Below, in pieces: positions 1 to 64,000 of a stretch of DNA of 64,000 bases. A program made the position numbers and the translations under genes. Under the pieces are notes generated by a model. It worked only from the letters and a program-made list of their open reading frames with translations. It searched no databases and was not told the DNA's origin. The DNA lies in the NCBI GenBank assembly GCA_014695345.1, contig JACJOC010000077.1, positions 248,001-312,000 of the forward strand. Direction: 5' to 3'. Each line of letters opens with the position of its first letter. Positions within the stretch are counted from its first letter, which is position 1. The stretch comes from Cyanobacteria bacterium FACHB-471. GTDB lineage: Bacteria > Cyanobacteriota > Cyanobacteriia > Elainellales > Elainellaceae.

Positions 1-486
1 GGAATTGTGCCATTCGTTGAGTAGCAGGGCAAACAAATGCTCGGAGTCCGTCATTCCTTGGATCGACTCATACAGCGCATCACTCAGGCGATCGCGCATG
101 GGTCGATATAGCGTTTGTCGAAAGTTTTCGATGTAGCCATTATGAATCGCCAAGATAGGATCTTGCTGAAAAGGCTGACAATTGCTCAAGTCAACTGCCA
201 GTCCTGGCGTTGCACTGCGGACGCTAGCCAAAACACAGCCTGATTCTACATAGCGACTTAATGGAGGTAGGTTTACGTCATTCCAAATTGGCAGCACACT
301 GCGATATCGAAAAGGTGGCACCTGCTGATTGGTGTGATACCAACCCACGCCAAAGCCATCTGCATTGAGCAGCCCTGCCGTCATCTCACGCGGCTGATAG
401 CTCTGCACGATTAAGGAATGTTCTGGTTTGTAGAGCAGTCGATCTAGAGGAATAGGCGGCCCTAAATATCCGAGTAGACGGCACAT
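1..486 (-). CDS. egtC: EgtC-like class II glutamine amidotransferase (5' part only)
   Basis: The reading frame starts at the ATG complementary to 484-486 and runs off the left edge, so about 162 N-terminal residues are visible. The protein begins MCRLLGYLG. Removal of Met would expose Cys2 as the N-terminal nucleophile of a class II (Ntn) amidotransferase. Later segments ([30 protein letters not shown]) fit the glutaminase fold of EgtC, the gamma-glutamyl hercynylcysteine S-oxide hydrolase of ergothioneine synthesis. EgtB and EgtD would be expected beyond the left edge, but that cannot be seen. An amidotransferase of the YafJ type is the alternative; the MCRLLGY start and the overall spacing favour EgtC. 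Confidence 0.8.
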
Positions 487-576
487 GTTTTGATTACGAC
501 AGTTCAGTTAGGATTGTAGCCCCCCTGTCTGCAAAATCCTTTTGGAGAGAAGGGAGTAACCCTCACTCTGGTTGTC

Positions 577-930
577 CTATGAAACTGGGCACTCAAAGGA
601 CAAAATGCAGCACTTTAAGTTAAGTCCTTGCCCTGAAGGAACCCGAACACCAGGAGCAAGGGAATAGAGGACTGCTTTGCCCTCTCGCTGCGATTTGACG
701 AGCTCGTGTTGCCGCAAAATCCTCAGGTGGTGAGAGAGCAAACTCTGTTCCAGAGCCAGTTCTGCATTTAACTCCCAAACGTGTTTAGGGCCGTCGAGCA
801 GAATCTTGAGAATAGCGAAGCGATTTGGATCAGCAAGAATTTTGAGCTGCTGGGCGCAGAACGAGGGTGAGTATTGCTTGTCCGACGTAGGGCTGGCTTC
901 AACAGCTTTATTATTAAAATCGCTATTCAT
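577..930 (-). CDS. ArsR-family transcriptional repressor
   Basis: This is a 117-residue winged-helix protein. Residues about 25-95 carry the ArsR/SmtB fold: CAQQLKILADPNRFAILKIL, then the recognition helix LEQSLLSHHLRILRQHELV, then the wing REGKAVLYSL. The usual alpha3 metal-binding CxC is absent. Instead the C-terminal tail holds Cys107, Cys108 and Cys114, with Cys25 near the N-terminus, so inducer sensing by thiols or a thiophilic metal is possible (inference). It is divergent from the kinase gene at 998. A dyad ATATGAA-N6-TTCATgc overlaps its own start codon, and the same dyad recurs before the ABC importer, which argues for autoregulation and control of that unit. The inducer is unknown. 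Confidence 0.85.
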   Translation of the reverse strand: MNSDFNNKAVEASPTSDKQYSPSFCAQQLKILADPNRFAILKILLDGPKHVWELNAELALEQSLLSHHLRILRQHELVKSQREGKAVLYSLAPGVRVPSGQGLNLKCCILSFECPVS

Positions 931-948
931 ATGAAAAATAATTCATGC
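929..948. promoter_or_regulatory. Putative ArsR operator between arsR and the kinase gene
   Basis: ATATGAA, six bases, then TTCATGC: an inverted repeat matching in five of seven positions. It overlaps the ATG of the ArsR gene and lies about 50 bp upstream of the kinase start. The same half-sites form a perfect dyad at 2090-2109, so this is read as the shared operator of the ArsR protein. ArsR/SmtB proteins typically bind such TGAA/TTCA dyads. Confidence 0.65.
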
Positions 949-997
949 CACGAGGAAACGGTTTATCATTGAGCCTGTTGCTCGAATTCACCGTCCG

Positions 998-2050
998 ATG
1001 TTCACTAGACCTCTTGATTTGAAGGTTTTGAAGCAACAATTAGAGGCGCATCTAAACCGATCGCACGGTCACTTAGAGTTAGAGTTTCTGGCCCACGGAG
1101 AAGCCAATGTCATTTTTAGATTAAACCAGACCGATTTAGTTCGGGTGGCAGTTAATACACCAAATCAGCGGTTTGAAGGAGATGTGAGGCGCGTTACCCA
1201 GTTTGAGCGTGTCATCTTAGATTATCTCCAGCAAACCGACATTGGGCATCAGCTACAGACAGCCAAACTAGACTCAACTAACGACTTTCCCTACACATTT
1301 TTAATTACAAATTATCTAGAAGGCGGTTCACTCGATTACTGCCGCACTCATTTACAAAAATGCGCCGAAACTCTAGCGCGGCTTCACCGTTTACCGACGA
1401 TCGCAGGCTATGAGGTCGATCGCCTTTTGCCAACGGTGCCAGTGGTCGAGCAGCCCTTAACGCTGTTTTACCACGAAGCAAAAAGCTATGCTCAGCCTTA
1501 CCTGGACTCACCGAATGCAGAACCAGAAATTGTCGAAATGCTGCACGCAGTGTTAGATAAGGCGCGATCGCGATTGTCAGCAGAGCAACTGTTAGAAGCC
1601 TATCCCCATCGCTGCTTAGTCCACAGTGACCACACTTATGAGAACTGGGTCATCAACGATCGCCAAGCTTATTTAATTGATTGGGAATGGGCTGAAATTG
1701 GTTCGCCTGCTGGAGATTTAGGGCATTTCCTTTCCCCTGTAACCGTTCGGCGACGACAAGACTATCGCTTACCGGCTGAGGATCGCGCCTTCTTTTTGCA
1801 GTGTTATTACAATGCGTTGGGAGAGCCGTTAGCTACTCGAATTGAGCGTCACTTTGCTGCATTTGGGGTTTACCCAGCGGTGCGATCGCTCTGTTGGACG
1901 GCTGGATATTGGATCACCGCTAATCGCTGGTACGCGGATGCAGAAGATAGCCTCAATACGGCTGAGCGAATGGCGCGATGGCAGCGAAGCCGTCAGCAAT
2001 TTTCAGAACTGTGGCAGGAGGTTATGTCCTGGTTAGATGAGGAAATTTAG
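998..2050 (+). CDS. APH/choline-kinase-fold phosphotransferase
   Basis: A 350-residue protein of the aminoglycoside phosphotransferase superfamily. The catalytic loop LVHSDHTYENW (near residue 209) gives the H-x-D-x4-N Brenner motif. LIDWEWAEIGSPAGDLG (near residue 228) supplies the metal-binding Asp. The N-lobe contains GEANVIFRL, equivalent to the ATP-binding sheet. This fold phosphorylates small alcohols such as choline, thiamine, homoserine, fructosamine or aminoglycosides; the sequence does not say which. It stands divergent to an ArsR repressor and upstream of an ABC importer under the same operator type, so it may phosphorylate and trap the imported solute (inference). Its last 25 codons were copied by a tandem duplication that follows. 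Antibiotic resistance is less likely given the operon partners. Confidence 0.75.
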   Translation: MFTRPLDLKVLKQQLEAHLNRSHGHLELEFLAHGEANVIFRLNQTDLVRVAVNTPNQRFEGDVRRVTQFERVILDYLQQTDIGHQLQTAKLDSTNDFPYTFLITNYLEGGSLDYCRTHLQKCAETLARLHRLPTIAGYEVDRLLPTVPVVEQPLTLFYHEAKSYAQPYLDSPNAEPEIVEMLHAVLDKARSRLSAEQLLEAYPHRCLVHSDHTYENWVINDRQAYLIDWEWAEIGSPAGDLGHFLSPVTVRRRQDYRLPAEDRAFFLQCYYNALGEPLATRIERHFAAFGVYPAVRSLCWTAGYWITANRWYADAEDSLNTAERMARWQRSRQQFSELWQEVMSWLDEEI

Positions 2051-2089
2051 AAGCTAATCTAACTCTCAGGGAGAATCCAGCCAACTTTT

Positions 2090-2109
2090 ATATGAATTAC
2101 TTTTCATAT
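2090..2109. promoter_or_regulatory. Perfect ArsR-type dyad operator, copy 1
   Basis: ATATGAA-TTACTT-TTCATAT: a perfect 7-bp inverted repeat with a 6-bp spacer, in the gap between the kinase and the ABC importer. It matches the imperfect dyad at the divergent ArsR promoter and is probably bound by that repressor. It lies 58 bp upstream of the truncated permease start. Confidence 0.75.
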
Positions 2110-2166
2110 CATCCTGTGCTGTATTGGCGAGTGTTCCGTGTCCCCTAATTCATCCAGAACTCAGTC

Positions 2167-2367
2167 ATGCCTCTTAAGCTCCAACCTCCTCGACATCAGA
2201 CCTCTCCGAATCTGGCACAGCCTTTTCCCTGGCAGGCTTATCTGCTGATGCTTCCAGCAGTGGGAATCGTTGGGTTGCTGTTTGGTGGTGGGTTAGTGTT
2301 GGCGATGGCAGCGAAGCCGTCAGCAATTTTCAGAACTGTGGCAGGAGGTTATGTCCTGGTTAGATGA
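2167..2367 (+). pseudogene. Truncated permease start created by the duplication
   Basis: The first 45 or so codons match the permease at 2494 exactly. At 2304 the frame passes into the copied kinase tail, read in another frame, and stops at 2365-2367. The result is a 66-residue chimera with one membrane segment (WQAYLLMLPAVGIVGLLFGG) and 20 unrelated residues. It keeps the operator and start site of the real gene, so it could be transcribed and translated, but it cannot be a permease. Confidence 0.85.
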
Positions 2368-2416
2368 GGAAATTTAGAAGCTAATCTAACTCTCAGGGAG
2401 AATCCAGCCAACTTTT

Positions 2417-2436
2417 ATATGAATTACTTTTCATAT
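2417..2436. promoter_or_regulatory. Perfect ArsR-type dyad operator, copy 2
   Basis: Second copy of ATATGAA-TTACTT-TTCATAT, produced by the 327-bp duplication. It lies 58 bp upstream of the intact permease gene and is the one positioned to control the ABC importer. Confidence 0.75.
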
Positions 2437-2493
2437 CATCCTGTGCTGTATTGGCGAGTGTTCCGTGTCCCCTAATTCATCCAGAACTCAGTC

Positions 2494-3411
2494 ATGCCTC
2501 TTAAGCTCCAACCTCCTCGACATCAGACCTCTCCGAATCTGGCACAGCCTTTTCCCTGGCAGGCTTATCTGCTGATGCTTCCAGCAGTGGGAATCGTTGG
2601 GTTGCTGTTTGGTGGTGGGTTAGTGTTGGCATTGCTTCAAAGTGTTGGGGCGATCGGGCTGTTGGGAAGTCAGATTTCGTTAACGGCATATCAAGCGGCG
2701 TTGACGAATCCAGAATTTCTGCGATCGCTGACACTTAGCCTTTACATCGCAGTAGTTGCCACAGGATTATCAACCGTTTTGAGTGTTGGCTTAGCCCTGC
2801 TTCTAAGAACCGCCGGACGCTGGGCCAGTTTTGCTTGTCAAATCACGCTACCCATTCCACATTTAGTTGGAATTGCAGGCGTCTTGCTGTTGCTATCACC
2901 GAGTGGATTTATCTCGCGATCGCTCTATGCGCTGGGCTTGATTCAATCCGATCAGGACTTTCCACTATTGGTCAACGATGCTGGCAATATTGGCGTGTTA
3001 TTACATTTTCTTTGGAAAGAGATTCCTTTTATCACATTAATCTTGCTGGCAGTCCTGCGGAGTATTAATCCTGCCTACGAAATGCAGGCACAGATACTTG
3101 GTGCAACTCCCTGGCAGCGTTTTTGGAATGTGACTCTGCCCATGATGAGAACCGGAATTTTGTCATCCAGTTTGATTGTGTTTGGCTATATTTTTGCTTC
3201 GTTTGAAGTTCCCTTTTTGCTAGGGTCAACTCGCCCACGCACATTGCCAGTATTGGTTTATCGCGCTTTTACGGATAGTGATATTGCTCGTCGTGCAGAG
3301 GCGATCGCTCTGGGAATTATCCTGTCGATTCTCTCGCTGTTGATCATTGTGGCGTACTCGTGGCTGGTGTCGCGCGGTCGTCAGAACCGTCAGCCTATAA
3401 AAGGAGCGTAG
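2494..3411 (+). CDS. ABC importer permease, YnjC/ThiP-like, first subunit
   Basis: A 305-residue integral membrane protein with about six hydrophobic segments, beginning with WQAYLLMLPAVGIVGLLFGG near residue 22. The cytoplasmic EAA loop reads YEMQAQILGATPWQRFWNVT, the signature of binding-protein-dependent importer permeases that contacts the ATPase. The second permease follows 9 bp downstream. In E. coli the YnjC protein fuses the two halves; here they are separate genes. The 5' part is duplicated upstream. The binding protein at 5371 resembles YnjB, which sets the family; the solute of YnjBCD systems is not established. Confidence 0.85.
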   Translation: MPLKLQPPRHQTSPNLAQPFPWQAYLLMLPAVGIVGLLFGGGLVLALLQSVGAIGLLGSQISLTAYQAALTNPEFLRSLTLSLYIAVVATGLSTVLSVGLALLLRTAGRWASFACQITLPIPHLVGIAGVLLLLSPSGFISRSLYALGLIQSDQDFPLLVNDAGNIGVLLHFLWKEIPFITLILLAVLRSINPAYEMQAQILGATPWQRFWNVTLPMMRTGILSSSLIVFGYIFASFEVPFLLGSTRPRTLPVLVYRAFTDSDIARRAEAIALGIILSILSLLIIVAYSWLVSRGRQNRQPIKGA

Positions 3412-3420
3412 GGAATCAGG

Positions 3421-4212
3421 ATGTTGCGAAAGGGACTCATTGTTCTCGTTATTGTGGTGTTGTTTCTACCGTTTTTGCCGTTGGTGATCTGGTCCTTTGC
3501 ACAAGGATGGTTTTTCCCGCAACTCATTCCTGACCAGTGGACACTTCAGCACTGGTCGCAGCTTGTATCACCCGCTTCTAGAGTGATCGAAGGGCTGTTG
3601 CAGAGTTTGGCGATCGCCCTGATCACCACAATTCTCTCACTGTTGGTTGGGCTTCCCGCAGGACGCGCGATCGGAGTGATGGAGTTTCCAGGAAAGGAGG
3701 CTCTAAAGTTATTTCTGTTAACCCCTATCATTGTTTCACCATTAGCAACCCTGATGGGTATTCAGTTTGTGCTAATTCGGCTAGGGTTAAACGGTACGCT
3801 TCTGGGTGTGATTTTGGTACATCTGATGCCGACCATTCCCTACATGACGCTGGTGTTAACGAGTGTGTTTGCCAACTATGACATCAGGTATGAAACGCAG
3901 GCGCGATCGCTCGGTGCTTCTCCAGTTCAGGTGCTTTCACAAGTCACTTTGCCGCTAATTGCTCCTGGCATTGTGGTGGGTGCATTATTTGCCTTCCTCA
4001 TTTCCTGGAATGAGTTTCTCCTGACGTTCTTTGTGGGTGCAGGACGGGTATTTACTTTGCCAATGGTGCTGTTTACCTTACTGCAAGGAGGAAACAATGG
4101 ACTGGTTGCGGCGGTGGCAATTACATCCGTTGTACCGGGATTGTTGTTTTTACTGTTGGCAAGCAAGGCATTGGGAAATGATACGGCGTTAGGAGGGTTG
4201 GGAAATGTATAA
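3421..4212 (+). CDS. ABC importer permease, YnjC/ThiP-like, second subunit
   Basis: A 263-residue membrane protein whose N-terminal helix is a run of Leu, Val and Ile from residue 6. The EAA loop YETQARSLGASPVQVLSQVT lies near residue 157. It forms the permease heterodimer with the product of 2494. Its last codons overlap the ATPase gene by 8 bp, so the two are translationally coupled. SWNEFLLTFFVG near the C-terminus is typical of the polyamine/thiamine/iron importer permease branch. Confidence 0.85.
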   Translation: MLRKGLIVLVIVVLFLPFLPLVIWSFAQGWFFPQLIPDQWTLQHWSQLVSPASRVIEGLLQSLAIALITTILSLLVGLPAGRAIGVMEFPGKEALKLFLLTPIIVSPLATLMGIQFVLIRLGLNGTLLGVILVHLMPTIPYMTLVLTSVFANYDIRYETQARSLGASPVQVLSQVTLPLIAPGIVVGALFAFLISWNEFLLTFFVGAGRVFTLPMVLFTLLQGGNNGLVAAVAITSVVPGLLFLLLASKALGNDTALGGLGNV

Positions 4213-5305
4213 GACCGTCCCTCATTCCCAATCTCTTATGCCTCATCTTCACCTCCAAGATCTCACCAAATATTTTCCAGGAGTCACTGCCGTCCAAAGT
4301 CTGTGGCTTGAGGTGCAGGCAGGTGAGATTCTAGCGCTATTGGGTCCGTCGGGTTGTGGTAAGTCCACAACGCTTCAGATGATCGCGGGGGTAGTGCAAC
4401 CTGACAGCGGCACGATTACCCTGGATGGTCAAATTCTCAACCGAGTCCCACCTGAGCGACGAGATATTGCACTGGTGCTACAGCGTGGGTTGCTGTTCCC
4501 ACACTTAACAGTGGGTGAGAATGTCGCGTTTGGGCTGAAGATGCGCGGAGTCGGTCAGGCTGAGCGAGAAGAAAAGGCGATCGCCATGCTGCTTCAGGTT
4601 CAGCTAGAAGGGTTTGCTCAACGTAAGCCATCAGAGCTTTCAGGCGGACAGGCACAGCGGGTGGCATTGGCGCGATCGCTGATCATTCACCCCAAACTGC
4701 TGCTGTTAGATGAGCCTCTGTCTGCTCTAGATGCCAATTTGCGAGAAGAAATGCAGGACTTAATCTTACGGTTACAGGCTCAAACGGGAGTGACGATGTT
4801 AATTGTGACTCACGACCAGGCAGAGGCAGTGGTGATGTCTCAACGAATTGCCCTGATGTTTGATGGATGTTTGCGTCAGGTTGACACACCCGAACAAATC
4901 TATCAACAGCCCTGTGATGAAACGGTTGCTCGATTTATGGGAGGGGTCAACTTCTTTGCTGCTGAAGCTCATGGTCGGCAATGGACGTTATCCAATGATT
5001 TAACGTTGCTGAGTGAGTATGACCACCACGGTTCAATTCAAGTCACCATTCGTCCTGAGCAAATTCAGGTGTTTATAGAGGGGCGATCGCAAGCAAACAC
5101 CCTACCTGCCACCGTAATTGCCAACCGATTTACTGGAACGCAACGACGCTTAACCCTGGCGATCGCCCCGGAGCTAACCCTACAAGCTTGGGTTACGCCT
5201 ACTCAAGATTTTCAAATTGGACAATCCGTTTGGGCCTATCTCCCACCTACAGCCCTTTGGTACTTCCCACACAGCACCGTGCCCCATCCCGTCCAAGTTT
5301 CCTAA
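4205..5305 (+). CDS. ABC importer ATPase, YnjD/PotA-like
   Basis: A 366-residue nucleotide-binding subunit. It has Walker A LLGPSGCGKSTT, the Q-loop region, signature LSGGQAQRVALARSL, Walker B LLLLDEPLSALD and H-loop THDQAEA. A TOBE-type regulatory domain follows in the last 110 residues. AGGAGG at 4191-4196 sits 8 bases before ATG 4205, which supports this start over the internal Met12. It overlaps the upstream permease gene, so both are made together. It should power the two permeases at 2494 and 3421. Confidence 0.9.
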   Translation: MYKTVPHSQSLMPHLHLQDLTKYFPGVTAVQSLWLEVQAGEILALLGPSGCGKSTTLQMIAGVVQPDSGTITLDGQILNRVPPERRDIALVLQRGLLFPHLTVGENVAFGLKMRGVGQAEREEKAIAMLLQVQLEGFAQRKPSELSGGQAQRVALARSLIIHPKLLLLDEPLSALDANLREEMQDLILRLQAQTGVTMLIVTHDQAEAVVMSQRIALMFDGCLRQVDTPEQIYQQPCDETVARFMGGVNFFAAEAHGRQWTLSNDLTLLSEYDHHGSIQVTIRPEQIQVFIEGRSQANTLPATVIANRFTGTQRRLTLAIAPELTLQAWVTPTQDFQIGQSVWAYLPPTALWYFPHSTVPHPVQVS

Positions 5306-5370
5306 CTTCCGTTCAACTATCATTCAAAACTCATCTTCTGCAAACCACTTCAACTCTAAAAAACTAATCC

Positions 5371-6645
5371 ATGAACCTAACCCCCAATCCCCACTTCCCC
5401 CTAAACCGTCGGCGTTTCCTCTGGCTATCTACCGGTGCTTGCTTAGCCACATTGGCAAGCAACTGTACCCAACAAAATTCTTCCTCTGAAACAGCTAGCT
5501 TTGATCCCACAGCCGCCTCTTGGGATGAGATTGTAGCGGCGGCTGAAGGGACAACTGTAAATTGGGCGATGTGGGGCGGCAGCGATAAAACGAATGCCTA
5601 TGCTGATCAGTGGGTTGCCGATCGCCTTCAAAGCCAGTACAACGTCACGCTTAATCGAGTTCCCCTTAACGACACGGTAGAAGCGGTCAATAAGGTGTTG
5701 GGAGAAGTGCAGGCAGGGCAGACCTCAGGCGGCAGCATTGATCTGATTTGGATCAATGGTGAGAACTTTCGCACGATGAAGCAGGGGGATCTGTTGTTTG
5801 GTCCCTTTCGTGACAAGCTGCCCAGCAACCAGTACTACGATGCGGATGATCCGGCGGTGAACTCTGACTTTGGCTTGCCCATCGAAGGATATTCTGCGCC
5901 CTACACGGGCAGCTATTACGTCATGGCGACAGACAGCGCGAGAGTTCAGCAGTTTCCCACAACCTTTGAAGAACTGCTGAACTGGACCAGGGCAAACCCC
6001 GGACGTTTTGCCTACGTTGCACCTCCTCAATTTGACGGTAGCCGTTTTCTGCTAACAGCCCTGTATGGCGTGACGGGAGGCTATGAGCAATATGCTGGAG
6101 CCGAATTTGATGAGAACCTGTGGAACGAAAAGTCGCCTCAAGTGTTTGAATATTTGCAGGAACTGGAACCTTACCTCTGGCGGAGCGGTGAAACTTATCC
6201 ACCTACGCAAAACCGTCTGCAAGAACTCTTTGCCAATGGTGAGATTTGGATGATGCCTGTATTTATCTCCGAGGTGGCAGAAGGAATCGCGAGTGGACGG
6301 CTTCCCGACACGACGCGAGCCTTTACAATGCCGGGAATTTCATTGAATGATCCCTCTTTCACCGCCATTCCTATTAATTCTGCTAACCCCGCAGGCGCAA
6401 TGGTGTTGGCAGATATTCTCTCTAGCCCGGAGGGCCAACTGGAAAAATTTAAACCGGACGTTTGGGGTGACCCACCCTTGCTGAGTCCTCAAAAGGTTCC
6501 AGCCGAACTGCAGTCCGAATTTACTAAGGTAGAGGGGGAATATGGCATTCCTTTGGATGAACTGACTTCCACTACTGTTCCTGTCGTTAATGCTGAATAC
6601 ACTACGCGACTAGAACAAACCTGGGAAGAGCAAATTGCTTTGTAG
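5371..6645 (+). CDS. ABC importer solute-binding lipoprotein, YnjB-like
   Basis: A 424-residue periplasmic binding protein. The N-terminus holds a Tat motif, NRRRFLWLSTG, and then a lipobox ending in LASNC, so the protein is probably exported folded and anchored by a lipid. The mature part begins with features of the YnjB family: WAMWGGSDKTNAYADQWV, then IDLIWINGENFRTMKQGDLL, then LPIEGYSAPYTGSYYVM. It follows the ATPase gene by 65 bp and completes the importer. The ligand cannot be told from sequence. Tat export suggests that the protein folds, or binds a ligand or cofactor, before export. Confidence 0.85.
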   Translation: MNLTPNPHFPLNRRRFLWLSTGACLATLASNCTQQNSSSETASFDPTAASWDEIVAAAEGTTVNWAMWGGSDKTNAYADQWVADRLQSQYNVTLNRVPLNDTVEAVNKVLGEVQAGQTSGGSIDLIWINGENFRTMKQGDLLFGPFRDKLPSNQYYDADDPAVNSDFGLPIEGYSAPYTGSYYVMATDSARVQQFPTTFEELLNWTRANPGRFAYVAPPQFDGSRFLLTALYGVTGGYEQYAGAEFDENLWNEKSPQVFEYLQELEPYLWRSGETYPPTQNRLQELFANGEIWMMPVFISEVAEGIASGRLPDTTRAFTMPGISLNDPSFTAIPINSANPAGAMVLADILSSPEGQLEKFKPDVWGDPPLLSPQKVPAELQSEFTKVEGEYGIPLDELTSTTVPVVNAEYTTRLEQTWEEQIAL

Positions 6646-6669
6646 AAATGCTTTGTAGAGTAGGGAAGT

Positions 6670-7515
6670 ATGGTTTTTAAAGAGCGACAACCCCGCGATA
6701 AAGGTGTGATCACCGACGATCGCCTGATGGAACTTCACCTCTATCCGGGTAACCAGTGCAATCGGGATTGTTCATTCTGTACGGTGTTTGGTAGCCCCAA
6801 AGGTTGGTACAGCGAATACACCGTCGAACATCTAGATGCGGTCTTGCAGACGGTGATGCTGAATGAGCAAGGCACAATCAAATTCTATGGGGGTGAGCCG
6901 ACGCTTGATTCTGAGAATGTTATCTGGGCGATCGCCTATCTACGGCAGCAGGGCTACCAGGGGGCGATCGTAATTTATTCCAACGGCATTCAGGCGGAGC
7001 GGTTGCTGCATATTCTAGAATCTGACCCGCTGGGTCAGACTACCGCATCCTTGAACTATTCCATCGCGACGGGTGATGGTGCGCCCCAAATGCCGAAAAA
7101 GGCGCTGGAGCAATTGGAAGGATATGAGACGGAACATGCAGGAGCGATCGCCATTGGTCATCCGGATGTGGTTGACTCAGGGCGAGGCGTAGACCCTTTT
7201 ACTGGAGAAGCAACCCGTCCTAAAGCCAATTCTCGCTGCCCCCATTGCTATCCGGTTTTGACGACAGAAGGAAAGTTTCACGCTTGCCCCTTTGCCATCG
7301 AAAATCGATCGCCCCATTTTCAGCTTGGAGACATTCACAGCGATCCGTCGGAAATTGCCCAAAACTTTCGAGAATTCTTTCACTGGCTAGACACGGTACA
7401 CGAACCCTATGCGATCGCCCATAACTTGCCCGCCTGTACCGTTTGCTGGAAACATTTAGATCAGCTTCCAGTTCCTCAAGGATTTGCAGAAGCGCGAGCG
7501 CAGCAGGATGGCTAA
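6670..7515 (+). CDS. Radical SAM protein with extra C-terminal cysteine pairs
   Basis: A 281-residue enzyme with the CNRDCSFC (C-x3-C-x2-C) motif near residue 31, which binds the [4Fe-4S] cluster cleaving S-adenosylmethionine. IKFYGGEPTLDSENV matches the GGE motif contacting SAM. The C-terminal part has CPHC, HACPF and CTVCW. These could hold a second cluster as in SPASM/Twitch proteins (inference). It starts 25 bp after the binding-protein gene in the same direction, so it is likely co-transcribed with the importer. Substrate unknown. Cyanobacteria carry standalone relatives of this kind, so a functional tie to the importer is only suggested by position. Confidence 0.75.
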   Translation: MVFKERQPRDKGVITDDRLMELHLYPGNQCNRDCSFCTVFGSPKGWYSEYTVEHLDAVLQTVMLNEQGTIKFYGGEPTLDSENVIWAIAYLRQQGYQGAIVIYSNGIQAERLLHILESDPLGQTTASLNYSIATGDGAPQMPKKALEQLEGYETEHAGAIAIGHPDVVDSGRGVDPFTGEATRPKANSRCPHCYPVLTTEGKFHACPFAIENRSPHFQLGDIHSDPSEIAQNFREFFHWLDTVHEPYAIAHNLPACTVCWKHLDQLPVPQGFAEARAQQDG

Positions 7516-7602
7516 GGCTCCAGTTTCTAAAATGGATCGGATCTATGCCTGAATTCTGAAAAGTCTTTATGCTGGGATTTGGTAGTGTTTGTCACTGATT
7601 CC

Positions 7603-9219
7603 ATGATTTCAATGAGTCGGTCAGTCTCTTTATCAGATTTTTGTCGAAGCAATCGTGCCGCTCGGAGCCGAGTCATCTTGTGGAATCGAGCTATCTTTGC
7701 GGTGCTAGCAGCGATTTTGCTGTTTTTAGGAACGCCTCAAGCCGCTTTAGCCCAAACCGCTGCTCAGGCTGAGCCAGAAACCGCTGACCTCAGCACCTAC
7801 ATTGATGACGTAATTGATCGCGTTACTGAGTTTACGCTCGACAACGGCATGAAATTTATCGTGCTAGAGCGGCATGTGGCTCCAGTAGTTTCCTTCATGA
7901 CCTATGTAGATGTGGGTGCTGCCTATGAGGAAGATGGCAAAACGGGAGCAGCCCACTATCTAGAGCATCTTGCATTCAAGGGCACCAAGCAGATTGGCAC
8001 GACTAACTACGAAGCCGAAGCCCCTGTGTTAGAGCGGCTAGATGAACTGTTTGAGCAACTTCAGGCGGCGCGTGAGGCTGGAGATGAGGCGGCGATCGCC
8101 CGGATTCAGTCCGAGTTTGAAGCCGCTAAAGCCGAAGCCGCAAGCTATGTTCAACAAAACCTAATGGGGCAAATCGTCGAGCAGGCGGGTGGAGTTGGCT
8201 TAAACGCAACCACCTCTGCTGATGCTACTCGTTACTTTTACAGCTTTCCCGCAAACAAGCTAGAACTGTGGATGTCTCTGGAGTCAGAGCGGTTTTTAGA
8301 CCCCGTCTTTCGTGAGTTTTACGAAGAGAAGGACGTAATTTTAGAAGAGCGGCGGATGCGAACCGACAACTCGCCCATCGGTCGAATGATTGAGGCATTC
8401 CTGGAAACCGCTTTTCCTGGACATCCCTACGGTCGTCCGATCATTGGTTACGAGGAAGATATTCGCAATCTAACCCGCGAAGATATTCAAAAATTCTTTG
8501 AAACTCATTACACGCCTAATCAAATCGTCGCTGCTGTAGTTGGGGATGTTGATCCTGACGAGGTGCGGCAAATGGCAGAAACTTACTTTGGGCGCTACCA
8601 GACTAGAGACAGTTCACCTGAAGTCACTGCCGTTGCACCAGCTCAAACTGAAGTTCGAGAAGTCACCCTGGAACTTCCCGCAGAACCCTGGTATCTGGAA
8701 GGCTATCAGCGTCCTGCAATTAGTGATCCTGATAACGTGACGTACCAAATCATTGATGCGATTCTCACGTCTGGACGCACTGCCCGACTTTATAAGTCCC
8801 TGGTCGAAGAACAGCAGCTTGCCCTCAGTGTTCAAAGTGCGAATGGCTTTCCTGGCGATCGCTATCCCACACTGATGATGATCTATGCCCTGACTGCTCC
8901 TGGACATACCGTCGATGAAGTCGCCGCTGCGATGGATGCCGAGCTAGAACGCCTCAAGGCTGAACCTGTATCCGCAGAAGAACTGGATCGCGTTAAAACT
9001 CAGGCGCAAGCAGGACTTTTGCGAGTGCTGGCTTCCAACCAGGGTATGGCTAGCTTGCTGCCAGAGTATCAGGCAAAAACAGGCGACTGGCGCAATTTGT
9101 TTAACGAACTAGAGGCGATTGCTGCCGTCACTGCCGAAGACGTACAGCGTGTGGCTCAGGAAACCTTCCAGCCTCAAAACCTCACCATCGGCAAACTCCT
9201 CACCCAATCTGAACCCTAG
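7603..9219 (+). CDS. M16-family zinc metallopeptidase, catalytic subunit
   Basis: An exported protein of about 538 residues. A signal peptide ends near ...TPQAALAQ. The inverted zinc motif HYLEH (near residue 117) has the HxxEH form of insulinase/processing-peptidase enzymes, with a distal EEKDVILEERRM region supplying the third ligand. ATG 7603 is chosen; an in-frame TTG at 7579 and ATG 7612 are alternatives. The next gene encodes a second M16 domain without the zinc motif, so the two probably form a split-active-site heterodimer, as known for bacterial M16B pairs. It acts in the periplasm or on the cell surface; the substrate is unknown. Confidence 0.88.
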   Translation: MISMSRSVSLSDFCRSNRAARSRVILWNRAIFAVLAAILLFLGTPQAALAQTAAQAEPETADLSTYIDDVIDRVTEFTLDNGMKFIVLERHVAPVVSFMTYVDVGAAYEEDGKTGAAHYLEHLAFKGTKQIGTTNYEAEAPVLERLDELFEQLQAAREAGDEAAIARIQSEFEAAKAEAASYVQQNLMGQIVEQAGGVGLNATTSADATRYFYSFPANKLELWMSLESERFLDPVFREFYEEKDVILEERRMRTDNSPIGRMIEAFLETAFPGHPYGRPIIGYEEDIRNLTREDIQKFFETHYTPNQIVAAVVGDVDPDEVRQMAETYFGRYQTRDSSPEVTAVAPAQTEVREVTLELPAEPWYLEGYQRPAISDPDNVTYQIIDAILTSGRTARLYKSLVEEQQLALSVQSANGFPGDRYPTLMMIYALTAPGHTVDEVAAAMDAELERLKAEPVSAEELDRVKTQAQAGLLRVLASNQGMASLLPEYQAKTGDWRNLFNELEAIAAVTAEDVQRVAQETFQPQNLTIGKLLTQSEP

Positions 9220-9300
9220 AATTTTTCAGGTAATTTTGTGTACTGAACTCACAAAATTATCCTCTCTTAATCCCAATCCCCAAAAGGAGTCCCATCGATC

Positions 9301-10797
9301 ATGCAGTGGTTCCAATTCCAGCGCAGCCAGCGCAAAAAGCTAATTCGCTACAGCTTCATTGCGCTGGTCACCATAGCAATGATTTTGCTCGGGCTGGGTC
9401 GAGTACCTGCGCTGGCGCAAACAGCCCGTCACTACACCGAGTTAGAATTTGAGCCGCTTCCTGAAATTCAACTGCCTGACTATTCCCGCTTTGAGCTAGA
9501 CAACGGCATCATCGTGTATCTGATGGAAGATCACGAACTGCCTCTAGTCGGTGGCACTGCCATGTTTCACACGGGTGAACGGCTTGAACCAGGCGATAAA
9601 GTGGGGCTAGCCAGCATTACAGGTTCGGTGATGCGGAGTGGTGGCACCGTGCAGCACCCGCCCGATGAACTCAACCTGTTGCTAGAGCAGCGTGCCGCCT
9701 CTGTCGAAACTGGAATTGACGAAACCACGGGCAGTGCTAGCTTCAGCGCTCTGACGGAAGACTTATCAGAGGTGTTTGGGCTGTTTGCCGAGGTCATTCG
9801 ACAGCCAGCCTTTCCTCAAGACCGGATCGATCTGCTGAAGAACCAGATCCGAGGTGGAATTGCCCGTCGTAATGATGATCCCGATGAAGTGGTTGGGCGC
9901 GAATTCCAAAAGCTGGTCTACGGCGCACAAAGCCCTTACGCCCGCACTGTAGAGTACTCCACGCTGAATAATATTTCCCGCGACGATATTATTGGCTTTT
10001 ATGAACAGTATTTCCACCCCAACAACATGATCTTGGGGATCGTGGGCGATTTCGAGAGTGAGGAAATGCGATCGCTGATCGAAGCAGAGTTTGGCGACTG
10101 GCAGCCCAACCCCAACCTCGAAGCTCAGTTGGATTTACCCGAAGTCGCTCAGGCACAGACCGGTGTGTTTCTGGTCGATCAGCCCCAGCTAACTCAGAGC
10201 TATGTTCAGGTCGGGCATCTGGGTGGACAGTTAGATAACCCTGACCACGCTGCTCTCACGGTCGTGAATGAAGTGCTGAATGGATTTGGCGGCAGGCTGA
10301 CGAATGAGGTGCGATCGCGCCAGGGGCTAGCTTATGTCGTCTATGCTTACTGGAATCCTCGGTTTGACTTCCCTGGCACCTTTATTGGCGGTGGGCAAAC
10401 TCGTTCTGACGCAACTGTGCCCTTTATTCGCTCGGTGCTATCAGAAATTGAGCGCATCCGCACGGCTCCGATCACTGAGGAAGAACTGGTACGCGCCAAA
10501 GACTCGGTACTCAATGCCTTTATCTTTAACTTTCAAGATCCGGGGCAGACATTATCGCGACTGATGCGCTACGAGTATTACGGCTACCCTGCCGATTTTA
10601 TCTTTCAATATCAGCGTGCTGTTCAGGAAACCACAATTGAGGACGTTCAGCGGGCTGCTCAAGAATACCTGAAGCCAGAAAATATTGTCACGCTGGTAGT
10701 TGGCAATGCGGCTGCCATTCAGCCCCCGCTCAGCAGTTTGGGTTCTAATATCGAAGTGACTCAGATTGACATCACCATTCCAGAACCGCAGGGTTAG
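9301..10797 (+). CDS. M16-family peptidase partner, non-catalytic subunit
   Basis: A 498-residue exported protein with a signal peptide ending in PALAQT. It has the M16 fold from about residue 60 (YSRFELDNGIIVYLMED). Where HxxEH should stand it reads GLASITGSVMRSGGT, so the zinc site is missing. It keeps the C-lobe Arg/Tyr segment VRSRQGLAYVVYAYW, which in M16B pairs contributes substrate binding to the partner's active site. AAAGGAG lies 11 bases before ATG 9301. It follows the catalytic gene by 81 bp in the same direction. Confidence 0.88.
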   Translation: MQWFQFQRSQRKKLIRYSFIALVTIAMILLGLGRVPALAQTARHYTELEFEPLPEIQLPDYSRFELDNGIIVYLMEDHELPLVGGTAMFHTGERLEPGDKVGLASITGSVMRSGGTVQHPPDELNLLLEQRAASVETGIDETTGSASFSALTEDLSEVFGLFAEVIRQPAFPQDRIDLLKNQIRGGIARRNDDPDEVVGREFQKLVYGAQSPYARTVEYSTLNNISRDDIIGFYEQYFHPNNMILGIVGDFESEEMRSLIEAEFGDWQPNPNLEAQLDLPEVAQAQTGVFLVDQPQLTQSYVQVGHLGGQLDNPDHAALTVVNEVLNGFGGRLTNEVRSRQGLAYVVYAYWNPRFDFPGTFIGGGQTRSDATVPFIRSVLSEIERIRTAPITEEELVRAKDSVLNAFIFNFQDPGQTLSRLMRYEYYGYPADFIFQYQRAVQETTIEDVQRAAQEYLKPENIVTLVVGNAAAIQPPLSSLGSNIEVTQIDITIPEPQG

Positions 10798-10822
10798 GAG
10801 TCGTTTTAGAAGTAGAAACCTC

Positions 10823-10850
10823 GTAGGGATGGTTCGCGAACTGTCCCTAC
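10823..10850. repeat. 28-nt palindromic repeat, family A copy 1
   Basis: A hairpin-forming sequence, GTAGGGATGGTTCG followed by CGAACTGTCCCTAC. The arms pair fully if two G-T wobbles are allowed. A second copy at 33811-33838 has GC pairs where this copy has A-T or wobble pairs. It lies between convergent genes and may also act in transcript termination. Confidence 0.8.
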
Positions 10851-10857
10851 GCTCACC

Positions 10858-11151
10858 TCAATTGTTTCGCAGGTTTTGGTGACGATAAAAGGTGAAAGTA
10901 TCAAACAAAATACCAACCAGGCTGCAAACCAGCCCAATGACCAGCAACCCATTGACGGAACTACCGCTGCCAAACACGGACAGAAATTGGGTGATTTGCT
11001 CTAGCCCAGCCTGACTGATGGAGCTAAATAGCGGAACGTAGCCCACCATAGAGAGGCATAGCAAAACTCCTATGATGAATAGGGTAGGAGTCATGAAGCT
11101 AAAGATTCCTGTAATCAGAATTGAACGCAGAAAGCTTGGCAAAGTACTCAT
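10858..11151 (-). CDS. Small membrane protein, unknown function
   Basis: A 97-residue protein with two hydrophobic stretches, residues about 10-40 (SILITGIFSFMTPTLFIIGV) and about 67-87 (VNGLLVIGLVCSLVGILFD), and a basic C-terminus (YRHQNLRNN). I recognise no family. It converges with the M16 pair; the family A palindrome lies just beyond its 3' end. ATG 11151 is the only good start. It could be a small inner-membrane protein of a cyanobacteria-restricted family. Confidence 0.6.
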   Translation of the reverse strand: MSTLPSFLRSILITGIFSFMTPTLFIIGVLLCLSMVGYVPLFSSISQAGLEQITQFLSVFGSGSSVNGLLVIGLVCSLVGILFDTFTFYRHQNLRNN

Positions 11152-11523
11152 AGAGAGGCTTATGCTCTAAGGGTTGAAGATCCTAACAGGCTGAAGGTAT
11201 GGCTATACCTGCCAGTCCCTACGATAGGGGCGATCGCCTCAATCCAGTCCAGATGTCAGAAATCTTAAATCTCTATTAAAAAGCTTGTTGAAGATCTATG
11301 AATCCAACTCATAATCCAAACAGCACCTTCACCTTAAAGGACACGTCAAACTAGCCCGAAGAGCCGCGAAAAGTGGAGATAGACCGCAGTGCATCCCCGG
11401 TCAGAACCCCAGGGCAACAATCCGCTATTGTTTACATTGAGGTTCATTTTAGGTAGGCAAACTGCTTATCTGCGTTAACCACGTTTACTTAAACCTTCAT
11501 CAAAGTTTAGGGGTACAGCACCA
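11152..11523. other. Intergenic region before the MlaE-family gene
   Basis: No convincing reading frame. A GC-rich patch at about 11352-11425 holds short self-complementary pieces (for example GACCG with CGGTC around 11382-11402). It precedes an AT-rich stretch that probably carries the promoter of the gene at 11524. It could be a structured leader or a small RNA gene, but it matches no riboswitch I know. Confidence 0.4.
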
Positions 11524-12321
11524 TTGAGTGAAACCGCTCAGACTTCTGGATTAGGGCTATGGAGTCAGCGATTACTTGCCGCCATGCTATTAGGCGGACA
11601 GGTGATCGTTCATCTGATTGCGGGCAAAGTTCATCGCCGCAACACCCTCGATCAAATGGCTGCCGTCGGGCCAGAGTCGCTGTTGATTGCTTTGGTTACG
11701 GCCGCTTTTGTGGGCATGGTGTTTACCATTCAGGTCGCCAGAGAATTTATTAACCTGGGCGCGGGTACAGCCGTTGGTGGTGTTTTGGCCCTTTCTCTAG
11801 CCCGAGAACTCGCCCCTGTCCTGACTGCGGTGATTTTGGCAGGACGGGTCGGCTCCGCCTTTGCCGCTGAGATTGGCACGATGCAGGTGACTGAGCAAAT
11901 CGACGCACTGCAAATGCTCAAAACCGACCCGATTGATTACCTGGTCATTCCCAGAGTGGTTGCTTGCTGCTTGATGCTGCCAATTCTCACTATCCTGGCG
12001 TTTATTACAGGGATGACGGGTGGACTGTTGATTGCCGAAGGGCTTTACGGCATTTCCTCGACCGTATTTCTCAACTCAGCCCGAAACTTCCTCAGCGTTT
12101 GGGATCTGGTTAGCGCCCTGGTTAAAGCTTTTGTGTTTGGTGGGTTGATTGCGGTAATCGGCTCAAGCTGGGGTTTGACTACCACCGGAGGAGCAAAAGG
12201 AGTTGGGCAATCTACGACTACGGCAGTTGTGACCGCACTTTTGGCAATCTTTATTGTCAATTTCTTTCTCTCCTGGATCATGTTCCAGGGGACAGGCAGT
12301 GCTGTTCTGGGTGGCTTCTAG
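11524..12321 (+). CDS. MlaE-family lipid ABC transporter permease
   Basis: A 265-residue membrane protein of the MlaE/YrbE family. It begins at TTG 11524; no ATG is well placed. Typical segments are RRNTLDQMAAVGPESLLIAL, FVGMVFTIQVAREFINLG, and SLARELAPVLTAVILAGRVG followed by AEIGTMQVTEQIDAL. MlaE permeases move phospholipids or related lipids between membranes, with a MlaF-type ATPase and an MCE-domain protein; neither is nearby. In cyanobacteria and chloroplasts the homologues (TGD1 type) serve envelope lipid traffic. DUF3119 and DUF3086 genes follow in the same direction, an order I recall as common in cyanobacteria. Confidence 0.88.
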   Translation: MSETAQTSGLGLWSQRLLAAMLLGGQVIVHLIAGKVHRRNTLDQMAAVGPESLLIALVTAAFVGMVFTIQVAREFINLGAGTAVGGVLALSLARELAPVLTAVILAGRVGSAFAAEIGTMQVTEQIDALQMLKTDPIDYLVIPRVVACCLMLPILTILAFITGMTGGLLIAEGLYGISSTVFLNSARNFLSVWDLVSALVKAFVFGGLIAVIGSSWGLTTTGGAKGVGQSTTTAVVTALLAIFIVNFFLSWIMFQGTGSAVLGGF

Positions 12322-12414
12322 CAGGTCTTGTTCTGCCTGGGTTGAAGCACCAGGAGCATCACCCTTTAGAATGGAGATGGCTGAACTAAGCTGTAACTGA
12401 AGGGATTCGCGCTT

Positions 12415-12822
12415 GTGACTGTCACGCCCTCTCCGACTTCCACTGAAACGACTGTGCTGGCTCCCAGCTATGCGTTGCCGATCGCCTTGATTGCGATCGC
12501 ATTGCTTTTAACTGCGCTACCCATAGGGCTGGGGCAACCCTGGGTGAGTGGGGCGATCGCCCTCTTAGGGCTATTTCTGCTGTTTCAAGCGGCTACCCTG
12601 CGGCTTCAGTTCACCTCCACTGCGCTAGACATTACCCGTGGAGACACGCTGATTCGCCGCTTCCCCTACGCCGACTGGCAAAACTGGCGTATCTTTTGGA
12701 GTGGCATCCCGATTTTGTTCTACTTCAAAGAAGTCAAAAGCATTCACTTTTTGCCGATTCTCTTTGACCCTAAAATGCTGAGGCAATGCCTGGAGCAACA
12801 CTGCCCCATCTCCGACGCTTAA
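12415..12822 (+). CDS. DUF3119 family membrane protein
   Basis: A 135-residue protein starting at GTG 12415. Two adjacent hydrophobic segments occupy residues about 18-65. They are followed by a compact domain reading RRFPYADWQNWRIFWSGIPI and FYFKEVKSIHFLPILFD, the recognisable core of DUF3119, which is found in cyanobacteria and plastid-bearing plants. It may be a membrane-bound PH-like domain (inference). It sits 93 bp downstream of the MlaE-type permease and 80 bp upstream of the DUF3086 gene, probably in one operon. Biochemical function unknown. Confidence 0.8.
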   Translation: MTVTPSPTSTETTVLAPSYALPIALIAIALLLTALPIGLGQPWVSGAIALLGLFLLFQAATLRLQFTSTALDITRGDTLIRRFPYADWQNWRIFWSGIPILFYFKEVKSIHFLPILFDPKMLRQCLEQHCPISDA

Positions 12823-12902
12823 GAGCAACGGCTACTTGACTGTGGAAACCCTTGCTAGTTCACTCTCAATTCAAAACTTAAAACTTACCGTCCCACTTGC
12901 CC

Positions 12903-14051
12903 ATGAACTCCAACGACTCGCCAAGCCGTGAATTTATCGCCAAACCCCTAAATGATATCGTTGCCAAAGAACAAGCTATCGAAGACGCTGCTGGTGGTGA
13001 TGAGATCCTTGCCGAAGAAATGTCCCATGAGGCGTTGGGTGATGAGATAACAGTCCTGACCCAGCGAGTTGCAGATCTGCGGCGGCAAGAAAAAGCCTTA
13101 CAAAAAGAAATTGCTGCCTTACAAGCCTCCTACGACAGGATGTTGCGAGGGCAGATGGCAGATGTACAGACAACAATTGGGCGCATGGTCAAAGAAGGGC
13201 TGAGTGAACTGGAGCAGCGCAAGAAAACTCTGCAAATCTCAGTTGAGCAGCTAGAGCGCCGACAAGAGCGCATTCGCACAGAAATGCGAACCACTTTTGC
13301 GGGAGCGTCTCAAGATTTGGCAATTCGAGTTCAGGGCTTTAAAGATTATCTAGTGGGCAGCTTGCAAGACTTGGCGACAGCAGCCGAGCAGTTAGAGCTC
13401 GTTGCCCCTGCCAGAGAGCCGGAAGTGCGAGAAGCCCCTCGTGATCTACGAGGCTCCCGGGACTTTCGAGACGCTGATGAATTTGAAGATGATCAGGTTC
13501 TCACCCCTCGATTTGCCGAGCAAAATTTTGAAGACCAGGCAAGACAAATTCGCAAGATTTTAGACCAATATCGGACCATGCCCGACTACTACGGACCACC
13601 CTGGCAGCTGCGCCGTACCTTTGAGCCAATTCACGCAGAACGGGTATCAAACTGGTTCTTTGCTCAGGGTGGACGGGGTGCGCTGCGGACGATGGGGTCA
13701 CGCTTGCAAAATATTCTGATTGTCTCGGCAACGATCTCGGTTCTGCGGAATTTGTATGGCGATCGCGTCCGTACTCTCATTCTCGCCAACTCTCCCGAAC
13801 GCTTAGGTGAATGGCGCAGAGGCTTACAGGATTGCCTTGGTATTTCACGGGGTGACTTTGGTGCAGAGCAAGGCATCGTCCTATTTGAAGCACCAGAACC
13901 GCTAGCTCAACGGGCCGATCGCTTGGTACGCCAAAAACAACTGCCGCTGATCATCATTGACGAATCCGAGGACATGGTGAACCTGTCGCTGCTGCAATTC
14001 CCGCTGTGGCTGGCGTTTGCCTCAGATCCGATGAATCCGACCGTCATCTAA
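12903..14051 (+). CDS. DUF3086 family coiled-coil protein
   Basis: About 382 residues; ATG 12903 is preferred over an in-frame TTG six bases earlier. Residues about 50-130 form a long coiled coil (LTQRVADLRRQEKALQKEIA). An acidic, Arg-rich linker follows (near residues 175-205). The C-terminal domain contains WQLRRTFEPIHAERVSNWFF and RVRTLILANSPERLGEWRRG. This layout is that of DUF3086, a cyanobacterial family of unknown role. It is soluble and last in the MlaE-DUF3119-DUF3086 cluster. A strong terminator hairpin follows at 14085. Confidence 0.8.
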   Translation: MNSNDSPSREFIAKPLNDIVAKEQAIEDAAGGDEILAEEMSHEALGDEITVLTQRVADLRRQEKALQKEIAALQASYDRMLRGQMADVQTTIGRMVKEGLSELEQRKKTLQISVEQLERRQERIRTEMRTTFAGASQDLAIRVQGFKDYLVGSLQDLATAAEQLELVAPAREPEVREAPRDLRGSRDFRDADEFEDDQVLTPRFAEQNFEDQARQIRKILDQYRTMPDYYGPPWQLRRTFEPIHAERVSNWFFAQGGRGALRTMGSRLQNILIVSATISVLRNLYGDRVRTLILANSPERLGEWRRGLQDCLGISRGDFGAEQGIVLFEAPEPLAQRADRLVRQKQLPLIIIDESEDMVNLSLLQFPLWLAFASDPMNPTVI

Positions 14052-14084
14052 AAACAGCAGTCCTAAATCAGTTGTAAGAAGAGC

Positions 14085-14127
14085 GAGTTGTGAGCGCATC
14101 CCCTGGGGATGCGCTCACAACTCTTTT
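14085..14127. terminator. Strong hairpin terminator between convergent genes
   Basis: A perfect 19-bp stem (GAGTTGTGAGCGCATCCCC with its complement) around one central base, followed by TTTT. It lies between the DUF3086 gene (ending 14051) and the ureohydrolase gene (ending 14163 on the other strand) and can serve both. Confidence 0.9.
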
Positions 14128-14162
14128 AGGATTACTATATACTGCGGGTTCTTTTGGAGAGA

Positions 14163-15206
14163 TTAGTTGCAGAGGCTCATCAAATTGCAGAGCTTATAAA
14201 CGATTCTGGCTCCCACATTGCCGTCCCACTCGGCATTGCCAACCTCGACCACATCAAAGCCAATAATCTGCCGTCCGCTATGAACGACCTCTCGGAATAG
14301 GCAAAACGTTTGTTCCAGTTCTAGCCCACCGGGGACAGGAGTTCCTGTGGTGGGGCAGAGTTTTGGATCTAAGCCATCCACATCAAAGCTGATGTAAACC
14401 TGCTGGGGAAGCTCTGCCACGATCTGCTTGCAAAGCTCTAGCCAGGAAATGCCGCCATACAGCTTTTGCTTTAGCATCGGATCGTAGTAAGCGGACACTC
14501 GCCCGTTTGACTGTTGGATTAACTTCACTTCATCGTGAGATAGATCGCGAATGCCAACCTGCACTAGTTTGGAAAGTTGTGGCAGCTTGAGCGCGTTAAA
14601 CATGATCGAAGCGTGGGAAAATTCAAACCCCTCATATGCTTCGCGTAGGTCAGCATGAGCATCGATGTGCAAGATGCCGAAATTGGGGTGGTGGTGGGCG
14701 ATCGCCCTCAAATTTCCCAATGGCACACTATGATCGCCACCAATCACTGCAACCCGTTTGCCTTGAGCCATAGCCATTTGTGACTGTTCAAACAACCATT
14801 GGTTAACAGCTTCGCTCTCCTGGTTAATGGTTTGCAGCAGTTCAACCAGTTCTGGACTGTCCTCAACCTGCTCGCCCTGCTCCATGTGCTGAATAATCCG
14901 GGTTGCATCCTGCCGCAATGTATCACTTTTTTGCTGAATTGACTGAGGAATCTCAGCCATAAAGATGCCTTGCTTCCAGCCATCCGGATTGTCAAAGTCA
15001 AACAAATCCAGTTGCCGAGATGCATCCAAGACAGCCTGCGGCCCAGCGGCCGTGCCTGCGCCATAAGAAACAGTCACTTCCCAGGGAACGCCAAACACGA
15101 TGATGCTGGCTGAGTCGTAATCGAAGGGTAATCCCAACAAATTACCGTTATCAACGCCGATGCTACTGGGATCGTAGTTTTGTAGGATTTCTTCTTTAGT
15201 AATCAT
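14163..15206 (-). CDS. Ureohydrolase (agmatinase/arginase/guanidinase family)
   Basis: A 347-residue protein with all metal-ligand motifs of the arginase superfamily: VIGGDHSVPLG, HIDAHADLREAYEG and YISFDVDGLDPKLCPTTGTP. It has an N-terminal extension (YDPSSIGVDNGNLLGLPFDY) like the longer agmatinase-family members. The family hydrolyses guanidino compounds (agmatine, arginine, guanidinobutyrate, or guanidine itself in the cyanobacterial GdmH branch) to urea plus an amine. The sequence alone does not decide the substrate. There is no NiFe-type maturation gene beside it, which slightly disfavours GdmH. It stands alone, with mobA upstream on the same strand. Confidence 0.85.
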   Translation of the reverse strand: MITKEEILQNYDPSSIGVDNGNLLGLPFDYDSASIIVFGVPWEVTVSYGAGTAAGPQAVLDASRQLDLFDFDNPDGWKQGIFMAEIPQSIQQKSDTLRQDATRIIQHMEQGEQVEDSPELVELLQTINQESEAVNQWLFEQSQMAMAQGKRVAVIGGDHSVPLGNLRAIAHHHPNFGILHIDAHADLREAYEGFEFSHASIMFNALKLPQLSKLVQVGIRDLSHDEVKLIQQSNGRVSAYYDPMLKQKLYGGISWLELCKQIVAELPQQVYISFDVDGLDPKLCPTTGTPVPGGLELEQTFCLFREVVHSGRQIIGFDVVEVGNAEWDGNVGARIVYKLCNLMSLCN

Positions 15207-15322
15207 GGACAGGTTGGAGTTTCTAATGAGCTAAATCTAAGAACTTATTCCATTCTCTCTAATACTTCTGATTTAGGACGGTAGATGTGATGTGCGATCG
15301 CCGTTCCCTTTATCAGCCCAAA

Positions 15323-15922
15323 TTACTCACTTTTTGCGATCGCCCATTCCTCGGGAGTATTGCAGTTAAACAACATTTGCACATTATCCAAAGTGAGTTC
15401 CTGAACGGGTTGGTGAGTTAACCACTTTTGGAACGATCGCCCCCCACTTTCTACAAAGTTTGTCAATTCGGATAGACAGTTGCTGCGATAAAAGCCGCAG
15501 AGGGGTTCCCACCAACCTTGTGGATTTTTAGGGAGAAAGGCGATCGCTTCCACAGATGCATTCTCCAATTCCGCTACCCAATTCTGTAGAATTTCAAGTT
15601 TTAGATAGGGTAAATCGCAAGCTAGTAGCAGAACCCACTCGGTTTGTATATACGTCAAGGCTTGAGCAAAACCGACTAACGGCCCGTGTGGTTTGGCTTC
15701 TTCTGGTTTCCAGGTTTCTTGAATAAACCGACAGTTTGCTGGAAGAACGTCACGATATCGTTCTATCCAGGGAGTTACGACATAAACAGGGTCAGCACAC
15801 TGTTGAGCAATTTGATACGTTCTTTGAATCAGCGGAATGCCGTCCAGTTCAAGCAGTGCTTTGTCTTGACCCATGCGAGAACTTTGTCCACCTGTCAGGG
15901 CGATCGCCGCTAAACTAACCAT
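15323..15922 (-). CDS. mobA: Molybdenum cofactor guanylyltransferase MobA
   Basis: A 199-residue nucleotidyltransferase. The N-terminal loop ALTGGQSSRMGQDKALLELD is the GTP-binding signature, VLLLACDLPYL holds the metal-binding Asp, and NCNTPEEWAIA is the typical MobA C-terminus. MobA joins GMP to molybdopterin to make the bis-MGD form used by nitrate reductase and similar enzymes. No molybdoenzyme gene is seen in the window. Confidence 0.9.
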   Translation of the reverse strand: MVSLAAIALTGGQSSRMGQDKALLELDGIPLIQRTYQIAQQCADPVYVVTPWIERYRDVLPANCRFIQETWKPEEAKPHGPLVGFAQALTYIQTEWVLLLACDLPYLKLEILQNWVAELENASVEAIAFLPKNPQGWWEPLCGFYRSNCLSELTNFVESGGRSFQKWLTHQPVQELTLDNVQMLFNCNTPEEWAIAKSE

Positions 15923-16133
15923 CGTTTATATTCATCCTGGAGTTGGGTTTGACTTTGACTCGCAGCGTTTCCATATTGGAATACACTCAGGTTTGAGCGG
16001 AGCATATTCACATTATTTCAGTCTGCCTAACAGACCGATAACTTTTCCAAAAGGAATCGGTCTGCTTGATCCCAAAACTTAAGAGAAGATAGAGGGGTAG
16101 GTATTTTTTCGCATCGCGGGGAGGAAACCGCTC

Positions 16134-17861
16134 ATGGTCGTACTAACCGATCGCACGCAGCGTAGGCTAACGATGCAAACGGCTGAAATTGCGCCAGAAA
16201 CATTGACAATGCGATCGCTTGACTGGGATCGCGATCGCTTTGACATCGAGTTTGGCTTAAAAAACGGCACGACCTACAACTCGTTCTTGATTCGGGGTGA
16301 GCAAATTGCCCTGGTAGACACCTCCCACGCCAAGTTTCGGCAGCTTTACCTGGATTTGCTGAAAGAAACAATTAATCCAGCCGAAATTAATTACCTGATC
16401 ATTAGCCACACGGAACCCGACCACAGCGGCTTGGTGCCCGACATTCTTGCGCTTGCACCCGACGTGACGGTGGTTGGCTCAAAGGTGGCGATTCAGTTCC
16501 TTGAAAATCTGGTGCATCAGCCCTTCAAGCAGCGGATTGTGAAGAATGGCGATCGCCTCGACCTGGGCAACGGGCATGAACTAGAGTTTGTGATTGCGCC
16601 CAACCTGCACTGGCCCGACACCATTTTCACCTACGACCACAAAACGCAAGTTCTCTTCACCTGCGATGCGTTTGGGATGCACTACTGCGACGATCGCACC
16701 TTTGATGAGGAGCTATCGGAAATTGAAGACGACTTTCGCTATTACTATGACTGCCTCATGGGTCCTAATGCCCGCTCGGTGCTGTCGGCGCTAAAGCGGA
16801 TGGATCAGCTTGAAGCCGTTAACATCATTGCCACAGGACACGGACCACTACTGCAACACAACGTGGCGGAATGGACGGGGCGCTACCGCCAGTGGAGCAA
16901 AGAGCAGGCGAAGTCTGACAAAACGGTGGCGGTGTTTTACGTATCCGATTATGGATATAGCGATCGCCTCTCGCAGTCGATTGCTAAGGGCATTACCAAA
17001 GCCGGAGTTGCGGTCGAAATGATGGATCTGAAGTCCGCCGATCCGCAAGAGCTACAGGAAATGGTTAGCCACGCCGCTGGGCTGGTGATTAGTATGCCGC
17101 CTGCCTCCGGTGACATTGCGACTTCAATCCAAGCTGCGCTCAGCACCGTTCTGGCTGCCGCTAAAGCAAAGCAGGCAGTCGGGCTATTTGAATCTTACGG
17201 AGGCGATGACGAACCTGTTGACCCACTGCTCAACCGCTTTCGGAACCTGGGCTTGGTTGAGGCATTTCCAGCAATTCGGGTAAAAGATGTTCCAGGTGAG
17301 TCACTTTATCAGCTTTGTGAAGAGGCGGGAGTTGACCTGGGGCAAGCGCTGACTCGCGATCGCACCGTCCAACAAATCAAATCGATTGACGCAGATCTAG
17401 AAAAAGCACTGGGACGAATCAGCAGCGGACTTTACATCATTACTGCTCAGAAAGGCGATCTGATGGGTGCAATGCTAGCGTCCTGGGTAATGCAAGCTAG
17501 CTTTAAGCCACTGGGCTTCACCATTGCTGTTGCTAAAGATCGAGCAATCGAATCTTTGATGCAGGTAGGCGATCGCTTCGTTCTCAACGTCTTAGAGGAA
17601 GGCAACCACGCTGGCTTGATGAAACACTTCCTCAAGCGATTTGCTCCTGGAGCCGATCGCTTTGCTGGAGTCAAAACCTATTCCGCCGAAAACGGCTCTC
17701 CCATTCTGGCAGATGCCCTCGCCTATCTGGAATGTGAAGTCACCAGCCGCATGGAGCAGAGTGACCACTGGGTTGTTTACAGCACAGCTAACGTCGGACG
17801 AGTTTCTAAAGCCGATGCCTTGACTGCGGTTCACCATCGCAAGCTTGGGAACTACTACTAG
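16134..17861 (+). CDS. flv3: Diflavin flavodiiron protein, Flv2/Flv3 type
   Basis: A 575-residue three-domain protein: beta-lactamase-like diiron domain (residues 30-260), flavodoxin-like domain (about 265-405, beginning VAVFYVSDYGYSDRLSQSIA) and a C-terminal flavin reductase domain (about 425-575, SSGLYIITAQKGDLMGAMLA). The metal motif SHTEPDHSG keeps H-x-E-x-D-H, as in Flv2/Flv3; Flv1/Flv4 lose these ligands. These proteins send electrons from photosystem I to O2, forming water without reactive oxygen. The symbol flv3 is the likelier choice because no flv4 operon is present; the Flv1 partner is not in the window. An AGGAAA lies 6-12 bases upstream of ATG 16134. Confidence 0.85.
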   Translation: MVVLTDRTQRRLTMQTAEIAPETLTMRSLDWDRDRFDIEFGLKNGTTYNSFLIRGEQIALVDTSHAKFRQLYLDLLKETINPAEINYLIISHTEPDHSGLVPDILALAPDVTVVGSKVAIQFLENLVHQPFKQRIVKNGDRLDLGNGHELEFVIAPNLHWPDTIFTYDHKTQVLFTCDAFGMHYCDDRTFDEELSEIEDDFRYYYDCLMGPNARSVLSALKRMDQLEAVNIIATGHGPLLQHNVAEWTGRYRQWSKEQAKSDKTVAVFYVSDYGYSDRLSQSIAKGITKAGVAVEMMDLKSADPQELQEMVSHAAGLVISMPPASGDIATSIQAALSTVLAAAKAKQAVGLFESYGGDDEPVDPLLNRFRNLGLVEAFPAIRVKDVPGESLYQLCEEAGVDLGQALTRDRTVQQIKSIDADLEKALGRISSGLYIITAQKGDLMGAMLASWVMQASFKPLGFTIAVAKDRAIESLMQVGDRFVLNVLEEGNHAGLMKHFLKRFAPGADRFAGVKTYSAENGSPILADALAYLECEVTSRMEQSDHWVVYSTANVGRVSKADALTAVHHRKLGNYY

Positions 17862-17902
17862 AGTGCTTTAAGCGTGTTTAATTCAAAACGTTAGTTCCTT
17901 TA

Positions 17903-17966
17903 GGGCGGAGCATTCGGCAGTTGAGCGTTTGAATTAACGCAGCATTACTGCCAGAATGCCTCGCCC
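17903..17966. repeat. Palindromic intergenic repeat, family B copy 1
   Basis: GGGCGGAGCATTCGGCAG is followed after about 28 bases by the imperfect complement CTGCCAGAATGCCTCGCCC. The same element type occurs at 48723 and 50881. It is noncoding and lies 42 bp after the flavodiiron gene; it may act as a terminator. Confidence 0.8.
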
Positions 17967-18069
17967 TTAAGATTGTGAATATAGCCTTTCCTAGAAGTTG
18001 ACTGAGTTTTTGGGATAACTGCGTCCGTTCCATTCACGCTTTGGCAAAAACCTTTCTCGATCAAGTCCT

Positions 18070-19263
18070 ATGCCATCTAGTCAAGACAAAAGAGCAATCC
18101 TTGAACGGTTTATAGTCAACAATAAAGATCTAGAAAATCTAGAGTCTAAGATATCTAGATTCAACCTCTTTGAGGCTATTGGCATGGTTCGACAGGAGAT
18201 CAAACATTCCAATTTCATCAAGTTTTTGCTAGATCCATCTGAAAAGCATCGCTTGGGCGACCTGTTTCTGAAAAAGCTCCTAGTCAGTGTTTTAGGTAAT
18301 TCGGAAGATATTCCTTTAGATAGCCTTGAAGTTAGTGTTTCAAACTTTAGCGATGCTGAAGTACGTCGTGAGTGGAGAAATATAGATCTTCTAATCTATT
18401 CTCCAAGTAATCACTTTGTTTGCACAATTGAAAACAAAGTTGATTCCTCAGAAGGGTTGAATCAACTTATAACTTATGAAGAAGTAGTTGAGAAAGAGTT
18501 CTCCGACTGTAAAAAGGTCTTCATTTACCTTACAAAAGAAGGCTTTACTGCTTCTAACACTAGATGGCTGTCACTCAGCTATGTAACTGTTGCAGATCTT
18601 ATTGAGTCAGTTTGTAACGAGAGGAGATCAATCCTCAGTGAGGATATTCATGTTTCAATGCGTCACTACGTTGATCTGATCAGGAGACACCTCATGAGTG
18701 AGTCGGACATTGCTGAACTTTGTCGAAAAATTTATAAGCAACATCGTCAAGCTATTGAACTAATCTACGAGCATCGTCCAGATCTTCGAGTAGAGATTGC
18801 AGAATTTATAGAAGAACTTATAAAAAAATGTGCACAACAGGAACATCTTGAAAAAGATGATAGTACGCAACGCTGGATTCGTTTCGCACCCAAAGAATGG
18901 GATGATTTGAAGTTTCAGAAAACTTGTTGCAACTGGACGAGTAGTCAGAGAATCTTGCTGTTTGAGTTTTGGAATGAGCCGCAAAACCTTCAACTGCGCT
19001 TGGTCATCGGTCCCGGAAGTGCAGAAACAAAACAAGCTATTTACCAGAGACTTCAGCAGCCCAATATACCAGGACTTAGGAAGACTAAGCTTAAGGAAGA
19101 TAGTTGGAGTCAGGCTTGTATTATGGCAATTCTCACTCCAGCAGATTATGAAGATGGAAATTTGGAAGATTTACAAGAGAAAATCAGATTATTTTGGAAT
19201 AAGTATATGAGCGGTGACATGAAACTAATTCGTGCAGCAATTTCCAGTCTTCAAATCTTATGA
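18070..19263 (+). CDS. PD-(D/E)XK nuclease superfamily protein (PDDEXK_4-like)
   Basis: A 397-residue protein. The segment WRNIDLLIYSPSN, then VCTIENKVDSSEG, gives the nuclease core with Asp106, Glu121 and Lys123. N-terminal KHSNFIKFLLDPSEKHRLGD is typical of the PDDEXK_4 family. QLITYEEVV and KVFIYLTKEG follow in family order. The C-terminal 170 residues are helical and not recognised. Such proteins occur in defence islands and near restriction genes, but activity has rarely been shown. Base composition is more AT-rich than its neighbours and I see no HIP1 site inside, which suggests acquisition by transfer. It converges with an unknown gene at 19311. Confidence 0.7.
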   Translation: MPSSQDKRAILERFIVNNKDLENLESKISRFNLFEAIGMVRQEIKHSNFIKFLLDPSEKHRLGDLFLKKLLVSVLGNSEDIPLDSLEVSVSNFSDAEVRREWRNIDLLIYSPSNHFVCTIENKVDSSEGLNQLITYEEVVEKEFSDCKKVFIYLTKEGFTASNTRWLSLSYVTVADLIESVCNERRSILSEDIHVSMRHYVDLIRRHLMSESDIAELCRKIYKQHRQAIELIYEHRPDLRVEIAEFIEELIKKCAQQEHLEKDDSTQRWIRFAPKEWDDLKFQKTCCNWTSSQRILLFEFWNEPQNLQLRLVIGPGSAETKQAIYQRLQQPNIPGLRKTKLKEDSWSQACIMAILTPADYEDGNLEDLQEKIRLFWNKYMSGDMKLIRAAISSLQIL

Positions 19264-19310
19264 GGTACTTTACATTACCGCTAAGACACTTAGGGAATTT
19301 GGCGATCGCA

Positions 19311-20081
19311 CTAAAGACTAAGAAATTCATATAATATTTGTGATTTTTGATGTAGTTCCTCATCAAGAGGAAGAGTAAAAAGTTCCTCAATTAAATTCTT
19401 TAGCTCCAGAACACAACCTGCTATATCAGTAGTGAGTCCATAGAATCTGAACTTAAATGCCTCTCTTACTCTTTCACGAGTTACAGTTAGATCTTTTTCT
19501 GTTAAATCATCTTCACTTTGTGAACCTAACCATCTGTTTGCCTGCTCCTTTACAAAACTGGCAATTTCCGTTTGCTTCTCTAAATCTGAATGAAAGTAGT
19601 ATCCATTCATAATTGAATTGAGTATGTTGAACACTGTTCGTTGTCCTAAATCACAAGTTACATCAGGGTATGGAGAAATATAGTGAAAATATTTATTTCG
19701 GTACTTAATTGCTTTGTTGTCGTAATCTCCTTTATAGAACTTGAACTTGTCATTGATAGAGTTTAAGCGATTCAAAACTTGTTCGTCTTGCCTAGCGCAT
19801 TGCCTTACTCTGCTCACAATCTTTCCAATGTTAATCTCTTCGTCCTGCATGAGAAAAGGACGTAAGATTGTGAGCATTTCTATAAACTCTTGCCGCTCTG
19901 GAACTATGGCTTCTGTCAATTCATCACCTAGAGCCAATGCCATCCCAGATTTGTTCGTTTCGAAGAATTTACAAAAGGAAAGCCTATCAGCTTGATTGAC
20001 AAACATCTGAAGCTTTCTCTTATCCTCCAAATTTAATTGTTCTTGCATTTTGAAAAGATTCAAACTGGAACGATTGGACAA
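19311..20081 (-). CDS. Hypothetical protein, AT-rich, convergent with the PD-(D/E)XK gene
   Basis: A 256-residue mostly helical protein with no family I recognise. It has an N-terminal basic stretch, LNLEDKRKLQMFVNQADRL, and a central YRNKYFHYISPYPDV. The R-x4-6-H pattern of HEPN RNases is hinted at by the RNKYFHY segment, but the context is too weak to claim it. It ends 47 bp from the end of the nuclease-like gene, with low GC and no HIP1 site inside, so both may have arrived together. Confidence 0.6.
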   Translation of the reverse strand: MSNRSSLNLFKMQEQLNLEDKRKLQMFVNQADRLSFCKFFETNKSGMALALGDELTEAIVPERQEFIEMLTILRPFLMQDEEINIGKIVSRVRQCARQDEQVLNRLNSINDKFKFYKGDYDNKAIKYRNKYFHYISPYPDVTCDLGQRTVFNILNSIMNGYYFHSDLEKQTEIASFVKEQANRWLGSQSEDDLTEKDLTVTRERVREAFKFRFYGLTTDIAGCVLELKNLIEELFTLPLDEELHQKSQILYEFLSL

Positions 20082-20202
20082 TCAGCCAATTGATTTGGCT
20101 ACGACTATATAACCATCCTTCATTCTAATTTGCTCCTTTGAGAGAAGATGGGGGTTAAGGGGAAATCAACCTGCTGAATAATAGAGTGGATGAAACAGAA
20201 CC

Positions 20203-20251
20203 GTAGGTTGGGTGGAGCAGGGCGGAACCCAACGCTTTGGATTTGCTGCGC
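20203..20251. repeat. Intergenic repeat, family C, half copy
   Basis: GTAGGTTGGGTGGAGCAGGG followed by CGGAACCCAAC. It matches the left arm of the longer inverted element at 27295-27371, but the closing GTTGGG...CAACCTAC arm is missing. It is a partial copy between the unknown gene and the LysR gene. Confidence 0.7.
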
Positions 20252-20272
20252 GACTACAACTTCAGAAGCGAT

Positions 20273-21181
20273 TTATGTGCAAGGTTTAGGCTTTTGCCGC
20301 TTTAAGATATCGAGAAAGGCAAAGACGGCAGGGGTATGTAGCTCATTCGACAGGACGGCCACACCAATGATTCGCATCAGGGGAACGGGTAAGCTGTAAA
20401 CCTGAATTCCTGCGGGGATGGGTTCAGCTGCTAAGCGGGGCAAAACGGTTGCTCCTAATCCTTGAGCGACCAGGTTGACGATGGTGGCATCGGTTTCTAC
20501 TTCGTAGGTGACTTTTAAGAAACAGTCAAACTGTTTGGCGTGGGCATAGACCATCTGCATCATCACGTTATCCACGGGGGGCATGATCAGCGGAAATGTG
20601 GACAATTCTGCCCAGCTTAGCTGCTCTGCCTGAGCTTGAAAGGTAGGAGGAAACAGGGCCACAAATTCGTCGCGTAAGACTTCGCAGGTTTCCATGTCTT
20701 CGCTAGCGGGTAAAAAGGTAAAGCCGATGTCGGCTCGTCCTTCGCGCAGGGCTTGCTCGACGCGGGGGTAATCGTCGTGTTCGGTGAGGCTGACGGCGAT
20801 CGCCGGAAAGCGTTGGTGAAATTGGGTAATCACCAGCGGCAAGATGTGAGTGGCGACGCTGCGAAAGGAAGCAATTCTCACTTGCCCGCCTTCTAGCCCT
20901 TTCGCCAGTTCTGCTTCTTTAGTAATTTCCTCGGACCGATGCACGATTTCGCGGGCATGTTCGGCAATTCGCTGTCCGACGGAAGTGAGGCGAGCCCCGT
21001 GCCGCCCGCGCAAAAATAGCACCACGCCTAAGTGTTCTTCTAGGGTGGCGATCGCGTGACTCACTGCGGACTGAGACATTTCCAGTTGCAGGGCCGCTTC
21101 GCTAAAGTTTTCGCGATCGGCAACGGCAACTAAGATCCTGAGCTGAGACAGCTTCATCTGTCTTTGATGACTCTCTTTCAT
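20273..21181 (-). CDS. LysR-family transcriptional regulator divergent from the halorhodopsin gene
   Basis: A 302-residue regulator. Residues about 8-70 hold the winged helix (LSQLRILVAVADRENFSEAA, then SQSAVSHAIATLEEHLG). The effector-binding domain runs from about residue 95 (GGQVRIASFRSVATHILPLV) to the end. Met9 (21157) is an alternative start. It is transcribed away from the rhodopsin gene with 236 bp between them. LysR proteins usually act on the divergent neighbour, so it may control the light-driven pump (inference). It does not look like CmpR or NdhR. Confidence 0.88.
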   Translation of the reverse strand: MKESHQRQMKLSQLRILVAVADRENFSEAALQLEMSQSAVSHAIATLEEHLGVVLFLRGRHGARLTSVGQRIAEHAREIVHRSEEITKEAELAKGLEGGQVRIASFRSVATHILPLVITQFHQRFPAIAVSLTEHDDYPRVEQALREGRADIGFTFLPASEDMETCEVLRDEFVALFPPTFQAQAEQLSWAELSTFPLIMPPVDNVMMQMVYAHAKQFDCFLKVTYEVETDATIVNLVAQGLGATVLPRLAAEPIPAGIQVYSLPVPLMRIIGVAVLSNELHTPAVFAFLDILKRQKPKPCT

Positions 21182-21417
21182 GATGCAACCTCAGCCCCTG
21201 CTTACTAAGCCTAAGTGAGATCTATCATTTGTTCTCAAAAGCTGAAGCTGCCAAATTGACATTACTCAAGGTAGATTTCCAGGATGCAAATCCTACTCAA
21301 GAAATCTTCCCTCAGAATTATGGCACTCCTCCCAAGACGCTGACACACTGATCAAGGTCAGCAGTTAAAGAAACTTAATCACTTTAATTGCTAGTAATTA
21401 TATTTTGGCAAGCTTAT

Positions 21418-22125
21418 ATGGTTCAGACTTGGCTTTGGATAGGCGTAACGGGCATGGCAGTCGGAGCCGTTTTCTTTGGCTTTGGAGCGCATAACGCCCG
21501 AACAGAACGTTGGAAAATTCTATACACGCTCAATTTTTTCATTTGTCTCATCGCCAGTGTACTTTATCTAGCAATGGCATTGGGGCAAGGGTTTAACGTG
21601 ATACATGGTCGTCCTACTTTTTGGGTTCGCTATGTCACCTGGTTCCTATCAACGCCACTTTTGTTGCTTGATCTCACATTTTTAGGTCGAACCAGTTTAC
21701 CGATTGCCGGAAGTTTGTTGGGAGCTAATGCACTCATGATTGCAACCGGATTGGTTGCTGCCCTCTCACCCGATCCGATCAATTACATTTGGTATTTAGT
21801 AAGTTGTGGTGCCTTTGTGGCTGTTTTTTATCTACTGGTGTCACCCTATCGCTTAGAAGCGGAGCAACAGCATCCTAGAAGCAAAAAAGCATTCCGCAAA
21901 CTGCTCACGGTTCATCTGGTGTTGTGGACTGGATACCCGATTGTGTGGCTGCTTGCAGCGAGTGGTTTTGATGTCTTGACGCAAGGGTTAGAAACCATGT
22001 CCTACACCTTGTTAGATTTGGTGGCAAAGGTTGGTTTTGGTATCCTTTCACTCAATACATTAGGACAATTAGAACGGGCGGGTGAAGTTGAGAAGGTGTT
22101 ACAGACAGAGGTGTCTGCTCGATAG
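21418..22125 (+). CDS. Cyanobacterial halorhodopsin (light-driven anion pump, TSD motif)
   Basis: A 236-residue seven-helix microbial rhodopsin. Helix C reads RYVTWFLSTPLLLLD: Thr74, Ser78 and Asp85 stand at the positions of Asp85, Thr89 and Asp96 in bacteriorhodopsin, giving a TSD motif. Helix G reads LLDLVAKVGFGILSL with Asp200 and Schiff-base Lys204. TSD rhodopsins known from cyanobacteria (for example Mastigocladopsis repens and Synechocystis PCC 7509) pump chloride, and one also sulfate, inward. ATG 21418 (MVQTWLWIG) fits that family better than TTG 21388. No retinal-forming oxygenase gene is nearby. Confidence 0.93.
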   Translation: MVQTWLWIGVTGMAVGAVFFGFGAHNARTERWKILYTLNFFICLIASVLYLAMALGQGFNVIHGRPTFWVRYVTWFLSTPLLLLDLTFLGRTSLPIAGSLLGANALMIATGLVAALSPDPINYIWYLVSCGAFVAVFYLLVSPYRLEAEQQHPRSKKAFRKLLTVHLVLWTGYPIVWLLAASGFDVLTQGLETMSYTLLDLVAKVGFGILSLNTLGQLERAGEVEKVLQTEVSAR

Positions 22126-22269
22126 AAGCGATCGCCCTTTCCACCTAATTCACGGCGCTTTCGGATAGGGAAACTTCTAGTAGATAAAACACTCATAGAA
22201 CCAGGTTTAGCCACAACGTCATCAGTCAAATGCAAAGACGCTGACAAAACCTGTCCATTGCCTGCGGTA

Positions 22270-22292
22270 GGGGCACGGCAATGCCGTGCCCC
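22270..22292. repeat. Perfect GC-rich palindrome after the rhodopsin gene
   Basis: GGGGCACGGCA, one base, then TGCCGTGCCCC. The 11-bp arms are perfect. It is located 145 bp after the rhodopsin stop codon in otherwise noncoding DNA (22126-22391). It may be a REP-like element or a terminator without a T-run. Confidence 0.7.
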
Positions 22293-22391
22293 CTCGAAAA
22301 TCATTCGTCAAATGTGTAAAGCCTGCAACGGCGAAGGGATCTTATAGGGGCGATCGCTCCGCTCAATTATCCAAATCAAGACACTATCATG

Positions 22392-22600
22392 TCGGAAAAG
22401 TGCTTTGAGATCTCGGAAAAGGGTTCTGGGATCTCAGAACAGTGTCTTGGGATCTCGGAAAGGGATTCTGGGATCTCGGAAAGAGGTTTTGTCGTGCCGG
22501 AAAGAGGTTCTGCTGCGCTGGAAAAGGGTTTTGTTGTGCCGGAAAGAGGTTTGCCACGCCGAAATCCCTTTTCAACGTGCTGGAAACAGGTTTCGTCTCG
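22392..22600. repeat. Ten degenerate 21-bp tandem repeats
   Basis: Units follow the pattern TCGGAAAgGGgTTcTGgGATC, with the last base pairs drifting to GTG/CCGG in units 5-10; unit 8 is one base short. As 21 is divisible by three, several frames on both strands stay open and would encode heptapeptide repeats such as ISEKGSG or PRSQNPF. No clear ribosome site or conserved protein supports translation. It lies 47 bp beyond the 3' end of the helicase gene. Confidence 0.9.
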
Positions 22601-22647
22601 TTTAGTGCAAAAGTGCCTCAAAGATGGGAACTATTAGCTCTTAACGA

Positions 22648-25029
22648 TCAATAGCTCATCGCTTGCGGAAACTTTTTGCCTAGGGCCGTCAAGACTGGAC
22701 AGGGCATTTTATCTTCCAGGTTGTCGGGTTTGCTCCAGGTAAAGGGAGCTTTTTGAGCGGCGGACATCCACAGCAGGCGTTTGGCTCTAGTCATCGCTAC
22801 ATAGAGCAGGCGAAATTCTTCGGCGACTTTCAGGTATTCGGCGCGTTCCCAAGCGGCGGCGAGTCCGGGCATGGGATATTCTTCATGCACACGGGCGCGA
22901 ATTTGCGCTCTGGCGACCTCTGGCAAACTAAAGTCGCCAATAAACTGTGCCTGGGGCGGAACTCTCAGACTGCCAGGGATCAACTGCTCATGCAGGAAGG
23001 GAATAAACACAAAGTCCCAGTCCAGTCCTTTGGCTTTGTGCATAGTGATGATGGTGAGCTGACCTTTGCGGGTGTAGCGCTCTTCACTATCGCCAATTTC
23101 CACGGGTTCAAATCGCTCGGAGTTAACGATTTCACTCAGCACATCGATGGGGGAAGCTCCGGGATTGGCAGATGTGCGTTGGTAAATTTGATCGCTCAGT
23201 TTGTCGGCGGTCGCCAGTTCGGTTTGCTCGTACTTCAACGTGAGCGCCAGGAAGGGAATCAGTTGATATTGGGGCAACTCTAGCCGCGCCCGTAGCAGTC
23301 CAGTGCAGTAGCGCTGCGCCTGAAGCACGGGGTCGGGCTGAAGCGGGTCGAGCGGGCCGGGGTAAAGGAACTGTTCGGGCAGACTGGTCAGCAGGTTGAG
23401 ATCTTGAGTAGGAATCAGCTTGCGATCGACCAAAACTTTGAGGGCAGCTTTGAGGTTGTCGGGCGAATGAGGGCGATCAAGAAACTGCATCAGTGCCAGG
23501 ATCTCAGCAGGAATGTGAGACTGGCGATCGCGCTGTCCCACGTCGTACACTTCGATTCCCAGTTCCTTCAGATTCACCTTTAGCCCGTGCTGTTCTGGGT
23601 TTTGTAGCAGATCCGCAATAAATCGCCCCTGTCGATTTTCCCGCACCAGAACCGCCATGCGTCCATCGGGATGCTGAGCAAAAAGTTCTGCGACTCGTTG
23701 CCCAATTTGATCGACCGTCTCAAATACATCTTCTGGTATGACGATTTCTAGCCCCCGTCCAACGGGAGCGGGGTTTGCATCTATTTGAGGATCGTCTGCC
23801 TCAACAGGATGAATTGCCTGAGAGCGGAATGGATTCTTGAAGGAGGCGATCGCCCCCTCTCCATCTGAGTCGCCGCTACTCCCTCTGCCATATCGACGAT
23901 TGACCCAATCGAGCATGAAGTTTGCCGCATCCATAATGATGGCGGCGCTGCGTCCTGCCTGATCCATCTCTGCCAATCTGCCCTGAGCTTCACAGGTTTC
24001 GCAAAACTGCCGGAAGAACACAGGGTCAGCCGGAGTAAAGGTAGAGTTAATCGCCTGGTTCGGGTCACCCACGCGCACCAAATTGGCTGGTCGATTGCCA
24101 TCGGGGTCAGATGCAAGGATTTCTAAGAGACGAGTTTGCAGCGGAGACGAGTCTTGCGCTTCGTCTTCGAATACAGCAAACACCTGCTGTTGCCAAAGCT
24201 GACGGGCATTGTCGTCTTCTAGCACTCGCAGCGCTGCCAAAATCATGTCGTCGTAGTCAATCAGTCCGCGATTTTTGAGAAGTAACTGATAGCGTTCATA
24301 AAGTCCAGCAGCGATCGCCAGCACATCATAGTTAACCTCATCTATATCCTGGTGCATCACTTCCTGACTTAACTGCCGCAAATCGGCAGGCAACAGTCCC
24401 GAACTCTTTGCCTCATGAATGACGGTAAGTGCAAGCTCAGGCAACACTTCTGTTCGCAATACCGACTGTCGCCTGAGCCGTTCGGTTTCTTCACCGTCAA
24501 ACTGCCGCCCCTCTAGCAACCGCTGATAAAGCTGAGGGTTAGAGCTAATCCACTGCTCGACACAGGTACGAACCAAGCGATTGCTCTGATTTGGCAACAC
24601 CAAGGTCATGCGGTCAAGGCTCAGCCCAGACAGATCGGGATAACGAGTAGCGATGTTTAGCGCCAGTCCATGCAGGGTATAGACAACGAATCCGCTTGGT
24701 GTGAGTGAAAGCTCTCGCAAATATTGACGAATTTTGGCTTTAAGGTTGGCGACCGCAGAGCGAGTAAAGGTCACAACAACCAGTTGTCCGCTATTAGAAT
24801 TGTCAGCTGGTGCAGTCGGCTGCATTCCCCGATAGCGTTTGGCGAGAAGAATGGCGGAGGCGATCGCCATCCCAGTTGATTTACCCGAACCTGGCACGGC
24901 TGACACCGCTAGCGCCCCGCTCTGCCAATCTGCCATTCGCTGTTGCCCTGGACGCAGGCGCGATCGAAGCTGTTGCAGCGTTTCTTCCCAGGTAGGAGTG
25001 GGGTTTTGCGGATTTGCTGAAGTCACCAT
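22648..25029 (-). CDS. UvrD/Rep-like superfamily 1 DNA helicase
   Basis: A 793-residue helicase. Motif I SAVPGSGKSTG lies near residue 43, then VVTFTRSAVANLKAKI (Ia), FAVFEDEAQDSSPLQTRLLE (II) and VRVGDPNQAINSTF (III). Motif V/VI segments TIITMHKAKGLDWDFVFIP and FRLLYVAMTRAKRLLW come near the C-terminus. SF1A helicases unwind DNA in repair and replication restart. The layout differs from canonical PcrA/UvrD in length of the 2B region, and there is no C-terminal nuclease domain, so it is not AddA or RecB. Monocistronic. A tandem repeat array lies just downstream. Confidence 0.88.
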   Translation of the reverse strand: MVTSANPQNPTPTWEETLQQLRSRLRPGQQRMADWQSGALAVSAVPGSGKSTGMAIASAILLAKRYRGMQPTAPADNSNSGQLVVVTFTRSAVANLKAKIRQYLRELSLTPSGFVVYTLHGLALNIATRYPDLSGLSLDRMTLVLPNQSNRLVRTCVEQWISSNPQLYQRLLEGRQFDGEETERLRRQSVLRTEVLPELALTVIHEAKSSGLLPADLRQLSQEVMHQDIDEVNYDVLAIAAGLYERYQLLLKNRGLIDYDDMILAALRVLEDDNARQLWQQQVFAVFEDEAQDSSPLQTRLLEILASDPDGNRPANLVRVGDPNQAINSTFTPADPVFFRQFCETCEAQGRLAEMDQAGRSAAIIMDAANFMLDWVNRRYGRGSSGDSDGEGAIASFKNPFRSQAIHPVEADDPQIDANPAPVGRGLEIVIPEDVFETVDQIGQRVAELFAQHPDGRMAVLVRENRQGRFIADLLQNPEQHGLKVNLKELGIEVYDVGQRDRQSHIPAEILALMQFLDRPHSPDNLKAALKVLVDRKLIPTQDLNLLTSLPEQFLYPGPLDPLQPDPVLQAQRYCTGLLRARLELPQYQLIPFLALTLKYEQTELATADKLSDQIYQRTSANPGASPIDVLSEIVNSERFEPVEIGDSEERYTRKGQLTIITMHKAKGLDWDFVFIPFLHEQLIPGSLRVPPQAQFIGDFSLPEVARAQIRARVHEEYPMPGLAAAWERAEYLKVAEEFRLLYVAMTRAKRLLWMSAAQKAPFTWSKPDNLEDKMPCPVLTALGKKFPQAMSY

Positions 25030-25176
25030 GCTGCTGTTATGCCGTTAGTGCGTCTGATCTTCATCATATTCGGGGGATTGAGGGTTGAGGTTGAGGGCAC
25101 ATCTTTCTAAGCGATCCACAGCACTGCTACTGTGTATCGGCGAGCGCCTGCTCTAAGCAGAGGCATGAGAGCTTGA

Positions 25177-25404
25177 GTTCTAACACCAAAATTTAAGCGA
25201 ACATTCCGCAAATTTGTGAAGCGCAATGCTGAACTTCAGCAACGGATCGAAGACACTCTTTAGCAGATGGAAGCAGACGTATTTGATTCGAGCTTGGGTA
25301 CTCATAAACTAAGTGGCAAACTTGATGGTCTTCAGTCTTGTTCTTGCGGCTATAACTGTCGTATCGTTTTCTCAATTGAGCAAAATATTGAATCCGAACC
25401 GGGC
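25177..25404 (+). pseudogene. Decayed RelE/YafQ-type toxin gene
   Basis: Frame reading gives LTPKFKRTFRKFVKRNAELQ, then an in-frame TAG at 25261-25263, then MEADVFDSSLGTHKLSGKLD and CSCGYNCRIVFSIEQN. This matches the RelE/YafQ-like mRNA interferase family common in cyanobacteria, whose genes normally run on through a C-terminal catalytic strand. Here the start codon is lost, a nonsense codon interrupts helix 2, and the C-terminus diverges after IESEPG. No antitoxin gene is seen next to it. Confidence 0.75.
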
Positions 25405-25558
25405 GTGGCATTCGGTCAGAAATCAACGGTGAATGGCGCAATGAATTTGCCGAATGCCGCGCCCCTACCCCATGCGTTGTCTGCTGCTGCCCGTCCTGCC
25501 AACGCAAATAGGCTGATACACGTATGATTAAACTGGCGTAATGTTTTGATGTCCTGGC

Positions 25559-27274
25559 ATGAAGGGATTGCGGTTTCAGATTCAGCAGTTAAGCCAGCGC
25601 TGCAACTGGCATTACGTCGGGCTGGCAGCAGTGCTGCTGCTGGGAGCGGTTCTACGATTTTGGCAGCTTGACGCGAAACCACTGTGGCTGGACGAAATCA
25701 TCACGGCAATCTTTAGCCTCGGTCACAAGCAAGCCGATTTGCCGCTGGGTATGGCATTTTCAGTGACTCAGCTCAAGCAAATTTTTACGCTCAATCCAGG
25801 GGTGAGCTGCGCTCAAATTGCCCAAACGGTGTCTACAGAATCGGTACATCCGCCGCTGTTCTTCTGTTTGCTCTACCGCTGGATTAGCTGGCTCAACCCC
25901 AATTCGGAGAACTGGATTTGGGCATTGCGATCGCTCTCCGCCTCGATGGGAGTGGGGGCGATCGCCTCCATTTACTGGCTGAGTCGACTTGCTTTCTCTA
26001 AGAGGGCAGGGCTGATGGCAGCAGCCGTAATGGCGGTTTCTCCCTTCGCTGTCTACCTGTCTCAAGAAGCCCGCCAATATACTCTGCCGATGTTGCTAAT
26101 TTCGTTAGCGCTGGTAGGACTGGTGCAAATGCAGCAAGACCTGCATCCCGGTCGGCGGTTGCGTCCGGCGGTATGGCTGGGCTGGGTGGCGGTGAATTCG
26201 TTAGGGCTTTACATCCACTACTTTTTTGCCCTGGTACTGGTGGCTCAAATCATGGCGCTGGGCGGCTGGATGCTATGGCAGCGGCGCAGCATTGCGCCTC
26301 GCGGCTGGATGGCATTGGGGTTGGCGATCGCGGGCATTACTTTAAGCTACTTGCCCTGGCTCACCGTCCTGCTAGGGCACATCAGTCGTCCTGAAACTAC
26401 CTGGCTCAGTTCTCGGGAAATCGATTGGGAAAGCCGAATTGCGCCGATTTATCAGGCGATCGCCGGATGGGTCGTGATGGTGATTACCCTCCCGGTCGAA
26501 GACCAGCAAGAGTACATTGTGATTCTCTCAGCCACACTGATGCTGATTTTTGGGGCGTGGCTGGTGTGGCAAGTGAGCCGAGGCTTGAGAAAAGCCTGGA
26601 GTCGGCTTGATATTCGCCCATCGCTGTTGTTGCTGACAGGTTTTGTCCTCAGCGTTTTGGTTCAGTTCTTTGCGATCGTCTATATTCTCAACAAAGACAT
26701 TACCGTTGTGCCTCGCTACAACTTTGTCTATTACCCAGGCGTTTGTGCGCTGCTGGGCGTGGCGCTGGTGCATCTGCCTGTTCGCAAAGTCGTTCTGCCT
26801 TTCTTACTGGTCGGCATCCTCAGCAGTGTGCTTGTTGTGAATAACCTGGCATTTCACAAAGCCTACTACCCCAGCCGCATTGCCAGAGATATGTATGTTG
26901 ACCCAGAAACACCGCTGATGCTGGTGGGCAGCTATACCTCAATTCAGGAAATTGCCCTGGGGCTAAGCTTTGGGCTGGAACTGAGCGAATACTTCCCCGA
27001 TCGCCCCGATGAATCTTTGGGCTTTGCTTTTATCGATCGCACGGATGGATTTGAGCAGGCATGGAGGCAACTTTCGCGGGTCACTCCTGATTTTCCGTTG
27101 CCGCTCAACCTGTGGGTGATTGCTGCACCGGGAATGAAAACCAGGGATTATCCCCCGAGGCTCCAGATTACTCATGCTGGAGAGGGCGATCGCCCCTCTA
27201 GAGTCTTCTGCACCCTTGACCCTGAGGAGTTTGGGAGAATTGGATTCCCCTACCAGTTTTATCGATGTCGGTAA
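25559..27274 (+). CDS. GT-C fold membrane glycosyltransferase (GT39/ArnT-like)
   Basis: A 571-residue protein with about ten to twelve membrane segments. The first loop after helix 1 carries the GT-C catalytic region AVLRFWQLDAKPLWLDEIIT, where the LDE acid pair matches the metal/acceptor site of GT39/GT83 enzymes. VHPPLFFCLLYRW follows in the family order, with SQEARQYTLPMLL later. A soluble C-terminal domain of about 140 residues ends the protein. These enzymes transfer sugars from polyprenyl-phosphate donors on the outer face of the membrane to lipids, proteins or polysaccharides. Not in an operon. The start chosen is ATG 25559. Confidence 0.82.
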   Translation: MKGLRFQIQQLSQRCNWHYVGLAAVLLLGAVLRFWQLDAKPLWLDEIITAIFSLGHKQADLPLGMAFSVTQLKQIFTLNPGVSCAQIAQTVSTESVHPPLFFCLLYRWISWLNPNSENWIWALRSLSASMGVGAIASIYWLSRLAFSKRAGLMAAAVMAVSPFAVYLSQEARQYTLPMLLISLALVGLVQMQQDLHPGRRLRPAVWLGWVAVNSLGLYIHYFFALVLVAQIMALGGWMLWQRRSIAPRGWMALGLAIAGITLSYLPWLTVLLGHISRPETTWLSSREIDWESRIAPIYQAIAGWVVMVITLPVEDQQEYIVILSATLMLIFGAWLVWQVSRGLRKAWSRLDIRPSLLLLTGFVLSVLVQFFAIVYILNKDITVVPRYNFVYYPGVCALLGVALVHLPVRKVVLPFLLVGILSSVLVVNNLAFHKAYYPSRIARDMYVDPETPLMLVGSYTSIQEIALGLSFGLELSEYFPDRPDESLGFAFIDRTDGFEQAWRQLSRVTPDFPLPLNLWVIAAPGMKTRDYPPRLQITHAGEGDRPSRVFCTLDPEEFGRIGFPYQFYRCR

Positions 27275-27294
27275 GGGATGATGTTTAAGCAGGT

Positions 27295-27371
27295 GTAGGT
27301 TGGGTGAAACAGCATGAAACGCAACGCTTATATAGATGTTGTTGGGTTCCGCTTTGCTTCACCCAACCTAC
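27295..27371. repeat. Inverted intergenic repeat, family C full copy
   Basis: The left arm starts GTAGGTTGGGTGAAACAGCA and the right arm ends CTTTGCTTCACCCAACCTAC. The outer 14 bases are perfectly complementary, with a partly paired interior. It lies between convergent genes (glycosyltransferase and raf1). A half copy is at 20203. The type is widespread in cyanobacterial intergenic DNA. Confidence 0.85.
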
Positions 27372-27431
27372 TAGCTACTGGCTTACACGAACACTTGCCC
27401 CTTCTCAAAATCCTTCAAAAAGGGACAGCAC

Positions 27432-28538
27432 TTACTCATCCACCTGCCACGGATCTTTAGTGAAGTCCTCATCCAAAATCTTTTTCGGACGAACAATTAC
27501 AATCACTCGTCCCAAGAGTGTCACCTCTGGCGTTTCCTCAAACCACTGAATCTGCAACTGCCCATCCTGGTCGATGATGAAAAAGTTGTCTGGATTCCAC
27601 TGTCGCTGGGCACGATCGATCACGACTAAGACCTGTTCGCGCTTTCCTTCCAGCGGTTCAGGAAACTGGTCAGTATCTGCTAGCAGCACTACCGGGTCTT
27701 CTGCCCCCAGCACCACCTGCCATCCCGGAACGGGTACCCATGCTCCTGTTCCTGAAAAACGCACCAGCCCAAACGGAGCCTCTTCCTCAATCAGCGGGAC
27801 GGCTTGCAGATCAGCCGTCGTTAGGGGAAGCTTACCTGCAACCGGTAAAACCCTTGCCAGTTCTTCTTCTGAGTCGAGCCGATAAAGCGGCAGACGGGGT
27901 GCAGGACGCTTACGAGTAACAGTGAAATCGGTCAACAGTTTCTCGGCTTGTTGGCGGGCTGACTCACTCTGAGCAAACCGCAATGCTAGAGCAATTAGGC
28001 GCGATCGCAACTGCAAGTCTGACTGCTGCCGTGCTAGTCGCCAGTAGTGCAGCGCCACTGCATCACTGGGATATTCCGAAAATTCTTCAGGTGGAGTCGC
28101 GAGTCGTGAAAAGTCTTTGAGCGCTTTGGCTACCTCACGAGCGCCTTCAGAGTCGATGCCTTTTTCAACGACCAGTTCTGCTGCTGCTGCTCGTTCTGGC
28201 TGAGTCAAGATGCGAAATTCGTAGAGCGTATCGCTGCCTGTGCGCTCAAACCGCGATCGCACCTGCTCTGACACTCCGCTGCTCACAATTGAGCTGTAAA
28301 CCTGTGAGGCAACGGTAATTTGATTCTGGTGAACTGGCTCAAATCCGGTTTCCTCAAAAATTTGCTGAGGGCTATAGCCAGCCTTTTGAAGCTGCTGACA
28401 AGCTTGCCCCCAGACAACCCAATTTTCCTGCTTGCGGCGCAGAAGAAGGATTAAGTCTTCGATCTGGCGATCGCCTGACGCAGCATCAGGCTGCTCAGAA
28501 TTGACTTGTTCAGGATTGGACTCAGATGATTCGGTCAT
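27432..28538 (-). CDS. raf1: RuBisCO accumulation factor 1 (Raf1)
   Basis: A 368-residue protein with the three parts of Raf1. The N-terminal helical alpha domain begins near residue 26 (LILLLRRKQENWVVWGQACQ, then YSPQQIFEETGFEPVHQNQI). A flexible linker is followed by the C-terminal beta domain (LPLYRLDSEEELARVLPVAG; PEVTLLGRVIVIVRPK). Raf1 dimers bind RbcL antiparallel dimers and drive assembly of the L8 core before RbcS displaces them. The gene is solitary, as usual in cyanobacteria. It is a clear marker that the window is cyanobacterial. Confidence 0.92.
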   Translation of the reverse strand: MTESSESNPEQVNSEQPDAASGDRQIEDLILLLRRKQENWVVWGQACQQLQKAGYSPQQIFEETGFEPVHQNQITVASQVYSSIVSSGVSEQVRSRFERTGSDTLYEFRILTQPERAAAAELVVEKGIDSEGAREVAKALKDFSRLATPPEEFSEYPSDAVALHYWRLARQQSDLQLRSRLIALALRFAQSESARQQAEKLLTDFTVTRKRPAPRLPLYRLDSEEELARVLPVAGKLPLTTADLQAVPLIEEEAPFGLVRFSGTGAWVPVPGWQVVLGAEDPVVLLADTDQFPEPLEGKREQVLVVIDRAQRQWNPDNFFIIDQDGQLQIQWFEETPEVTLLGRVIVIVRPKKILDEDFTKDPWQVDE

Positions 28539-28597
28539 AACAAACGACGGTGCTCTGGTCTATTGGAACCACACAGCAAATGTACCGCGATTCCAGG

Positions 28598-29464
28598 TCA
28601 AAGCGATCGCGCTGCAAACCAAGCTTGCAAATCAGCCAACTCGCTGAAATCTAGCAGTGCTTCACTCAACTCTTCTAAAACGGGGAGTGGCAAATCAGAA
28701 ATAGTGGAACGAACCTCTTGGGGAAGTGACCCAAATCGTTTAGTCAACAGTCGAACTATCAGGTTGATAGTTGCTTCTTCCCGTCCCTCTTCCCGTCCTT
28801 CTTCCCGTCCTTCTTCTTTAATTTCTCGATAAACTCTTGTCTCCTTCAGGCTGATATCCAGCATTGCCTCTACCTCCCTGCGGCTCAAGCGTTCAAAACG
28901 GTACACCATGATCGTTGTGATTATTTCTATTATGGGCTGTCTGGTAGACGAGGGTACTTCCTGCCAAGTTCTATCTAATAAATATCGAGCTGTTTCTGGA
29001 GCCTGCTCTTCATCTACCGTAGTCAACACCATCAGTGCTACCCAGAGAGGAAGTTGTTGAATGTCTCCCAACTCGTCTAGATACACCCGATGCACCTGCT
29101 CGCCATTCAGCAATGATCGATAAGGGTAATTCTCACTTTGTTCAACTCGACGCGAAGGATAAATAATTACAGCCTGCCAGTCGCTAAATCGGGCGCGGTT
29201 GCGGTAAAAGTACAGTAGAGATTCGGCGAATACCCTTTCGTAAAGCTGCTCATCTTTCTGAAACTGCACCTCACAAAAATAGATAACTCCATTCCCTTCC
29301 TCTTCGGGAGGTAGAAATACGCCATCGATTTCAAACTTTGGTTCTTTGATTGCGACCGCATCAAAGCGATACTGCGCTGCGTTGGCAGGAGGATTAGTCA
29401 AAAGTTCAAATAGGAGTGCCGGGGATTGCTGAAATAGTTTGTAGAAGATTGAGTCACGACGCAT
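28598..29464 (-). CDS. DUF2887/Rpn-like PD-(D/E)XK nuclease
   Basis: A 288-residue protein starting MRRDSIFYKLFQQSPALLFE, the usual opening of DUF2887 proteins abundant in cyanobacteria. The nuclease core is FEIDGVF (Asp47) and IYFCEVQFQKD (Glu65-x-Gln67). The latter is the E-x-Q form of the Rpn family, whose E. coli member RpnA is a DNA endonuclease that promotes recombination. Near residue 220 the protein carries three REEG repeats, encoded by a 12-bp DNA repeat. Such paralogues are often numerous and mobile. Confidence 0.82.
   Translation of the reverse strand: MRRDSIFYKLFQQSPALLFELLTNPPANAAQYRFDAVAIKEPKFEIDGVFLPPEEEGNGVIYFCEVQFQKDEQLYERVFAESLLYFYRNRARFSDWQAVIIYPSRRVEQSENYPYRSLLNGEQVHRVYLDELGDIQQLPLWVALMVLTTVDEEQAPETARYLLDRTWQEVPSSTRQPIIEIITTIMVYRFERLSRREVEAMLDISLKETRVYREIKEEGREEGREEGREEATINLIVRLLTKRFGSLPQEVRSTISDLPLPVLEELSEALLDFSELADLQAWFAARSL
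28775..28810. repeat. Three 12-bp tandem repeats inside the Rpn-like gene
   Basis: TTCTTCCCGTCC is repeated three times with one base change, encoding REEG units on the minus strand. This stretch sits between the helical region and the C-terminal tail. It is in frame, so copy-number change alters protein length without a frameshift. Confidence 0.85.
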
Positions 29465-29534
29465 GACTATTTTCTGAAGGGTTAGCTGTAATTCTTCGTT
29501 TCATCAAAACGACTAGTAACTTGCGACGGCAAAA

Positions 29535-29565
29535 GCAAGAGGCAGAGCTTAGCCCTGCCTCTTGC
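29535..29565 (-). terminator. Terminator of the PRC-barrel gene at 29603
   Basis: GCAAGAGGCAG and CTGCCTCTTGC form an 11-bp stem with a 9-base loop. Read on the minus strand it is followed by TTTTGCC. It lies 38 bp beyond the stop codon of the gene at 29603. Confidence 0.8.
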
Positions 29566-29602
29566 CAAATCTTATCTTGTATCGCCACAGTTACAGCAAC
29601 TG

Positions 29603-30364
29603 CTACAGAGCTGTATAACGCTCTAGCCACTGTTGGTATTCGTGCTGAAGCTTAGGGTCGCTAAGGAGCAAGGTGATTTGTACTTTCTCGCACCCAGAGT
29701 GAGATTGGTCAGCGATCGCCTGCAAAAACTGGCTAGCTGCTCTCACCGAAGTAAACTCACCGCTGAGTACAGATGGCACACTCGCGTGGGCAGCTTCCCT
29801 AATCTCAACGCTATCGTGTGTTTCACCCAGATCAATTGAGGCAAGCTGCTTAGCTTCTGTACCAACTTGCTCAACAATTAGCTTTTCGCGTCGAACAGGA
29901 ACTTCAACAATTCGAGTCTCAATTTCTTTACGAACAATGACTTCACCGAGCTTACGTTTCTCACGATTGACGGTCAATTGCTCTTCTAAGAGGCGAACTG
30001 TTTCTGTTGCTCCGCCTTGCCCATTTGGTTCAGGTGTGACGAAGCTGTTAGTTTTGTTACCGTAAGCAGGATCGTAGGCTGGCAAACTGGCAACTTGAGC
30101 AGAACTGAGTCCATTAAGATATAGCTTGCCCGCATTTGAGTCGACCCGAAATCGCTCTATTGGTAAAAGAACCTGCTTGGAGGCGATCGCAGAATCTAAC
30201 TCAACGACTAGATAACGAAGATGTCCTGCTTCGTCCGCCAACCCATCACTGACTCTGCCAACTAACTCATCTCGGTCAGTGCAAACGACAAACTGGTGAA
30301 TATCATGATTGCCAAAAGCTTCACGATAGCGAGGATCAAAGTTATCAAGTCTTGAAAGTACCAT
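29603..30364 (-). CDS. PRC-barrel protein with partial DUF2382-like tail
   Basis: ATG 30364 is chosen because GGAGAA stands just upstream on the minus strand; the frame is open for 16 codons before it. Residues about 1-85 form a PRC barrel (RYREAFGNHDIHQFVVCTD, then RYLVVELDSAIASKQVLLPI). A DUF2382-type charged segment follows (EEQLTVNREKRKLGEVIVRK, EVPVRREKLIVEQ). The last 60 residues (VLSGEFTSVRAASQFLQAIA) are not recognised and replace the repeated DUF2382 end seen in the neighbour at 30445. YsnF-type stress proteins have this layout. It lies 80 bp downstream of its paralogue. Confidence 0.82.
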   Translation of the reverse strand: MVLSRLDNFDPRYREAFGNHDIHQFVVCTDRDELVGRVSDGLADEAGHLRYLVVELDSAIASKQVLLPIERFRVDSNAGKLYLNGLSSAQVASLPAYDPAYGNKTNSFVTPEPNGQGGATETVRLLEEQLTVNREKRKLGEVIVRKEIETRIVEVPVRREKLIVEQVGTEAKQLASIDLGETHDSVEIREAAHASVPSVLSGEFTSVRAASQFLQAIADQSHSGCEKVQITLLLSDPKLQHEYQQWLERYTAL

Positions 30365-30444
30365 ATTGTTCTCCAGGGTGTCAGGTGGAACCAGGAGTGG
30401 TTCCACCTGCATTAGTTCAGGTTCGAAGCTTGCTAGAGTTGTCT

Positions 30445-31323
30445 CTAGAGACGTTCATCAGATAGCGAGTCAAGTCTTTTATCCACATTTGGATGTCCCG
30501 TCGTAGTTACGTCCAGTTTTTCTCGACGAATTTGCTCTTCCGCATCAACAGTTTCCCGATTCACTTCTTTCCTGAGATTCACTTCTTCCCGCAATACGGC
30601 TTCTTTGTGCACATCAGGAGTTTCTTCGTAAACTTCTACCCTGGCGACCTCACCTTCCCGGAAAGCATCTTCTCCAGGTGTTACTACGGTTCCTGCGTCA
30701 GTTGGAACTGTTCCTTGAATGATGACACGCTCTTTCTCGATGGGAACAGTTGCCGTCGCAACTTTAGTTTCAACTCGCTTGCTAAGGGCAACCTCTCCTA
30801 CTTTTTGACGAGTTTTATCAGCAACCAGACGCTCTTCATAAAGCCTGAGTTCTTTGTGGTTTTGCTCATCCAGGTTATAAAGTGCCGCATCTTGTTGATA
30901 GCTATAACTATTACGGTCATAGCCTGAAGCTGCCACATCGGCTGAACTAACGGCTGTACCCGTTGTAGAAGCCGTTGGACGGTAAACGTTTCTGACGTTC
31001 TCCTCATAGTCATAATCGACTAAGTCAGACTCGTTGTATTCTGGGAGATTCTCAACCTGAGCCCGAGTGAGGTTGTCTGCATAAACTCGATTCTCATTGA
31101 AAGCAATCCGAGTACGACCGACGGGCAACAGTACTTTCTTGCCAGCAACCCAAAAGCCAGTATTGATCACAAGATAACGAAATCGTCCCTCATCATCTAC
31201 TAGCAAATTGTCTATGGAACCAACTTTTTCACTGCCGCTGTAGAGATCAAAATCTAGAATATCTTGCTTGTTAAATGAGTCTCGATAATTAGGATCAAAA
31301 TCTTTAATCTTATGGAGTGCCAT
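30445..31323 (-). CDS. PRC-barrel and DUF2382 stress protein (YsnF-like)
   Basis: A 292-residue protein with a PRC barrel at the N-terminus (ALHKIKDFDPNYRDSFNKQD; GRFRYLVINTGFWVAGKKVL). A linker rich in Tyr, Asp and Ser comes next, then a full DUF2382 domain from about residue 160 (ELRLYEERLVADKTRQKVGE; VETKVATATVPIEKERVIIQ). DUF2382 is a charged beta-repeat domain common in stress-induced proteins. On the minus strand AAAAGGAGA lies about 5-10 bases before ATG 31323. It is the probable parent of the shorter copy downstream. Confidence 0.87.
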   Translation of the reverse strand: MALHKIKDFDPNYRDSFNKQDILDFDLYSGSEKVGSIDNLLVDDEGRFRYLVINTGFWVAGKKVLLPVGRTRIAFNENRVYADNLTRAQVENLPEYNESDLVDYDYEENVRNVYRPTASTTGTAVSSADVAASGYDRNSYSYQQDAALYNLDEQNHKELRLYEERLVADKTRQKVGEVALSKRVETKVATATVPIEKERVIIQGTVPTDAGTVVTPGEDAFREGEVARVEVYEETPDVHKEAVLREEVNLRKEVNRETVDAEEQIRREKLDVTTTGHPNVDKRLDSLSDERL

Positions 31324-31466
31324 GTTTTCGTCTCCTTTTCAGTGCTAAGTCAAAGTTAAAAAAGCCTGTAGTTCACCTCATCCATCTGTTGGCTGAGTTG
31401 TTTGTGACTAGCCAAGTTGTTGTGAGGAATAGAGATTGTGTTGTATGCAGGTATGTTTGGCAGTTA

Positions 31467-31486
31467 GGGCGTTTCATAAAACGCCC
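31467..31486 (-). terminator. Hairpin after the glycine-zipper TPR gene
   Basis: GGGCGTTT and AAACGCCC pair around a 4-base loop 36 bp beyond the stop codon of the gene at 31522. There is no long T-run, so it may attenuate rather than end transcription into the PRC-barrel genes. Confidence 0.5.
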
Positions 31487-31521
31487 CAATTCATCTCTCT
31501 TGTTACTCAAGCTAATCGTTA

Positions 31522-32736
31522 TTAAATGGCCAAGTTTTGCAGGATGCGATCAATGTTTTCTGCCTCTCTTGTGCGTCCTTCGGATTGACAGATTGTTCTC
31601 GATTGCTCGATGTGAGTAATACCTTGCTCTGTCAGACCGTACTTACACAAAACAACACCTAAGTTGTAGTGTGCTTCTGCATAGTTGGGGTCTTGTGCAA
31701 CGACAGACTGGAAGGCGGCGATCGCCCCTGCCAAATCACCCTGTTTACCTAATGCAATTCCCAGGTCATATTGTTCCTCGGCCGATATTAAACTAGAATC
31801 TGTGTCGGTTGATGAATAGGCTGTATCGGATGCATATCCTGGCGAGGACATGGATTCAGTTGCATATCCTGTTGAGGACATGGATTCATAGTTTGGGGAC
31901 TGGTCTTCGATGTAGGCTGAGCCAGAGTTAATGGGCTCAGGTGAATAAACATCATCCGCAATATATCCTGATGAGCTCTCAGTGTAATAGCCCGTAGAGC
32001 TATCTGCGTAGCCTGAAGAGACGTTCATGGTGTCAGCAGCACTACTCATCAAAGCTGCGTCGTCAACATAAGATGTGTCTTCAACATAGGCTGAAGTTGC
32101 ATCAAGATTGCCTGCTGAGTAGATGTCGTCTGCAGTTGAGGTGGGTGCAATATCAGCATCTTGGATCACCGTTTGGTCGTCTATGTAGGTACTACCAAGG
32201 TTGCTGGATGTGTAGGCAGTCTCAGCAGTGTATCCAGATGTGTATGCTGGAGAATCTATTTCGGGTGCAGAGAGACTTTGCTGCGGAGTAAAATTCTGTG
32301 CGTTAAAGTCTGCATTGCTGGAGCTAGGGTCACTGTCAGCACCAGAAGTTGCGTCATCAACTTTAGTTTTGAGGGTGTTAATAGCTTTGGCTGCACTCGG
32401 GTTGATGGTGCTGGCTTTGCTTTCTGCTTGATCCAAGGCACCCATTACGGAAGGCTTAATTTCCTGAGCCTTCTCTTTTGCTGTTTCTACTGCGTTGTCT
32501 ACAGCGTGGCTAATTTCTTCCCCTTTCTCATTGCTGATTGCAGCTCCAGCAACTCCACCCACTACGGCACCAATGGCTGCGCCTAATCTTCCAGCTACCA
32601 TGTTGCCAAGGACTGCTCCAGCTAAACCGCCGCTTACAGCCCCGATTCCAACAGATGTTGGGTGGTCAATTGGTAAGTCAATACTGGGTTCAGCAGCTTC
32701 GTTGTGCTGAGCCATAATGCGATCGCTATCTGTCAT
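31522..32736 (-). CDS. Glycine-zipper and TPR protein with Tyr/Ser-rich disordered centre
   Basis: A 404-residue protein. GGGGGA precedes ATG 32736 by about 9 bases. Residues about 28-68 are a glycine zipper (GAVSGGLAGAVLGNMVAGRL, then GAVVGGVAGAA), able to insert in or pack on membranes. Residues about 75-110 look like an amphipathic LEA-type helix (AVDNAVETAKEKAQEIKPSV). The long centre is rich in Tyr, Ser, Asp and Thr and built of degenerate SSGYxxxS units. Residues about 320-400 hold TPRs (YDLGIALGKQGDLAGAIAAF; YAEAHYNLGVVLCKYGLTEQ). It heads a stress-type cluster with the two PRC-barrel genes. Confidence 0.75.
   Translation of the reverse strand: MTDSDRIMAQHNEAAEPSIDLPIDHPTSVGIGAVSGGLAGAVLGNMVAGRLGAAIGAVVGGVAGAAISNEKGEEISHAVDNAVETAKEKAQEIKPSVMGALDQAESKASTINPSAAKAINTLKTKVDDATSGADSDPSSSNADFNAQNFTPQQSLSAPEIDSPAYTSGYTAETAYTSSNLGSTYIDDQTVIQDADIAPTSTADDIYSAGNLDATSAYVEDTSYVDDAALMSSAADTMNVSSGYADSSTGYYTESSSGYIADDVYSPEPINSGSAYIEDQSPNYESMSSTGYATESMSSPGYASDTAYSSTDTDSSLISAEEQYDLGIALGKQGDLAGAIAAFQSVVAQDPNYAEAHYNLGVVLCKYGLTEQGITHIEQSRTICQSEGRTREAENIDRILQNLAI
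31831..31890. repeat. 30-bp direct repeat inside the TPR gene
   Basis: TGCATATCCTG, two variable bases, then GAGGACATGGATTCA occurs twice head to tail with 26 of 30 bases shared. It encodes the SMSSxGYA units of the disordered region and shows that this part grew by slippage or unequal exchange. Confidence 0.85.
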
Positions 32737-32936
32737 CTGATTTATCCCCCGTTTACTTAAAGCGGCATAAAGCCTGGTTTGTTAAAGCCTTATGGCCAAA
32801 TTTAACAACCCAAGCAAAGCCTTACACTTGGCTAGAGGGGGACATTGCCAACCTGGAGATCAGTCTATAGTTGTAATAATTGCCCAGTAGGAAGACAAAC
32901 GCTTTCGGTACTGGATATCGAAGCCTCTACCTCAGC

Positions 32937-33128
32937 TTATTCAGATACTTCTCCGGCTGTTGGTTGTGAGTTTTGTTGAGCCTCGTTATTTCCAGTGTTT
33001 GTCATTTCACTATAGACATTAAGTAACACTGCTAGAGTTAAGACCCCGCCGATCGCGGCTGCGACACCTCCTAAGTTAAAGGCAACTGATTCCACAGGAT
33101 TTCCAGCGTTTCTTTGATCCTTAGACAT
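32937..33128 (-). CDS. Small single-span membrane protein
   Basis: A 63-residue protein with one membrane segment (VAAIGGVLTLAVLLNVY, residues about 26-42), a polar N-terminus and a Gln/Asn-rich C-terminus (NTGNNEAQQNSQPTAGEVSE). No family recognised. It lies just upstream of the glycine-zipper gene on the same strand, so it may belong to the same stress cluster. Confidence 0.55.
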   Translation of the reverse strand: MSKDQRNAGNPVESVAFNLGGVAAAIGGVLTLAVLLNVYSEMTNTGNNEAQQNSQPTAGEVSE

Positions 33129-33413
33129 GGCAATGGGGCAAATGAAAGACTGCTAACCCCGTTTTCATGCAGCAAAACTTTTTCCCGCCAAATTCTTATC
33201 AAGTTGCTGTAATCGTTTGTAAAGAAGAATTTAAGTTTGCTAGAACCCTATGGAGCGATCGCTTGATAGCCACGGATACATCAGATTAAAAACTTTTTGG
33301 GTTAAGAACTTCGGATAAATATCCTGTACTTAGACAGATGCCAATTTCAGCCCGTTCTACTGAAATTTAAGGGATAGACAAAAAATCTTAGATGTTGGAT
33401 GAGGATGGTGCCC

Positions 33414-33644
33414 ATGGCTGAGGAAGTTAAAGAAACAAAAGTGACTCGTGAGGAATATGAAGATCAAGATGTAGGTGAAGATCCGGAAGTGGATCAGTCC
33501 CCTGCTGAAGCTGTGACTGACCCTAGCAAGATTACAGGTGAAACAGAGGAAGACAATCCTACAGATGCAAGCGATATGCCGACAGAAAGCTCTCCTGCAG
33601 ACGCGCCTGGAGTCAAGTTGGATAAACCCATCAACAGTAAATAA
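33414..33644 (+). CDS. Small acidic protein, unknown function
   Basis: About 76 residues starting MAEEVKETKVTREEYEDQDV; ATGs at 33399 and 33405 are alternatives in the same frame. It is very rich in Glu, Asp, Pro and Thr, has no hydrophobic core, and is probably disordered (for example DPEVDQSPAEAVTDPSK). It resembles small hydrophilic stress proteins in composition only. A weak hairpin with 8-bp stem lies at 33745-33764. Confidence 0.5.
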   Translation: MAEEVKETKVTREEYEDQDVGEDPEVDQSPAEAVTDPSKITGETEEDNPTDASDMPTESSPADAPGVKLDKPINSK

Positions 33645-33775
33645 TTAGAAGGGTTTTAAACACAGCCCAAGTCTCTTGTGTGAATCAGCTTTACAAAGGC
33701 TTAGTATCAGTTATGCGTTTTTCAGAGGAGTTAACCCTGAGTAGAGGCAAACTAGTGTTTGCCTTTGAGGGACTT
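33645..33775. other. Intergenic DNA with a short hairpin
   Basis: No gene seen. AGGCAAAC-TAGT-GTTTGCCT at 33745-33764 is an 8-bp stem with TTT after it and may end the transcript of the small acidic gene. Confidence 0.5.
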
Positions 33776-33895
33776 ACAGCAATTTCTACTTGTATAAACC
33801 ACAAACCTTTGTAGGGGCGGTTCGCGAACCGCCCCTACCCTATAGCTCACCCATTTAGAAATGGCTGTGTGTTTCATACAAGTAAAAATTGCTGT
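33776..33895. mobile_element. 120-bp MITE-like element with a REP palindrome inside
   Basis: The ends are inverted repeats, ACAGCAATTTCTACTTGTAT and the complement of ACAGCAATTTTTACTTGTAT, agreeing in 19 of 20 bases. Inside, 33811-33838 is a perfect 28-nt palindrome (GTAGGGGCGGTTCG and its complement), family A copy 2. The element has no reading frame. Such small elements with terminal inverted repeats are usually moved by transposases encoded elsewhere; I see no clear target-site duplication. Confidence 0.7.
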
Positions 33896-33897
33896 GG

Positions 33898-33950
33898 GTT
33901 AAAACCAGAAAAGGGAGGCAAAACTCTTGCCTCCCTTTTCTGGTTTTAAC
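33898..33950. terminator. Perfect 24-bp hairpin
   Basis: GTTAAAACCAGAAAAGGGAG followed by GCAA is perfectly mirrored after a 5-base loop. It lies 2 bp beyond the MITE-like element. There is no T-run after either arm, so it may be a processed hairpin or part of the mobile element's insertion context rather than a plain terminator. Confidence 0.75.
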
Positions 33951-34212
33951 TTGTATAGCTGCGGTCACAAAGAAATCAGGAGTCCGTCGAAGTCTATGAC
34001 ACTCTAGGAACTGGTGAGGATGTTGAGCACCTAAATTCTTGGTGTGCGATAAATAAGGACGAGCTGTGAGAAATTATGTAGCAGGTACTACATAGTTGCA
34101 TTGGCTTTGTAAGGCGAAGGGTTGGAGAGATGTGAAGTCTCTTTTTACCCAAGTTTGAGCCTTGCTATTAATCTCGCTTCATCCTTACCTCGCTTTGTCA
34201 GGAGTTCTTTCA
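33951..34212. other. Upstream region of the exported TPR gene
   Basis: Noncoding. It ends in CAGGAG at 34199-34204, which positions the GTG start at 34213. No operator-like dyad was seen. Confidence 0.4.
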
Positions 34213-36702
34213 GTGAAACGGTTGGTTTTGCCGCTAGCTATCGCTTTAGTCGGAGTACTTTCTTGGGTCGAAACTGCGTCTGCGACCCAGCAGGCTTTAG
34301 GAGAGACATCGCAAGATGCATCGATTGCTCAGGTGATGAGTGATTCTGCAAACGATTCAGGTAGTGCGGTTGATCGGTCCTGGCAACTAATCGAGACGGG
34401 ACAGCGGTATGCAGCAACGGGGTTGCGTGAACAGGCGATCGGTATGTTGCTCGAAGCTGAGCAAGCAACCAGAAGCGTTACAGACCCAGTGACGCAAGAT
34501 CAGCTTTTAGTCAGGATCGTGGCAGAGCAGGCAAAGCTGGGCAATGCTGATTTGGCGATCGCCATCACTTCCACGATGGGCTACGAAACCTATGCCCCTG
34601 AATATTGCTGCATTCCCCTCAGAACAGAAGCGGAGAGGGCGATCGCCCAAGCCTATCTAGGCGCTGGGCAACTTGAGCAGGCAGTCCAGTTTGCCCAAAG
34701 CATCGAGTCGGCGGATTCAAAGTATCAGGTTTTAACTTGGGCGATTAATGAGTTAGCCAGTCAGGAACGCTTTGACCAGGCGATCGCCCTCACAAATAGC
34801 ATCGTGGATGATACCTATCAGAAAGTGTCAGCTCAACATACTGTTGTCAGAGCCTACGCTCGAGCTAATCGCTATGACGAAGGACTCGCATTTACCAACA
34901 CGATCCCCGAAGAGAACAATGAGCGATCAACCGCTCAATATACGCTGGCGCAAATGGCTATCCGCAATGGGCAGTACGACCAAGCGCGTCAGATTGCCCA
35001 ACAGCTTACAGACGTTAGCTCTAAAATTCAGGCTTTTACCGAGATTGCGTTTGCCTATGCAGGCATCGGTGAGTCACAGCAAGCCGTTGAGCTTATTTCT
35101 CAAGCTTATGAGTTGGCTCAAGCCAATGCCCAGATACAGCTTTACTCACAATGGGTATATAACTTTGCTCAGGTTGGGGCGTTTGATCGGGCTTTGCAAG
35201 TTGCCAATAGTGCGGAGAATGAGTACGACCAAGCTGATTCTAAAATCAGCCTTGCCCGGGCTTACCTGAACAATGGGGAGTATGAGCGTGCATTTGAGAT
35301 TGCTCAAACAGTTCAAGATGGCGAGTTGCAGCCGTTTGCAGATATTCCAGATCCAAAAGTTGAGATCTTTAATCAAATAGTCGAGCGATCGCTTGCTATC
35401 GAGCAAGATGGTCTCGCGTTGCGGGTTGCTCGAACCTATGGCAGCCCTGTCAATCAGACGAGAGCGCTGCGATTAATTGCTCAACATTATACGAACACAA
35501 ATCAGCCTGAGTCTACCGTCGCAGTTTTGGCGGAAGCGCTGGAAGTTGCTAAAACGATTGATTCAATTCCTGTTGCGATCGACCGCAACACGGTTTACAA
35601 CACGCCGAATTCTAGTTCGCTACTCAATATTGCCACCGATTATGCTCGTCTAGGCGAAACGGAGCAAGCGATCGCAACGGTTGATTTAGCCTTGCAATCC
35701 GTCCAAACCTATAATTATGCAACCAGCGGCTACTACAGCAGTATCGCAGGATTAAGAACTTCGGCGTTAACTGCGATCGCTGCCGCTTATGCAGACTTAG
35801 AACAGGACCGTCAGGCAGTTGAGACATTAAGCGCGGCTGTTTCTACGGCCGCGACCATTGAAAATACGGCTGTACGAGTTCGGGAATTAAGTCAAATTGC
35901 CAAGACGTATGGTGCAGCAGGTCAGGAAGATCGGGTTCGCGAGACTTTGACAGAAGCCTTGCAACTGAGTGAAAGCATTGCAGACCCTCAGCAAAAACTT
36001 GGGCTATGGAATGCGATCGCCGAAGCCTACGCTGCAACGGAGCAACAGGCAACTAGAGAACTGATTAATACTGCCCTACAAACCATTCAAACGTTAGATG
36101 AAAGTCAACAAGACGGACTGGTTGGGCAGTTGGCGATCGCAGTTGCTTCATCCAATTCACCAACGCTCTCCTTGGAGCTGGTTAACCAGATTTCTGATCC
36201 CATTGTGAAGACCACAATTCTGGTTGAGATCGGAGCAAAATATGCAGCTGCCAACTCCCAACCTCAAGCTGAAGTAATTGCTGCAATTGTTCAAGCGGCT
36301 GACAGCATCCCCGACAGAAACCAGCGTAACAATCTTTTGAACGACCTGATCCGCAACCAGTATGCGCCTTCTTGGTCTGGAAGCAGCCTTTGGCAGTACG
36401 ATTTTGCATCTCAACTCAATACCATGCTGCAAGCGCCTAACTTAAAAGCCTACAACTGGGCGTTGATTGCTTGGGGCTATGCCAATCATGGGCAATCAGA
36501 ACGGGCGAGTGAAGTGCTAGAAATGGGACTTGAACTGGCTGATGCGATCGCCGACCCTATTGAACAGGAGGAAATGCATTGGCAAATGCTGAATGATGCG
36601 ATCAGACTGCGGCATTACGACCTGGCAACACAAGTTGCCAATAGACTAAAGCAACCTGCTCAGCAAGCTGCGGCTCTTCGTCAAATTTCTTACCTCCAGT
36701 AA
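34213..36702 (+). CDS. Exported protein made of TPR-like repeats
   Basis: About 829 residues. GTG 34213 with AGGAG nine bases upstream gives a clean signal peptide (MKRLVLPLAIALVGVLSW, cleaved near ETASA). The upstream TTG at 34162 would add residues lacking signal character. The mature protein is a long array of degenerate 34-38 residue helical pairs (for example AIAQAYLGAGQLEQAVQFAQ, and ARAYLNNGEYERAFEIAQTV, and ARLGETEQAIATVDLALQSV), i.e. a TPR solenoid for protein contacts in the periplasm. No enzymatic motif. A strong terminator follows. Confidence 0.85.
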   Translation: MKRLVLPLAIALVGVLSWVETASATQQALGETSQDASIAQVMSDSANDSGSAVDRSWQLIETGQRYAATGLREQAIGMLLEAEQATRSVTDPVTQDQLLVRIVAEQAKLGNADLAIAITSTMGYETYAPEYCCIPLRTEAERAIAQAYLGAGQLEQAVQFAQSIESADSKYQVLTWAINELASQERFDQAIALTNSIVDDTYQKVSAQHTVVRAYARANRYDEGLAFTNTIPEENNERSTAQYTLAQMAIRNGQYDQARQIAQQLTDVSSKIQAFTEIAFAYAGIGESQQAVELISQAYELAQANAQIQLYSQWVYNFAQVGAFDRALQVANSAENEYDQADSKISLARAYLNNGEYERAFEIAQTVQDGELQPFADIPDPKVEIFNQIVERSLAIEQDGLALRVARTYGSPVNQTRALRLIAQHYTNTNQPESTVAVLAEALEVAKTIDSIPVAIDRNTVYNTPNSSSLLNIATDYARLGETEQAIATVDLALQSVQTYNYATSGYYSSIAGLRTSALTAIAAAYADLEQDRQAVETLSAAVSTAATIENTAVRVRELSQIAKTYGAAGQEDRVRETLTEALQLSESIADPQQKLGLWNAIAEAYAATEQQATRELINTALQTIQTLDESQQDGLVGQLAIAVASSNSPTLSLELVNQISDPIVKTTILVEIGAKYAAANSQPQAEVIAAIVQAADSIPDRNQRNNLLNDLIRNQYAPSWSGSSLWQYDFASQLNTMLQAPNLKAYNWALIAWGYANHGQSERASEVLEMGLELADAIADPIEQEEMHWQMLNDAIRLRHYDLATQVANRLKQPAQQAAALRQISYLQ

Positions 36703-36719
36703 TGCCCCTTTGACTAAGG

Positions 36720-36768
36720 CTACAGATGGAAGGGCACCCCGCGACGCGGGGTGCCCTTCCATCTGTAG
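36720..36768. terminator. Long perfect hairpin between convergent genes
   Basis: CTACAGATGGAAGGGCACCC plus CGCG is mirrored around one central base, giving a 24-bp palindromic arm, followed by CTTGTTTTTG. It lies 18 bp after the TPR gene and 22 bp from the end of the CHRD gene, so it can end both transcripts. Confidence 0.9.
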
Positions 36769-36789
36769 CTTGTTTTTGTAGAAACGGTA

Positions 36790-37386
36790 TTAGTTAACTT
36801 TCAATTCATCCCGGCGCTTCTTTGAGCGAGAAATGAGTCCAAGTGTGCCAACGGTTAGCATTCCCAAAACCATAGCGGGTTCTGGAACAGATTCAGCTGC
36901 TTCAAAAGATTCGATTTGACCGCGAATTTCGCCGCCAGGAAAGGCTGCGGAATGAACGTTGAAATAGTAGCCGCCCGCTAAGAAACTGTTAAAAACCACG
37001 TCGGGAGTCACCATGCCTGCGGCAAGTACATCGTTGGAAGTATAGTCTCCGACGATGGTGCCTGATGTAGTGCCTCTAAAACTGTCGATGCTGTCCAGAA
37101 AGTGAACCACAGGACCATTGGTGCCGCGCTCGCCAAGGTGAATATGTCCGTCTGCAAGCGGCCCTTCCAATCCAGCGTATTCGACCGTGTAGTTAAATAC
37201 CCAACTTGTTACGTCTCCAACTAGTGTTCCTGTTGCAGTACCCTGAGCTGAACTGGTGCTAATGTTAGGCGCGACTTCTTGCTCAGCTTCTAGCGGAACG
37301 GAATAGGAGAAGGTTGCTGCTTGTGCAACTTGAGGGGCGATCGCAAATCCTGCACCCAAAAGACCAATCATCCACAATTGCTTCAT
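36790..37386 (-). CDS. CHRD-domain exported protein with PEP-CTERM anchor
   Basis: ATG 37386 has GAGGAAA about 10 bases upstream and yields MKQLWMIGLLGAGFAIAPQV, a proper signal peptide ending in AQAA. The CHRD domain follows (VPLEAEQEVAPNISTSSAQG; HIHLGERGTNGPVVHFLD; YYFNVHSAAFPGGEIRGQI). The C-terminus is a PEP-CTERM signal: VPEPAMVLGMLTVGTLGLIS and then basic residues, recognised by an exosortase. The protein is likely displayed or secreted. Function of CHRD domains in bacteria is unknown. Confidence 0.85.
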   Translation of the reverse strand: MKQLWMIGLLGAGFAIAPQVAQAATFSYSVPLEAEQEVAPNISTSSAQGTATGTLVGDVTSWVFNYTVEYAGLEGPLADGHIHLGERGTNGPVVHFLDSIDSFRGTTSGTIVGDYTSNDVLAAGMVTPDVVFNSFLAGGYYFNVHSAAFPGGEIRGQIESFEAAESVPEPAMVLGMLTVGTLGLISRSKKRRDELKVN

Positions 37387-37510
37387 AAGAAATTTCCTCA
37401 CAGTTAGAAAGTTAACGGGTCGGCTACTCAGAGAAACCACTGTCTTTATCTACGAGCTCAACTTTCAATTGGATTGATCTTTCTTTTTTTGACTGGAACT
37501 TAAAAATTGC

Positions 37511-37541
37511 TTGACTTTCCAGTCAACTGGAGGCTCTAAAA
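37511..37541 (+). promoter_or_regulatory. MerR-type promoter (19-bp spacer) before the DUF305 gene
   Basis: TTGACT and CTAAAA are separated by 19 bp, longer than the usual 17. The spacer carries an imperfect dyad, ACTTTCCAGT-CA-ACTGGAGGCT, with 7 of 10 positions matching. CueR/ZntR-type regulators act on exactly such over-spaced promoters, and the core resembles the copper-type CTTCC/GGAAG dyad. No merR gene is in the window. Confidence 0.65.
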
Positions 37542-37620
37542 CAAGAATTAGACCTGAACTAGATCTGATGGATAGTCTTAGATCCAAAAGATGTGTTCTT
37601 GTCTGTAAAGAGTTAGGAGT

Positions 37621-38307
37621 ATGAAGCAGAAAACTATGAAACTCAGAAGCACTCTACTAGCACTAACCCTTAGCGGTTCATTAACCGTTCTGTCATTTGG
37701 ACTTGCTGCCTGTTCTCCTTCCGAATCTTCGACCCAACCTGAGGTCAGCCAAGAATCCGGTACCGCAATGGAAGGGATGAACCACGGTGCACATGCCATG
37801 AATATGGATTTAGGCCCTGCCGATGAAAGCTTTGACCTGCGGTTTATTGACGCGATGATTTTGCATCATCAGGGGGCTGTCGAAATGGCACAAACGGCGT
37901 TGGAGCAATCCAGTCGAGATGAAATTAAGCAATTATCCCAGACGATTATCGCCGCCCAAGAGCAAGAAATTCAGCAAATGCAGGAATGGCGACAAACCTG
38001 GTATCCTGATGCAGCAAATGAACCAATGATGTATCACGCTGAAGCAGATCACATGATGCCAATGACTGAAGAGATGAAGGCAAGCATGGCGATGAATATC
38101 GATTTAGGATCTGCTGATGAAGAGTTTGACTTGCGCTTTATTGACGCAATGGTTCCTCATCACGAAGGGGCAGTGACAATGGCTGAAGAGGCGCTAGAAA
38201 AGAGCGATCGCCCCGAAATTCAGCAGCTAGCTCAGGAGATTATTGACAGTCAGCAGCCTGAAATTGATCAGATGAATCAATGGAAGCAAAGCTGGTATGG
38301 GCAATAG
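37621..38307 (+). CDS. Lipoprotein with two DUF305 domains
   Basis: A 228-residue protein. A lipobox, FGLAACSP, follows the signal helix, so it is membrane-anchored outside the cytoplasm. Two copies of DUF305 follow, each with the core FDLRFIDAMxxHHxGAVxMA (residues about 70-90 and 170-190), separated by a Met/His-rich linker (MMYHAEADHMMPMTEEMKA). DUF305 proteins are ferritin-like four-helix bundles, and the Met/His content suggests copper or silver binding (inference). The MerR-type promoter upstream supports metal-responsive expression. ATG 37636 is an alternative start. Confidence 0.87.
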   Translation: MKQKTMKLRSTLLALTLSGSLTVLSFGLAACSPSESSTQPEVSQESGTAMEGMNHGAHAMNMDLGPADESFDLRFIDAMILHHQGAVEMAQTALEQSSRDEIKQLSQTIIAAQEQEIQQMQEWRQTWYPDAANEPMMYHAEADHMMPMTEEMKASMAMNIDLGSADEEFDLRFIDAMVPHHEGAVTMAEEALEKSDRPEIQQLAQEIIDSQQPEIDQMNQWKQSWYGQ

Positions 38308-38387
38308 TTTGGCATAGCTAATAGTCATTGCGGTATCGCTTCATTTCTGCCTCCAAAGGGAGCGATGCCGCTTCTTTGAGTTTGACC

Positions 38388-38819
38388 TCAGTTTGGAGTT
38401 TGGCGAGGAGGAAGGATTGAATGTACCCGATTTAGTAATTCTTCATACTCGATTGGTTTACGTAAAAAGCCATCGGCACCCACCTCAAACCCTTCTGCTG
38501 CCTTGGGTTGGTCATACGCTGTAATCAGTAAGATGGGAATAAACGGAAGCTGGCGGTTTTGACGGATTTGTCGAGTTACCTCAAAACCGCTCATGTCTGG
38601 CATCATGACATCGAGTAACACTAAATCTGGCGGTTCTTCTGCAATTTTAGCTAGAGCTGCATAGCCGCTATCTGCGACTTCGACTCGATACCCTTCCTCC
38701 TCTAAAAGAACCTTGAGTAGAAATGAATTATCTGGAAGATCATCCACAACCAGAATTCTGTCAGCGGTGACAGCTACCTCATTCAACAGAGCAACCATAG
38801 GACAACAACCAGGTATCAA
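38388..38819 (-). CDS. Single-domain response regulator
   Basis: A 143-residue receiver protein: ILVVDDLPDNSFLL holds the acidic pair, DLVLLDVMMPDMSG the phosphorylated Asp, LLITAYDQ the Thr, and FLRKPIEYEEL the conserved Lys. No output domain is attached, so it probably signals through protein contacts (CheY-like). Met8 may be the true start. The partner kinase is not adjacent. Confidence 0.85.
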   Translation of the reverse strand: MIPGCCPMVALLNEVAVTADRILVVDDLPDNSFLLKVLLEEEGYRVEVADSGYAALAKIAEEPPDLVLLDVMMPDMSGFEVTRQIRQNRQLPFIPILLITAYDQPKAAEGFEVGADGFLRKPIEYEELLNRVHSILPPRQTPN

Positions 38820-38926
38820 GTCTTAAAAGACTATTTAAACTAGATTGTCGTCGTTTGAAGACTCATTGTCCTCACTCATTAGAAGCATTGTTGCCATTTG
38901 TTAGCCGCTTGCCCACTGCTGGCAGC

Positions 38927-39430
38927 CTACCGGAGTTTCACATCGTTGTTCCGAGGGGGGGAATGGCTTGAATCTTCTGTTTGCTTAGAGTCAAAGTCAG
39001 AGCAGGCGATCGCCCGTTCCGTAGCTGCGTCTAGCGGATTCACTGCACACTTAAGGTATGCGCTGCTAGTGTAAAAGCGACAGTTTTTACAGGGAATTTG
39101 GCTAGCAGGTTGAAGCTTCTTAAGCCTGCTCTGGGTAAATCGAAAGCCTTCCGAGAAGGCAAAAAACAGTACAACCCAAACGATGGCAAACCAAAGCGGC
39201 AGCAACAACCAGGCAGCATCCGTAGCTTTAAATTCTGATCGAGTAGATTCAGAGGTAGACTGAGCGATCGCGGTTTCAGTCCAGACTGCGTTTGTCAAAG
39301 GTTGAGAAGCTGGCTCGTCAGTCGTTGCGTGCATCAACTGTGTGGTTTCAATGCTCTCGCTTGGGCGACTTCCTGACGTTAGGTCACTCACGTTTCTGGT
39401 CAATCCCTGTTCAGACGATGTATCAACACT
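38927..39430 (-). CDS. Membrane protein with cytoplasmic Cys cluster, unknown function
   Basis: About 167 residues from ATG 39430; an upstream in-frame TTG at 39484 is possible. Residues about 1-75 are polar, a single membrane helix (AAWLLLPLWFAIVWVVLFFA) follows, and then a compact Cys motif, IPCKNCRFYTSSAYLKCAVN followed by IACSDF. C-x2-C-x10-C-x17-C spacing suggests a zinc or iron-sulfur site; similar short tails are seen in cyanobacterial hypothetical proteins. Function unknown. Confidence 0.65.
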   Translation of the reverse strand, partial: SVDTSSEQGLTRNVSDLTSGSRPSESIETTQLMHATTDEPASQPLTNAVWTETAIAQSTSESTRSEFKATDAAWLLLPLWFAIVWVVLFFAFSEGFRFTQSRLKKLQPASQIPCKNCRFYTSSAYLKCAVNPLDAATERAIACSDFDSKQTEDSSHSPPRNNDVKLR

Positions 39431-39632
39431 CATGTTGCTTATAACCCTACCAGAAGCACACGCCTGTACAAACTTGTCAAACAACCTACCCCAAAGTCAG
39501 AGTAGCTCTAGTCCTTTGGATATCTTTATAACTAATTTGTGCTGGGCAGCGTCTCTGTCAAAGGTTCGGGTTTTATTGGTTCAAGGCATTCAAGATCTGC
39601 TTTAGTTACACTCTCGTGAATTAATTTGTGAA

Positions 39633-40328
39633 TTAATGAGTTAAGTTGGCGATCGCTGCGACTACTTCTGCGGGCTGAACGGGCTTTGTAAGGCAAAGCT
39701 GAACGTTTTGCAAAAAGTCATCTTCAAGTTTGGAGGCAGTTAGAGTGATCGTCAAGATTTCTCTACTCTGAGCGTTCTCGACTGCTTTAATCTGATTCAT
39801 CAAAGCAGGTCCGTCTATTTCAACAAAACTAGTATCGATGATCACAACATCTGGCTGAAGCTGATCAAGTTTGACGATCGCCACTTTGGGAGTAACTACA
39901 ATTGCCCAAAATCCGTGAGCCTCCAAAAATTCTAGAAGGCGATCGCCTTCTGCCAGTGGTGAAACCACCAGGACGCACAAACTGCCAAGCGGCATGAAGC
40001 TAGATCGATATTCGGGCCGGTGTGCTTTGCCCCAGTTACACATCAGTTCCATAATGGGGCGAATTGTCTCACCATAAGGCGTGAGCGAATATTCAATGCG
40101 AGACGCAGTTGCACGATGGGCTTGGCGACGAATCAAGCCATCTGCCTCCAGTTCTCGCAACTGTTGCGTCAGCACCTTGTGAGTGATGCCGGGCATTAGC
40201 TGTTTCAACTCGCTAAAATGCTTTGTTTCCTGCCTCAACCACCACAGGATGACACACTTCCATTTACCCCCAATCACTTTAAGCGTGATTTCTACCGGCG
40301 AGTTGTACTTTGCCTCAGACCTTCTCAT
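39633..40328 (-). CDS. HxlR-type regulator fused to a degenerate receiver-like domain
   Basis: ATG 40328 has AAAGGGG about 3-9 bases upstream and gives MRRSEAKYNSPVEITLKVIG, a normal HxlR opening; an open GTG start at 40457 would add 43 residues of low similarity. Residues 1-105 are the HxlR winged helix (GGKWKCVILWWLRQETKHFS; GITHKVLTQQLRELEADGLI). Residues about 112-231 resemble a response-regulator receiver: CVLVVSPLAEGDRLLEFLEA, DVVIIDTSFVEIDG (Asp retained), LTITLTAS and CLTKPVQPAEV (Lys retained). The N-terminal acidic pair is missing, so phosphorylation is doubtful. HxlR proteins usually sense electrophiles or redox state. Confidence 0.78.
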   Translation of the reverse strand: MRRSEAKYNSPVEITLKVIGGKWKCVILWWLRQETKHFSELKQLMPGITHKVLTQQLRELEADGLIRRQAHRATASRIEYSLTPYGETIRPIMELMCNWGKAHRPEYRSSFMPLGSLCVLVVSPLAEGDRLLEFLEAHGFWAIVVTPKVAIVKLDQLQPDVVIIDTSFVEIDGPALMNQIKAVENAQSREILTITLTASKLEDDFLQNVQLCLTKPVQPAEVVAAIANLTH

Positions 40329-40457
40329 TGCCCCTTTGGTATCATCCTTGTCTCTATTGGGTGGCTCGTGCCATCCTGTAATGTCTCCGTCGGTGGTTGA
40401 ATCATCAGGTGATAAACCTACGAAAGCCCTCTGATGATAAGTCCCGATAGCAATCAC

Positions 40458-41257
40458 AGTTTTCAGCTAGCTGATTAAGTGAGCTAGTTAGACTTTGTTG
40501 AATAGAGTCAACCCTAATGGCAATGGTGAAAGTGAGATTTATTCCTAGCTTATGGTGTAGAACTTCTGTTTTGTGAAGAGGCTCCAACCTCCAGATAGAC
40601 ATACGGACAAACGCAAACAGTAGATGCTAGATGAATGAATTTAGGATCATGCTGTCAGTGTAAACCCTATTGCCCAGAAGATCCGTAGCGATCGCTCTGG
40701 GAAACTTCACACTTGATCACAATGTTCCTTAATGAACTGTATCGTTGGCGTGAGATTGTCTAACTCTTAAGGTAGAAGTTAACCGTAGGGGGAGGCAGTA
40801 TTCTAGGTCCAACAGTGAGTTAAAAGCGATACGAAATACTCAAACTTAAAGATCCTTCCTTTAATCCAGCTATGACGTTCACACCTAAACTGTGAACAAG
40901 AGAATGCAGGGCTTAGCCTCTAACTAGAGGCTTTATTCCTGTACCGTTTCCATCTCAATTGAGGTTGAGATGGACTGTATCCGTTTTATCGCTTCCGATC
41001 TCGTTGCTTACCTCACTGGCTGATTGCTGGTGAAGGATAGATCTGGGCATAAAAGACAGTGTTGATGCTCAAACTTGTCTTGAACCAAGCACCCTCAAAT
41101 CTTGGCTCAAGGGAAGTCACCTGGGATGTAGGGGGGCAAACCTCAAATTCCAGGTTCATCAGTTGAGATCTTCAACTTGAGTGAGTTTGATCAACGTCTC
41201 TTGTAGGCAAATTACCTTCTGACTCTTCAACAGTTGCGTTGAGGGGCAGCTTTTAGT
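40458..41257. other. Long upstream region of the porin gene
   Basis: Eight hundred bases without a credible gene. Two adjacent hairpins stand at 40915-40932 and 40950-40973. The sequence ends with GAGGGG at 41241-41246 before the porin start. The length and hairpins suggest a long 5' leader or an independent small RNA. Confidence 0.45.
40915..40973. ncRNA. Two adjacent hairpins; possible leader or small RNA
   Basis: AGCCTCTA-AC-TAGAGGCT is followed 17 bases later by CCATCTCAA-TTGAGG-TTGAGATGG. Both stems are perfect. They stand about 285 bp upstream of an outer-membrane porin gene, a common target of small RNA or leader control. No known RNA family is recognised. Confidence 0.3.
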
Positions 41258-43264
41258 GTGGTGGAAAAAATGTATAACCTTTTACGGCTCTCTCAATCCT
41301 TCCTACTCGTTAGTTCTCTCGTAGCAGCAGGCAGTTTGATCGGGTCTTCTCCTGTGAAGGCCGATTCGGTAGTGGTAGATGACAATGGGGCAACGAATGC
41401 AGCGATCGCACCCGAAACCGAGTTTGAAATAGCTGATTTTGAAAGTGTTAGTGAGAATCATAATTCAGCTATTGAACAAGCTGCTGAGCCAATGGCATCT
41501 GTTAACAGTACCGCCGTCAATCCAAACAGCAATTCAATTTCTCAAAGTCTATTTAGTTTAGAGACTGATTCTCAACCCGATTTACAAACTAATCCTCAAG
41601 CGAATTTGCAAGATAGCTCTCAAGCTAGTTCTGAGGCTTTTGCTGAAGACTCTACAGCTGCATCGCTCCCAGCATTAACTGAACCAGTATCAACTGAGTC
41701 GGTTGTAGCTCAATCGGTTGATCAGCCAGTCGCTCAGTCAGTTGCCCAGTCAACGGTGGCTCCAAGTGATACTCAAGTTGAAGTACTTGCTAATCCACTT
41801 GAAGACTCTCAGGGGATGGCTCAACTAACTTCCGTTTCTCAACTTTCTGATGTGCAACCTACCGATTGGGCTTTTCAAGCGTTACAGTCTTTAGTTGAAC
41901 GATACGGTGTCATTGCAGGCTATCCCGATGGCACGTTTCGGGGCAATCGTGCGCTGACTCGATATGAATTTGCGGCTGGACTCAATGCTGCCCTCGACCG
42001 AGTCAATGAATTAATTGCAGCTGGCTTGGCAGAAACGGTCACGCGAGAAGACCTGGCAACGTTGCAACGCTTGCAAGAAGAGTTTGCGGCTGAACTGGCA
42101 ACCCTTCGCGGTCGAGTCGATGTGCTGGAAGCACGAACAGCTGAACTGGAAGCTAACCAATTTTCTACCACTACAGTATTAAATGGTGAGGTGATTTTTG
42201 GACTGGTTAGCGTCATAGATGGCAACAACGCTAATGATGAACCAATCGATCGCAATCCTACCTTTGGTTATCGGGTGCGGCTAAACTTGGAAACTAGCTT
42301 TACGGGTGAAGACCTGTTGACTACTCGTTTCCAGGCAAATAACATCACTCCTCTAGGTGGCACTAATGAGGGTGTGCTGCAAACCAATGAAGGACGAGTC
42401 GAATTTGACGGCGACAGCGACAATGAGTTCCAACTAGGGCTATTGCGTTATCGCTTCCCGCTGGGCGATCGCACCAACATTTACCTTGCCGCCACGGGCA
42501 ACGGCTTTGTTGACTTAGATGCATCTGCCCAACTCACCCCCTACCTCGACGGCAGTGCTGTTTCCCTGTTTGCCCTGCGTAACCCGATTTACAACTATTC
42601 CTCAGGGGCAGGTTTCGGTATCAGGCACTTCTTGACCGACGATATTGAAATTAACTTGGGCTATCTCGTGCCCGATGCAGGCAACCCTGACCCCGGTAGT
42701 GGTTTGTTTAACGGTAAGTACGGCGCACTCGCTCAAGCGATCTTCTATGGGTTTGACCAGCGCTTGCGGATTGGCTTGAGCTACATCAACAGCTACACCC
42801 CTTCCGATGAGTTTTTTGGCCCTGCCACAGGCAGTAACCTGGCAAACGAAACGTTCGATCGCCCTGTTTCTGTCAATTCCTACGGCGTTTCTGGTACGTT
42901 CACCCTGACTCCTGGTCTTGCTGTCGGTGGATGGGTTGGCTATTCTAACCACCGCTACATCGGTAGAGGGGATGGAAATGTATGGACGTGGGCAGCTAGC
43001 GTCGCCTTCCCTGACCTGGGTGGTGAAGGCAATCTGGGAGGCATCCTGGTGGGGATGGAACCTCGACTCACGGAGATCGACGACTCAGTCAACGGTGGAG
43101 AAACTGACCCCGACACTTCACTACACTTAGAGGCGTATTACAAGTATCGGCTGTCAGACAACATTGAAATTACCCCTGGCGTGATTTGGCTAACTGCGCC
43201 TAACCACGACGCTGATAATGATGATGCGATCATTGGTGTTCTGAGAACCGTGTTCCGCTTCTAA
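41258..43264 (+). CDS. SLH-domain outer membrane porin, OprB family (iron uptake porin type)
   Basis: A 668-residue protein. GAGGGG lies 11 bases before GTG 41258; ATG 41270 is possible. After a signal peptide ending near SSPVKADS comes a 150-residue Gln/Ser/Ala-rich linker. One SLH domain follows (VQPTDWAFQALQSLVERYGV, IAGYPDGTFRGNRALTRYEF), binding the peptidoglycan polymer, then a coiled coil (LATLQRLQEEFAAELATLRG). The OprB barrel runs from about residue 305 to a C-terminal Phe (GVLRTVFRF). Cyanobacterial porins of this layout carry inorganic ions, including iron. The linker is longer than usual. Confidence 0.88.
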   Translation: MVEKMYNLLRLSQSFLLVSSLVAAGSLIGSSPVKADSVVVDDNGATNAAIAPETEFEIADFESVSENHNSAIEQAAEPMASVNSTAVNPNSNSISQSLFSLETDSQPDLQTNPQANLQDSSQASSEAFAEDSTAASLPALTEPVSTESVVAQSVDQPVAQSVAQSTVAPSDTQVEVLANPLEDSQGMAQLTSVSQLSDVQPTDWAFQALQSLVERYGVIAGYPDGTFRGNRALTRYEFAAGLNAALDRVNELIAAGLAETVTREDLATLQRLQEEFAAELATLRGRVDVLEARTAELEANQFSTTTVLNGEVIFGLVSVIDGNNANDEPIDRNPTFGYRVRLNLETSFTGEDLLTTRFQANNITPLGGTNEGVLQTNEGRVEFDGDSDNEFQLGLLRYRFPLGDRTNIYLAATGNGFVDLDASAQLTPYLDGSAVSLFALRNPIYNYSSGAGFGIRHFLTDDIEINLGYLVPDAGNPDPGSGLFNGKYGALAQAIFYGFDQRLRIGLSYINSYTPSDEFFGPATGSNLANETFDRPVSVNSYGVSGTFTLTPGLAVGGWVGYSNHRYIGRGDGNVWTWAASVAFPDLGGEGNLGGILVGMEPRLTEIDDSVNGGETDPDTSLHLEAYYKYRLSDNIEITPGVIWLTAPNHDADNDDAIIGVLRTVFRF

Positions 43265-43386
43265 CGGAGTCGGATTGTGTTGAGGGTGAGTGTTGAACCA
43301 TTTGCCAGTCCTCCCGATCATCACCTATTGTTCACTGTATCAAACCTTGAATTACCCATTAGTAATGTAGTCATGGTGAAATGCTG

Positions 43387-43419
43387 AGAGCTGCGACTTC
43401 TTTAAGAAGTCGCAGCTCT
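43387..43419. terminator. Perfect 16-bp hairpin between convergent genes
   Basis: AGAGCTGCGACTTCTT is mirrored around a single base. It lies 122 bp after the porin gene and 35 bp from the end of the pirin gene on the other strand, and could end both transcripts. Confidence 0.85.
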
Positions 43420-43454
43420 TAATCCCTAAGGGGACATCTAGTTAGCGATCGCCA

Positions 43455-44159
43455 CTATGCTGCCATATCGAACAACAGCACTTCTGCATCTTCAGCGGCT
43501 CCTTGAAGCGTGATCTCAGATTCCTCCGAGATAGCCGCTCCATCCCCTGCGGTGAGGGTTTGACCGTTGAGCTGAACGGCACCCCGTGCCACTTGCACCC
43601 AGGCAACCCGTCCGTCTGCCAGCGTGTGGTTTGCAGTATCTCCTTCGCTCAAAACACTGGCATATAGATCGACGTTTTGGTGAATCGTAATTGAGCCATC
43701 TCGACCATCACGAGAACCAACTAGCCGCAGTGTGCCGCGCTTTTCTGCATCAGAGAAGGTTTTTTGCTCATAGCCTGGTTCAATTCCTTTTTTCTCGGGC
43801 AGAAGCCAGATTTGCAGGAAATGCACCGGGTCAGTGTTGGAAGCATTAAACTCACTGTGCTGAATTCCACTGCCAGCGGACATCCGTTGCACGTCTCCAG
43901 GACGAATCACTGAGCCAGTGCCAATGCTGTCTTTATGTTCTAATGCACCTTCAAGCACATAGGAAATGATTTCCATATCACGGTGTCCGTGAGTGCCAAA
44001 ACCCTTTCCAGGAGTTACTTTGTCTTCATTAATCACGCGCAAATCAGCAAAACCCATGTAGCTGGGGTCGTAGTAGTTGCCAAAGGAGAAAGTGTGACGA
44101 CTATCGAGCCAACCAAAGTTTGCAGCGCCACGTTCTTGAGCCGGTCGAATGGTAATCAT
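43455..44159 (-). CDS. Pirin family protein (bicupin)
   Basis: A 234-residue bicupin. The N-terminal cupin holds [31 protein letters not shown] and [10 protein letters not shown], giving the His-His-His-Glu metal site of YhhW/pirin proteins, some of which are quercetin 2,3-dioxygenases. The C-terminal cupin ([20 protein letters not shown]) is degenerate, as usual. It is divergent from a LysR gene with an operator-like dyad between, so it is probably induced through that regulator, perhaps by an aromatic or electrophilic compound (inference). Confidence 0.88.
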
Positions 44160-44231
44160 CTGGATTCCTCCTGATTCAGCGGTTGAATTGCTTTTGGAAT
44201 ACTTTTATTATGGATTGAATCTCCTGAAAAG

Positions 44232-44259
44232 ACAATATACTAAATTAAAGACATATTGT
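44232..44259. promoter_or_regulatory. Dyad between pirin and LysR genes
   Basis: ACAATAT-N14-ATATTGT: a perfect 7-bp inverted repeat in the 127-bp divergent gap, 28 bp before the LysR start. LysR proteins bind such interrupted dyads, so this is its probable operator for autorepression and pirin activation. Confidence 0.65.
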
Positions 44260-44286
44260 ATCTAAAAAATCTACAATCTCTACGCT

Positions 44287-45177
44287 ATGGACAAGTTTGA
44301 TGGGATTCGCGCTTTTACTCAGGTCGTGGTTTCAGGCGGGTTTGCGGCGGCTGCACGAGACATGGGACTGTCACGATCGGCGGTCAATAAACTGGTAATT
44401 GCTCTAGAAAATGATCTGGGGGTGCAGTTGCTGCACCGCAGTACGCGAGTCGTGACTCCAACCGAAACGGGTCTAGCCTTTTATGAACGGTGTGTAGAGA
44501 TTTTGGCCAGTCTAGAAGAGGCAGAGCGATCGCTCACTCAGCTTCAAAAGGAACCCAAAGGAAGACTGCGCATCAATGCACCGATGTCGTTTGGCATAAT
44601 GCATCTGTCTCCTGCTCTGGCTAACTTTTTGGTGCAGTATCCCGATCTTCAGGTGGAGTTGACGTTGAGCGATCGCTTTGTTGACCCAATCGAAGAAGGC
44701 TTTGATATCACCGTGCGAATTGCCAAACCCCAAGCGAGTGCCAGCCTAATCGTTCACACCCTTGCTCCAGCTCAACGGGTACTCTGTGCCTCGCCCACCT
44801 ACCTTGAAGCTCACAACATTCCAACCCATCCTAATGAACTGCGGCATCACTCCTGTTTGCATTACGGACAGCTTGCTTTCGAAAATCAATGGACACTCAT
44901 CGGACCCGATGGAGAACATACTTTCTCCGTCAAAGGCACATTATGCTCTAACAATGGTGAAGTGCTGAGAGATGCCGCAGTTCGAGGGCTAGGCATTACA
45001 CTTCTGCCTCGATTTATCGTAGAGCCAGAACTCCAGCAGGGCAAACTTCAGGTTGTGCTGCCAGACTACCACCCGACTGAACTCTCAATTTACGTGATTT
45101 ATCCCGTCAATCGTCACCTTTCTACCAAGGTTCGGCTACTCGTTGACTTCCTCCAACAGCAATTTGGTTCTCACTAG
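44287..45177 (+). CDS. LysR-family regulator divergent from pirin
   Basis: A 296-residue regulator of the AaeR/DmlR-like subgroup. Winged helix: [20 protein letters not shown], then [20 protein letters not shown]. The effector domain follows ([40 protein letters not shown]). This subgroup often controls a divergent gene for redox or xenobiotic metabolism, which fits the pirin gene at 43455. Confidence 0.88.
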
Positions 45178-45360
45178 GAGATTTCAGAATCACTTACTGC
45201 TTCTCAAATTGACGATCTACGTTTGGCTCCCTCCAAGATGAGTGGGATGGTTCGTCGGAGCTTTCAAGCCCAAATGACGGTGAAGTATGGTGACGGTAAC
45301 GCTCGTTAAGCGGAGCGGGTATTTGGGTGGGACAGAAAAGAAACGTTATTACTACAGTAG
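45178..45360 (+). pseudogene. Transposase fragment (IS630/ISAzo13-like N-terminus)
   Basis: Directly after the LysR stop codon, in frame, the sequence reads LTASQIDDLRLAPSKMSGMV, RRSFQAQMTVKYGDGNAR, then TAA at 45307, then AERVFGWDRKETL. This is the N-terminal helix-turn-helix region of ISAzo13/IS630-like transposases. The fragment has lost its start, carries one nonsense codon and stops before any catalytic residue. No terminal repeats remain. Confidence 0.7.
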
Positions 45361-45692
45361 GAGAGATGTATCAAAAAATTATTAATCTAAGGTGCCAACT
45401 TGTCATAGCTGTAGTTATCTTAGTTCTAGTCAACCTTAGAGCGAGCAGGTGCAAAATGCTATCCTAGCCTTCAAGTAAGTCAAAATGCTTAAGTGACGCC
45501 CCTGGCGGAAGTATCAATAGAAACGCAGCCAACATTGATTCCATTAACTCTCCTATTTAGAGAGGGAAATAATGGTTTTTATACCAATTCTCCTCAAGGC
45601 TGCTATAGAAACGGTATTAGCTGATAGTTATTTGTTTCATGGGTCAAAAATAGCTACATCAATCTTCTAACTAGGAACTTCAGGACCGATAA
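45361..45692. other. Intergenic DNA after the transposase fossil
   Basis: No gene and no clear repeat. It contains TAGAAACGGTATTAG (about 45606), also present at about 36778 beside another intergenic palindrome. It may hold the promoter of the gene at 45693. Confidence 0.4.
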
Positions 45693-46814
45693 ATGACAAG
45701 CCAAAAATCTCCGCAGAGGCGAAGCTTCTACCGCTTTGACCCAGTTGCAACTTTGCTAATCAAGAAATTTAATCTTATTCCCGTTAGCTTTGGATTGTTG
45801 TCAATTCCAATCGTCTCCATCTTTTATCTATTGGTTGCCTGGATCAGCAATACGCTGTGGACTCAAGGAGAACAAGTCGGACTATTACAAGACTGGTTTC
45901 CCTGGTTCTGGACACTACTCATTAATCCAGTCGTTTTAGGGTATTACTTATGGAGCTTTGAGGCAATCAGTGATGTCATCGAAGATCTCGAAGAGTCTGA
46001 TGTTGTGACGACTCAACAAGCGGAGATTGATGCAATTGTTTTGAATCCCTATTATCAAAAGCTGCATAAGTACATAGCTCTGGGTTGTGCAGTTGCTTAC
46101 AGTGTTTTCGTTTTTATTAGCCAACCCAGCTTGAAGAATAACTGGTATGGTGCTGGGGTACTACCAAACTTAGCCGTCACGATCGCCACTTTTGTGGGTG
46201 TGTACGTCGGTAGTATGTTGGTACTTACTCTCATTACCAATATCAGAATTCTTCATCGCATTTTTGAAGAAAAAGACCTTAACATTAATCCTTTGCATCC
46301 TGACCGCTGTGGTGGGCTTCACTCGCTCAGCAACTATTCCTTGAAAACTGCTTATCTTGCTGCTGTTTTAGGCATCATGGTTGGTCTAATCGAATATCAG
46401 TTTGTGACTCAGGGTGTTGGAAAAGTTTATTGGTTTGTTCATTTGATTATTCCAATACACATCGTTTTATCAACAGCCTGTTTTTATAGTCCGCTGTTGG
46501 CTGCCCATAGGGGTATGAAGAAGGCTAAGGAAGAACTTCTCCACAAAATTGCTCGACAGTTTCACGCTGATTATTCCCGAATTCACGAAAGCTTAGCTGG
46601 AGACGCAGAAATCTTGAAGCAGGGAACCGAGAAAATTCAAGGATTACGCGATTTCTACAAGTTTACTGATGAGTTTCCTGTATGGCCCTTCGACGTTCAA
46701 ACCTTTCGGCAGTTCTTGCTCACTGTTCCGGCTCCTCTGCTGCCTATTTTTCTTGGATTGCTGCAAGAGTTTGCTGGGATGTTGCTCAATAATTTAGGTA
46801 TTAATCTTGGCTAA
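45693..46814 (+). CDS. Multi-span membrane protein, unknown function
   Basis: A 373-residue protein with about six to seven membrane segments (FGLLSIPIVSIFYLLVAWIS, ALGCAVAYSVFVFI, LAVTIATFVGVYVGSMLVL, and a final VPAPLLPIFLGLLQ). A polar loop, NINPLHPDRCGGLHSLSNYS, sits in the middle and a basic cytoplasmic stretch follows (HRGMKKAKEELLHKIARQFH). No family I recognise. Scattered bacterial membrane proteins share the PLHPDxxGGL loop, and its role is unknown. It stands alone. Confidence 0.65.
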   Translation: MTSQKSPQRRSFYRFDPVATLLIKKFNLIPVSFGLLSIPIVSIFYLLVAWISNTLWTQGEQVGLLQDWFPWFWTLLINPVVLGYYLWSFEAISDVIEDLEESDVVTTQQAEIDAIVLNPYYQKLHKYIALGCAVAYSVFVFISQPSLKNNWYGAGVLPNLAVTIATFVGVYVGSMLVLTLITNIRILHRIFEEKDLNINPLHPDRCGGLHSLSNYSLKTAYLAAVLGIMVGLIEYQFVTQGVGKVYWFVHLIIPIHIVLSTACFYSPLLAAHRGMKKAKEELLHKIARQFHADYSRIHESLAGDAEILKQGTEKIQGLRDFYKFTDEFPVWPFDVQTFRQFLLTVPAPLLPIFLGLLQEFAGMLLNNLGINLG

Positions 46815-47087
46815 AAGCTAGAAGAGAGAATAGTTCTTGGAACTATTTGCTAACTCTTTATCCGACATCGTAGGTGCGCCGAGTGTAACTCGCGATCGCT
46901 GACCAAAAGCTGTTTTAGGATTTGCTGAACTTGCTGTAGGCATTTGCGGCACAGAATTGACCGCAAGATTTTACAAGTAGAACAGAAACCAGATAGCTGA
47001 ATGTTTGTGGGTTTCTCTAAGCTAAAGAAGTTTCGTTCAAGGCTCGTATCTAAGTTGCTTAGTTAATCAAGGGATGAGGTGCTAGAT

Positions 47088-47585
47088 ATGGCAACTGTTT
47101 ATCACTGGTCTTTTGCAGTCAAGCTATTCTCAGCGTTGGGTTGTGGGCTCATAGCGGGTGTCTTTTTTGCCTTCTCCACTTTTGTGATGAAAGCGCTGGC
47201 TCAACTTCAGCCCGCTCAAGGTATTGCTGCCATGCAGTCGATTAATATTACGGTAATTAATCCCTGGTTTTTTCTTGCCTTCTTTGGCACGGCGATATCT
47301 TGCCTGTTTTTAGCTATCTCCTCGTTGAGATGGCATCAGCCGGGGACTGTGTTTTTGCTGGTTGGCAGCTTACTTTACCTGATCGGCACTGTTTTGGTAA
47401 CCATTGCATTTAATGTGCCGTTGAATGATGCATTGGCGATCGCCAGACCTGATAGTCCTGAAGGGGCTGACCTGTGGGCAAGTTACCTCACTAACTGGAC
47501 AATCTGGAATCATGTTCGAACCATTGCGGCATTGGCAGCAGCAGTATTACTCACAATCGCCCTTTGTTATCCAGCAGCGAAGTGA
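47088..47585 (+). CDS. DUF1772 membrane protein
   Basis: About 165 residues with four membrane helices; ATG 47088 with GAGG eight bases upstream is preferred over GTG 47079. The segments LFSALGCGLIAGVFFAFSTF, VMKALAQLQPAQGIAAMQSI and VPLNDALA identify DUF1772, a family with distant similarity to fungal anthrone oxygenases. Its role in bacteria is not established. It is not in an operon. Confidence 0.8.
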   Translation: MATVYHWSFAVKLFSALGCGLIAGVFFAFSTFVMKALAQLQPAQGIAAMQSINITVINPWFFLAFFGTAISCLFLAISSLRWHQPGTVFLLVGSLLYLIGTVLVTIAFNVPLNDALAIARPDSPEGADLWASYLTNWTIWNHVRTIAALAAAVLLTIALCYPAAK

Positions 47586-47716
47586 GAGGTGAGCGGCAGC
47601 GTTTAATCAACATTGTTTCAGCTTAGTGACGGCTTTCCATCTCTAAAACTCGTTTGGCAAAGTCACTGTCATGGTCAAAAATCCTCAAATTCCTCAGAAT
47701 CACTACAAATAGATGT

Positions 47717-47741
47717 CCCCTCTAGAAAATCTCTAAAGGGG
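47717..47741 (-). terminator. Hairpin beyond cmpD
   Basis: CCCCTCTAGA and TCTAAAGGGG pair with one mismatch around a short loop, 33 bp after the stop codon of cmpD. It is the likely end of the cmp transcript. Confidence 0.55.
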
Positions 47742-47773
47742 AGCTTAACGAGCGCATTTTCTGAAGTGGTTAG

Positions 47774-48622
47774 TTACTCAGTGTCGTCATGGGCAAATCG
47801 GTTGTAGAGGAAGTCTAGCGCGTGGTTGCGGAGGTCATAATATTCCGGGTCTTCCATAATTTGGGTGCGATCGCGCGGACGAGGAAAGGGAATCTCCATC
47901 ACTTCACCAATCGTAGCTGCGGGACCGTTGGTCATCATCACCAGGCGATCGGCTAGAAATAGCGCTTCATCAATGTCGTGAGTAATCATCAACACAGTGC
48001 AGCGGTGGTCATTCCAGATCTTCAACAGTTCTTCTTGAAGTTCCTCTTTGGTAATCGCGTCGAGTGCGCCAAAGGGTTCATCCAGGATTAGAACTTCAGG
48101 ACGGATTGCTAGGGCACGGGCGATCGCCACCCGCTGTTTCATCCCACCTGAAAGTTGTGGTGGCTTTTTATCTGCGGCATCTGCCAATCCAACCATCGCT
48201 AAATGTTCTCGTACAATTGCTCGTTTCTCGGCTTCCAGCTTTTTAGGATGAACTGAATCAACTGCTAGATAAACATTCTCAAATGCCGTCAGCCAGGGTA
48301 AAAGCGCATATCCTTGAAACACCACCATTCGGTCTGGACCAGGCTTAAGAATCGGCTTTCCGCGTAACTGCACACTTCCTTGACTCGGTTGGTTGAATCC
48401 AGAAACCATGTTGAGCAATGTGGTTTTACCGCAGCCAGAGTGTCCGATTAAACAAATAAACTCACCTTGCTTAATAGAGAGGTTGACACCTTGTAGAACT
48501 GGATAAGGACCCTTTGGGGTGGGATAAACTTTTGAGACGTTAGCGATTTCCAAAAAAGACCTGCCTTGAGGCTGCTGAGAAATCGCTACGGACTTGGCTT
48601 CAACTTGTTTTAGCATTTGCAT
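47774..48622 (-). CDS. cmpD: Bicarbonate ABC transporter ATPase CmpD
   Basis: A 282-residue ATPase: Walker A LIGHSGCGKTTLLNMV, signature QLSGGMKQRVAIARAL, Walker B VLILDEPFGALD, H-loop ITHDIDEAL. It is the smaller of the two ATPases of the BCT1 system and lacks the binding-protein-like tail of CmpC. GKPILKPGPDRMVVF is characteristic of the Nrt/Cmp group. It is last in the operon, separated from cmpC by 198 bp that contain a palindromic repeat. NrtD is the alternative; the operon's CmpA decides. Confidence 0.85.
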   Translation of the reverse strand: MQMLKQVEAKSVAISQQPQGRSFLEIANVSKVYPTPKGPYPVLQGVNLSIKQGEFICLIGHSGCGKTTLLNMVSGFNQPSQGSVQLRGKPILKPGPDRMVVFQGYALLPWLTAFENVYLAVDSVHPKKLEAEKRAIVREHLAMVGLADAADKKPPQLSGGMKQRVAIARALAIRPEVLILDEPFGALDAITKEELQEELLKIWNDHRCTVLMITHDIDEALFLADRLVMMTNGPAATIGEVMEIPFPRPRDRTQIMEDPEYYDLRNHALDFLYNRFAHDDTE

Positions 48623-48722
48623 TACTGGTAGTGGTGGTTCGTCTGGAGCAAACCCCTGTAGAGATTTTGTTTGCCTATCTATAGGGGTGTAATTAAGATT
48701 TACTGTTGGAAGATGTGTGAGA

Positions 48723-48786
48723 AGCGAAGCATTCGGGCAACAATGTTTTGTTGTTTCAGACGATCGCTTGCCGGATGCTTCGCCCT
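48723..48786. repeat. Palindromic repeat, family B copy 2, between cmpC and cmpD
   Basis: AGCGAAGCATTCGGGCAA is followed after about 27 bases by TTGCCGGATGCTTCGCCCT. The arms pair well over about 17 bases. It sits in the middle of the operon and could terminate or stabilise part of the transcript. Confidence 0.85.
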
Positions 48787-48820
48787 TACACAGGGTATGA
48801 GCTACTTCTCAGACATCCTC

Positions 48821-50821
48821 TTAAGCAGCAGTCCTACGAGAATCAAGCATGACTTCTGCCACGCTAAAGTCACGTTTGACCGAAAGAGCATTCAGGTAAC
48901 TGATTGGATCTTCAGCATCAAACTTAGCACCATCAAACAGTTGGATAGGGCCTCGATGATATTTGATATCCACCATTCCTAACTCTCGTGCCGCTGTGCT
49001 AAACGCACCGACCCGGCAAACTCGCTCCAAGATTTCTAACCAGTTGCGAGGAAAAGGAATATCTCCCCAACGAGCCATTTGCGTCATCATCCACAGATGC
49101 TCGGTGCGGCTGGGACGATTAACTCCTTCTCCATAAAACAGGTGGTGAGCGTACTCACGCATGGGCTGATCCAAACTGCAAGTTTGAGTATTAGGATCAC
49201 CCAGTTTGATATAGTCAACCGATGTTCCAACATAAGCCTTGGCAGAGAGGATTTGTTGGATCTCCTGGTGATTCGCTTCATCCGCGCAGTATTGGCAGGC
49301 TTCTAGCAAGGCTTTGATCAGGGCAATGTGAGTGTTTGGATAGGCGATCGCCCAATCTTCTCGCACGCCCAACACCTTTCCAGGATGACCCAGCCAGATC
49401 TCCAAATCCGTTGCCACAGTAAACCCAGTACCTTCGACCGCAGCCCGAAGATTCCAGGGTTCGCCCACACAGTAACCATCAATCGTTCCAGCTTTTAAGT
49501 CAGCAACCATTTGAGCCGGAGGAATGGTGGTGAGTGAAACATCGTGATCGGGGTCAATTCCACTGGTCGCAAGCCAGTAACGCAGCAGCAGATTGTGCAT
49601 TGAAGAAGGATGTACCATTCCCAATGTATGGCGCTGACCAGGTGTTTCGAGAATCAAGCGCTTGAAGTCGGTAGCGCTATATACACCCTGTTCATAGAAC
49701 TTTCTTGCGAGTGTCACGGCGTTACCGTTGCGAGTCATCGTGAGTGCACTCACCATAGGCAATGGCTGGTCTTGATGCCCGCCTGCTGTTAGCCAAACTG
49801 GCATTCCTGCTGGCATTTGAGCTGCATCTAGATATCCACCTGCAATCCCATCGACAACGCCGCGCCAACTTGTTTCACGTACCAGGCTGACCTCATCTAG
49901 ACCATGTTTAGCAAAGAAGCCTTTTTCCTTGGCAACTGCGATCGGGGCACAGGCTGTGAGTGGTACGAAACCCAGTTCAAGATTTACTTTTTCTAGCCCA
50001 TGACGGGCGATCGCCGTTGTCTTCTTAGCCCGCAGTTTCTTGATTCGCTTTTGTTGGTTGAGAAAATAGATTAGCTCAGACCGCAGGCTGTAGTAGCTGG
50101 GATGACTCACTACATCCATGCGCTTGCGGGGACGAGGAATATCTACCTCTAAAATTCCGCCGATCTTAGACGCAGGGCCATTGGTGAGCATGACAATTCG
50201 GTCAGAGAGGAGGACTGCCTCATCCACATCGTGAGTCACCATCACGGCAGTCACTTCGTTCTCCTCACAGATTTTCATCAACTGCTCTTGCAGATTGCCC
50301 CGCGTTAGAGCGTCTAATGCACCAAAGGGTTCGTCTAATAGCAGGAGTTTAGGACGGGTCGCCAAGGCACGGGCGATCGCCACCCGTTGCTTCATACCCC
50401 CGGATAGCTGTCCCGGCGGCTTGTCTGCTGCGTGTTGCAGCCCAACCATTTGAATGTGCTGTTCTACAATTTGCCGACGCTCTTGCTTGGGTAAGGCTGC
50501 CAATACCTCATCGACCGCTAGCGCGATGTTTTCGCGCACCGACATCCAGGGCAACAGTGAGTAGTTTTGAAACACCACCATTCGGTCGGGCCCAGGGCGC
50601 TTTACCAGCTTGCCCTCCAGCGTCACAATACCCTCGGTCGGTAAGTCTAATCCAGCAATCATATTGAGCAATGTAGACTTACCGCAGCCAGAGTGACCAA
50701 TCAGGGAAATGAACTCCCCTTTTTTGATGTGGAGGTCGATTCCTTTGAGGGCAACATAACTGCCCCCGCCGCTCAGGGGAAATACTTTATCGATTTGATC
50801 GACAGCAACAAAGGTAGACAT
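48821..50821 (-). CDS. cmpC: Bicarbonate ABC transporter ATPase-sensor fusion CmpC
   Basis: About 666 residues from ATG 50821 (MSTFVAVDQIDKVFPLSG); the frame is open for 15 codons upstream. Residues about 1-255 are the ATPase: LIGHSGCGKSTLLNMI, QLSGGMKQRVAIARAL, LLLLDEPFGALD. A linker leads to a CmpA-like domain (residues about 280-665: LELGFVPLTACAPIAVAKEK; GYCVGEPWNLRAAVEG). This fused binding domain is the hallmark of NrtC/CmpC and regulates transport in response to solute. It is flanked by family B repeats on both sides. Confidence 0.88.
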   Translation of the reverse strand: MSTFVAVDQIDKVFPLSGGGSYVALKGIDLHIKKGEFISLIGHSGCGKSTLLNMIAGLDLPTEGIVTLEGKLVKRPGPDRMVVFQNYSLLPWMSVRENIALAVDEVLAALPKQERRQIVEQHIQMVGLQHAADKPPGQLSGGMKQRVAIARALATRPKLLLLDEPFGALDALTRGNLQEQLMKICEENEVTAVMVTHDVDEAVLLSDRIVMLTNGPASKIGGILEVDIPRPRKRMDVVSHPSYYSLRSELIYFLNQQKRIKKLRAKKTTAIARHGLEKVNLELGFVPLTACAPIAVAKEKGFFAKHGLDEVSLVRETSWRGVVDGIAGGYLDAAQMPAGMPVWLTAGGHQDQPLPMVSALTMTRNGNAVTLARKFYEQGVYSATDFKRLILETPGQRHTLGMVHPSSMHNLLLRYWLATSGIDPDHDVSLTTIPPAQMVADLKAGTIDGYCVGEPWNLRAAVEGTGFTVATDLEIWLGHPGKVLGVREDWAIAYPNTHIALIKALLEACQYCADEANHQEIQQILSAKAYVGTSVDYIKLGDPNTQTCSLDQPMREYAHHLFYGEGVNRPSRTEHLWMMTQMARWGDIPFPRNWLEILERVCRVGAFSTAARELGMVDIKYHRGPIQLFDGAKFDAEDPISYLNALSVKRDFSVAEVMLDSRRTAA

Positions 50822-50880
50822 AGGTTTAGGAATAAAGGATGAGGAATGAAGGATGAGGGTTAACACAATTCAGAAGAACG

Positions 50881-50950
50881 TAGGGGCGCAGCATTCAGAC
50901 AAAAAATCTTGGTTGATTTCGGAGGCTATCTGCCGGATGCTACGCTCTAG
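50881..50950. repeat. Palindromic repeat, family B copy 3, between cmpB and cmpC
   Basis: TAGGGGCGCAGCATTCAGAC is followed after about 30 bases by TCTGCCGGATGCTACGCTCT. The arms are less perfect than in copy 2. It occupies most of the gap between the cmpB stop codon and cmpC. Confidence 0.75.
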
Positions 50951-50957
50951 CAGGAGT

Positions 50958-51806
50958 TCATCGCTGTTCTTCAGGAAGGATCATCCGTTGGAGATATGCC
51001 ATTGCTCTATCTAAAAGCAAACCTACCGCACCGATATAAAACACCGCTAGAATCACTTCGCTGACGTAGTTGTTCTGGTAAGCGTTCCAGATGAAGAAAC
51101 CAATTCCGATTACACCAGACATCACAATTTCAGCCGCGATAATTGCCAACCAAGCTAGACCAATCGCAATCCGTAGACCTGTGAAGATGTAAGGTAAAGC
51201 AGAAGGAATCAGGACTTTGAAGAAGTATTTGCGTGGAGAGATTTGGAGTACTCTAGCCACATTCTTGTAGTCCTGAGGGATTTGCTGCACACCTACTGTC
51301 GTGTTGATTAGGATGGGCCAAACCGCAGTAATGAAAATTACGAAGATCGCTGCTTGCTGCACATTCTGTAAAGCGATCAAACTGATGGGAACCCATGCTA
51401 GAGGCGCAATCATTCGCAAAAATTGGAAGATCGGATCAACTGCTTTGTTGATGGTTTGATTGGTTCCAACCAAAATTCCTAGACCAATGCCCACAACCGC
51501 TGCCGCTGTGTATCCTTTAGCGACTCTGCCCAGGCTATACATGGTTTGCCAAAACAGTCCCTTATCCAGTCCGCCTAAATCATAAAAGGGGTAGAGCAAT
51601 AACTCCCGTGTTCGCTGTTCAGTCACCAGGCTGAGTGGTCCAGGTAGTCTAGTTAGCCCGGTTGAGGAAAGCAACTGCCAGACGACCAGAAAAACGAGTA
51701 CTCCGATGAGGGGGAGCATGATGTTCTGACCCTGTTTCTTCCAAAAAGTCCGAGCAAAATCTGCAAAATTAGAGCCTGTAGGGCGAGTTCCTGGATTAGC
51801 AACCAT
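50958..51806 (-). CDS. cmpB: Bicarbonate ABC transporter permease CmpB
   Basis: A 282-residue permease with six membrane segments (LPLIGVLVFLVVWQLLSSTG; AAAVVGIGLGILVGTNQTIN; AIFVIFITAVWPILINTTVG). The EAA loop reads YKNVARVLQISPRKYFFKVL. Two copies form the channel. The loop FYDLGGLDKGLFWQT is typical of this group. GGAGAAAAA precedes ATG 51806 on the minus strand. It lies 92 bp downstream of cmpA. Confidence 0.87.
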   Translation of the reverse strand: MVANPGTRPTGSNFADFARTFWKKQGQNIMLPLIGVLVFLVVWQLLSSTGLTRLPGPLSLVTEQRTRELLLYPFYDLGGLDKGLFWQTMYSLGRVAKGYTAAAVVGIGLGILVGTNQTINKAVDPIFQFLRMIAPLAWVPISLIALQNVQQAAIFVIFITAVWPILINTTVGVQQIPQDYKNVARVLQISPRKYFFKVLIPSALPYIFTGLRIAIGLAWLAIIAAEIVMSGVIGIGFFIWNAYQNNYVSEVILAVFYIGAVGLLLDRAMAYLQRMILPEEQR

Positions 51807-51898
51807 TTTTTCTCCTTGAGTTGTTTATGCGAAATAGTCCAAGCTTGAGCGCGAGTAGGAAATAAGTGGGTAGGCGTTATCTCTTGTACCCTTAGTGG

Positions 51899-53257
51899 TT
51901 AAACCCGCTTAATCTGTAAGCTATTGAGGTATGCTTCTGGGTTTTCTGGATCAAACTTTGTACCGTCAAAGAAGGTTTCGACCCCTCTGGAAGTACTGGT
52001 CGGAATGCCAGAGAAACCTGCCTCTTGTGCTGCTTCTCGCCAGAGGTCTTCACGGTTTACACGATCAACGATTTGACGGGCTGTGTCGAAGTCGGCGATT
52101 GCCCCATTATGGAAATTCCAGCGCATCGTTTCGGTCAAGAACCACAAATCATGACTCTTATAGGGATAGGAAACGCTACCGATGTCATCCGACCAATACA
52201 ACGGACTCTTCTTAAAGTCATCAATAGCCGCTTTGCCATCAGCCATCTCGTACTTTCCTTCATATGGAGGAGTTAACACATTGGCTGGTACGTCAAAGAA
52301 GTTACGTCCTGAAACAATCTGAATGAGTTCTGCCCGGTTTGCAGGATCATCACACCATTGCTGAGCCTCCATAATGCCTTTCAGAATGGCTTTTGTTGCT
52401 TTAGGGTTGGCATCTACCCAATCGGCTCGAATCGCCAAATATTCTTCTGGATGGAATGGCCACATCTCAGCGGTCAGAGTTGCCATGAAGCCGATATCAT
52501 CTGACACAATTCGGTAGGGCCAGGGGTCGCCTGTGCTGAAAGCGTCCATTGATCCAGTCCGCATTCCCTGTACCGTTTCAGCCGAAGGTACTGCCAGCAA
52601 ATCAATGTCAGTATCCGGGTCAACTCCACCCGCAGCAAACCAATAGCGAATCCAGAAATCCTGATTCACATTAGGAAAAGTATGTGCCGCCTTAAACTTT
52701 CTGCCTTGAGTGGCTTGAAAGCCTTTAACGTATTCTGCTGCATTTGAAATATCTAGCCCTATTCCTTTACCCGTATGGATTCCAGAGATGGCAATTCCAT
52801 TACCCTGCGTATTGAGTTGCGCCAGAACATACATGGGTAACTTCTGACCATTTGTAATTAGTCCCTCGGAAATCAAATGAGGCATGGGCATTTGCCATTG
52901 CCCACCGTCAATTCCACCATTCCCAGAACCAATGACTACGTTGTCACGTGCAGATGCCCAGTTTGATTGCTTAGATACGGTCACTTCGGTCATTCCGTAC
53001 TTGGCAAAGAAGCCCTTTTGTTGGGCAATCACAATGGGGGCAGATTCCACAATCGGAATGTAGCCCAGTGTAATGCGCGTGGTTTCAGGAGCCTGAGCTG
53101 GGTCGATCGCCGCTACAGGAGTTTGTTGTGCTGTCGCACTATTAATGGTTGCAGAAGGGGGATTTCCCAAACATCCTTTAAGCAATATAGAGCTGGCTGC
53201 ACTTGCTCCAGCAGTGAATAAGAATTTGCGTCGAGAATAGTTAGAAAAATTGGTCAT
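51899..53257 (-). CDS. cmpA: Bicarbonate-binding lipoprotein CmpA
   Basis: A 452-residue binding protein. A Tat motif, [10 protein letters not shown], and lipobox [10 protein letters not shown] open it. The body matches CmpA rather than Nrt[55 protein letters not shown] (NrtA has GEPWNARL there), and [20 protein letters not shown]. The C-terminus [20 protein letters not shown] is typical. CmpA binds bicarbonate, with calcium, at low CO2. It heads the operon. About 0.9 kb of noncoding DNA with three phased motifs lies upstream. Confidence 0.88.
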
Positions 53258-53563
53258 AAAGTTCCTCTACAGCGCCCAAAGCTGCTAAAAACGGCTGAAT
53301 TCTTGATCTGGAAAAACTTAGCTAAAGTATTCCACTATGACGATTTACACCTGGCTCCTGTGTCTGCTTCCCTCAGACAGAGCGCCAGATATGTAATCTA
53401 AACTTCAAAAACTTCAAATCAATGAACAAATTCCCTTAGCAGTTAGCTTATCCTTTTTATGACAGGAAAGGTCAACTCAAAATGAGAATTTGGAAATAAT
53501 TATTAAATGTCGTCGATAAAATCTCTTGATTAAACACAGCAAAATCTCGATATCTTTGAGTAG

Positions 53564-53702
53564 GTTTATAAAGACTATTGATATTTATTGATATTTCCTG
53601 TCCCTTTTCCTGAGCTGCTTTATAAGGACTATGGATATTTACTGATGTATCTTTTCTGTCGGTCTAAGAAAGTTTATAAAGACCATTGATATTTACTGAT
53701 AT
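53564..53702 (-). promoter_or_regulatory. Three 31-bp motifs spaced 54 bp apart upstream of cmpA
   Basis: Copies start at 53564, 53618 and 53672. The first reads GTTTATAAAGACTATTGATA followed by TTTATTGATAT; the others differ by a few bases. Each holds a TTTATAAA-like palindrome and a TGATATTTAcTGATAT direct repeat. Even spacing near five helical turns suggests repeated binding sites for a regulator such as CmpR (inference), 307-445 bp from the cmpA start. Confidence 0.7.
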
Positions 53703-53931
53703 GTTGCTTTCCCCTTCAAGTAGAGGAAGCAATTCTTGTACTGCTAATAGGTCGTTTGTCTGAATTGATTAGATATGTTAATTAACTGCATTAATTGAAT
53801 TTCCCTCAAATAAAGTGAATGCAGCCTTAGTTTTTAGAGATGAACTTTTCCTGTTATATCGGTTGGTCTAGTGGTTGATAGGGGCTAGATGAATGTCTGA
53901 AGTGACTGAAATGCTCAAAATAGACTTGAGT

Positions 53932-53963
53932 GCGATCGCTTTCAATGAGCTGAAAGCGATCGC
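53932..53963. terminator. HIP1-based hairpin
   Basis: GCGATCGCTTTCA and TGAAAGCGATCGC form a perfect 13-bp stem with a 6-base loop. It could end transcription from the cupin gene at 54147, though no T-run follows. Confidence 0.5.
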
Positions 53964-54146
53964 CTCACTAACAACCTGAATGAATCGCGTTAATTTCCTT
54001 AGCTTCTCACTGCAAGTTGCCGAATTGTAAAGAATCGTTCCTGAATGGTTTGCCCATCTTTTCAGGTTTGCATTGCTAACGCTTCAGTCTAAGTTCGATA
54101 GCCATTCTGAATTGATAGATTAATGCGTGCCTCGGTCACAGACTGT

Positions 54147-54455
54147 CTATCTGGAGTAAAACCAAAATTCAATTTCAGAAGTTGCCTGATCAAACCGAGC
54201 CGCGTGGACAGTTTGTGCTGGTACGTGATACCAGTCTCCTACCATGTAGTGTGTTTCCTGACCGTCTACGATTAAAATCAGTTCTCCTTGAGTAATCACA
54301 CCAACGTTGTCAGTATCGTGAGTGTGAGGTGGGATGTTTGTTCCTGCGAGATAGGAGGCAAACAATACGTCGCAGTTTTTAGCTTCTAGCTTAAAGGCAT
54401 CAAACGGTCCCTCAAACTTAGGTAGCGATCGCAGTTGTTGGGGGAAGTGCGTCAT
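54147..54455 (-). CDS. Small cupin protein
   Basis: About 102 residues from ATG 54455, which has GAGGAAAA upstream; the open frame before it adds 38 unlikely residues. A single cupin barrel: SYLAGTNIPPHTHDTDNVGV holds the His ligands, ITQGELILIVDGQETHYMVG the glycine turn, and HVPAQTVHAARFD the last His. It is divergent from an AraC regulator that may control it. It may be a small-molecule sensor or metal-dependent enzyme; the function is unknown. Confidence 0.8.
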   Translation of the reverse strand: MTHFPQQLRSLPKFEGPFDAFKLEAKNCDVLFASYLAGTNIPPHTHDTDNVGVITQGELILIVDGQETHYMVGDWYHVPAQTVHAARFDQATSEIEFWFYSR

Positions 54456-54640
54456 GGTTTTTGTTTTCCTCAAAAGTAAAGTTGGTTTTCTACGAGGGGT
54501 ATGAGAATTAAGATAAATGGATTGGAAAAACAAATCTTTCAAATTCAATATTTCAAAATCTTGCAGCATAGGTGCATGATCGATGACAAGCTCTCTCTAT
54601 TCATCCAGTTTCTAGTACGCCATTACCTCTCTCGCCTCCA

Positions 54641-55459
54641 TTGCAGGGACGGCGATTTGAGAGCGATCGCCTGTTTGTTGAGCTGTGTCCCAGACAGCCT
54701 TATCAGGTTCGCTATCAACCTAACTGGCATGTTTTAGGAATTGCGCTAGAAACCCAGTCTGGCTATCATGCGTTTGCAAGCGATCGGATTAGTCCTTATC
54801 ATGCGCCTGCTAATACCTTTGCTTTTACCCCAGCCCATTGTGAAACGTTTTCCGAATCTAGCCGAGGAGGAGCCTATCTAATCTTCGCTTTGTCAAAGGA
54901 ACTATTTGAAACTTATGTGAGTGATATTGCACCACACCAATCCCCAACGCTACGGCGGCTCTCACATCTCCACAATCAGCACATCACGGCGATTGGACGA
55001 GCAACCCAAACGTTTATCCAAACTAATCCATCAGGTGGTCGTCTTTATTTTGAGGCGCTAGCCGCGCAATTTGCGACCCATGTCATTCTTGCTTTGGTGT
55101 CCAAGCCTGAAAACACACCCCAAGTGAGTAAGCTCTCAGCACGGGCATTTGATCACCTGCTTGAGTTTGTTGAAGCTAATCTGTGTGAAGATTTATCGCT
55201 CAATGCCCTTGCTGAAATCGTAGAAATGCCTCCATCTCAGTTTATGCGATGGTTTAAGGCAAAGATTGGGCAATCTCCTCACGCCTGGATCATTACCTGC
55301 CGCCTCAACCGTGCCAAAACGTTGTTAGCTAAGACAGAACAACCGATCGCCCAGATTGCTTTTGACTGTGGCTTCAGCAGTCAGAGTCACATGACTACAT
55401 TATTCTCCAGATATATCGGTATCACGCCTAAGCAGTATCGGGAGAAGGTTAGTCACTAA
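54641..55459 (+). CDS. AraC-family transcriptional regulator
   Basis: About 272 residues starting at TTG 54641; no ATG is available near the N-terminus. The C-terminal 100 residues are two helix-turn-helix units (DLSLNALAEIVEMPPSQFMR; RAKTLLAKTEQPIAQIAFDC; GFSSQSHMTTLFSRYIGITP). The N-terminal 165 residues are a cupin-like sensor region. It is divergent from the small cupin gene, its likely target. Confidence 0.85.
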   Translation: MQGRRFESDRLFVELCPRQPYQVRYQPNWHVLGIALETQSGYHAFASDRISPYHAPANTFAFTPAHCETFSESSRGGAYLIFALSKELFETYVSDIAPHQSPTLRRLSHLHNQHITAIGRATQTFIQTNPSGGRLYFEALAAQFATHVILALVSKPENTPQVSKLSARAFDHLLEFVEANLCEDLSLNALAEIVEMPPSQFMRWFKAKIGQSPHAWIITCRLNRAKTLLAKTEQPIAQIAFDCGFSSQSHMTTLFSRYIGITPKQYREKVSH

Positions 55460-55482
55460 CAGTTCTAGCTAGCCCTCAGACT

Positions 55483-56340
55483 TTACATGATCAAGCGGCG
55501 ATCGCCATACCATTGACTCAAATCTCGCTCAAGTTGATCAAGGATGGCGATTGCCTTCACTATTGAGTCTGCATCAACGGTTAAAAGAGTAAACGCTGAC
55601 TCAACCCGTTGCTGATAGTTTTGCGGACACAGTGCAAAGCTGTTGGCAACTGCTACTGCACCTTTCTCGTTCAATAAGTACTCTTCGTTGAGGGCAAATA
55701 AGACCTGATTCATACAGGCTACGCTGCGGAAACAACAACCTGCTGCATAAGCAACATCATTACGCGCGATCGCCTTTTGAGCAACGAACAGTGAAAAACT
55801 AATTTCCCAGGCAAACTTATTAATGGTTGCTTGTTTAAGTCCAGTTGGATAAGGAATTGTCTTAGTCTTTAGAGCAGCTAAAATGCCATCTGGATCATGA
55901 AGTGGCAAACCGAATGCAACTTCACCCATATAAATTGAAGATACAAAGCCGTGAGGATGTCCCGGTTGATAATCAATCGTGATTTGCCCAGCATGGCATT
56001 CCTCAATTACACGATCAACTTGAGCCACATCCCGATAGAGAAAATCTACAGAGACACCCTCTATCTTGAGCCAGCCACCCCCATTAATCCATTTGCCCCA
56101 CTCACCAATGGGAGTGATTAGGTTTGTGCGATGATTGTCGTTCAGTTGCGAGGCGAGATGATTAAGAGCGATGAGATCAGGCGGGTTCTCTGGCTGGTAG
56201 TAAATACCTAAATCTACGTCTGACTTTGGTGTATGAGTACCTCTTGCTCTTGAACCACCGAGGGCGATCGCTGCAATTCCCTCAACTGATTGCAGGCGAT
56301 CGACAACACGGTGAATGAATTGAGGCAATTGCTGATTCAT
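55483..56340 (-). CDS. Nucleotidyltransferase-domain protein
   Basis: A 285-residue protein with the Pol-beta-type nucleotidyltransferase motif ALGGSRARGTHTPKSDVDLG (G-S-x-A-R-G then D-x-D, residues about 26-45) and a third Asp near VSVDFLYRDV. The C-terminal helical half contains AYAAGCCFRSVACMNQVLFA, a HEPN-like substrate-binding bundle. Aminoglycoside adenylyltransferases and MNT-type AMPylating antitoxins share this fold. No toxin gene pairs with it. Substrate unknown. Confidence 0.78.
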   Translation of the reverse strand: MNQQLPQFIHRVVDRLQSVEGIAAIALGGSRARGTHTPKSDVDLGIYYQPENPPDLIALNHLASQLNDNHRTNLITPIGEWGKWINGGGWLKIEGVSVDFLYRDVAQVDRVIEECHAGQITIDYQPGHPHGFVSSIYMGEVAFGLPLHDPDGILAALKTKTIPYPTGLKQATINKFAWEISFSLFVAQKAIARNDVAYAAGCCFRSVACMNQVLFALNEEYLLNEKGAVAVANSFALCPQNYQQRVESAFTLLTVDADSIVKAIAILDQLERDLSQWYGDRRLIM

Positions 56341-56433
56341 TTTGACTCCACTTTCATCACCGCTTCAAACCAATATCTTGAAAGTGACAAAAACTATAGG
56401 GATCGCTCTCCTAGTATTTCTGAATCAAAGTTC

Positions 56434-56520
56434 TTAACCAAGGGATGAGGCGATCGCATCCTGTTCATCCGCAAGTAAAGTCTTTAGTTGGGCAATCGCT
56501 CGTTCAAGTAACTCCGTCAT
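56434..56520 (-). pseudogene. Truncated antitoxin gene
   Basis: An ATG complementary to 56518-56520 opens MTELLERAIAQLKTLLADEQ, then DAIASSLG and TAA. This is the N-terminus of a type II antitoxin common in cyanobacteria (MTELLxRAIAQxKTLPxxEQDAIAS...), which normally continues for 40-50 residues to a toxin-binding tail. No toxin gene follows. Confidence 0.55.
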
Positions 56521-56562
56521 AACTCTTCACTGCAGAGGAGTTTTGCTAATCATTGCTTATAG

Positions 56563-56949
56563 CTACCGTGGCAGTCGAGTAAACTTCATCGTGATACCCC
56601 CTGTATTGCCAAGCTTGCCTCCGTTACCAGCAAGCCCAATCTGCCCCTCTGCATTAACCTCAACTGAAAGCGTTACTTCATCTAGACACATTCCGTTATT
56701 TTGTTCTGCTTGAGTAAACAAATCACCAACGACTTGCATTAATCCATTCATCTGTGTCTTAAGAGCTTGGGCATCCAGTGGTATACGTTTCTTTGTGAAA
56801 AGACGGCTAACTCTGTCTGAAATAACACTAGGTGGACAATCATATCCTCCACCTGTATCTTCACCCGAACGTTCGCCATCAATGATAGATGATTCGATAA
56901 ATTCTTCCTTTTCAACAAGTACCCAAATCGTTGAGTTCTCTTCTGTCAT
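56563..56949 (-). CDS. Pepco-like protein next to a caspase
   Basis: About 128 residues from ATG 56949 (MTEENSTIWVLVEKEEF); an in-frame TTG at 57021 would add 24. A short beta start is followed by an acidic Gly-rich loop, then FTKKRIPLDAQALKTQMNGL and MCLDEVTLSVEVNAEGQIGL. It ends in GNGGKLGNTGGITMKFTRLP. This is the pattern of peptidase-co-occurring (Pepco/CU044_2847-type) proteins, found beside trypsin- or caspase-like genes in bacterial conflict systems. It lies downstream of the caspase-FGE gene on the same strand. It may bind or regulate the protease (inference). Confidence 0.6.
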   Translation of the reverse strand: MTEENSTIWVLVEKEEFIESSIIDGERSGEDTGGGYDCPPSVISDRVSRLFTKKRIPLDAQALKTQMNGLMQVVGDLFTQAEQNNGMCLDEVTLSVEVNAEGQIGLAGNGGKLGNTGGITMKFTRLPR

Positions 56950-57138
56950 GACTGATTTATTTAACTCCACAAACACATGACTATATGAAACTAATTGTAG
57001 GGTTAGAACCTCCGTGCTCAAGCAACCTTAAGCTTCTTCTCTTGAATGGAAACCTTCAGAATAAGCATTTCATGTAAATCACTAGAGGACAAGAGCAGGA
57101 AAATCTTTTACGCTCAACTATACAGCGGGACATAGTAT

Positions 57139-58992
57139 TCATGATGTAGAGACAACAACACGAAAGCCGAGAGCATCATCACGGTTATCAAGTTCTGCTT
57201 GGGAACGGTACGCTGAACGACAAGCGGCGGGATCGCTGCTCCACGACCCACCGCGAATGACCCGAGAAGCATGATCACCTGCTTCTATCCATGCTCTTGC
57301 ATCTGTGGGTGCTCCATTATAATTCTCATGCCAGATGTCCTGACACCACTCAAAAACGTTGCCGTGCATATCCGACAAACCAAATATATTGGCGTAGGAA
57401 AACTCATTAACTGCGTTCGTTGACTGTCGGTACTTCCCCACGGGACCACATCCATAGATGTAATCACCATGATAATTTGCTTCACTTGTTCTAATTGTTT
57501 CGCCAAAATGAAAAGGAGTTGTTGTTGTCGCTCGGCAAGCATATTCCCATTCTGCTTCACTCGGTAAACGATATTCACGCCCTGTGTAAAGACTCAAACG
57601 GTCGCAAAACTCCATAGCTTCATGCCAACTTATGCACTCTACGGGATAAGTATTGCCTTTGAATCTAGCAGGATTAGCTTCCAACTCTAAATTCACTTTA
57701 GGTAGAAACGACACCACACTCCATTGAGCTTGGGTAACTGGATATCGTCCCATCGAAAAAGAACTCACCTTTACTTCGTGCTGCGGTCTTTCACGCTTGG
57801 TTCGTCCCTTTTCACCCTGAAATGTCCCCATCATAAAAGAACCACCCGGAATATTGACTAATTCCAACATAATCCCATTACCCAGATCTTCCTTCTGGCA
57901 TACCACTTCAGCTTGACGACGTTCTATTTCTTGACCTTGAGAATTTACCTGCACTATTTCAAATGAAAAGCTTGCTCCTAGTACAGGTTTAGTTGGTAAT
58001 TGTTGCGGTCGCAATTTACTAATACTGCTAGCAGGCAGTACACTTCCAGTTCTGCTTCCTGCATCACAAGGGTGTTTAGCTGTTATTTCAGTTCTGGACC
58101 AAATTCTTTTCAAGCCTTTCCATGCAGATTGATCATCGTGGTATATGGCTAACACCCGCTTCCATAAATGCTCAGCCTGTTCAAGATCTCCCTCTAATTC
58201 TGCCTCTCTCGCATCTTCCCTAAGGGTAGCAATATCAAGTTCTGTTGCTTGTTCTGGTAACAATATCAGATGCAATTTTGTTGCTGGCTCTATAACGATA
58301 TAAGGAGTTTGAGTAGGTTTCCCATACTTCTGATTCAAAGCTGGAACGTTATCCAACAAAAATTTATTCAACCGCTCCACTGTTGCACAGTTCTCTTCTC
58401 CTTGAAGACGCAGTGCAGTCAATAGTACATTGGTGAAAGAACCTTGTTGCAATGCATCTATTTCGTAAGATGACTCATCAGGGCTACACGAAAATACCGT
58501 TATAATGCCTTTTGGTTCCTCTGTACCAACGCCAACTCCATTTCGACGTCCTTGATTCCGGCAAGCATCTATCATTAGCACTACGTTATCTGCACCGCAA
58601 CGCCGTAGCCTCTCCGTAATGTGATAGATAGATATGCCAGTTCCATCCACATCACCTGGATCAGCATCAAACGGCATTAAGTAATCTCGTCCTTGATGGC
58701 GTAAACCATGTCCTGCGAAGAAAAACCAAAAATTGTCCCCTGAGGACAAGAAAGGTTTCTCAAACCGAACTCGTAGGAATCGTCTCAGAGTACCAATGCT
58801 AGGTACTGCTTCAAAGGGTAAGCCATAATCTTGTTTGATAGGAGGTGCATCCTCTGCAAAGAGATAGGCCTCAAATCCTGCTTCTTCTACAAGATAGTCT
58901 CGCATCAACTCAGCATCATGCTTGGCATAGCTAAGATCTTGAAGGTTATTGTACTTATTTATGCCAATGCAAATTGCAAAATTCTTCCCCAT
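57139..58992 (-). CDS. Caspase-like peptidase fused to an FGE-type domain
   Basis: A 617-residue protein. Residues 1-240 are a C14 caspase: FAICIGINKYNNLQDLSYAK, catalytic His95 in FFFAGHGLR, and Cys144 in LMIDACRNQGR. A helical linker at about 255-300 may be a TPR pair. From about residue 372 comes a formylglycine-generating-enzyme-like domain (MLELVNIPGGSFMMGT; YPVECISWHEAMEFCDRLSL; YRLPSEAEWEYACRA; RVIRGGSWSSDPAACRSAYR). Caspase-FGE fusions are typical of cyanobacteria; the FGE part often recognises ligands or peptides rather than sulfatases. No HIP1 site falls in it. Confidence 0.9.
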   Translation of the reverse strand: MGKNFAICIGINKYNNLQDLSYAKHDAELMRDYLVEEAGFEAYLFAEDAPPIKQDYGLPFEAVPSIGTLRRFLRVRFEKPFLSSGDNFWFFFAGHGLRHQGRDYLMPFDADPGDVDGTGISIYHITERLRRCGADNVVLMIDACRNQGRRNGVGVGTEEPKGIITVFSCSPDESSYEIDALQQGSFTNVLLTALRLQGEENCATVERLNKFLLDNVPALNQKYGKPTQTPYIVIEPATKLHLILLPEQATELDIATLREDAREAELEGDLEQAEHLWKRVLAIYHDDQSAWKGLKRIWSRTEITAKHPCDAGSRTGSVLPASSISKLRPQQLPTKPVLGASFSFEIVQVNSQGQEIERRQAEVVCQKEDLGNGIMLELVNIPGGSFMMGTFQGEKGRTKRERPQHEVKVSSFSMGRYPVTQAQWSVVSFLPKVNLELEANPARFKGNTYPVECISWHEAMEFCDRLSLYTGREYRLPSEAEWEYACRATTTTPFHFGETIRTSEANYHGDYIYGCGPVGKYRQSTNAVNEFSYANIFGLSDMHGNVFEWCQDIWHENYNGAPTDARAWIEAGDHASRVIRGGSWSSDPAACRSAYRSQAELDNRDDALGFRVVVSTS

Positions 58993-59284
58993 TTTTATCT
59001 GACAGTCGTCTTCTCAGATTTATGACAATAAAACTTTTTAATCTTCTACGGGTCTAATTTTCCGTCCGCTCGCGGCGTTTGTAATGAGCGGAAGTGCGTC
59101 CCGAAGGGAAAATTCCGTAATGCCTCGTCCGCTGGCGGCGAGGATAGGAATTTTAGCGCTCCGCAACTTTTACTCTATGAAGCGCAACACGCTATCTTAT
59201 AACCTAATTCAAGAATGCGAGGTAGGAGAGAGTCCATTTTTTCCACCTAATTAATGTTGAGATAACATCGCTGATGTTATTAAC
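58993..59284. other. Intergenic DNA with GC-rich fragment
   Basis: No gene. 59061-59165 is GC-rich within AT-rich surroundings and contains partly inverted pieces (GTCCGCTCGCGGCG; GTCCGCTGGCGGCGAGGA). It looks like a decayed intergenic repeat. Confidence 0.4.
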
Positions 59285-61138
59285 TTAAGGGGGTTGACGG
59301 AACGTCGAGTTAATTCTTTGCTCCTTTTCTATTTCTAGCTTATCTAGACGACTATCGATCATCCAAAAAAATATAGAGCCAAGAAGCAAAAAAGCTATTG
59401 CTATCCATGTTATTGTTGCCCACCATTCAGCTTCAGAGTTCTTCTTAGCTTGAGATAGCTCTCTTCTTACAGCACCAATCTCTTCAGAATTCTTCTTGAC
59501 TTGGGTTAGCTCCTCTCTTACAGCATGAATGTCTTTCATTGCACCATTAACAGCTGTAGTTAAAACTCTAGAGTGTTTTCCTGTATTCTCTAAATTCGAT
59601 CCTATCGATTTTATATTGACTGATAGGGCATCAATTTTTCTACTTAAATTCTTAATGCTAGATTGATTTTCTTCTACGCTCTCTTCCAACCAGTTAATTT
59701 CTCTCCTTAAATCTTCAATATTAGATTGACTTTCTTCCGTAATCCTTTCCAGCGAATCTACTCGATTATTCCTGTCTTTAATGGTAAGCCAAATGCTCTC
59801 CTCAAGTAGTTGAATACTTAAGGTGTGTTCAGCTACTAAATGACTTTTTTCTTCTTTTAATCTCTCAAGTTCTGCTTCAACCCCGTTCAACAATTCTTTG
59901 CTGTCATTAACAGTATTCCTGACCTCATGAGACAATCTATCCTTCACTTGCTGAAGCTCTTGCCACAGTATTTTATGTCTCCGTCTAGTATCACTCTCCA
60001 TCTCATTTATGTTTTGTTGTAAAGCAAGTTTCAGCTCTTCTTCTACCTTAGAAATAGATTCCCTTATGGTAGAAGGTAATTTTTCTATTTCTAGTTCAAG
60101 TCGTGCAATGCTCTCTTGGATGCCATCCAACAAATCGATATTATGAGCTGCACTATTGAATCGATGGTAAGCATCCAGAAGAACGCTTAATACAGTATAA
60201 GTTTCTCTCTCTTCTGTAATATTTTTATTTCTTGAGCCAATGTAGTTTTCAACTTTCAACTCAGCTGTATGAATTATTTGATCAGCATTACACTGATTTA
60301 CCTGAAGCTTGTCGAGTTGACATCGGTCAAGATTAGGTCTTTCCTTCTTAGGCTCTGGAGTTAAGTTTAGTTCATGGCTATAGAATGCGCTTAGAATTTT
60401 TATTGCTGTCTGTTTCTCGTACTCAAAAGCATCTGCAACTAATAACTTCTTTCTTAGTTCTCTATATTCATCTATTAACCGTTTAGATACCGTGACCTTT
60501 TTGTTGTCATAAGGGCTAACAAACTCTGGATTTTCTGGATTTTTGCTAATAAATTCTTCAATCCACTCTGCGATATCAGTAACAGATGGAGGAATTTTTT
60601 CAATTGCAATTCTTGCTTTAAGCAGTGAGAGAACATCAATCGCGTCTTGTTCTAATTTTCTTTTCTGATACAATTCCTTGATTAAAGCTAATTCTAATTG
60701 TGTGATAATCTTTTGTTCAACCATTAACTCAGCTAGATCTGGATTGACTCTAACCGAGTGATTTTTCATTAGTGGTAGAAGTAGGGCGACTTCTGCTTGT
60801 ATAGGATTGCCGTCACCAAACTTCTTAATGCAACTTGAACCAATCCGAGCAATGTGTCTGGTGAAGAGGTTTCTAATGTAAGTGACATATTTAACTTCTT
60901 CACCATCACCCTTACCTTGACCGCACAAACAACTTGAATTTGGTTCAATTTCTGCGCCAGTAAAGAACCATTGTTCAGAAATATCCTGAAGATTCTCTTC
61001 AATGACATTCTCTAGATTCTGGACAAGATCTGTTTCAGAAAACTGAACAAGCCGACAGACTAACAAATCAAATTTTTTACGTCTGTATGGCTCATTTCGA
61101 TTGTATAGATCATCCCGATCGTTAATGAGTTTGTGCAT
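59285..61138 (-). CDS. Membrane-anchored coiled-coil protein with N-terminal Cys cluster
   Basis: A 617-residue protein. Residues about 55-110 resemble a small zinc-binding unit: SSCLCGQGKGDGEEVKYVTY, then IRNLFTRHIARIGSSCIKKF, a C-x-C...C arrangement seen in phage and bacterial proteins. Residues about 300-580 are a long coiled coil (LARLELEIEKLPSTIRESIS; RREINWLEESVEENQSSIKN). One membrane helix stands near the C-terminus (WWATITWIAIAFLLLGSIFF). No family name is known to me. AT-rich with no HIP1 site. It lies upstream of the caspase gene on the same strand, so it could be part of the same system. Confidence 0.7.
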   Translation of the reverse strand: MHKLINDRDDLYNRNEPYRRKKFDLLVCRLVQFSETDLVQNLENVIEENLQDISEQWFFTGAEIEPNSSCLCGQGKGDGEEVKYVTYIRNLFTRHIARIGSSCIKKFGDGNPIQAEVALLLPLMKNHSVRVNPDLAELMVEQKIITQLELALIKELYQKRKLEQDAIDVLSLLKARIAIEKIPPSVTDIAEWIEEFISKNPENPEFVSPYDNKKVTVSKRLIDEYRELRKKLLVADAFEYEKQTAIKILSAFYSHELNLTPEPKKERPNLDRCQLDKLQVNQCNADQIIHTAELKVENYIGSRNKNITEERETYTVLSVLLDAYHRFNSAAHNIDLLDGIQESIARLELEIEKLPSTIRESISKVEEELKLALQQNINEMESDTRRRHKILWQELQQVKDRLSHEVRNTVNDSKELLNGVEAELERLKEEKSHLVAEHTLSIQLLEESIWLTIKDRNNRVDSLERITEESQSNIEDLRREINWLEESVEENQSSIKNLSRKIDALSVNIKSIGSNLENTGKHSRVLTTAVNGAMKDIHAVREELTQVKKNSEEIGAVRRELSQAKKNSEAEWWATITWIAIAFLLLGSIFFWMIDSRLDKLEIEKEQRINSTFRQPP

Positions 61139-61299
61139 GGTAGTTCACCACTTAGCATGATTTATGTATAACTCAACGAAATCAAAATCACCAGTGTAAG
61201 TAAACCAGAATTGAGATGAATTTTGATCTTCTGCTACTCATTCAAAAAATGAAAGGTTAATTAATCTTTGTATTGATCCCTTCATTAAAAGCACTACAA

Positions 61300-61331
61300 A
61301 AAAGAGGGTGAGCATTGCCCACCCTCTTTTC
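61300..61331 (-). terminator. Terminator of the transketolase gene
   Basis: AAAAGAGGGTG and CACCCTCTTTT form an 11-bp stem with a 10-base loop 22 bp beyond the stop codon. On the minus strand a run of six T follows. Confidence 0.9.
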
Positions 61332-61352
61332 AACTCACTTCATCAATGTCAA

Positions 61353-63272
61353 TCAACCAACCAATTCCTTCACCTTGCTGATGATGCCATCGGGGTCAAT
61401 GCCTTGGTGGGGGAACTGTTCCCATAGACCACCACAGCCTTCCTTGTGAGTGCCCAGGTGAGCAAACTTAGGAGTCAGCCCACGCTCTAGCAACCAGGAA
61501 CCAAAGCGGCTGCCCAGTCCGGTGCGACGGTTAAAGGCTTCAGTCACTAATACAAATGGGGATGCGCCAACTTTGGCGATCATCTCTTCGTCAACCACGT
61601 TTAATGTGGGTTTGTTGATCAAACCTACGTCAATTCCTTCTTGCTTCAGTTTCTCGACTGCATCTAGGGCGCGATAGAGCGACTCACCAAAGGTGACGAT
61701 GTAGCCTGCTGTGCCTTCGCGCACGACTTCATCTTTGCCGGGGACAAAGGTGTAACCTTCACCATAAAGGTCATTGCCATTTGCATCCAAAATGTTTGGT
61801 GTTTTGGAGCGGGTGGAAAAGATAAACCGCAGACCCGGATCGTTAAACACGGCTTCCACGCAAGCGGTCATCTGAGCGGCATCGGCAGGGAAGTAGAGGC
61901 GTGTTTCGTGACCGTCATCTAACCCGTTGTCGGCAAACAAGTTATTGATGCCAAAGTGACAGGTGTTGTCTGCCATATCGTCTACACCGGAGTGTGAGAA
62001 GTGACAGAGCACGTTGGCGTAGTTGAGCCGCGCCATTGTGATTTCGGAGATGCACATTTCCAGGAAGGCGCTGAAGGTGGCGAAGATGCCCTGTTTGCCT
62101 TGCTCCATGCCAAAGCCAGCCGCAGCAGCGAAGTTGCCTCGCTCCATGATGCCGGAACTGATGAAGATTTCGGGATATGCGTCGTGGATTGCTTTGAGTC
62201 CGCAGGAGCCTTCCAGGTCACTGTCGATGCACAGCACTTTTTCTTTACGCTCTGCTTCGCTCATGCGGCTGAGGACGGAGACAACCGCTTCGCCAAAGAC
62301 GTTGCGGTTTGAGCCTTGCTTGTCGCCAGACCCCAGGTAAGTGTAAGGATTTTTGGGCTTCTCAATGTTCTTGAGGTACTCGGCGGCTTCGGTTTGTCCG
62401 CGAGACTCCAGGTAGGCGATCGCCAACTTCACCGGAATCACATCATGTCCATGGGTGGAACCTTCCAGCCCTTCAATGCCGACGCACATTTTGCGCTTGT
62501 TGATCAGGGCAACCGGGCCATCGGTGGTGACAGCAGCACACATGCGGCGATACAGGTCGTCAATGTCTTCGGGGTCGCCTTCATTTACGTCTAAGCCATG
62601 AGCTTCTAGCACTCTGCCAACGCTAAAGCCCTTCAAATATTCAGAAGGATGTCCGGCAATGGTGACATCGTTATCGTCAATCAGCAGCTTCACGTTCAGA
62701 CCTTGGGCGACTGCGAGACGGGCGGCTTCTGCGTCGTTGCCTTCCTGCTGGGAACCGTCAGAGCCAAGGCAGAAAACGATTTTACCAGGATTGGCGATCG
62801 CCACCCCATTCACATAGGGCCAAACATGTCCTAGCCGTCCACCGCTAAATTTGACACCGGGAGTCAACCCCAGCTCTGGGTGTCCAGGAAGTTCTGAATG
62901 AGCGGCACGATATTGAGTTAGCCGCTCCACGTCCAGTTCCCCATGAATGACTGCCATCAAATATTGAGTGGCGACGCGGTGTCCTGCCTCATCAAAGAAA
63001 ACTGGCACAAACTTGTCTGGCGCTCCCCGGAAGAATGCATCCAAAATCACCACTTCCGGCACCGTGTCGTAAGGTCCGCCTGTGTGTCCGCCTACGCCTC
63101 TTGCTGCTCCAGTTGCGGTGAAGAATACGATCGCATCCCGGCAAAGCTCAATATTTGCTCTCAATGCATCCCGCTGTTCGCTGGTCAGGGTTGGATTAGT
63201 CGGGTCAAGGGCGATGGGTTGGTAGGCATCCAAATCAATCGGGAAGCTGGTTCTGGCTTTAGCAATAGTCAT
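61353..63272 (-). CDS. Divergent transketolase family protein
   Basis: A 639-residue thiamine-diphosphate enzyme. TAARGVGGHTGGP stands where classical transketolase has the SGHPG loop. The cofactor motif is LGSDGSQQEGNDAEAARLAV...IDDNDVT. The pyrimidine domain begins near residue 310 (GEAVVSVLSRMSEAERKEKV; GIMERGNFAAAAGFGMEQGK), and the C-terminal domain near 515. The N-terminus differs strongly from the canonical cyanobacterial Tkt, so it may be a paralogue with another ketose substrate. Transketolases move two-carbon units in the Calvin and pentose phosphate pathways. It is monocistronic with a good terminator. Confidence 0.82.
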   Translation of the reverse strand: MTIAKARTSFPIDLDAYQPIALDPTNPTLTSEQRDALRANIELCRDAIVFFTATGAARGVGGHTGGPYDTVPEVVILDAFFRGAPDKFVPVFFDEAGHRVATQYLMAVIHGELDVERLTQYRAAHSELPGHPELGLTPGVKFSGGRLGHVWPYVNGVAIANPGKIVFCLGSDGSQQEGNDAEAARLAVAQGLNVKLLIDDNDVTIAGHPSEYLKGFSVGRVLEAHGLDVNEGDPEDIDDLYRRMCAAVTTDGPVALINKRKMCVGIEGLEGSTHGHDVIPVKLAIAYLESRGQTEAAEYLKNIEKPKNPYTYLGSGDKQGSNRNVFGEAVVSVLSRMSEAERKEKVLCIDSDLEGSCGLKAIHDAYPEIFISSGIMERGNFAAAAGFGMEQGKQGIFATFSAFLEMCISEITMARLNYANVLCHFSHSGVDDMADNTCHFGINNLFADNGLDDGHETRLYFPADAAQMTACVEAVFNDPGLRFIFSTRSKTPNILDANGNDLYGEGYTFVPGKDEVVREGTAGYIVTFGESLYRALDAVEKLKQEGIDVGLINKPTLNVVDEEMIAKVGASPFVLVTEAFNRRTGLGSRFGSWLLERGLTPKFAHLGTHKEGCGGLWEQFPHQGIDPDGIISKVKELVG

Positions 63273-64000
63273 GGCTGATTTTCTTTAAGTGGGCAGTTAT
63301 TTAAGGCGGACACTTCCAGAGACAAAACCATCATCACAGACGGTTTTTGGCGAACAGGAGAATTATTAGAGTAGAACTGCTGGCGATCGCTACGCCGCAT
63401 TACACACAGGATAGATCTCAATGGACGGAGAACTACAGAGAATGCCGTCTCGCTAATGTCCAATCTCCTGATCTTATAGCGCTCTGCGTGGGTCTTTGAG
63501 GTTTGGTTCCTGAGAAATTTTGCCTAGTAAGACACAAATTTTCAAGAAGCAAAATAACTCCTGTGCTCCTCAAAAGGCTTAGAAACGCCTGAGTCAGAGC
63601 AGAAATTTCTGTAAACAGCTATACCTGAGTATAAATGCTCATTACTCTTACGATCAAGATTGTTAATGAAAAGTAAAGTTTGGTAAATAATCTTTAATCA
63701 TCGCCTCAAGCGCTTCTCAAAAAATCCGTCTCAAAAAATCCGTAGTTTGCCACCTTGACGGAGAGTCACTATCCCAGATATGCTCTCACGTTAAGGTTGT
63801 CATTTTTACTCAAAAGCAGCCCTACTACGCCCAAAAATCTAGCGCCGCCCAAGGTTGCTGCGAACAGCCTTGAGCGACTGACCCCCAAGCTGTGTGTACC
63901 AGTCTGGCGGCTAACGGTGAATTTTAACACTCCCTTAGCCACCCCGACTTGTCATGTCAAAACGTTGCTGATCCATCAGGACATGAAAGTGAAAATAAAC
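63273..64000. other. Noncoding right end of the window
   Basis: About 730 bases upstream of the transketolase gene with no credible gene on either strand. A possible structured stretch is at 63837-63915. The rest is AT-rich and may hold promoters, including that of a gene beyond the edge. Confidence 0.5.
63837..63915. ncRNA. Possible structured RNA element
   Basis: GCCGCC at 63844 pairs with GGCGGC at 63906. Inside, AAGGTTG pairs with CAGCCTT, and GACTG with CAGTC. The three stems fit a compact fold of about 75 nt. The strand is undetermined and it matches no RNA family I know. Confidence 0.25.

Follow-up and report, generated by a model that had tools for sequence, protein, structure and literature searches.

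A Pepco-paired caspase-FGE gene with a variable C-terminal end in a HIP1-free block of a cyanobacterial genome

Introduction

Orthocaspases are the prokaryotic C14 peptidases, and a passage of PMC6426788 describes their cleavage after basic residues. For one of them, MaOC1, toxicity via an antitoxin is reported in part of PMC7935541. The FGE/CLec domain has the C-type-lectin fold according to a passage of PMC8195603, and CLec/FGE domains are presented as antigen sensors in passages of PMC10907252. The two kinds of domain are known to occur in one protein. FGE was found on 33 of 671 putative bacterial metacaspases in 2012 and on 39 cyanobacterial orthocaspases in 2021, so that caspase-FGE fusions are already published (passages of PMC3501461 and PMC8283722), as are DGR orthocaspase targets, a section of PMC7517822 describing orthocaspase paralogues of DGR variable proteins. 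The caspase-FGE combination has thus been listed since 2012, and the role of the FGE part is not agreed upon; a passage of PMC3501461 speculates on formylglycine generation.

Here we address a caspase-FGE gene of the window, meaning the whole stretch of 64,000 nucleotides that was analysed, together with its neighbours, a small Pepco gene and a coiled-coil gene. A first-pass annotation, made from the sequence, had read the three as one acquired suicide or defence module. A limited search of the open-licence PMC literature returned no paper naming Pepco with caspases; an earlier description that this search did not see is likely, because the family is already named in Pfam.

The Pepco-caspase pair

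The smaller member of the pair, Pepco (56563..56949, minus strand), has 128 aa when read from the ATG at 56949, which is the preferred start and agrees with the homologues; the mechanical ORF, extending to 57021, starts with TTG. It matches PF24393 over the entire profile (1-112 of 112) with 96.7 bits (cut-off 27, E=1.5e-27), and its name presumably stands for "peptidase co-occurring". The structure model of Pepco (pLDDT 61) had no match in the PDB at E<=0.001 and was not used as evidence. The family is present in 23 of the 36 genomes of the order, and in 46 of 386 genomes of the phylum, or 30 of 143 genera.

A caspase adjoins Pepco in 15 of 20 loci of the order, eight of the 15 with FGE fused, and five are without a caspase near Pepco; these 20 were fetched from 31 Pepco rows, and the remaining 11 include the window itself. 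Across the phylum, where 28 of 60 Pepco rows were counted, 25 loci carry a caspase at most 1.5 kb away, on the same strand and with Pepco first, and three have none near Pepco. Locus L239 has an additional caspase on the opposite strand, L217 a weak match, and one locus outside the 20 (G018:C263) combines Pepco with RT and FGE pieces, without a caspase in 5.4 kb. Pepco and caspase are a common pair in cyanobacteria, and the description of Pepco as a partner of the caspase, already made in the first-pass annotation, is borne out by these counts.

Arrangement varies within the order. Pepco comes first in 12 of the 15 loci, two (L048 and L051) are caspase-first, and in L054 Pepco lies between two caspase-FGE genes. 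The window has the caspase and then Pepco, adjacent and on the same strand, which is the reverse of the usual order, with a spacing of 117-189 bp. This order and this gap count against taking co-transcription as given.

When the caspase-FGE protein served as the query, a fused ORF was found in 12 of 80 loci (80 of 558 relatives), and five of the 12 have Pepco; one more of the 12 is cut by a contig edge at its start, and among the five Pepco-bearing loci one is on the L055 contig. All five are cyanobacterial, and four proteobacterial fused loci are without Pepco. The C-terminal slot of the caspase is filled in different ways: among eight caspases scanned, three have FGE, three have GUN4 and two have neither, and the caspase of L042 ends in a hydrophobic segment. 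Since Pepco is constant and the caspase C-terminus is exchangeable, Pepco goes with the caspase domain. We lean towards a functional unit of two genes, caspase-FGE and Pepco, with the coiled-coil gene as a neighbour.

The caspase-FGE protein and its variable end

The caspase-FGE gene (57139..58992, minus strand) encodes 617 aa with Pfam matches above the cut-offs. Peptidase_C14 covers residues 4-233 (66.9 bits, cut-off 21.4) with the dyad H95/C144, followed by a linker and by an FGE-sulfatase/C-type-lectin-fold domain at residues 377-613 (PF03781, 166.9 bits, cut-off 23.3). The domain that defines an orthocaspase is present, and the caspase-type dyad H95 and C144 is invariant in two alignments (7 and 10 sequences); judged by its sequence, the window caspase domain belongs to the orthocaspases and has kept its His-Cys dyad intact. 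The caspase, FGE and Pepco domains called in the first pass all score far above the Pfam cut-offs, and the cysteine that it singled out for a C144A control is the one in the dyad that is invariant in the homologues aligned. Six homologues are 53-56% identical to the window protein, and a phylogenetic tree of 21 sequences, from which L112 was omitted as a duplicate of L055, does not place it.

Among solved structures, PvdO comes closest to the FGE domain, and the matches also include Treponema denticola variable protein 1. At the presumed places of the copper-binding cysteines of FGE, set without a residue-by-residue alignment to human FGE, the first is a Ser that falls within the variable patch, and the second is C591.

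A relative, G004, places this patch in context. Its caspase-FGE protein is 55% identical to that of the window, and the genes there follow the order Pepco, caspase-FGE, Avd, reverse transcriptase, template, with Avd matching both bAvd and DivGenRetAVD above cut-offs. Between its variable region and the template there are 20 mismatches in 126 positions, 19 of them at template adenines. The G004 caspase-FGE is a live target of a standard DGR.

In the window, the FGE end segment (residues 577-617; 57142..57264, minus strand) aligns with the G004 variable region. At the 16 codons that have an adenine in the first two G004 template positions, identity between the window protein and 13 relatives is 0-25%, compared with 49-63% in the rest of FGE. 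Across 11 homologues, hand-picked from the 21 in the tree (leaving out L057, L059, L101, L103, L108, L119, L122, L143, L156 and L176), the entropy is 2.65 bits at these 16 columns, 0.67 at the other 25 and 0.93 in the rest of FGE. The same figures for 18 of 20 fused proteins are 2.95, 1.04 and 1.35 bits.

FGE proteins without a caspase served as controls. A set of 55, retrieved by likeness to the window FGE, with a second copy at some loci and not proven DGR-free, gave 3.38 bits at the 16 columns against 1.38 and 1.99. Pairwise identity at these columns is about 10% in the fused and the control sets alike (matched similarity <=0.7), and pairs from 72 FGE proteins without a caspase are equally variable at the FGE end. 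One control pair, L120/L121, is 88% identical at the 16 columns, so that the patch is sometimes conserved. Because the controls are equally variable, the pattern is a trait of the FGE class and not of the caspase pair, which lowers our confidence both in the preferred reading given below and in that of a receptor frozen after diversification. Variability of the FGE end was rejected as proof of a DGR history of the window gene, given that the controls vary alike. Saturated columns in a domain that is otherwise 60-70% identical fit DGR-type diversification or strong selection.

Proposed function

A live DGR on a Pepco-paired caspase-FGE, taken together with the random-level identity among relatives, argues for the FGE as the recognition domain. 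For the FGE domain of the window, sensing of a ligand is the most likely role, rather than catalysis as a formylglycine enzyme, and its earlier description as sensor-like agrees with the very variable C-terminal end and with the DGR target in G004. Our preferred reading, held with modest confidence and built on sequence comparison, is an orthocaspase regulated by Pepco and equipped with an FGE domain for ligand recognition, the whole encoded by the two-gene pair. An invader-derived or stress ligand would bind the variable FGE face, after which the restraint by Pepco would be lifted or the caspase would oligomerise. The caspase is predicted to cleave after basic residues in host proteins, and growth arrest or cell death may be the outcome. 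The constancy of Pepco suggests that it may act as a regulator, most likely by restraining the protease or by coupling it to its target. The pair is a simple test system, with one protease, one small partner and one variable face.

A broader formulation is possible, and we put it forward tentatively. Pepco and caspase would form a constant cyanobacterial death core with an exchangeable sensor slot, occupied by FGE, GUN4 or a membrane segment, and the FGE would sometimes be fed by a DGR. The window copy may then have a DGR past, as a receptor frozen by loss of the DGR or by transfer without one. If this is true, Pepco-caspase-FGE with a DGR would be a hypermutable protease-type immune receptor.

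We consider it unlikely that the orthocaspase serves housekeeping or stress proteolysis, with the FGE docking the substrate and no role against invaders. A broader orthocaspase role in homeostasis and differentiation, as described in a passage of PMC7517822, would be in line with such a task, but the DGR diversification in G004, the patchy distribution of Pepco (46 of 386 genomes) and the variable genomic site all suit conflict systems better.

DGR components in the genome of the window

The search for a second copy or a template of the window FGE segment in its own genome returned a single match at E<=0.01, the segment itself, and the search there for a DGR-type RT returned none at E<=1e-20. 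The same RT query is positive in 9 of the 36 genomes of the order, both same-genus genomes included. Five RVT_1 matches in the genome are, by eye, of the group II intron type. An active DGR in this genome was rejected, as neither template nor DGR-type RT was found. Compared with ten templates from the order, the window segment has mismatches enriched at A (for example 17/28 vs 23/76 with G011), and none of the ten fits it as the G004 template fits its own target.

The window caspase-FGE might also be a remote DGR target, its template and RT lying in an unassembled gap of an assembly of 118 contigs that is 99.87% complete. Remote variable proteins are described in part of PMC7517822, both same-genus genomes have a DGR-type RT, and the identity of the patch to relatives is at random level. 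These points speak for such an arrangement, yet the two empty searches, the completeness of the assembly and the missing cognate fit among the ten templates make it improbable. A past as a DGR target is nevertheless likely for the window copy, which would then have come without its DGR or lost it.

The HIP1-free block and the coiled-coil gene

HIP1 (GCGATCGC) occurs 96 times in the 64-kb window, against 0.88 expected from shuffles, and is absent from 56450 to 62416. None of the other 95 - 1 HIP1 gaps reaches the length of this stretch of 5966 bp (95 gaps in all), the second-longest being 3559 bp, and a gap of at least this length has P = 0.0093 under random placement of the 96 sites; the absence first seen by eye is real. 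The 4576-bp gene block (56563-61138) has no HIP1 site, whereas 103 overlapping stretches of the same size before 56000 have at least 3 each (median 7). Sites with exactly one mismatch number two in the block (0.44 per kb), compared with 53 elsewhere (0.89 per kb). The conserved transketolase gene (61353-63272) takes up about 1.06 kb of the gap, which therefore marks the block without sharing its borders. Over 15 Pepco-caspase loci, the pairs hold 21 HIP1 sites in 34.3 kb and the flanks 183 in 146.5 kb; at three of the 15 (L052, L055 and L058) HIP1 per kb is higher in the pair than in the flanks.

The three genes had also been called AT-rich. This stands strongly for the coiled-coil gene alone (GC 0.365, against 0.477 for the window) and is less marked for Pepco (0.42) and for the caspase gene (0.44, a value equally low in 15% of same-size windows). 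As positions 18001-20000 are almost equally AT-rich (0.389 and 0.372 per kb), the composition of the coiled-coil gene is not unique either.

Variable acquisition of the block, also proposed at first, is supported by the different gene content of the site in one sister species and by the lack of HIP1. In that species, G021, the transketolase protein is 96% identical to that of the window, and downstream of it the three genes are replaced by about 2.5 kb that encodes a TIGR04255 protein and uncharacterised ORFs, followed by sequence 82% like window positions 56398-56499. Of the two borders, the first is firm, with 88.6% over 2392 bases, and the second suggestive, because the antitoxin-like sequence there has several relatives in G021. 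The contig of a second same-genus genome stops 358 bases beyond the match, in eight further genomes of the order the fetched stretch matches the window in transketolase only, and the transketolase DNA has no match among plasmids.

The block closes at its far end with a 28-codon ORF (56434..56520, minus strand), taken in by the range first noted, which began at 56434. It contains the HIP1 site at 56450, its sequence has related copies in the sister species, and we take it to be an antitoxin-like remnant, although it is not a family match. Between the coiled-coil and caspase genes there is a hairpin-forming spacer (59040..59215, minus strand), single copy in the genome, with an unremarkable fold (z -1.35); Rfam gave no match in 52000-64000.

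The coiled-coil gene itself (59285..61138, minus strand) encodes an orphan protein of 617 aa with no curated family match. Its N-terminal half contains CxCG...GSSC (residues 70-103), followed by a long coiled coil and a hydrophobic segment near residues 576-594, the hydrophobicity peak of the protein. Homologues are absent from the 35 other genomes of the order at E<=1e-5. The 385 other genomes of the phylum gave four weak matches (21-31% identity, coiled coil only; among the matches listed, scoring covered three candidates for each genome, and remote relatives could be missed), and no match to residues 1-130. Genome contigs, plasmids, phages and viral contigs gave none. The PADLOC, NCBIfam and PHROG matches are weak and mostly to the coiled coil, and the structure model (pLDDT 47) was not used as evidence. 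Three PHROG matches fall in the N-terminal half, the best with E 0.0034.

All three genes are on the minus strand as first placed, encoding caspase-FGE, Pepco and a coiled-coil/TM protein, but their reading as one acquired defence module, with the coiled-coil/TM protein as effector or anchor, the caspase as trigger and Pepco as adaptor, is very improbable. It draws on their common strand, on their contiguity and on a single HIP1-free block that is missing from the sister site. A coiled-coil filter based on crude composition, run over the 20 pair loci (19 distinct, L112 being L055), flagged only two. L048 has a 678-aa gene on the same strand, more than 3 kb off (hydrophobicity 1.54); in L059 a 450-aa coiled-coil-rich gene with a hydrophobic segment, unrelated to the orphan, adjoins the pair on the opposite strand, with a 909-aa gene farther away, which is weak support for the module. 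On the other side, the Pepco or FGE loci (sets of 20, 80 and 28) hold no homologue of the orphan, which meets coiled-coil noise at most in the 385 genomes of the phylum, a 292-bp spacer precedes the caspase gene, and GC differs (0.365 vs 0.44). The trio co-occurs nowhere else examined, neither at the pair loci nor in the phylum genomes, an outcome that the first-pass annotation had itself named as refuting its reading, and was rejected as a module. Contiguous genes of odd composition may still not form one module.

Comparison with known systems

The idea of the FGE as a modifying enzyme, a formylglycine generator working with the protease, agrees with the strong PF03781 match and with the speculation cited in the Introduction, but is hardly credible beside PvdO as the best solved relative, the Treponema variable protein among the matches and the Ser at the first presumed copper place.

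The FGE orthocaspases and metacaspases of PMC3501461 and PMC8283722 have the same domain order as the window protein; the relevant passages are without Pepco or a variable segment, unlike the window. The DGR orthocaspase variable proteins in part of PMC7517822 likewise join a caspase to a CLec-type domain whose variable region is C-terminal; section 7 of that paper does not mention Pepco, and the window genome differs in that no matching template or DGR RT was found.

The DGR conflict systems of multicellular bacteria, as given in passages of PMC10907252, are alike in their FGE/CLec sensor, peptidase effector and small adaptor (Trypco), whereas the window has caspase and sensor in a single protein. 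The VMAP/MoxR-vWA ternary system has an adjacent MoxR ATPase and vWA, unlike the window locus, where eight proteins scanned in 51899-63272 gave no match to MoxR, vWA, STAND or VMAP. The EACC1-caspase systems (passages of PMC7159879) also have a constant small 5' gene and a caspase with a changing C-terminal domain; the window has Pepco instead of EACC1, and its caspase scores 53.2 bits against the EACC1-associated caspase model, below the cut-off of 140. MaOC1 lies beside a toxin-antitoxin module in the part of PMC7935541 concerned, and the window orthocaspase is likewise near an antitoxin-like sequence, but here this is a 28-codon remnant, no toxin was identified and the caspase architecture is another one. 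A reversed-order pair, with no DGR of its own found, is what the window adds to the already known set of caspase-FGE proteins and DGR orthocaspases.

Diversity-Generating Retroelements and the FGE Domain

In genome G004, a diversity-generating retroelement (DGR) cassette occupies L055:2405-6570, with the gene order Pepco, caspase-FGE, Avd, reverse transcriptase and template, and its diversified target is the Pepco-paired caspase-FGE gene itself. Template and target differ at 20 positions, 19 of them at adenine; the loci fetched as L055 and L112 are one contig of this genome. At the same 16 columns of the FGE domain, the codons matching the template-adenine codons at its C-terminal end, identity is also near the random level among caspase-free FGE ORFs from several phyla (L120-L180). 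DGRs with FGE targets are present in both same-genus genomes, G021 and G022 (L197, L198 and L199), and their template copies are A-biased. In contrast to both, no DGR was found in the window's genome.

Pepco Neighbours and the Orphan Protein

Pepco also adjoins an FHA-transglycosylase-transpeptidase gene in two species of one genus (L047:4265-7399 and L056:5305-8160), and no caspase was found at these two loci. Another Pepco/caspase-FGE pair has as its immediate neighbour a gene on the other strand (L059:8236-9588) that is rich in coiled coil and includes a hydrophobic segment. The orphan coiled-coil protein of the window carries a CxCG...GSSC motif (residues 70-103; window 60830-60931, minus strand), which looks like a small metal-binding site and is absent from every ORF longer than 100 aa in 100 loci (4457 ORFs).

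The Sister Site and Adjoining Features

Downstream of transketolase in the sister species G021, an alternative cassette (L091:3030-5676) encodes a TIGR04255 protein and unknown ORFs; by eye, it is flanked by similar direct repeats of about 75 nt that lie near HIP1 sites. The second-longest HIP1 gap of the window spans 50373-53932 (3559 bp), and a low-GC kilobase at 53001-54000 overlaps it. Adjoining the three-gene block, a nucleotidyltransferase-like protein (PF01909; window 55483-56340, minus strand) matches the MntA-type model weakly, at 31 bits against a cut-off of 60.
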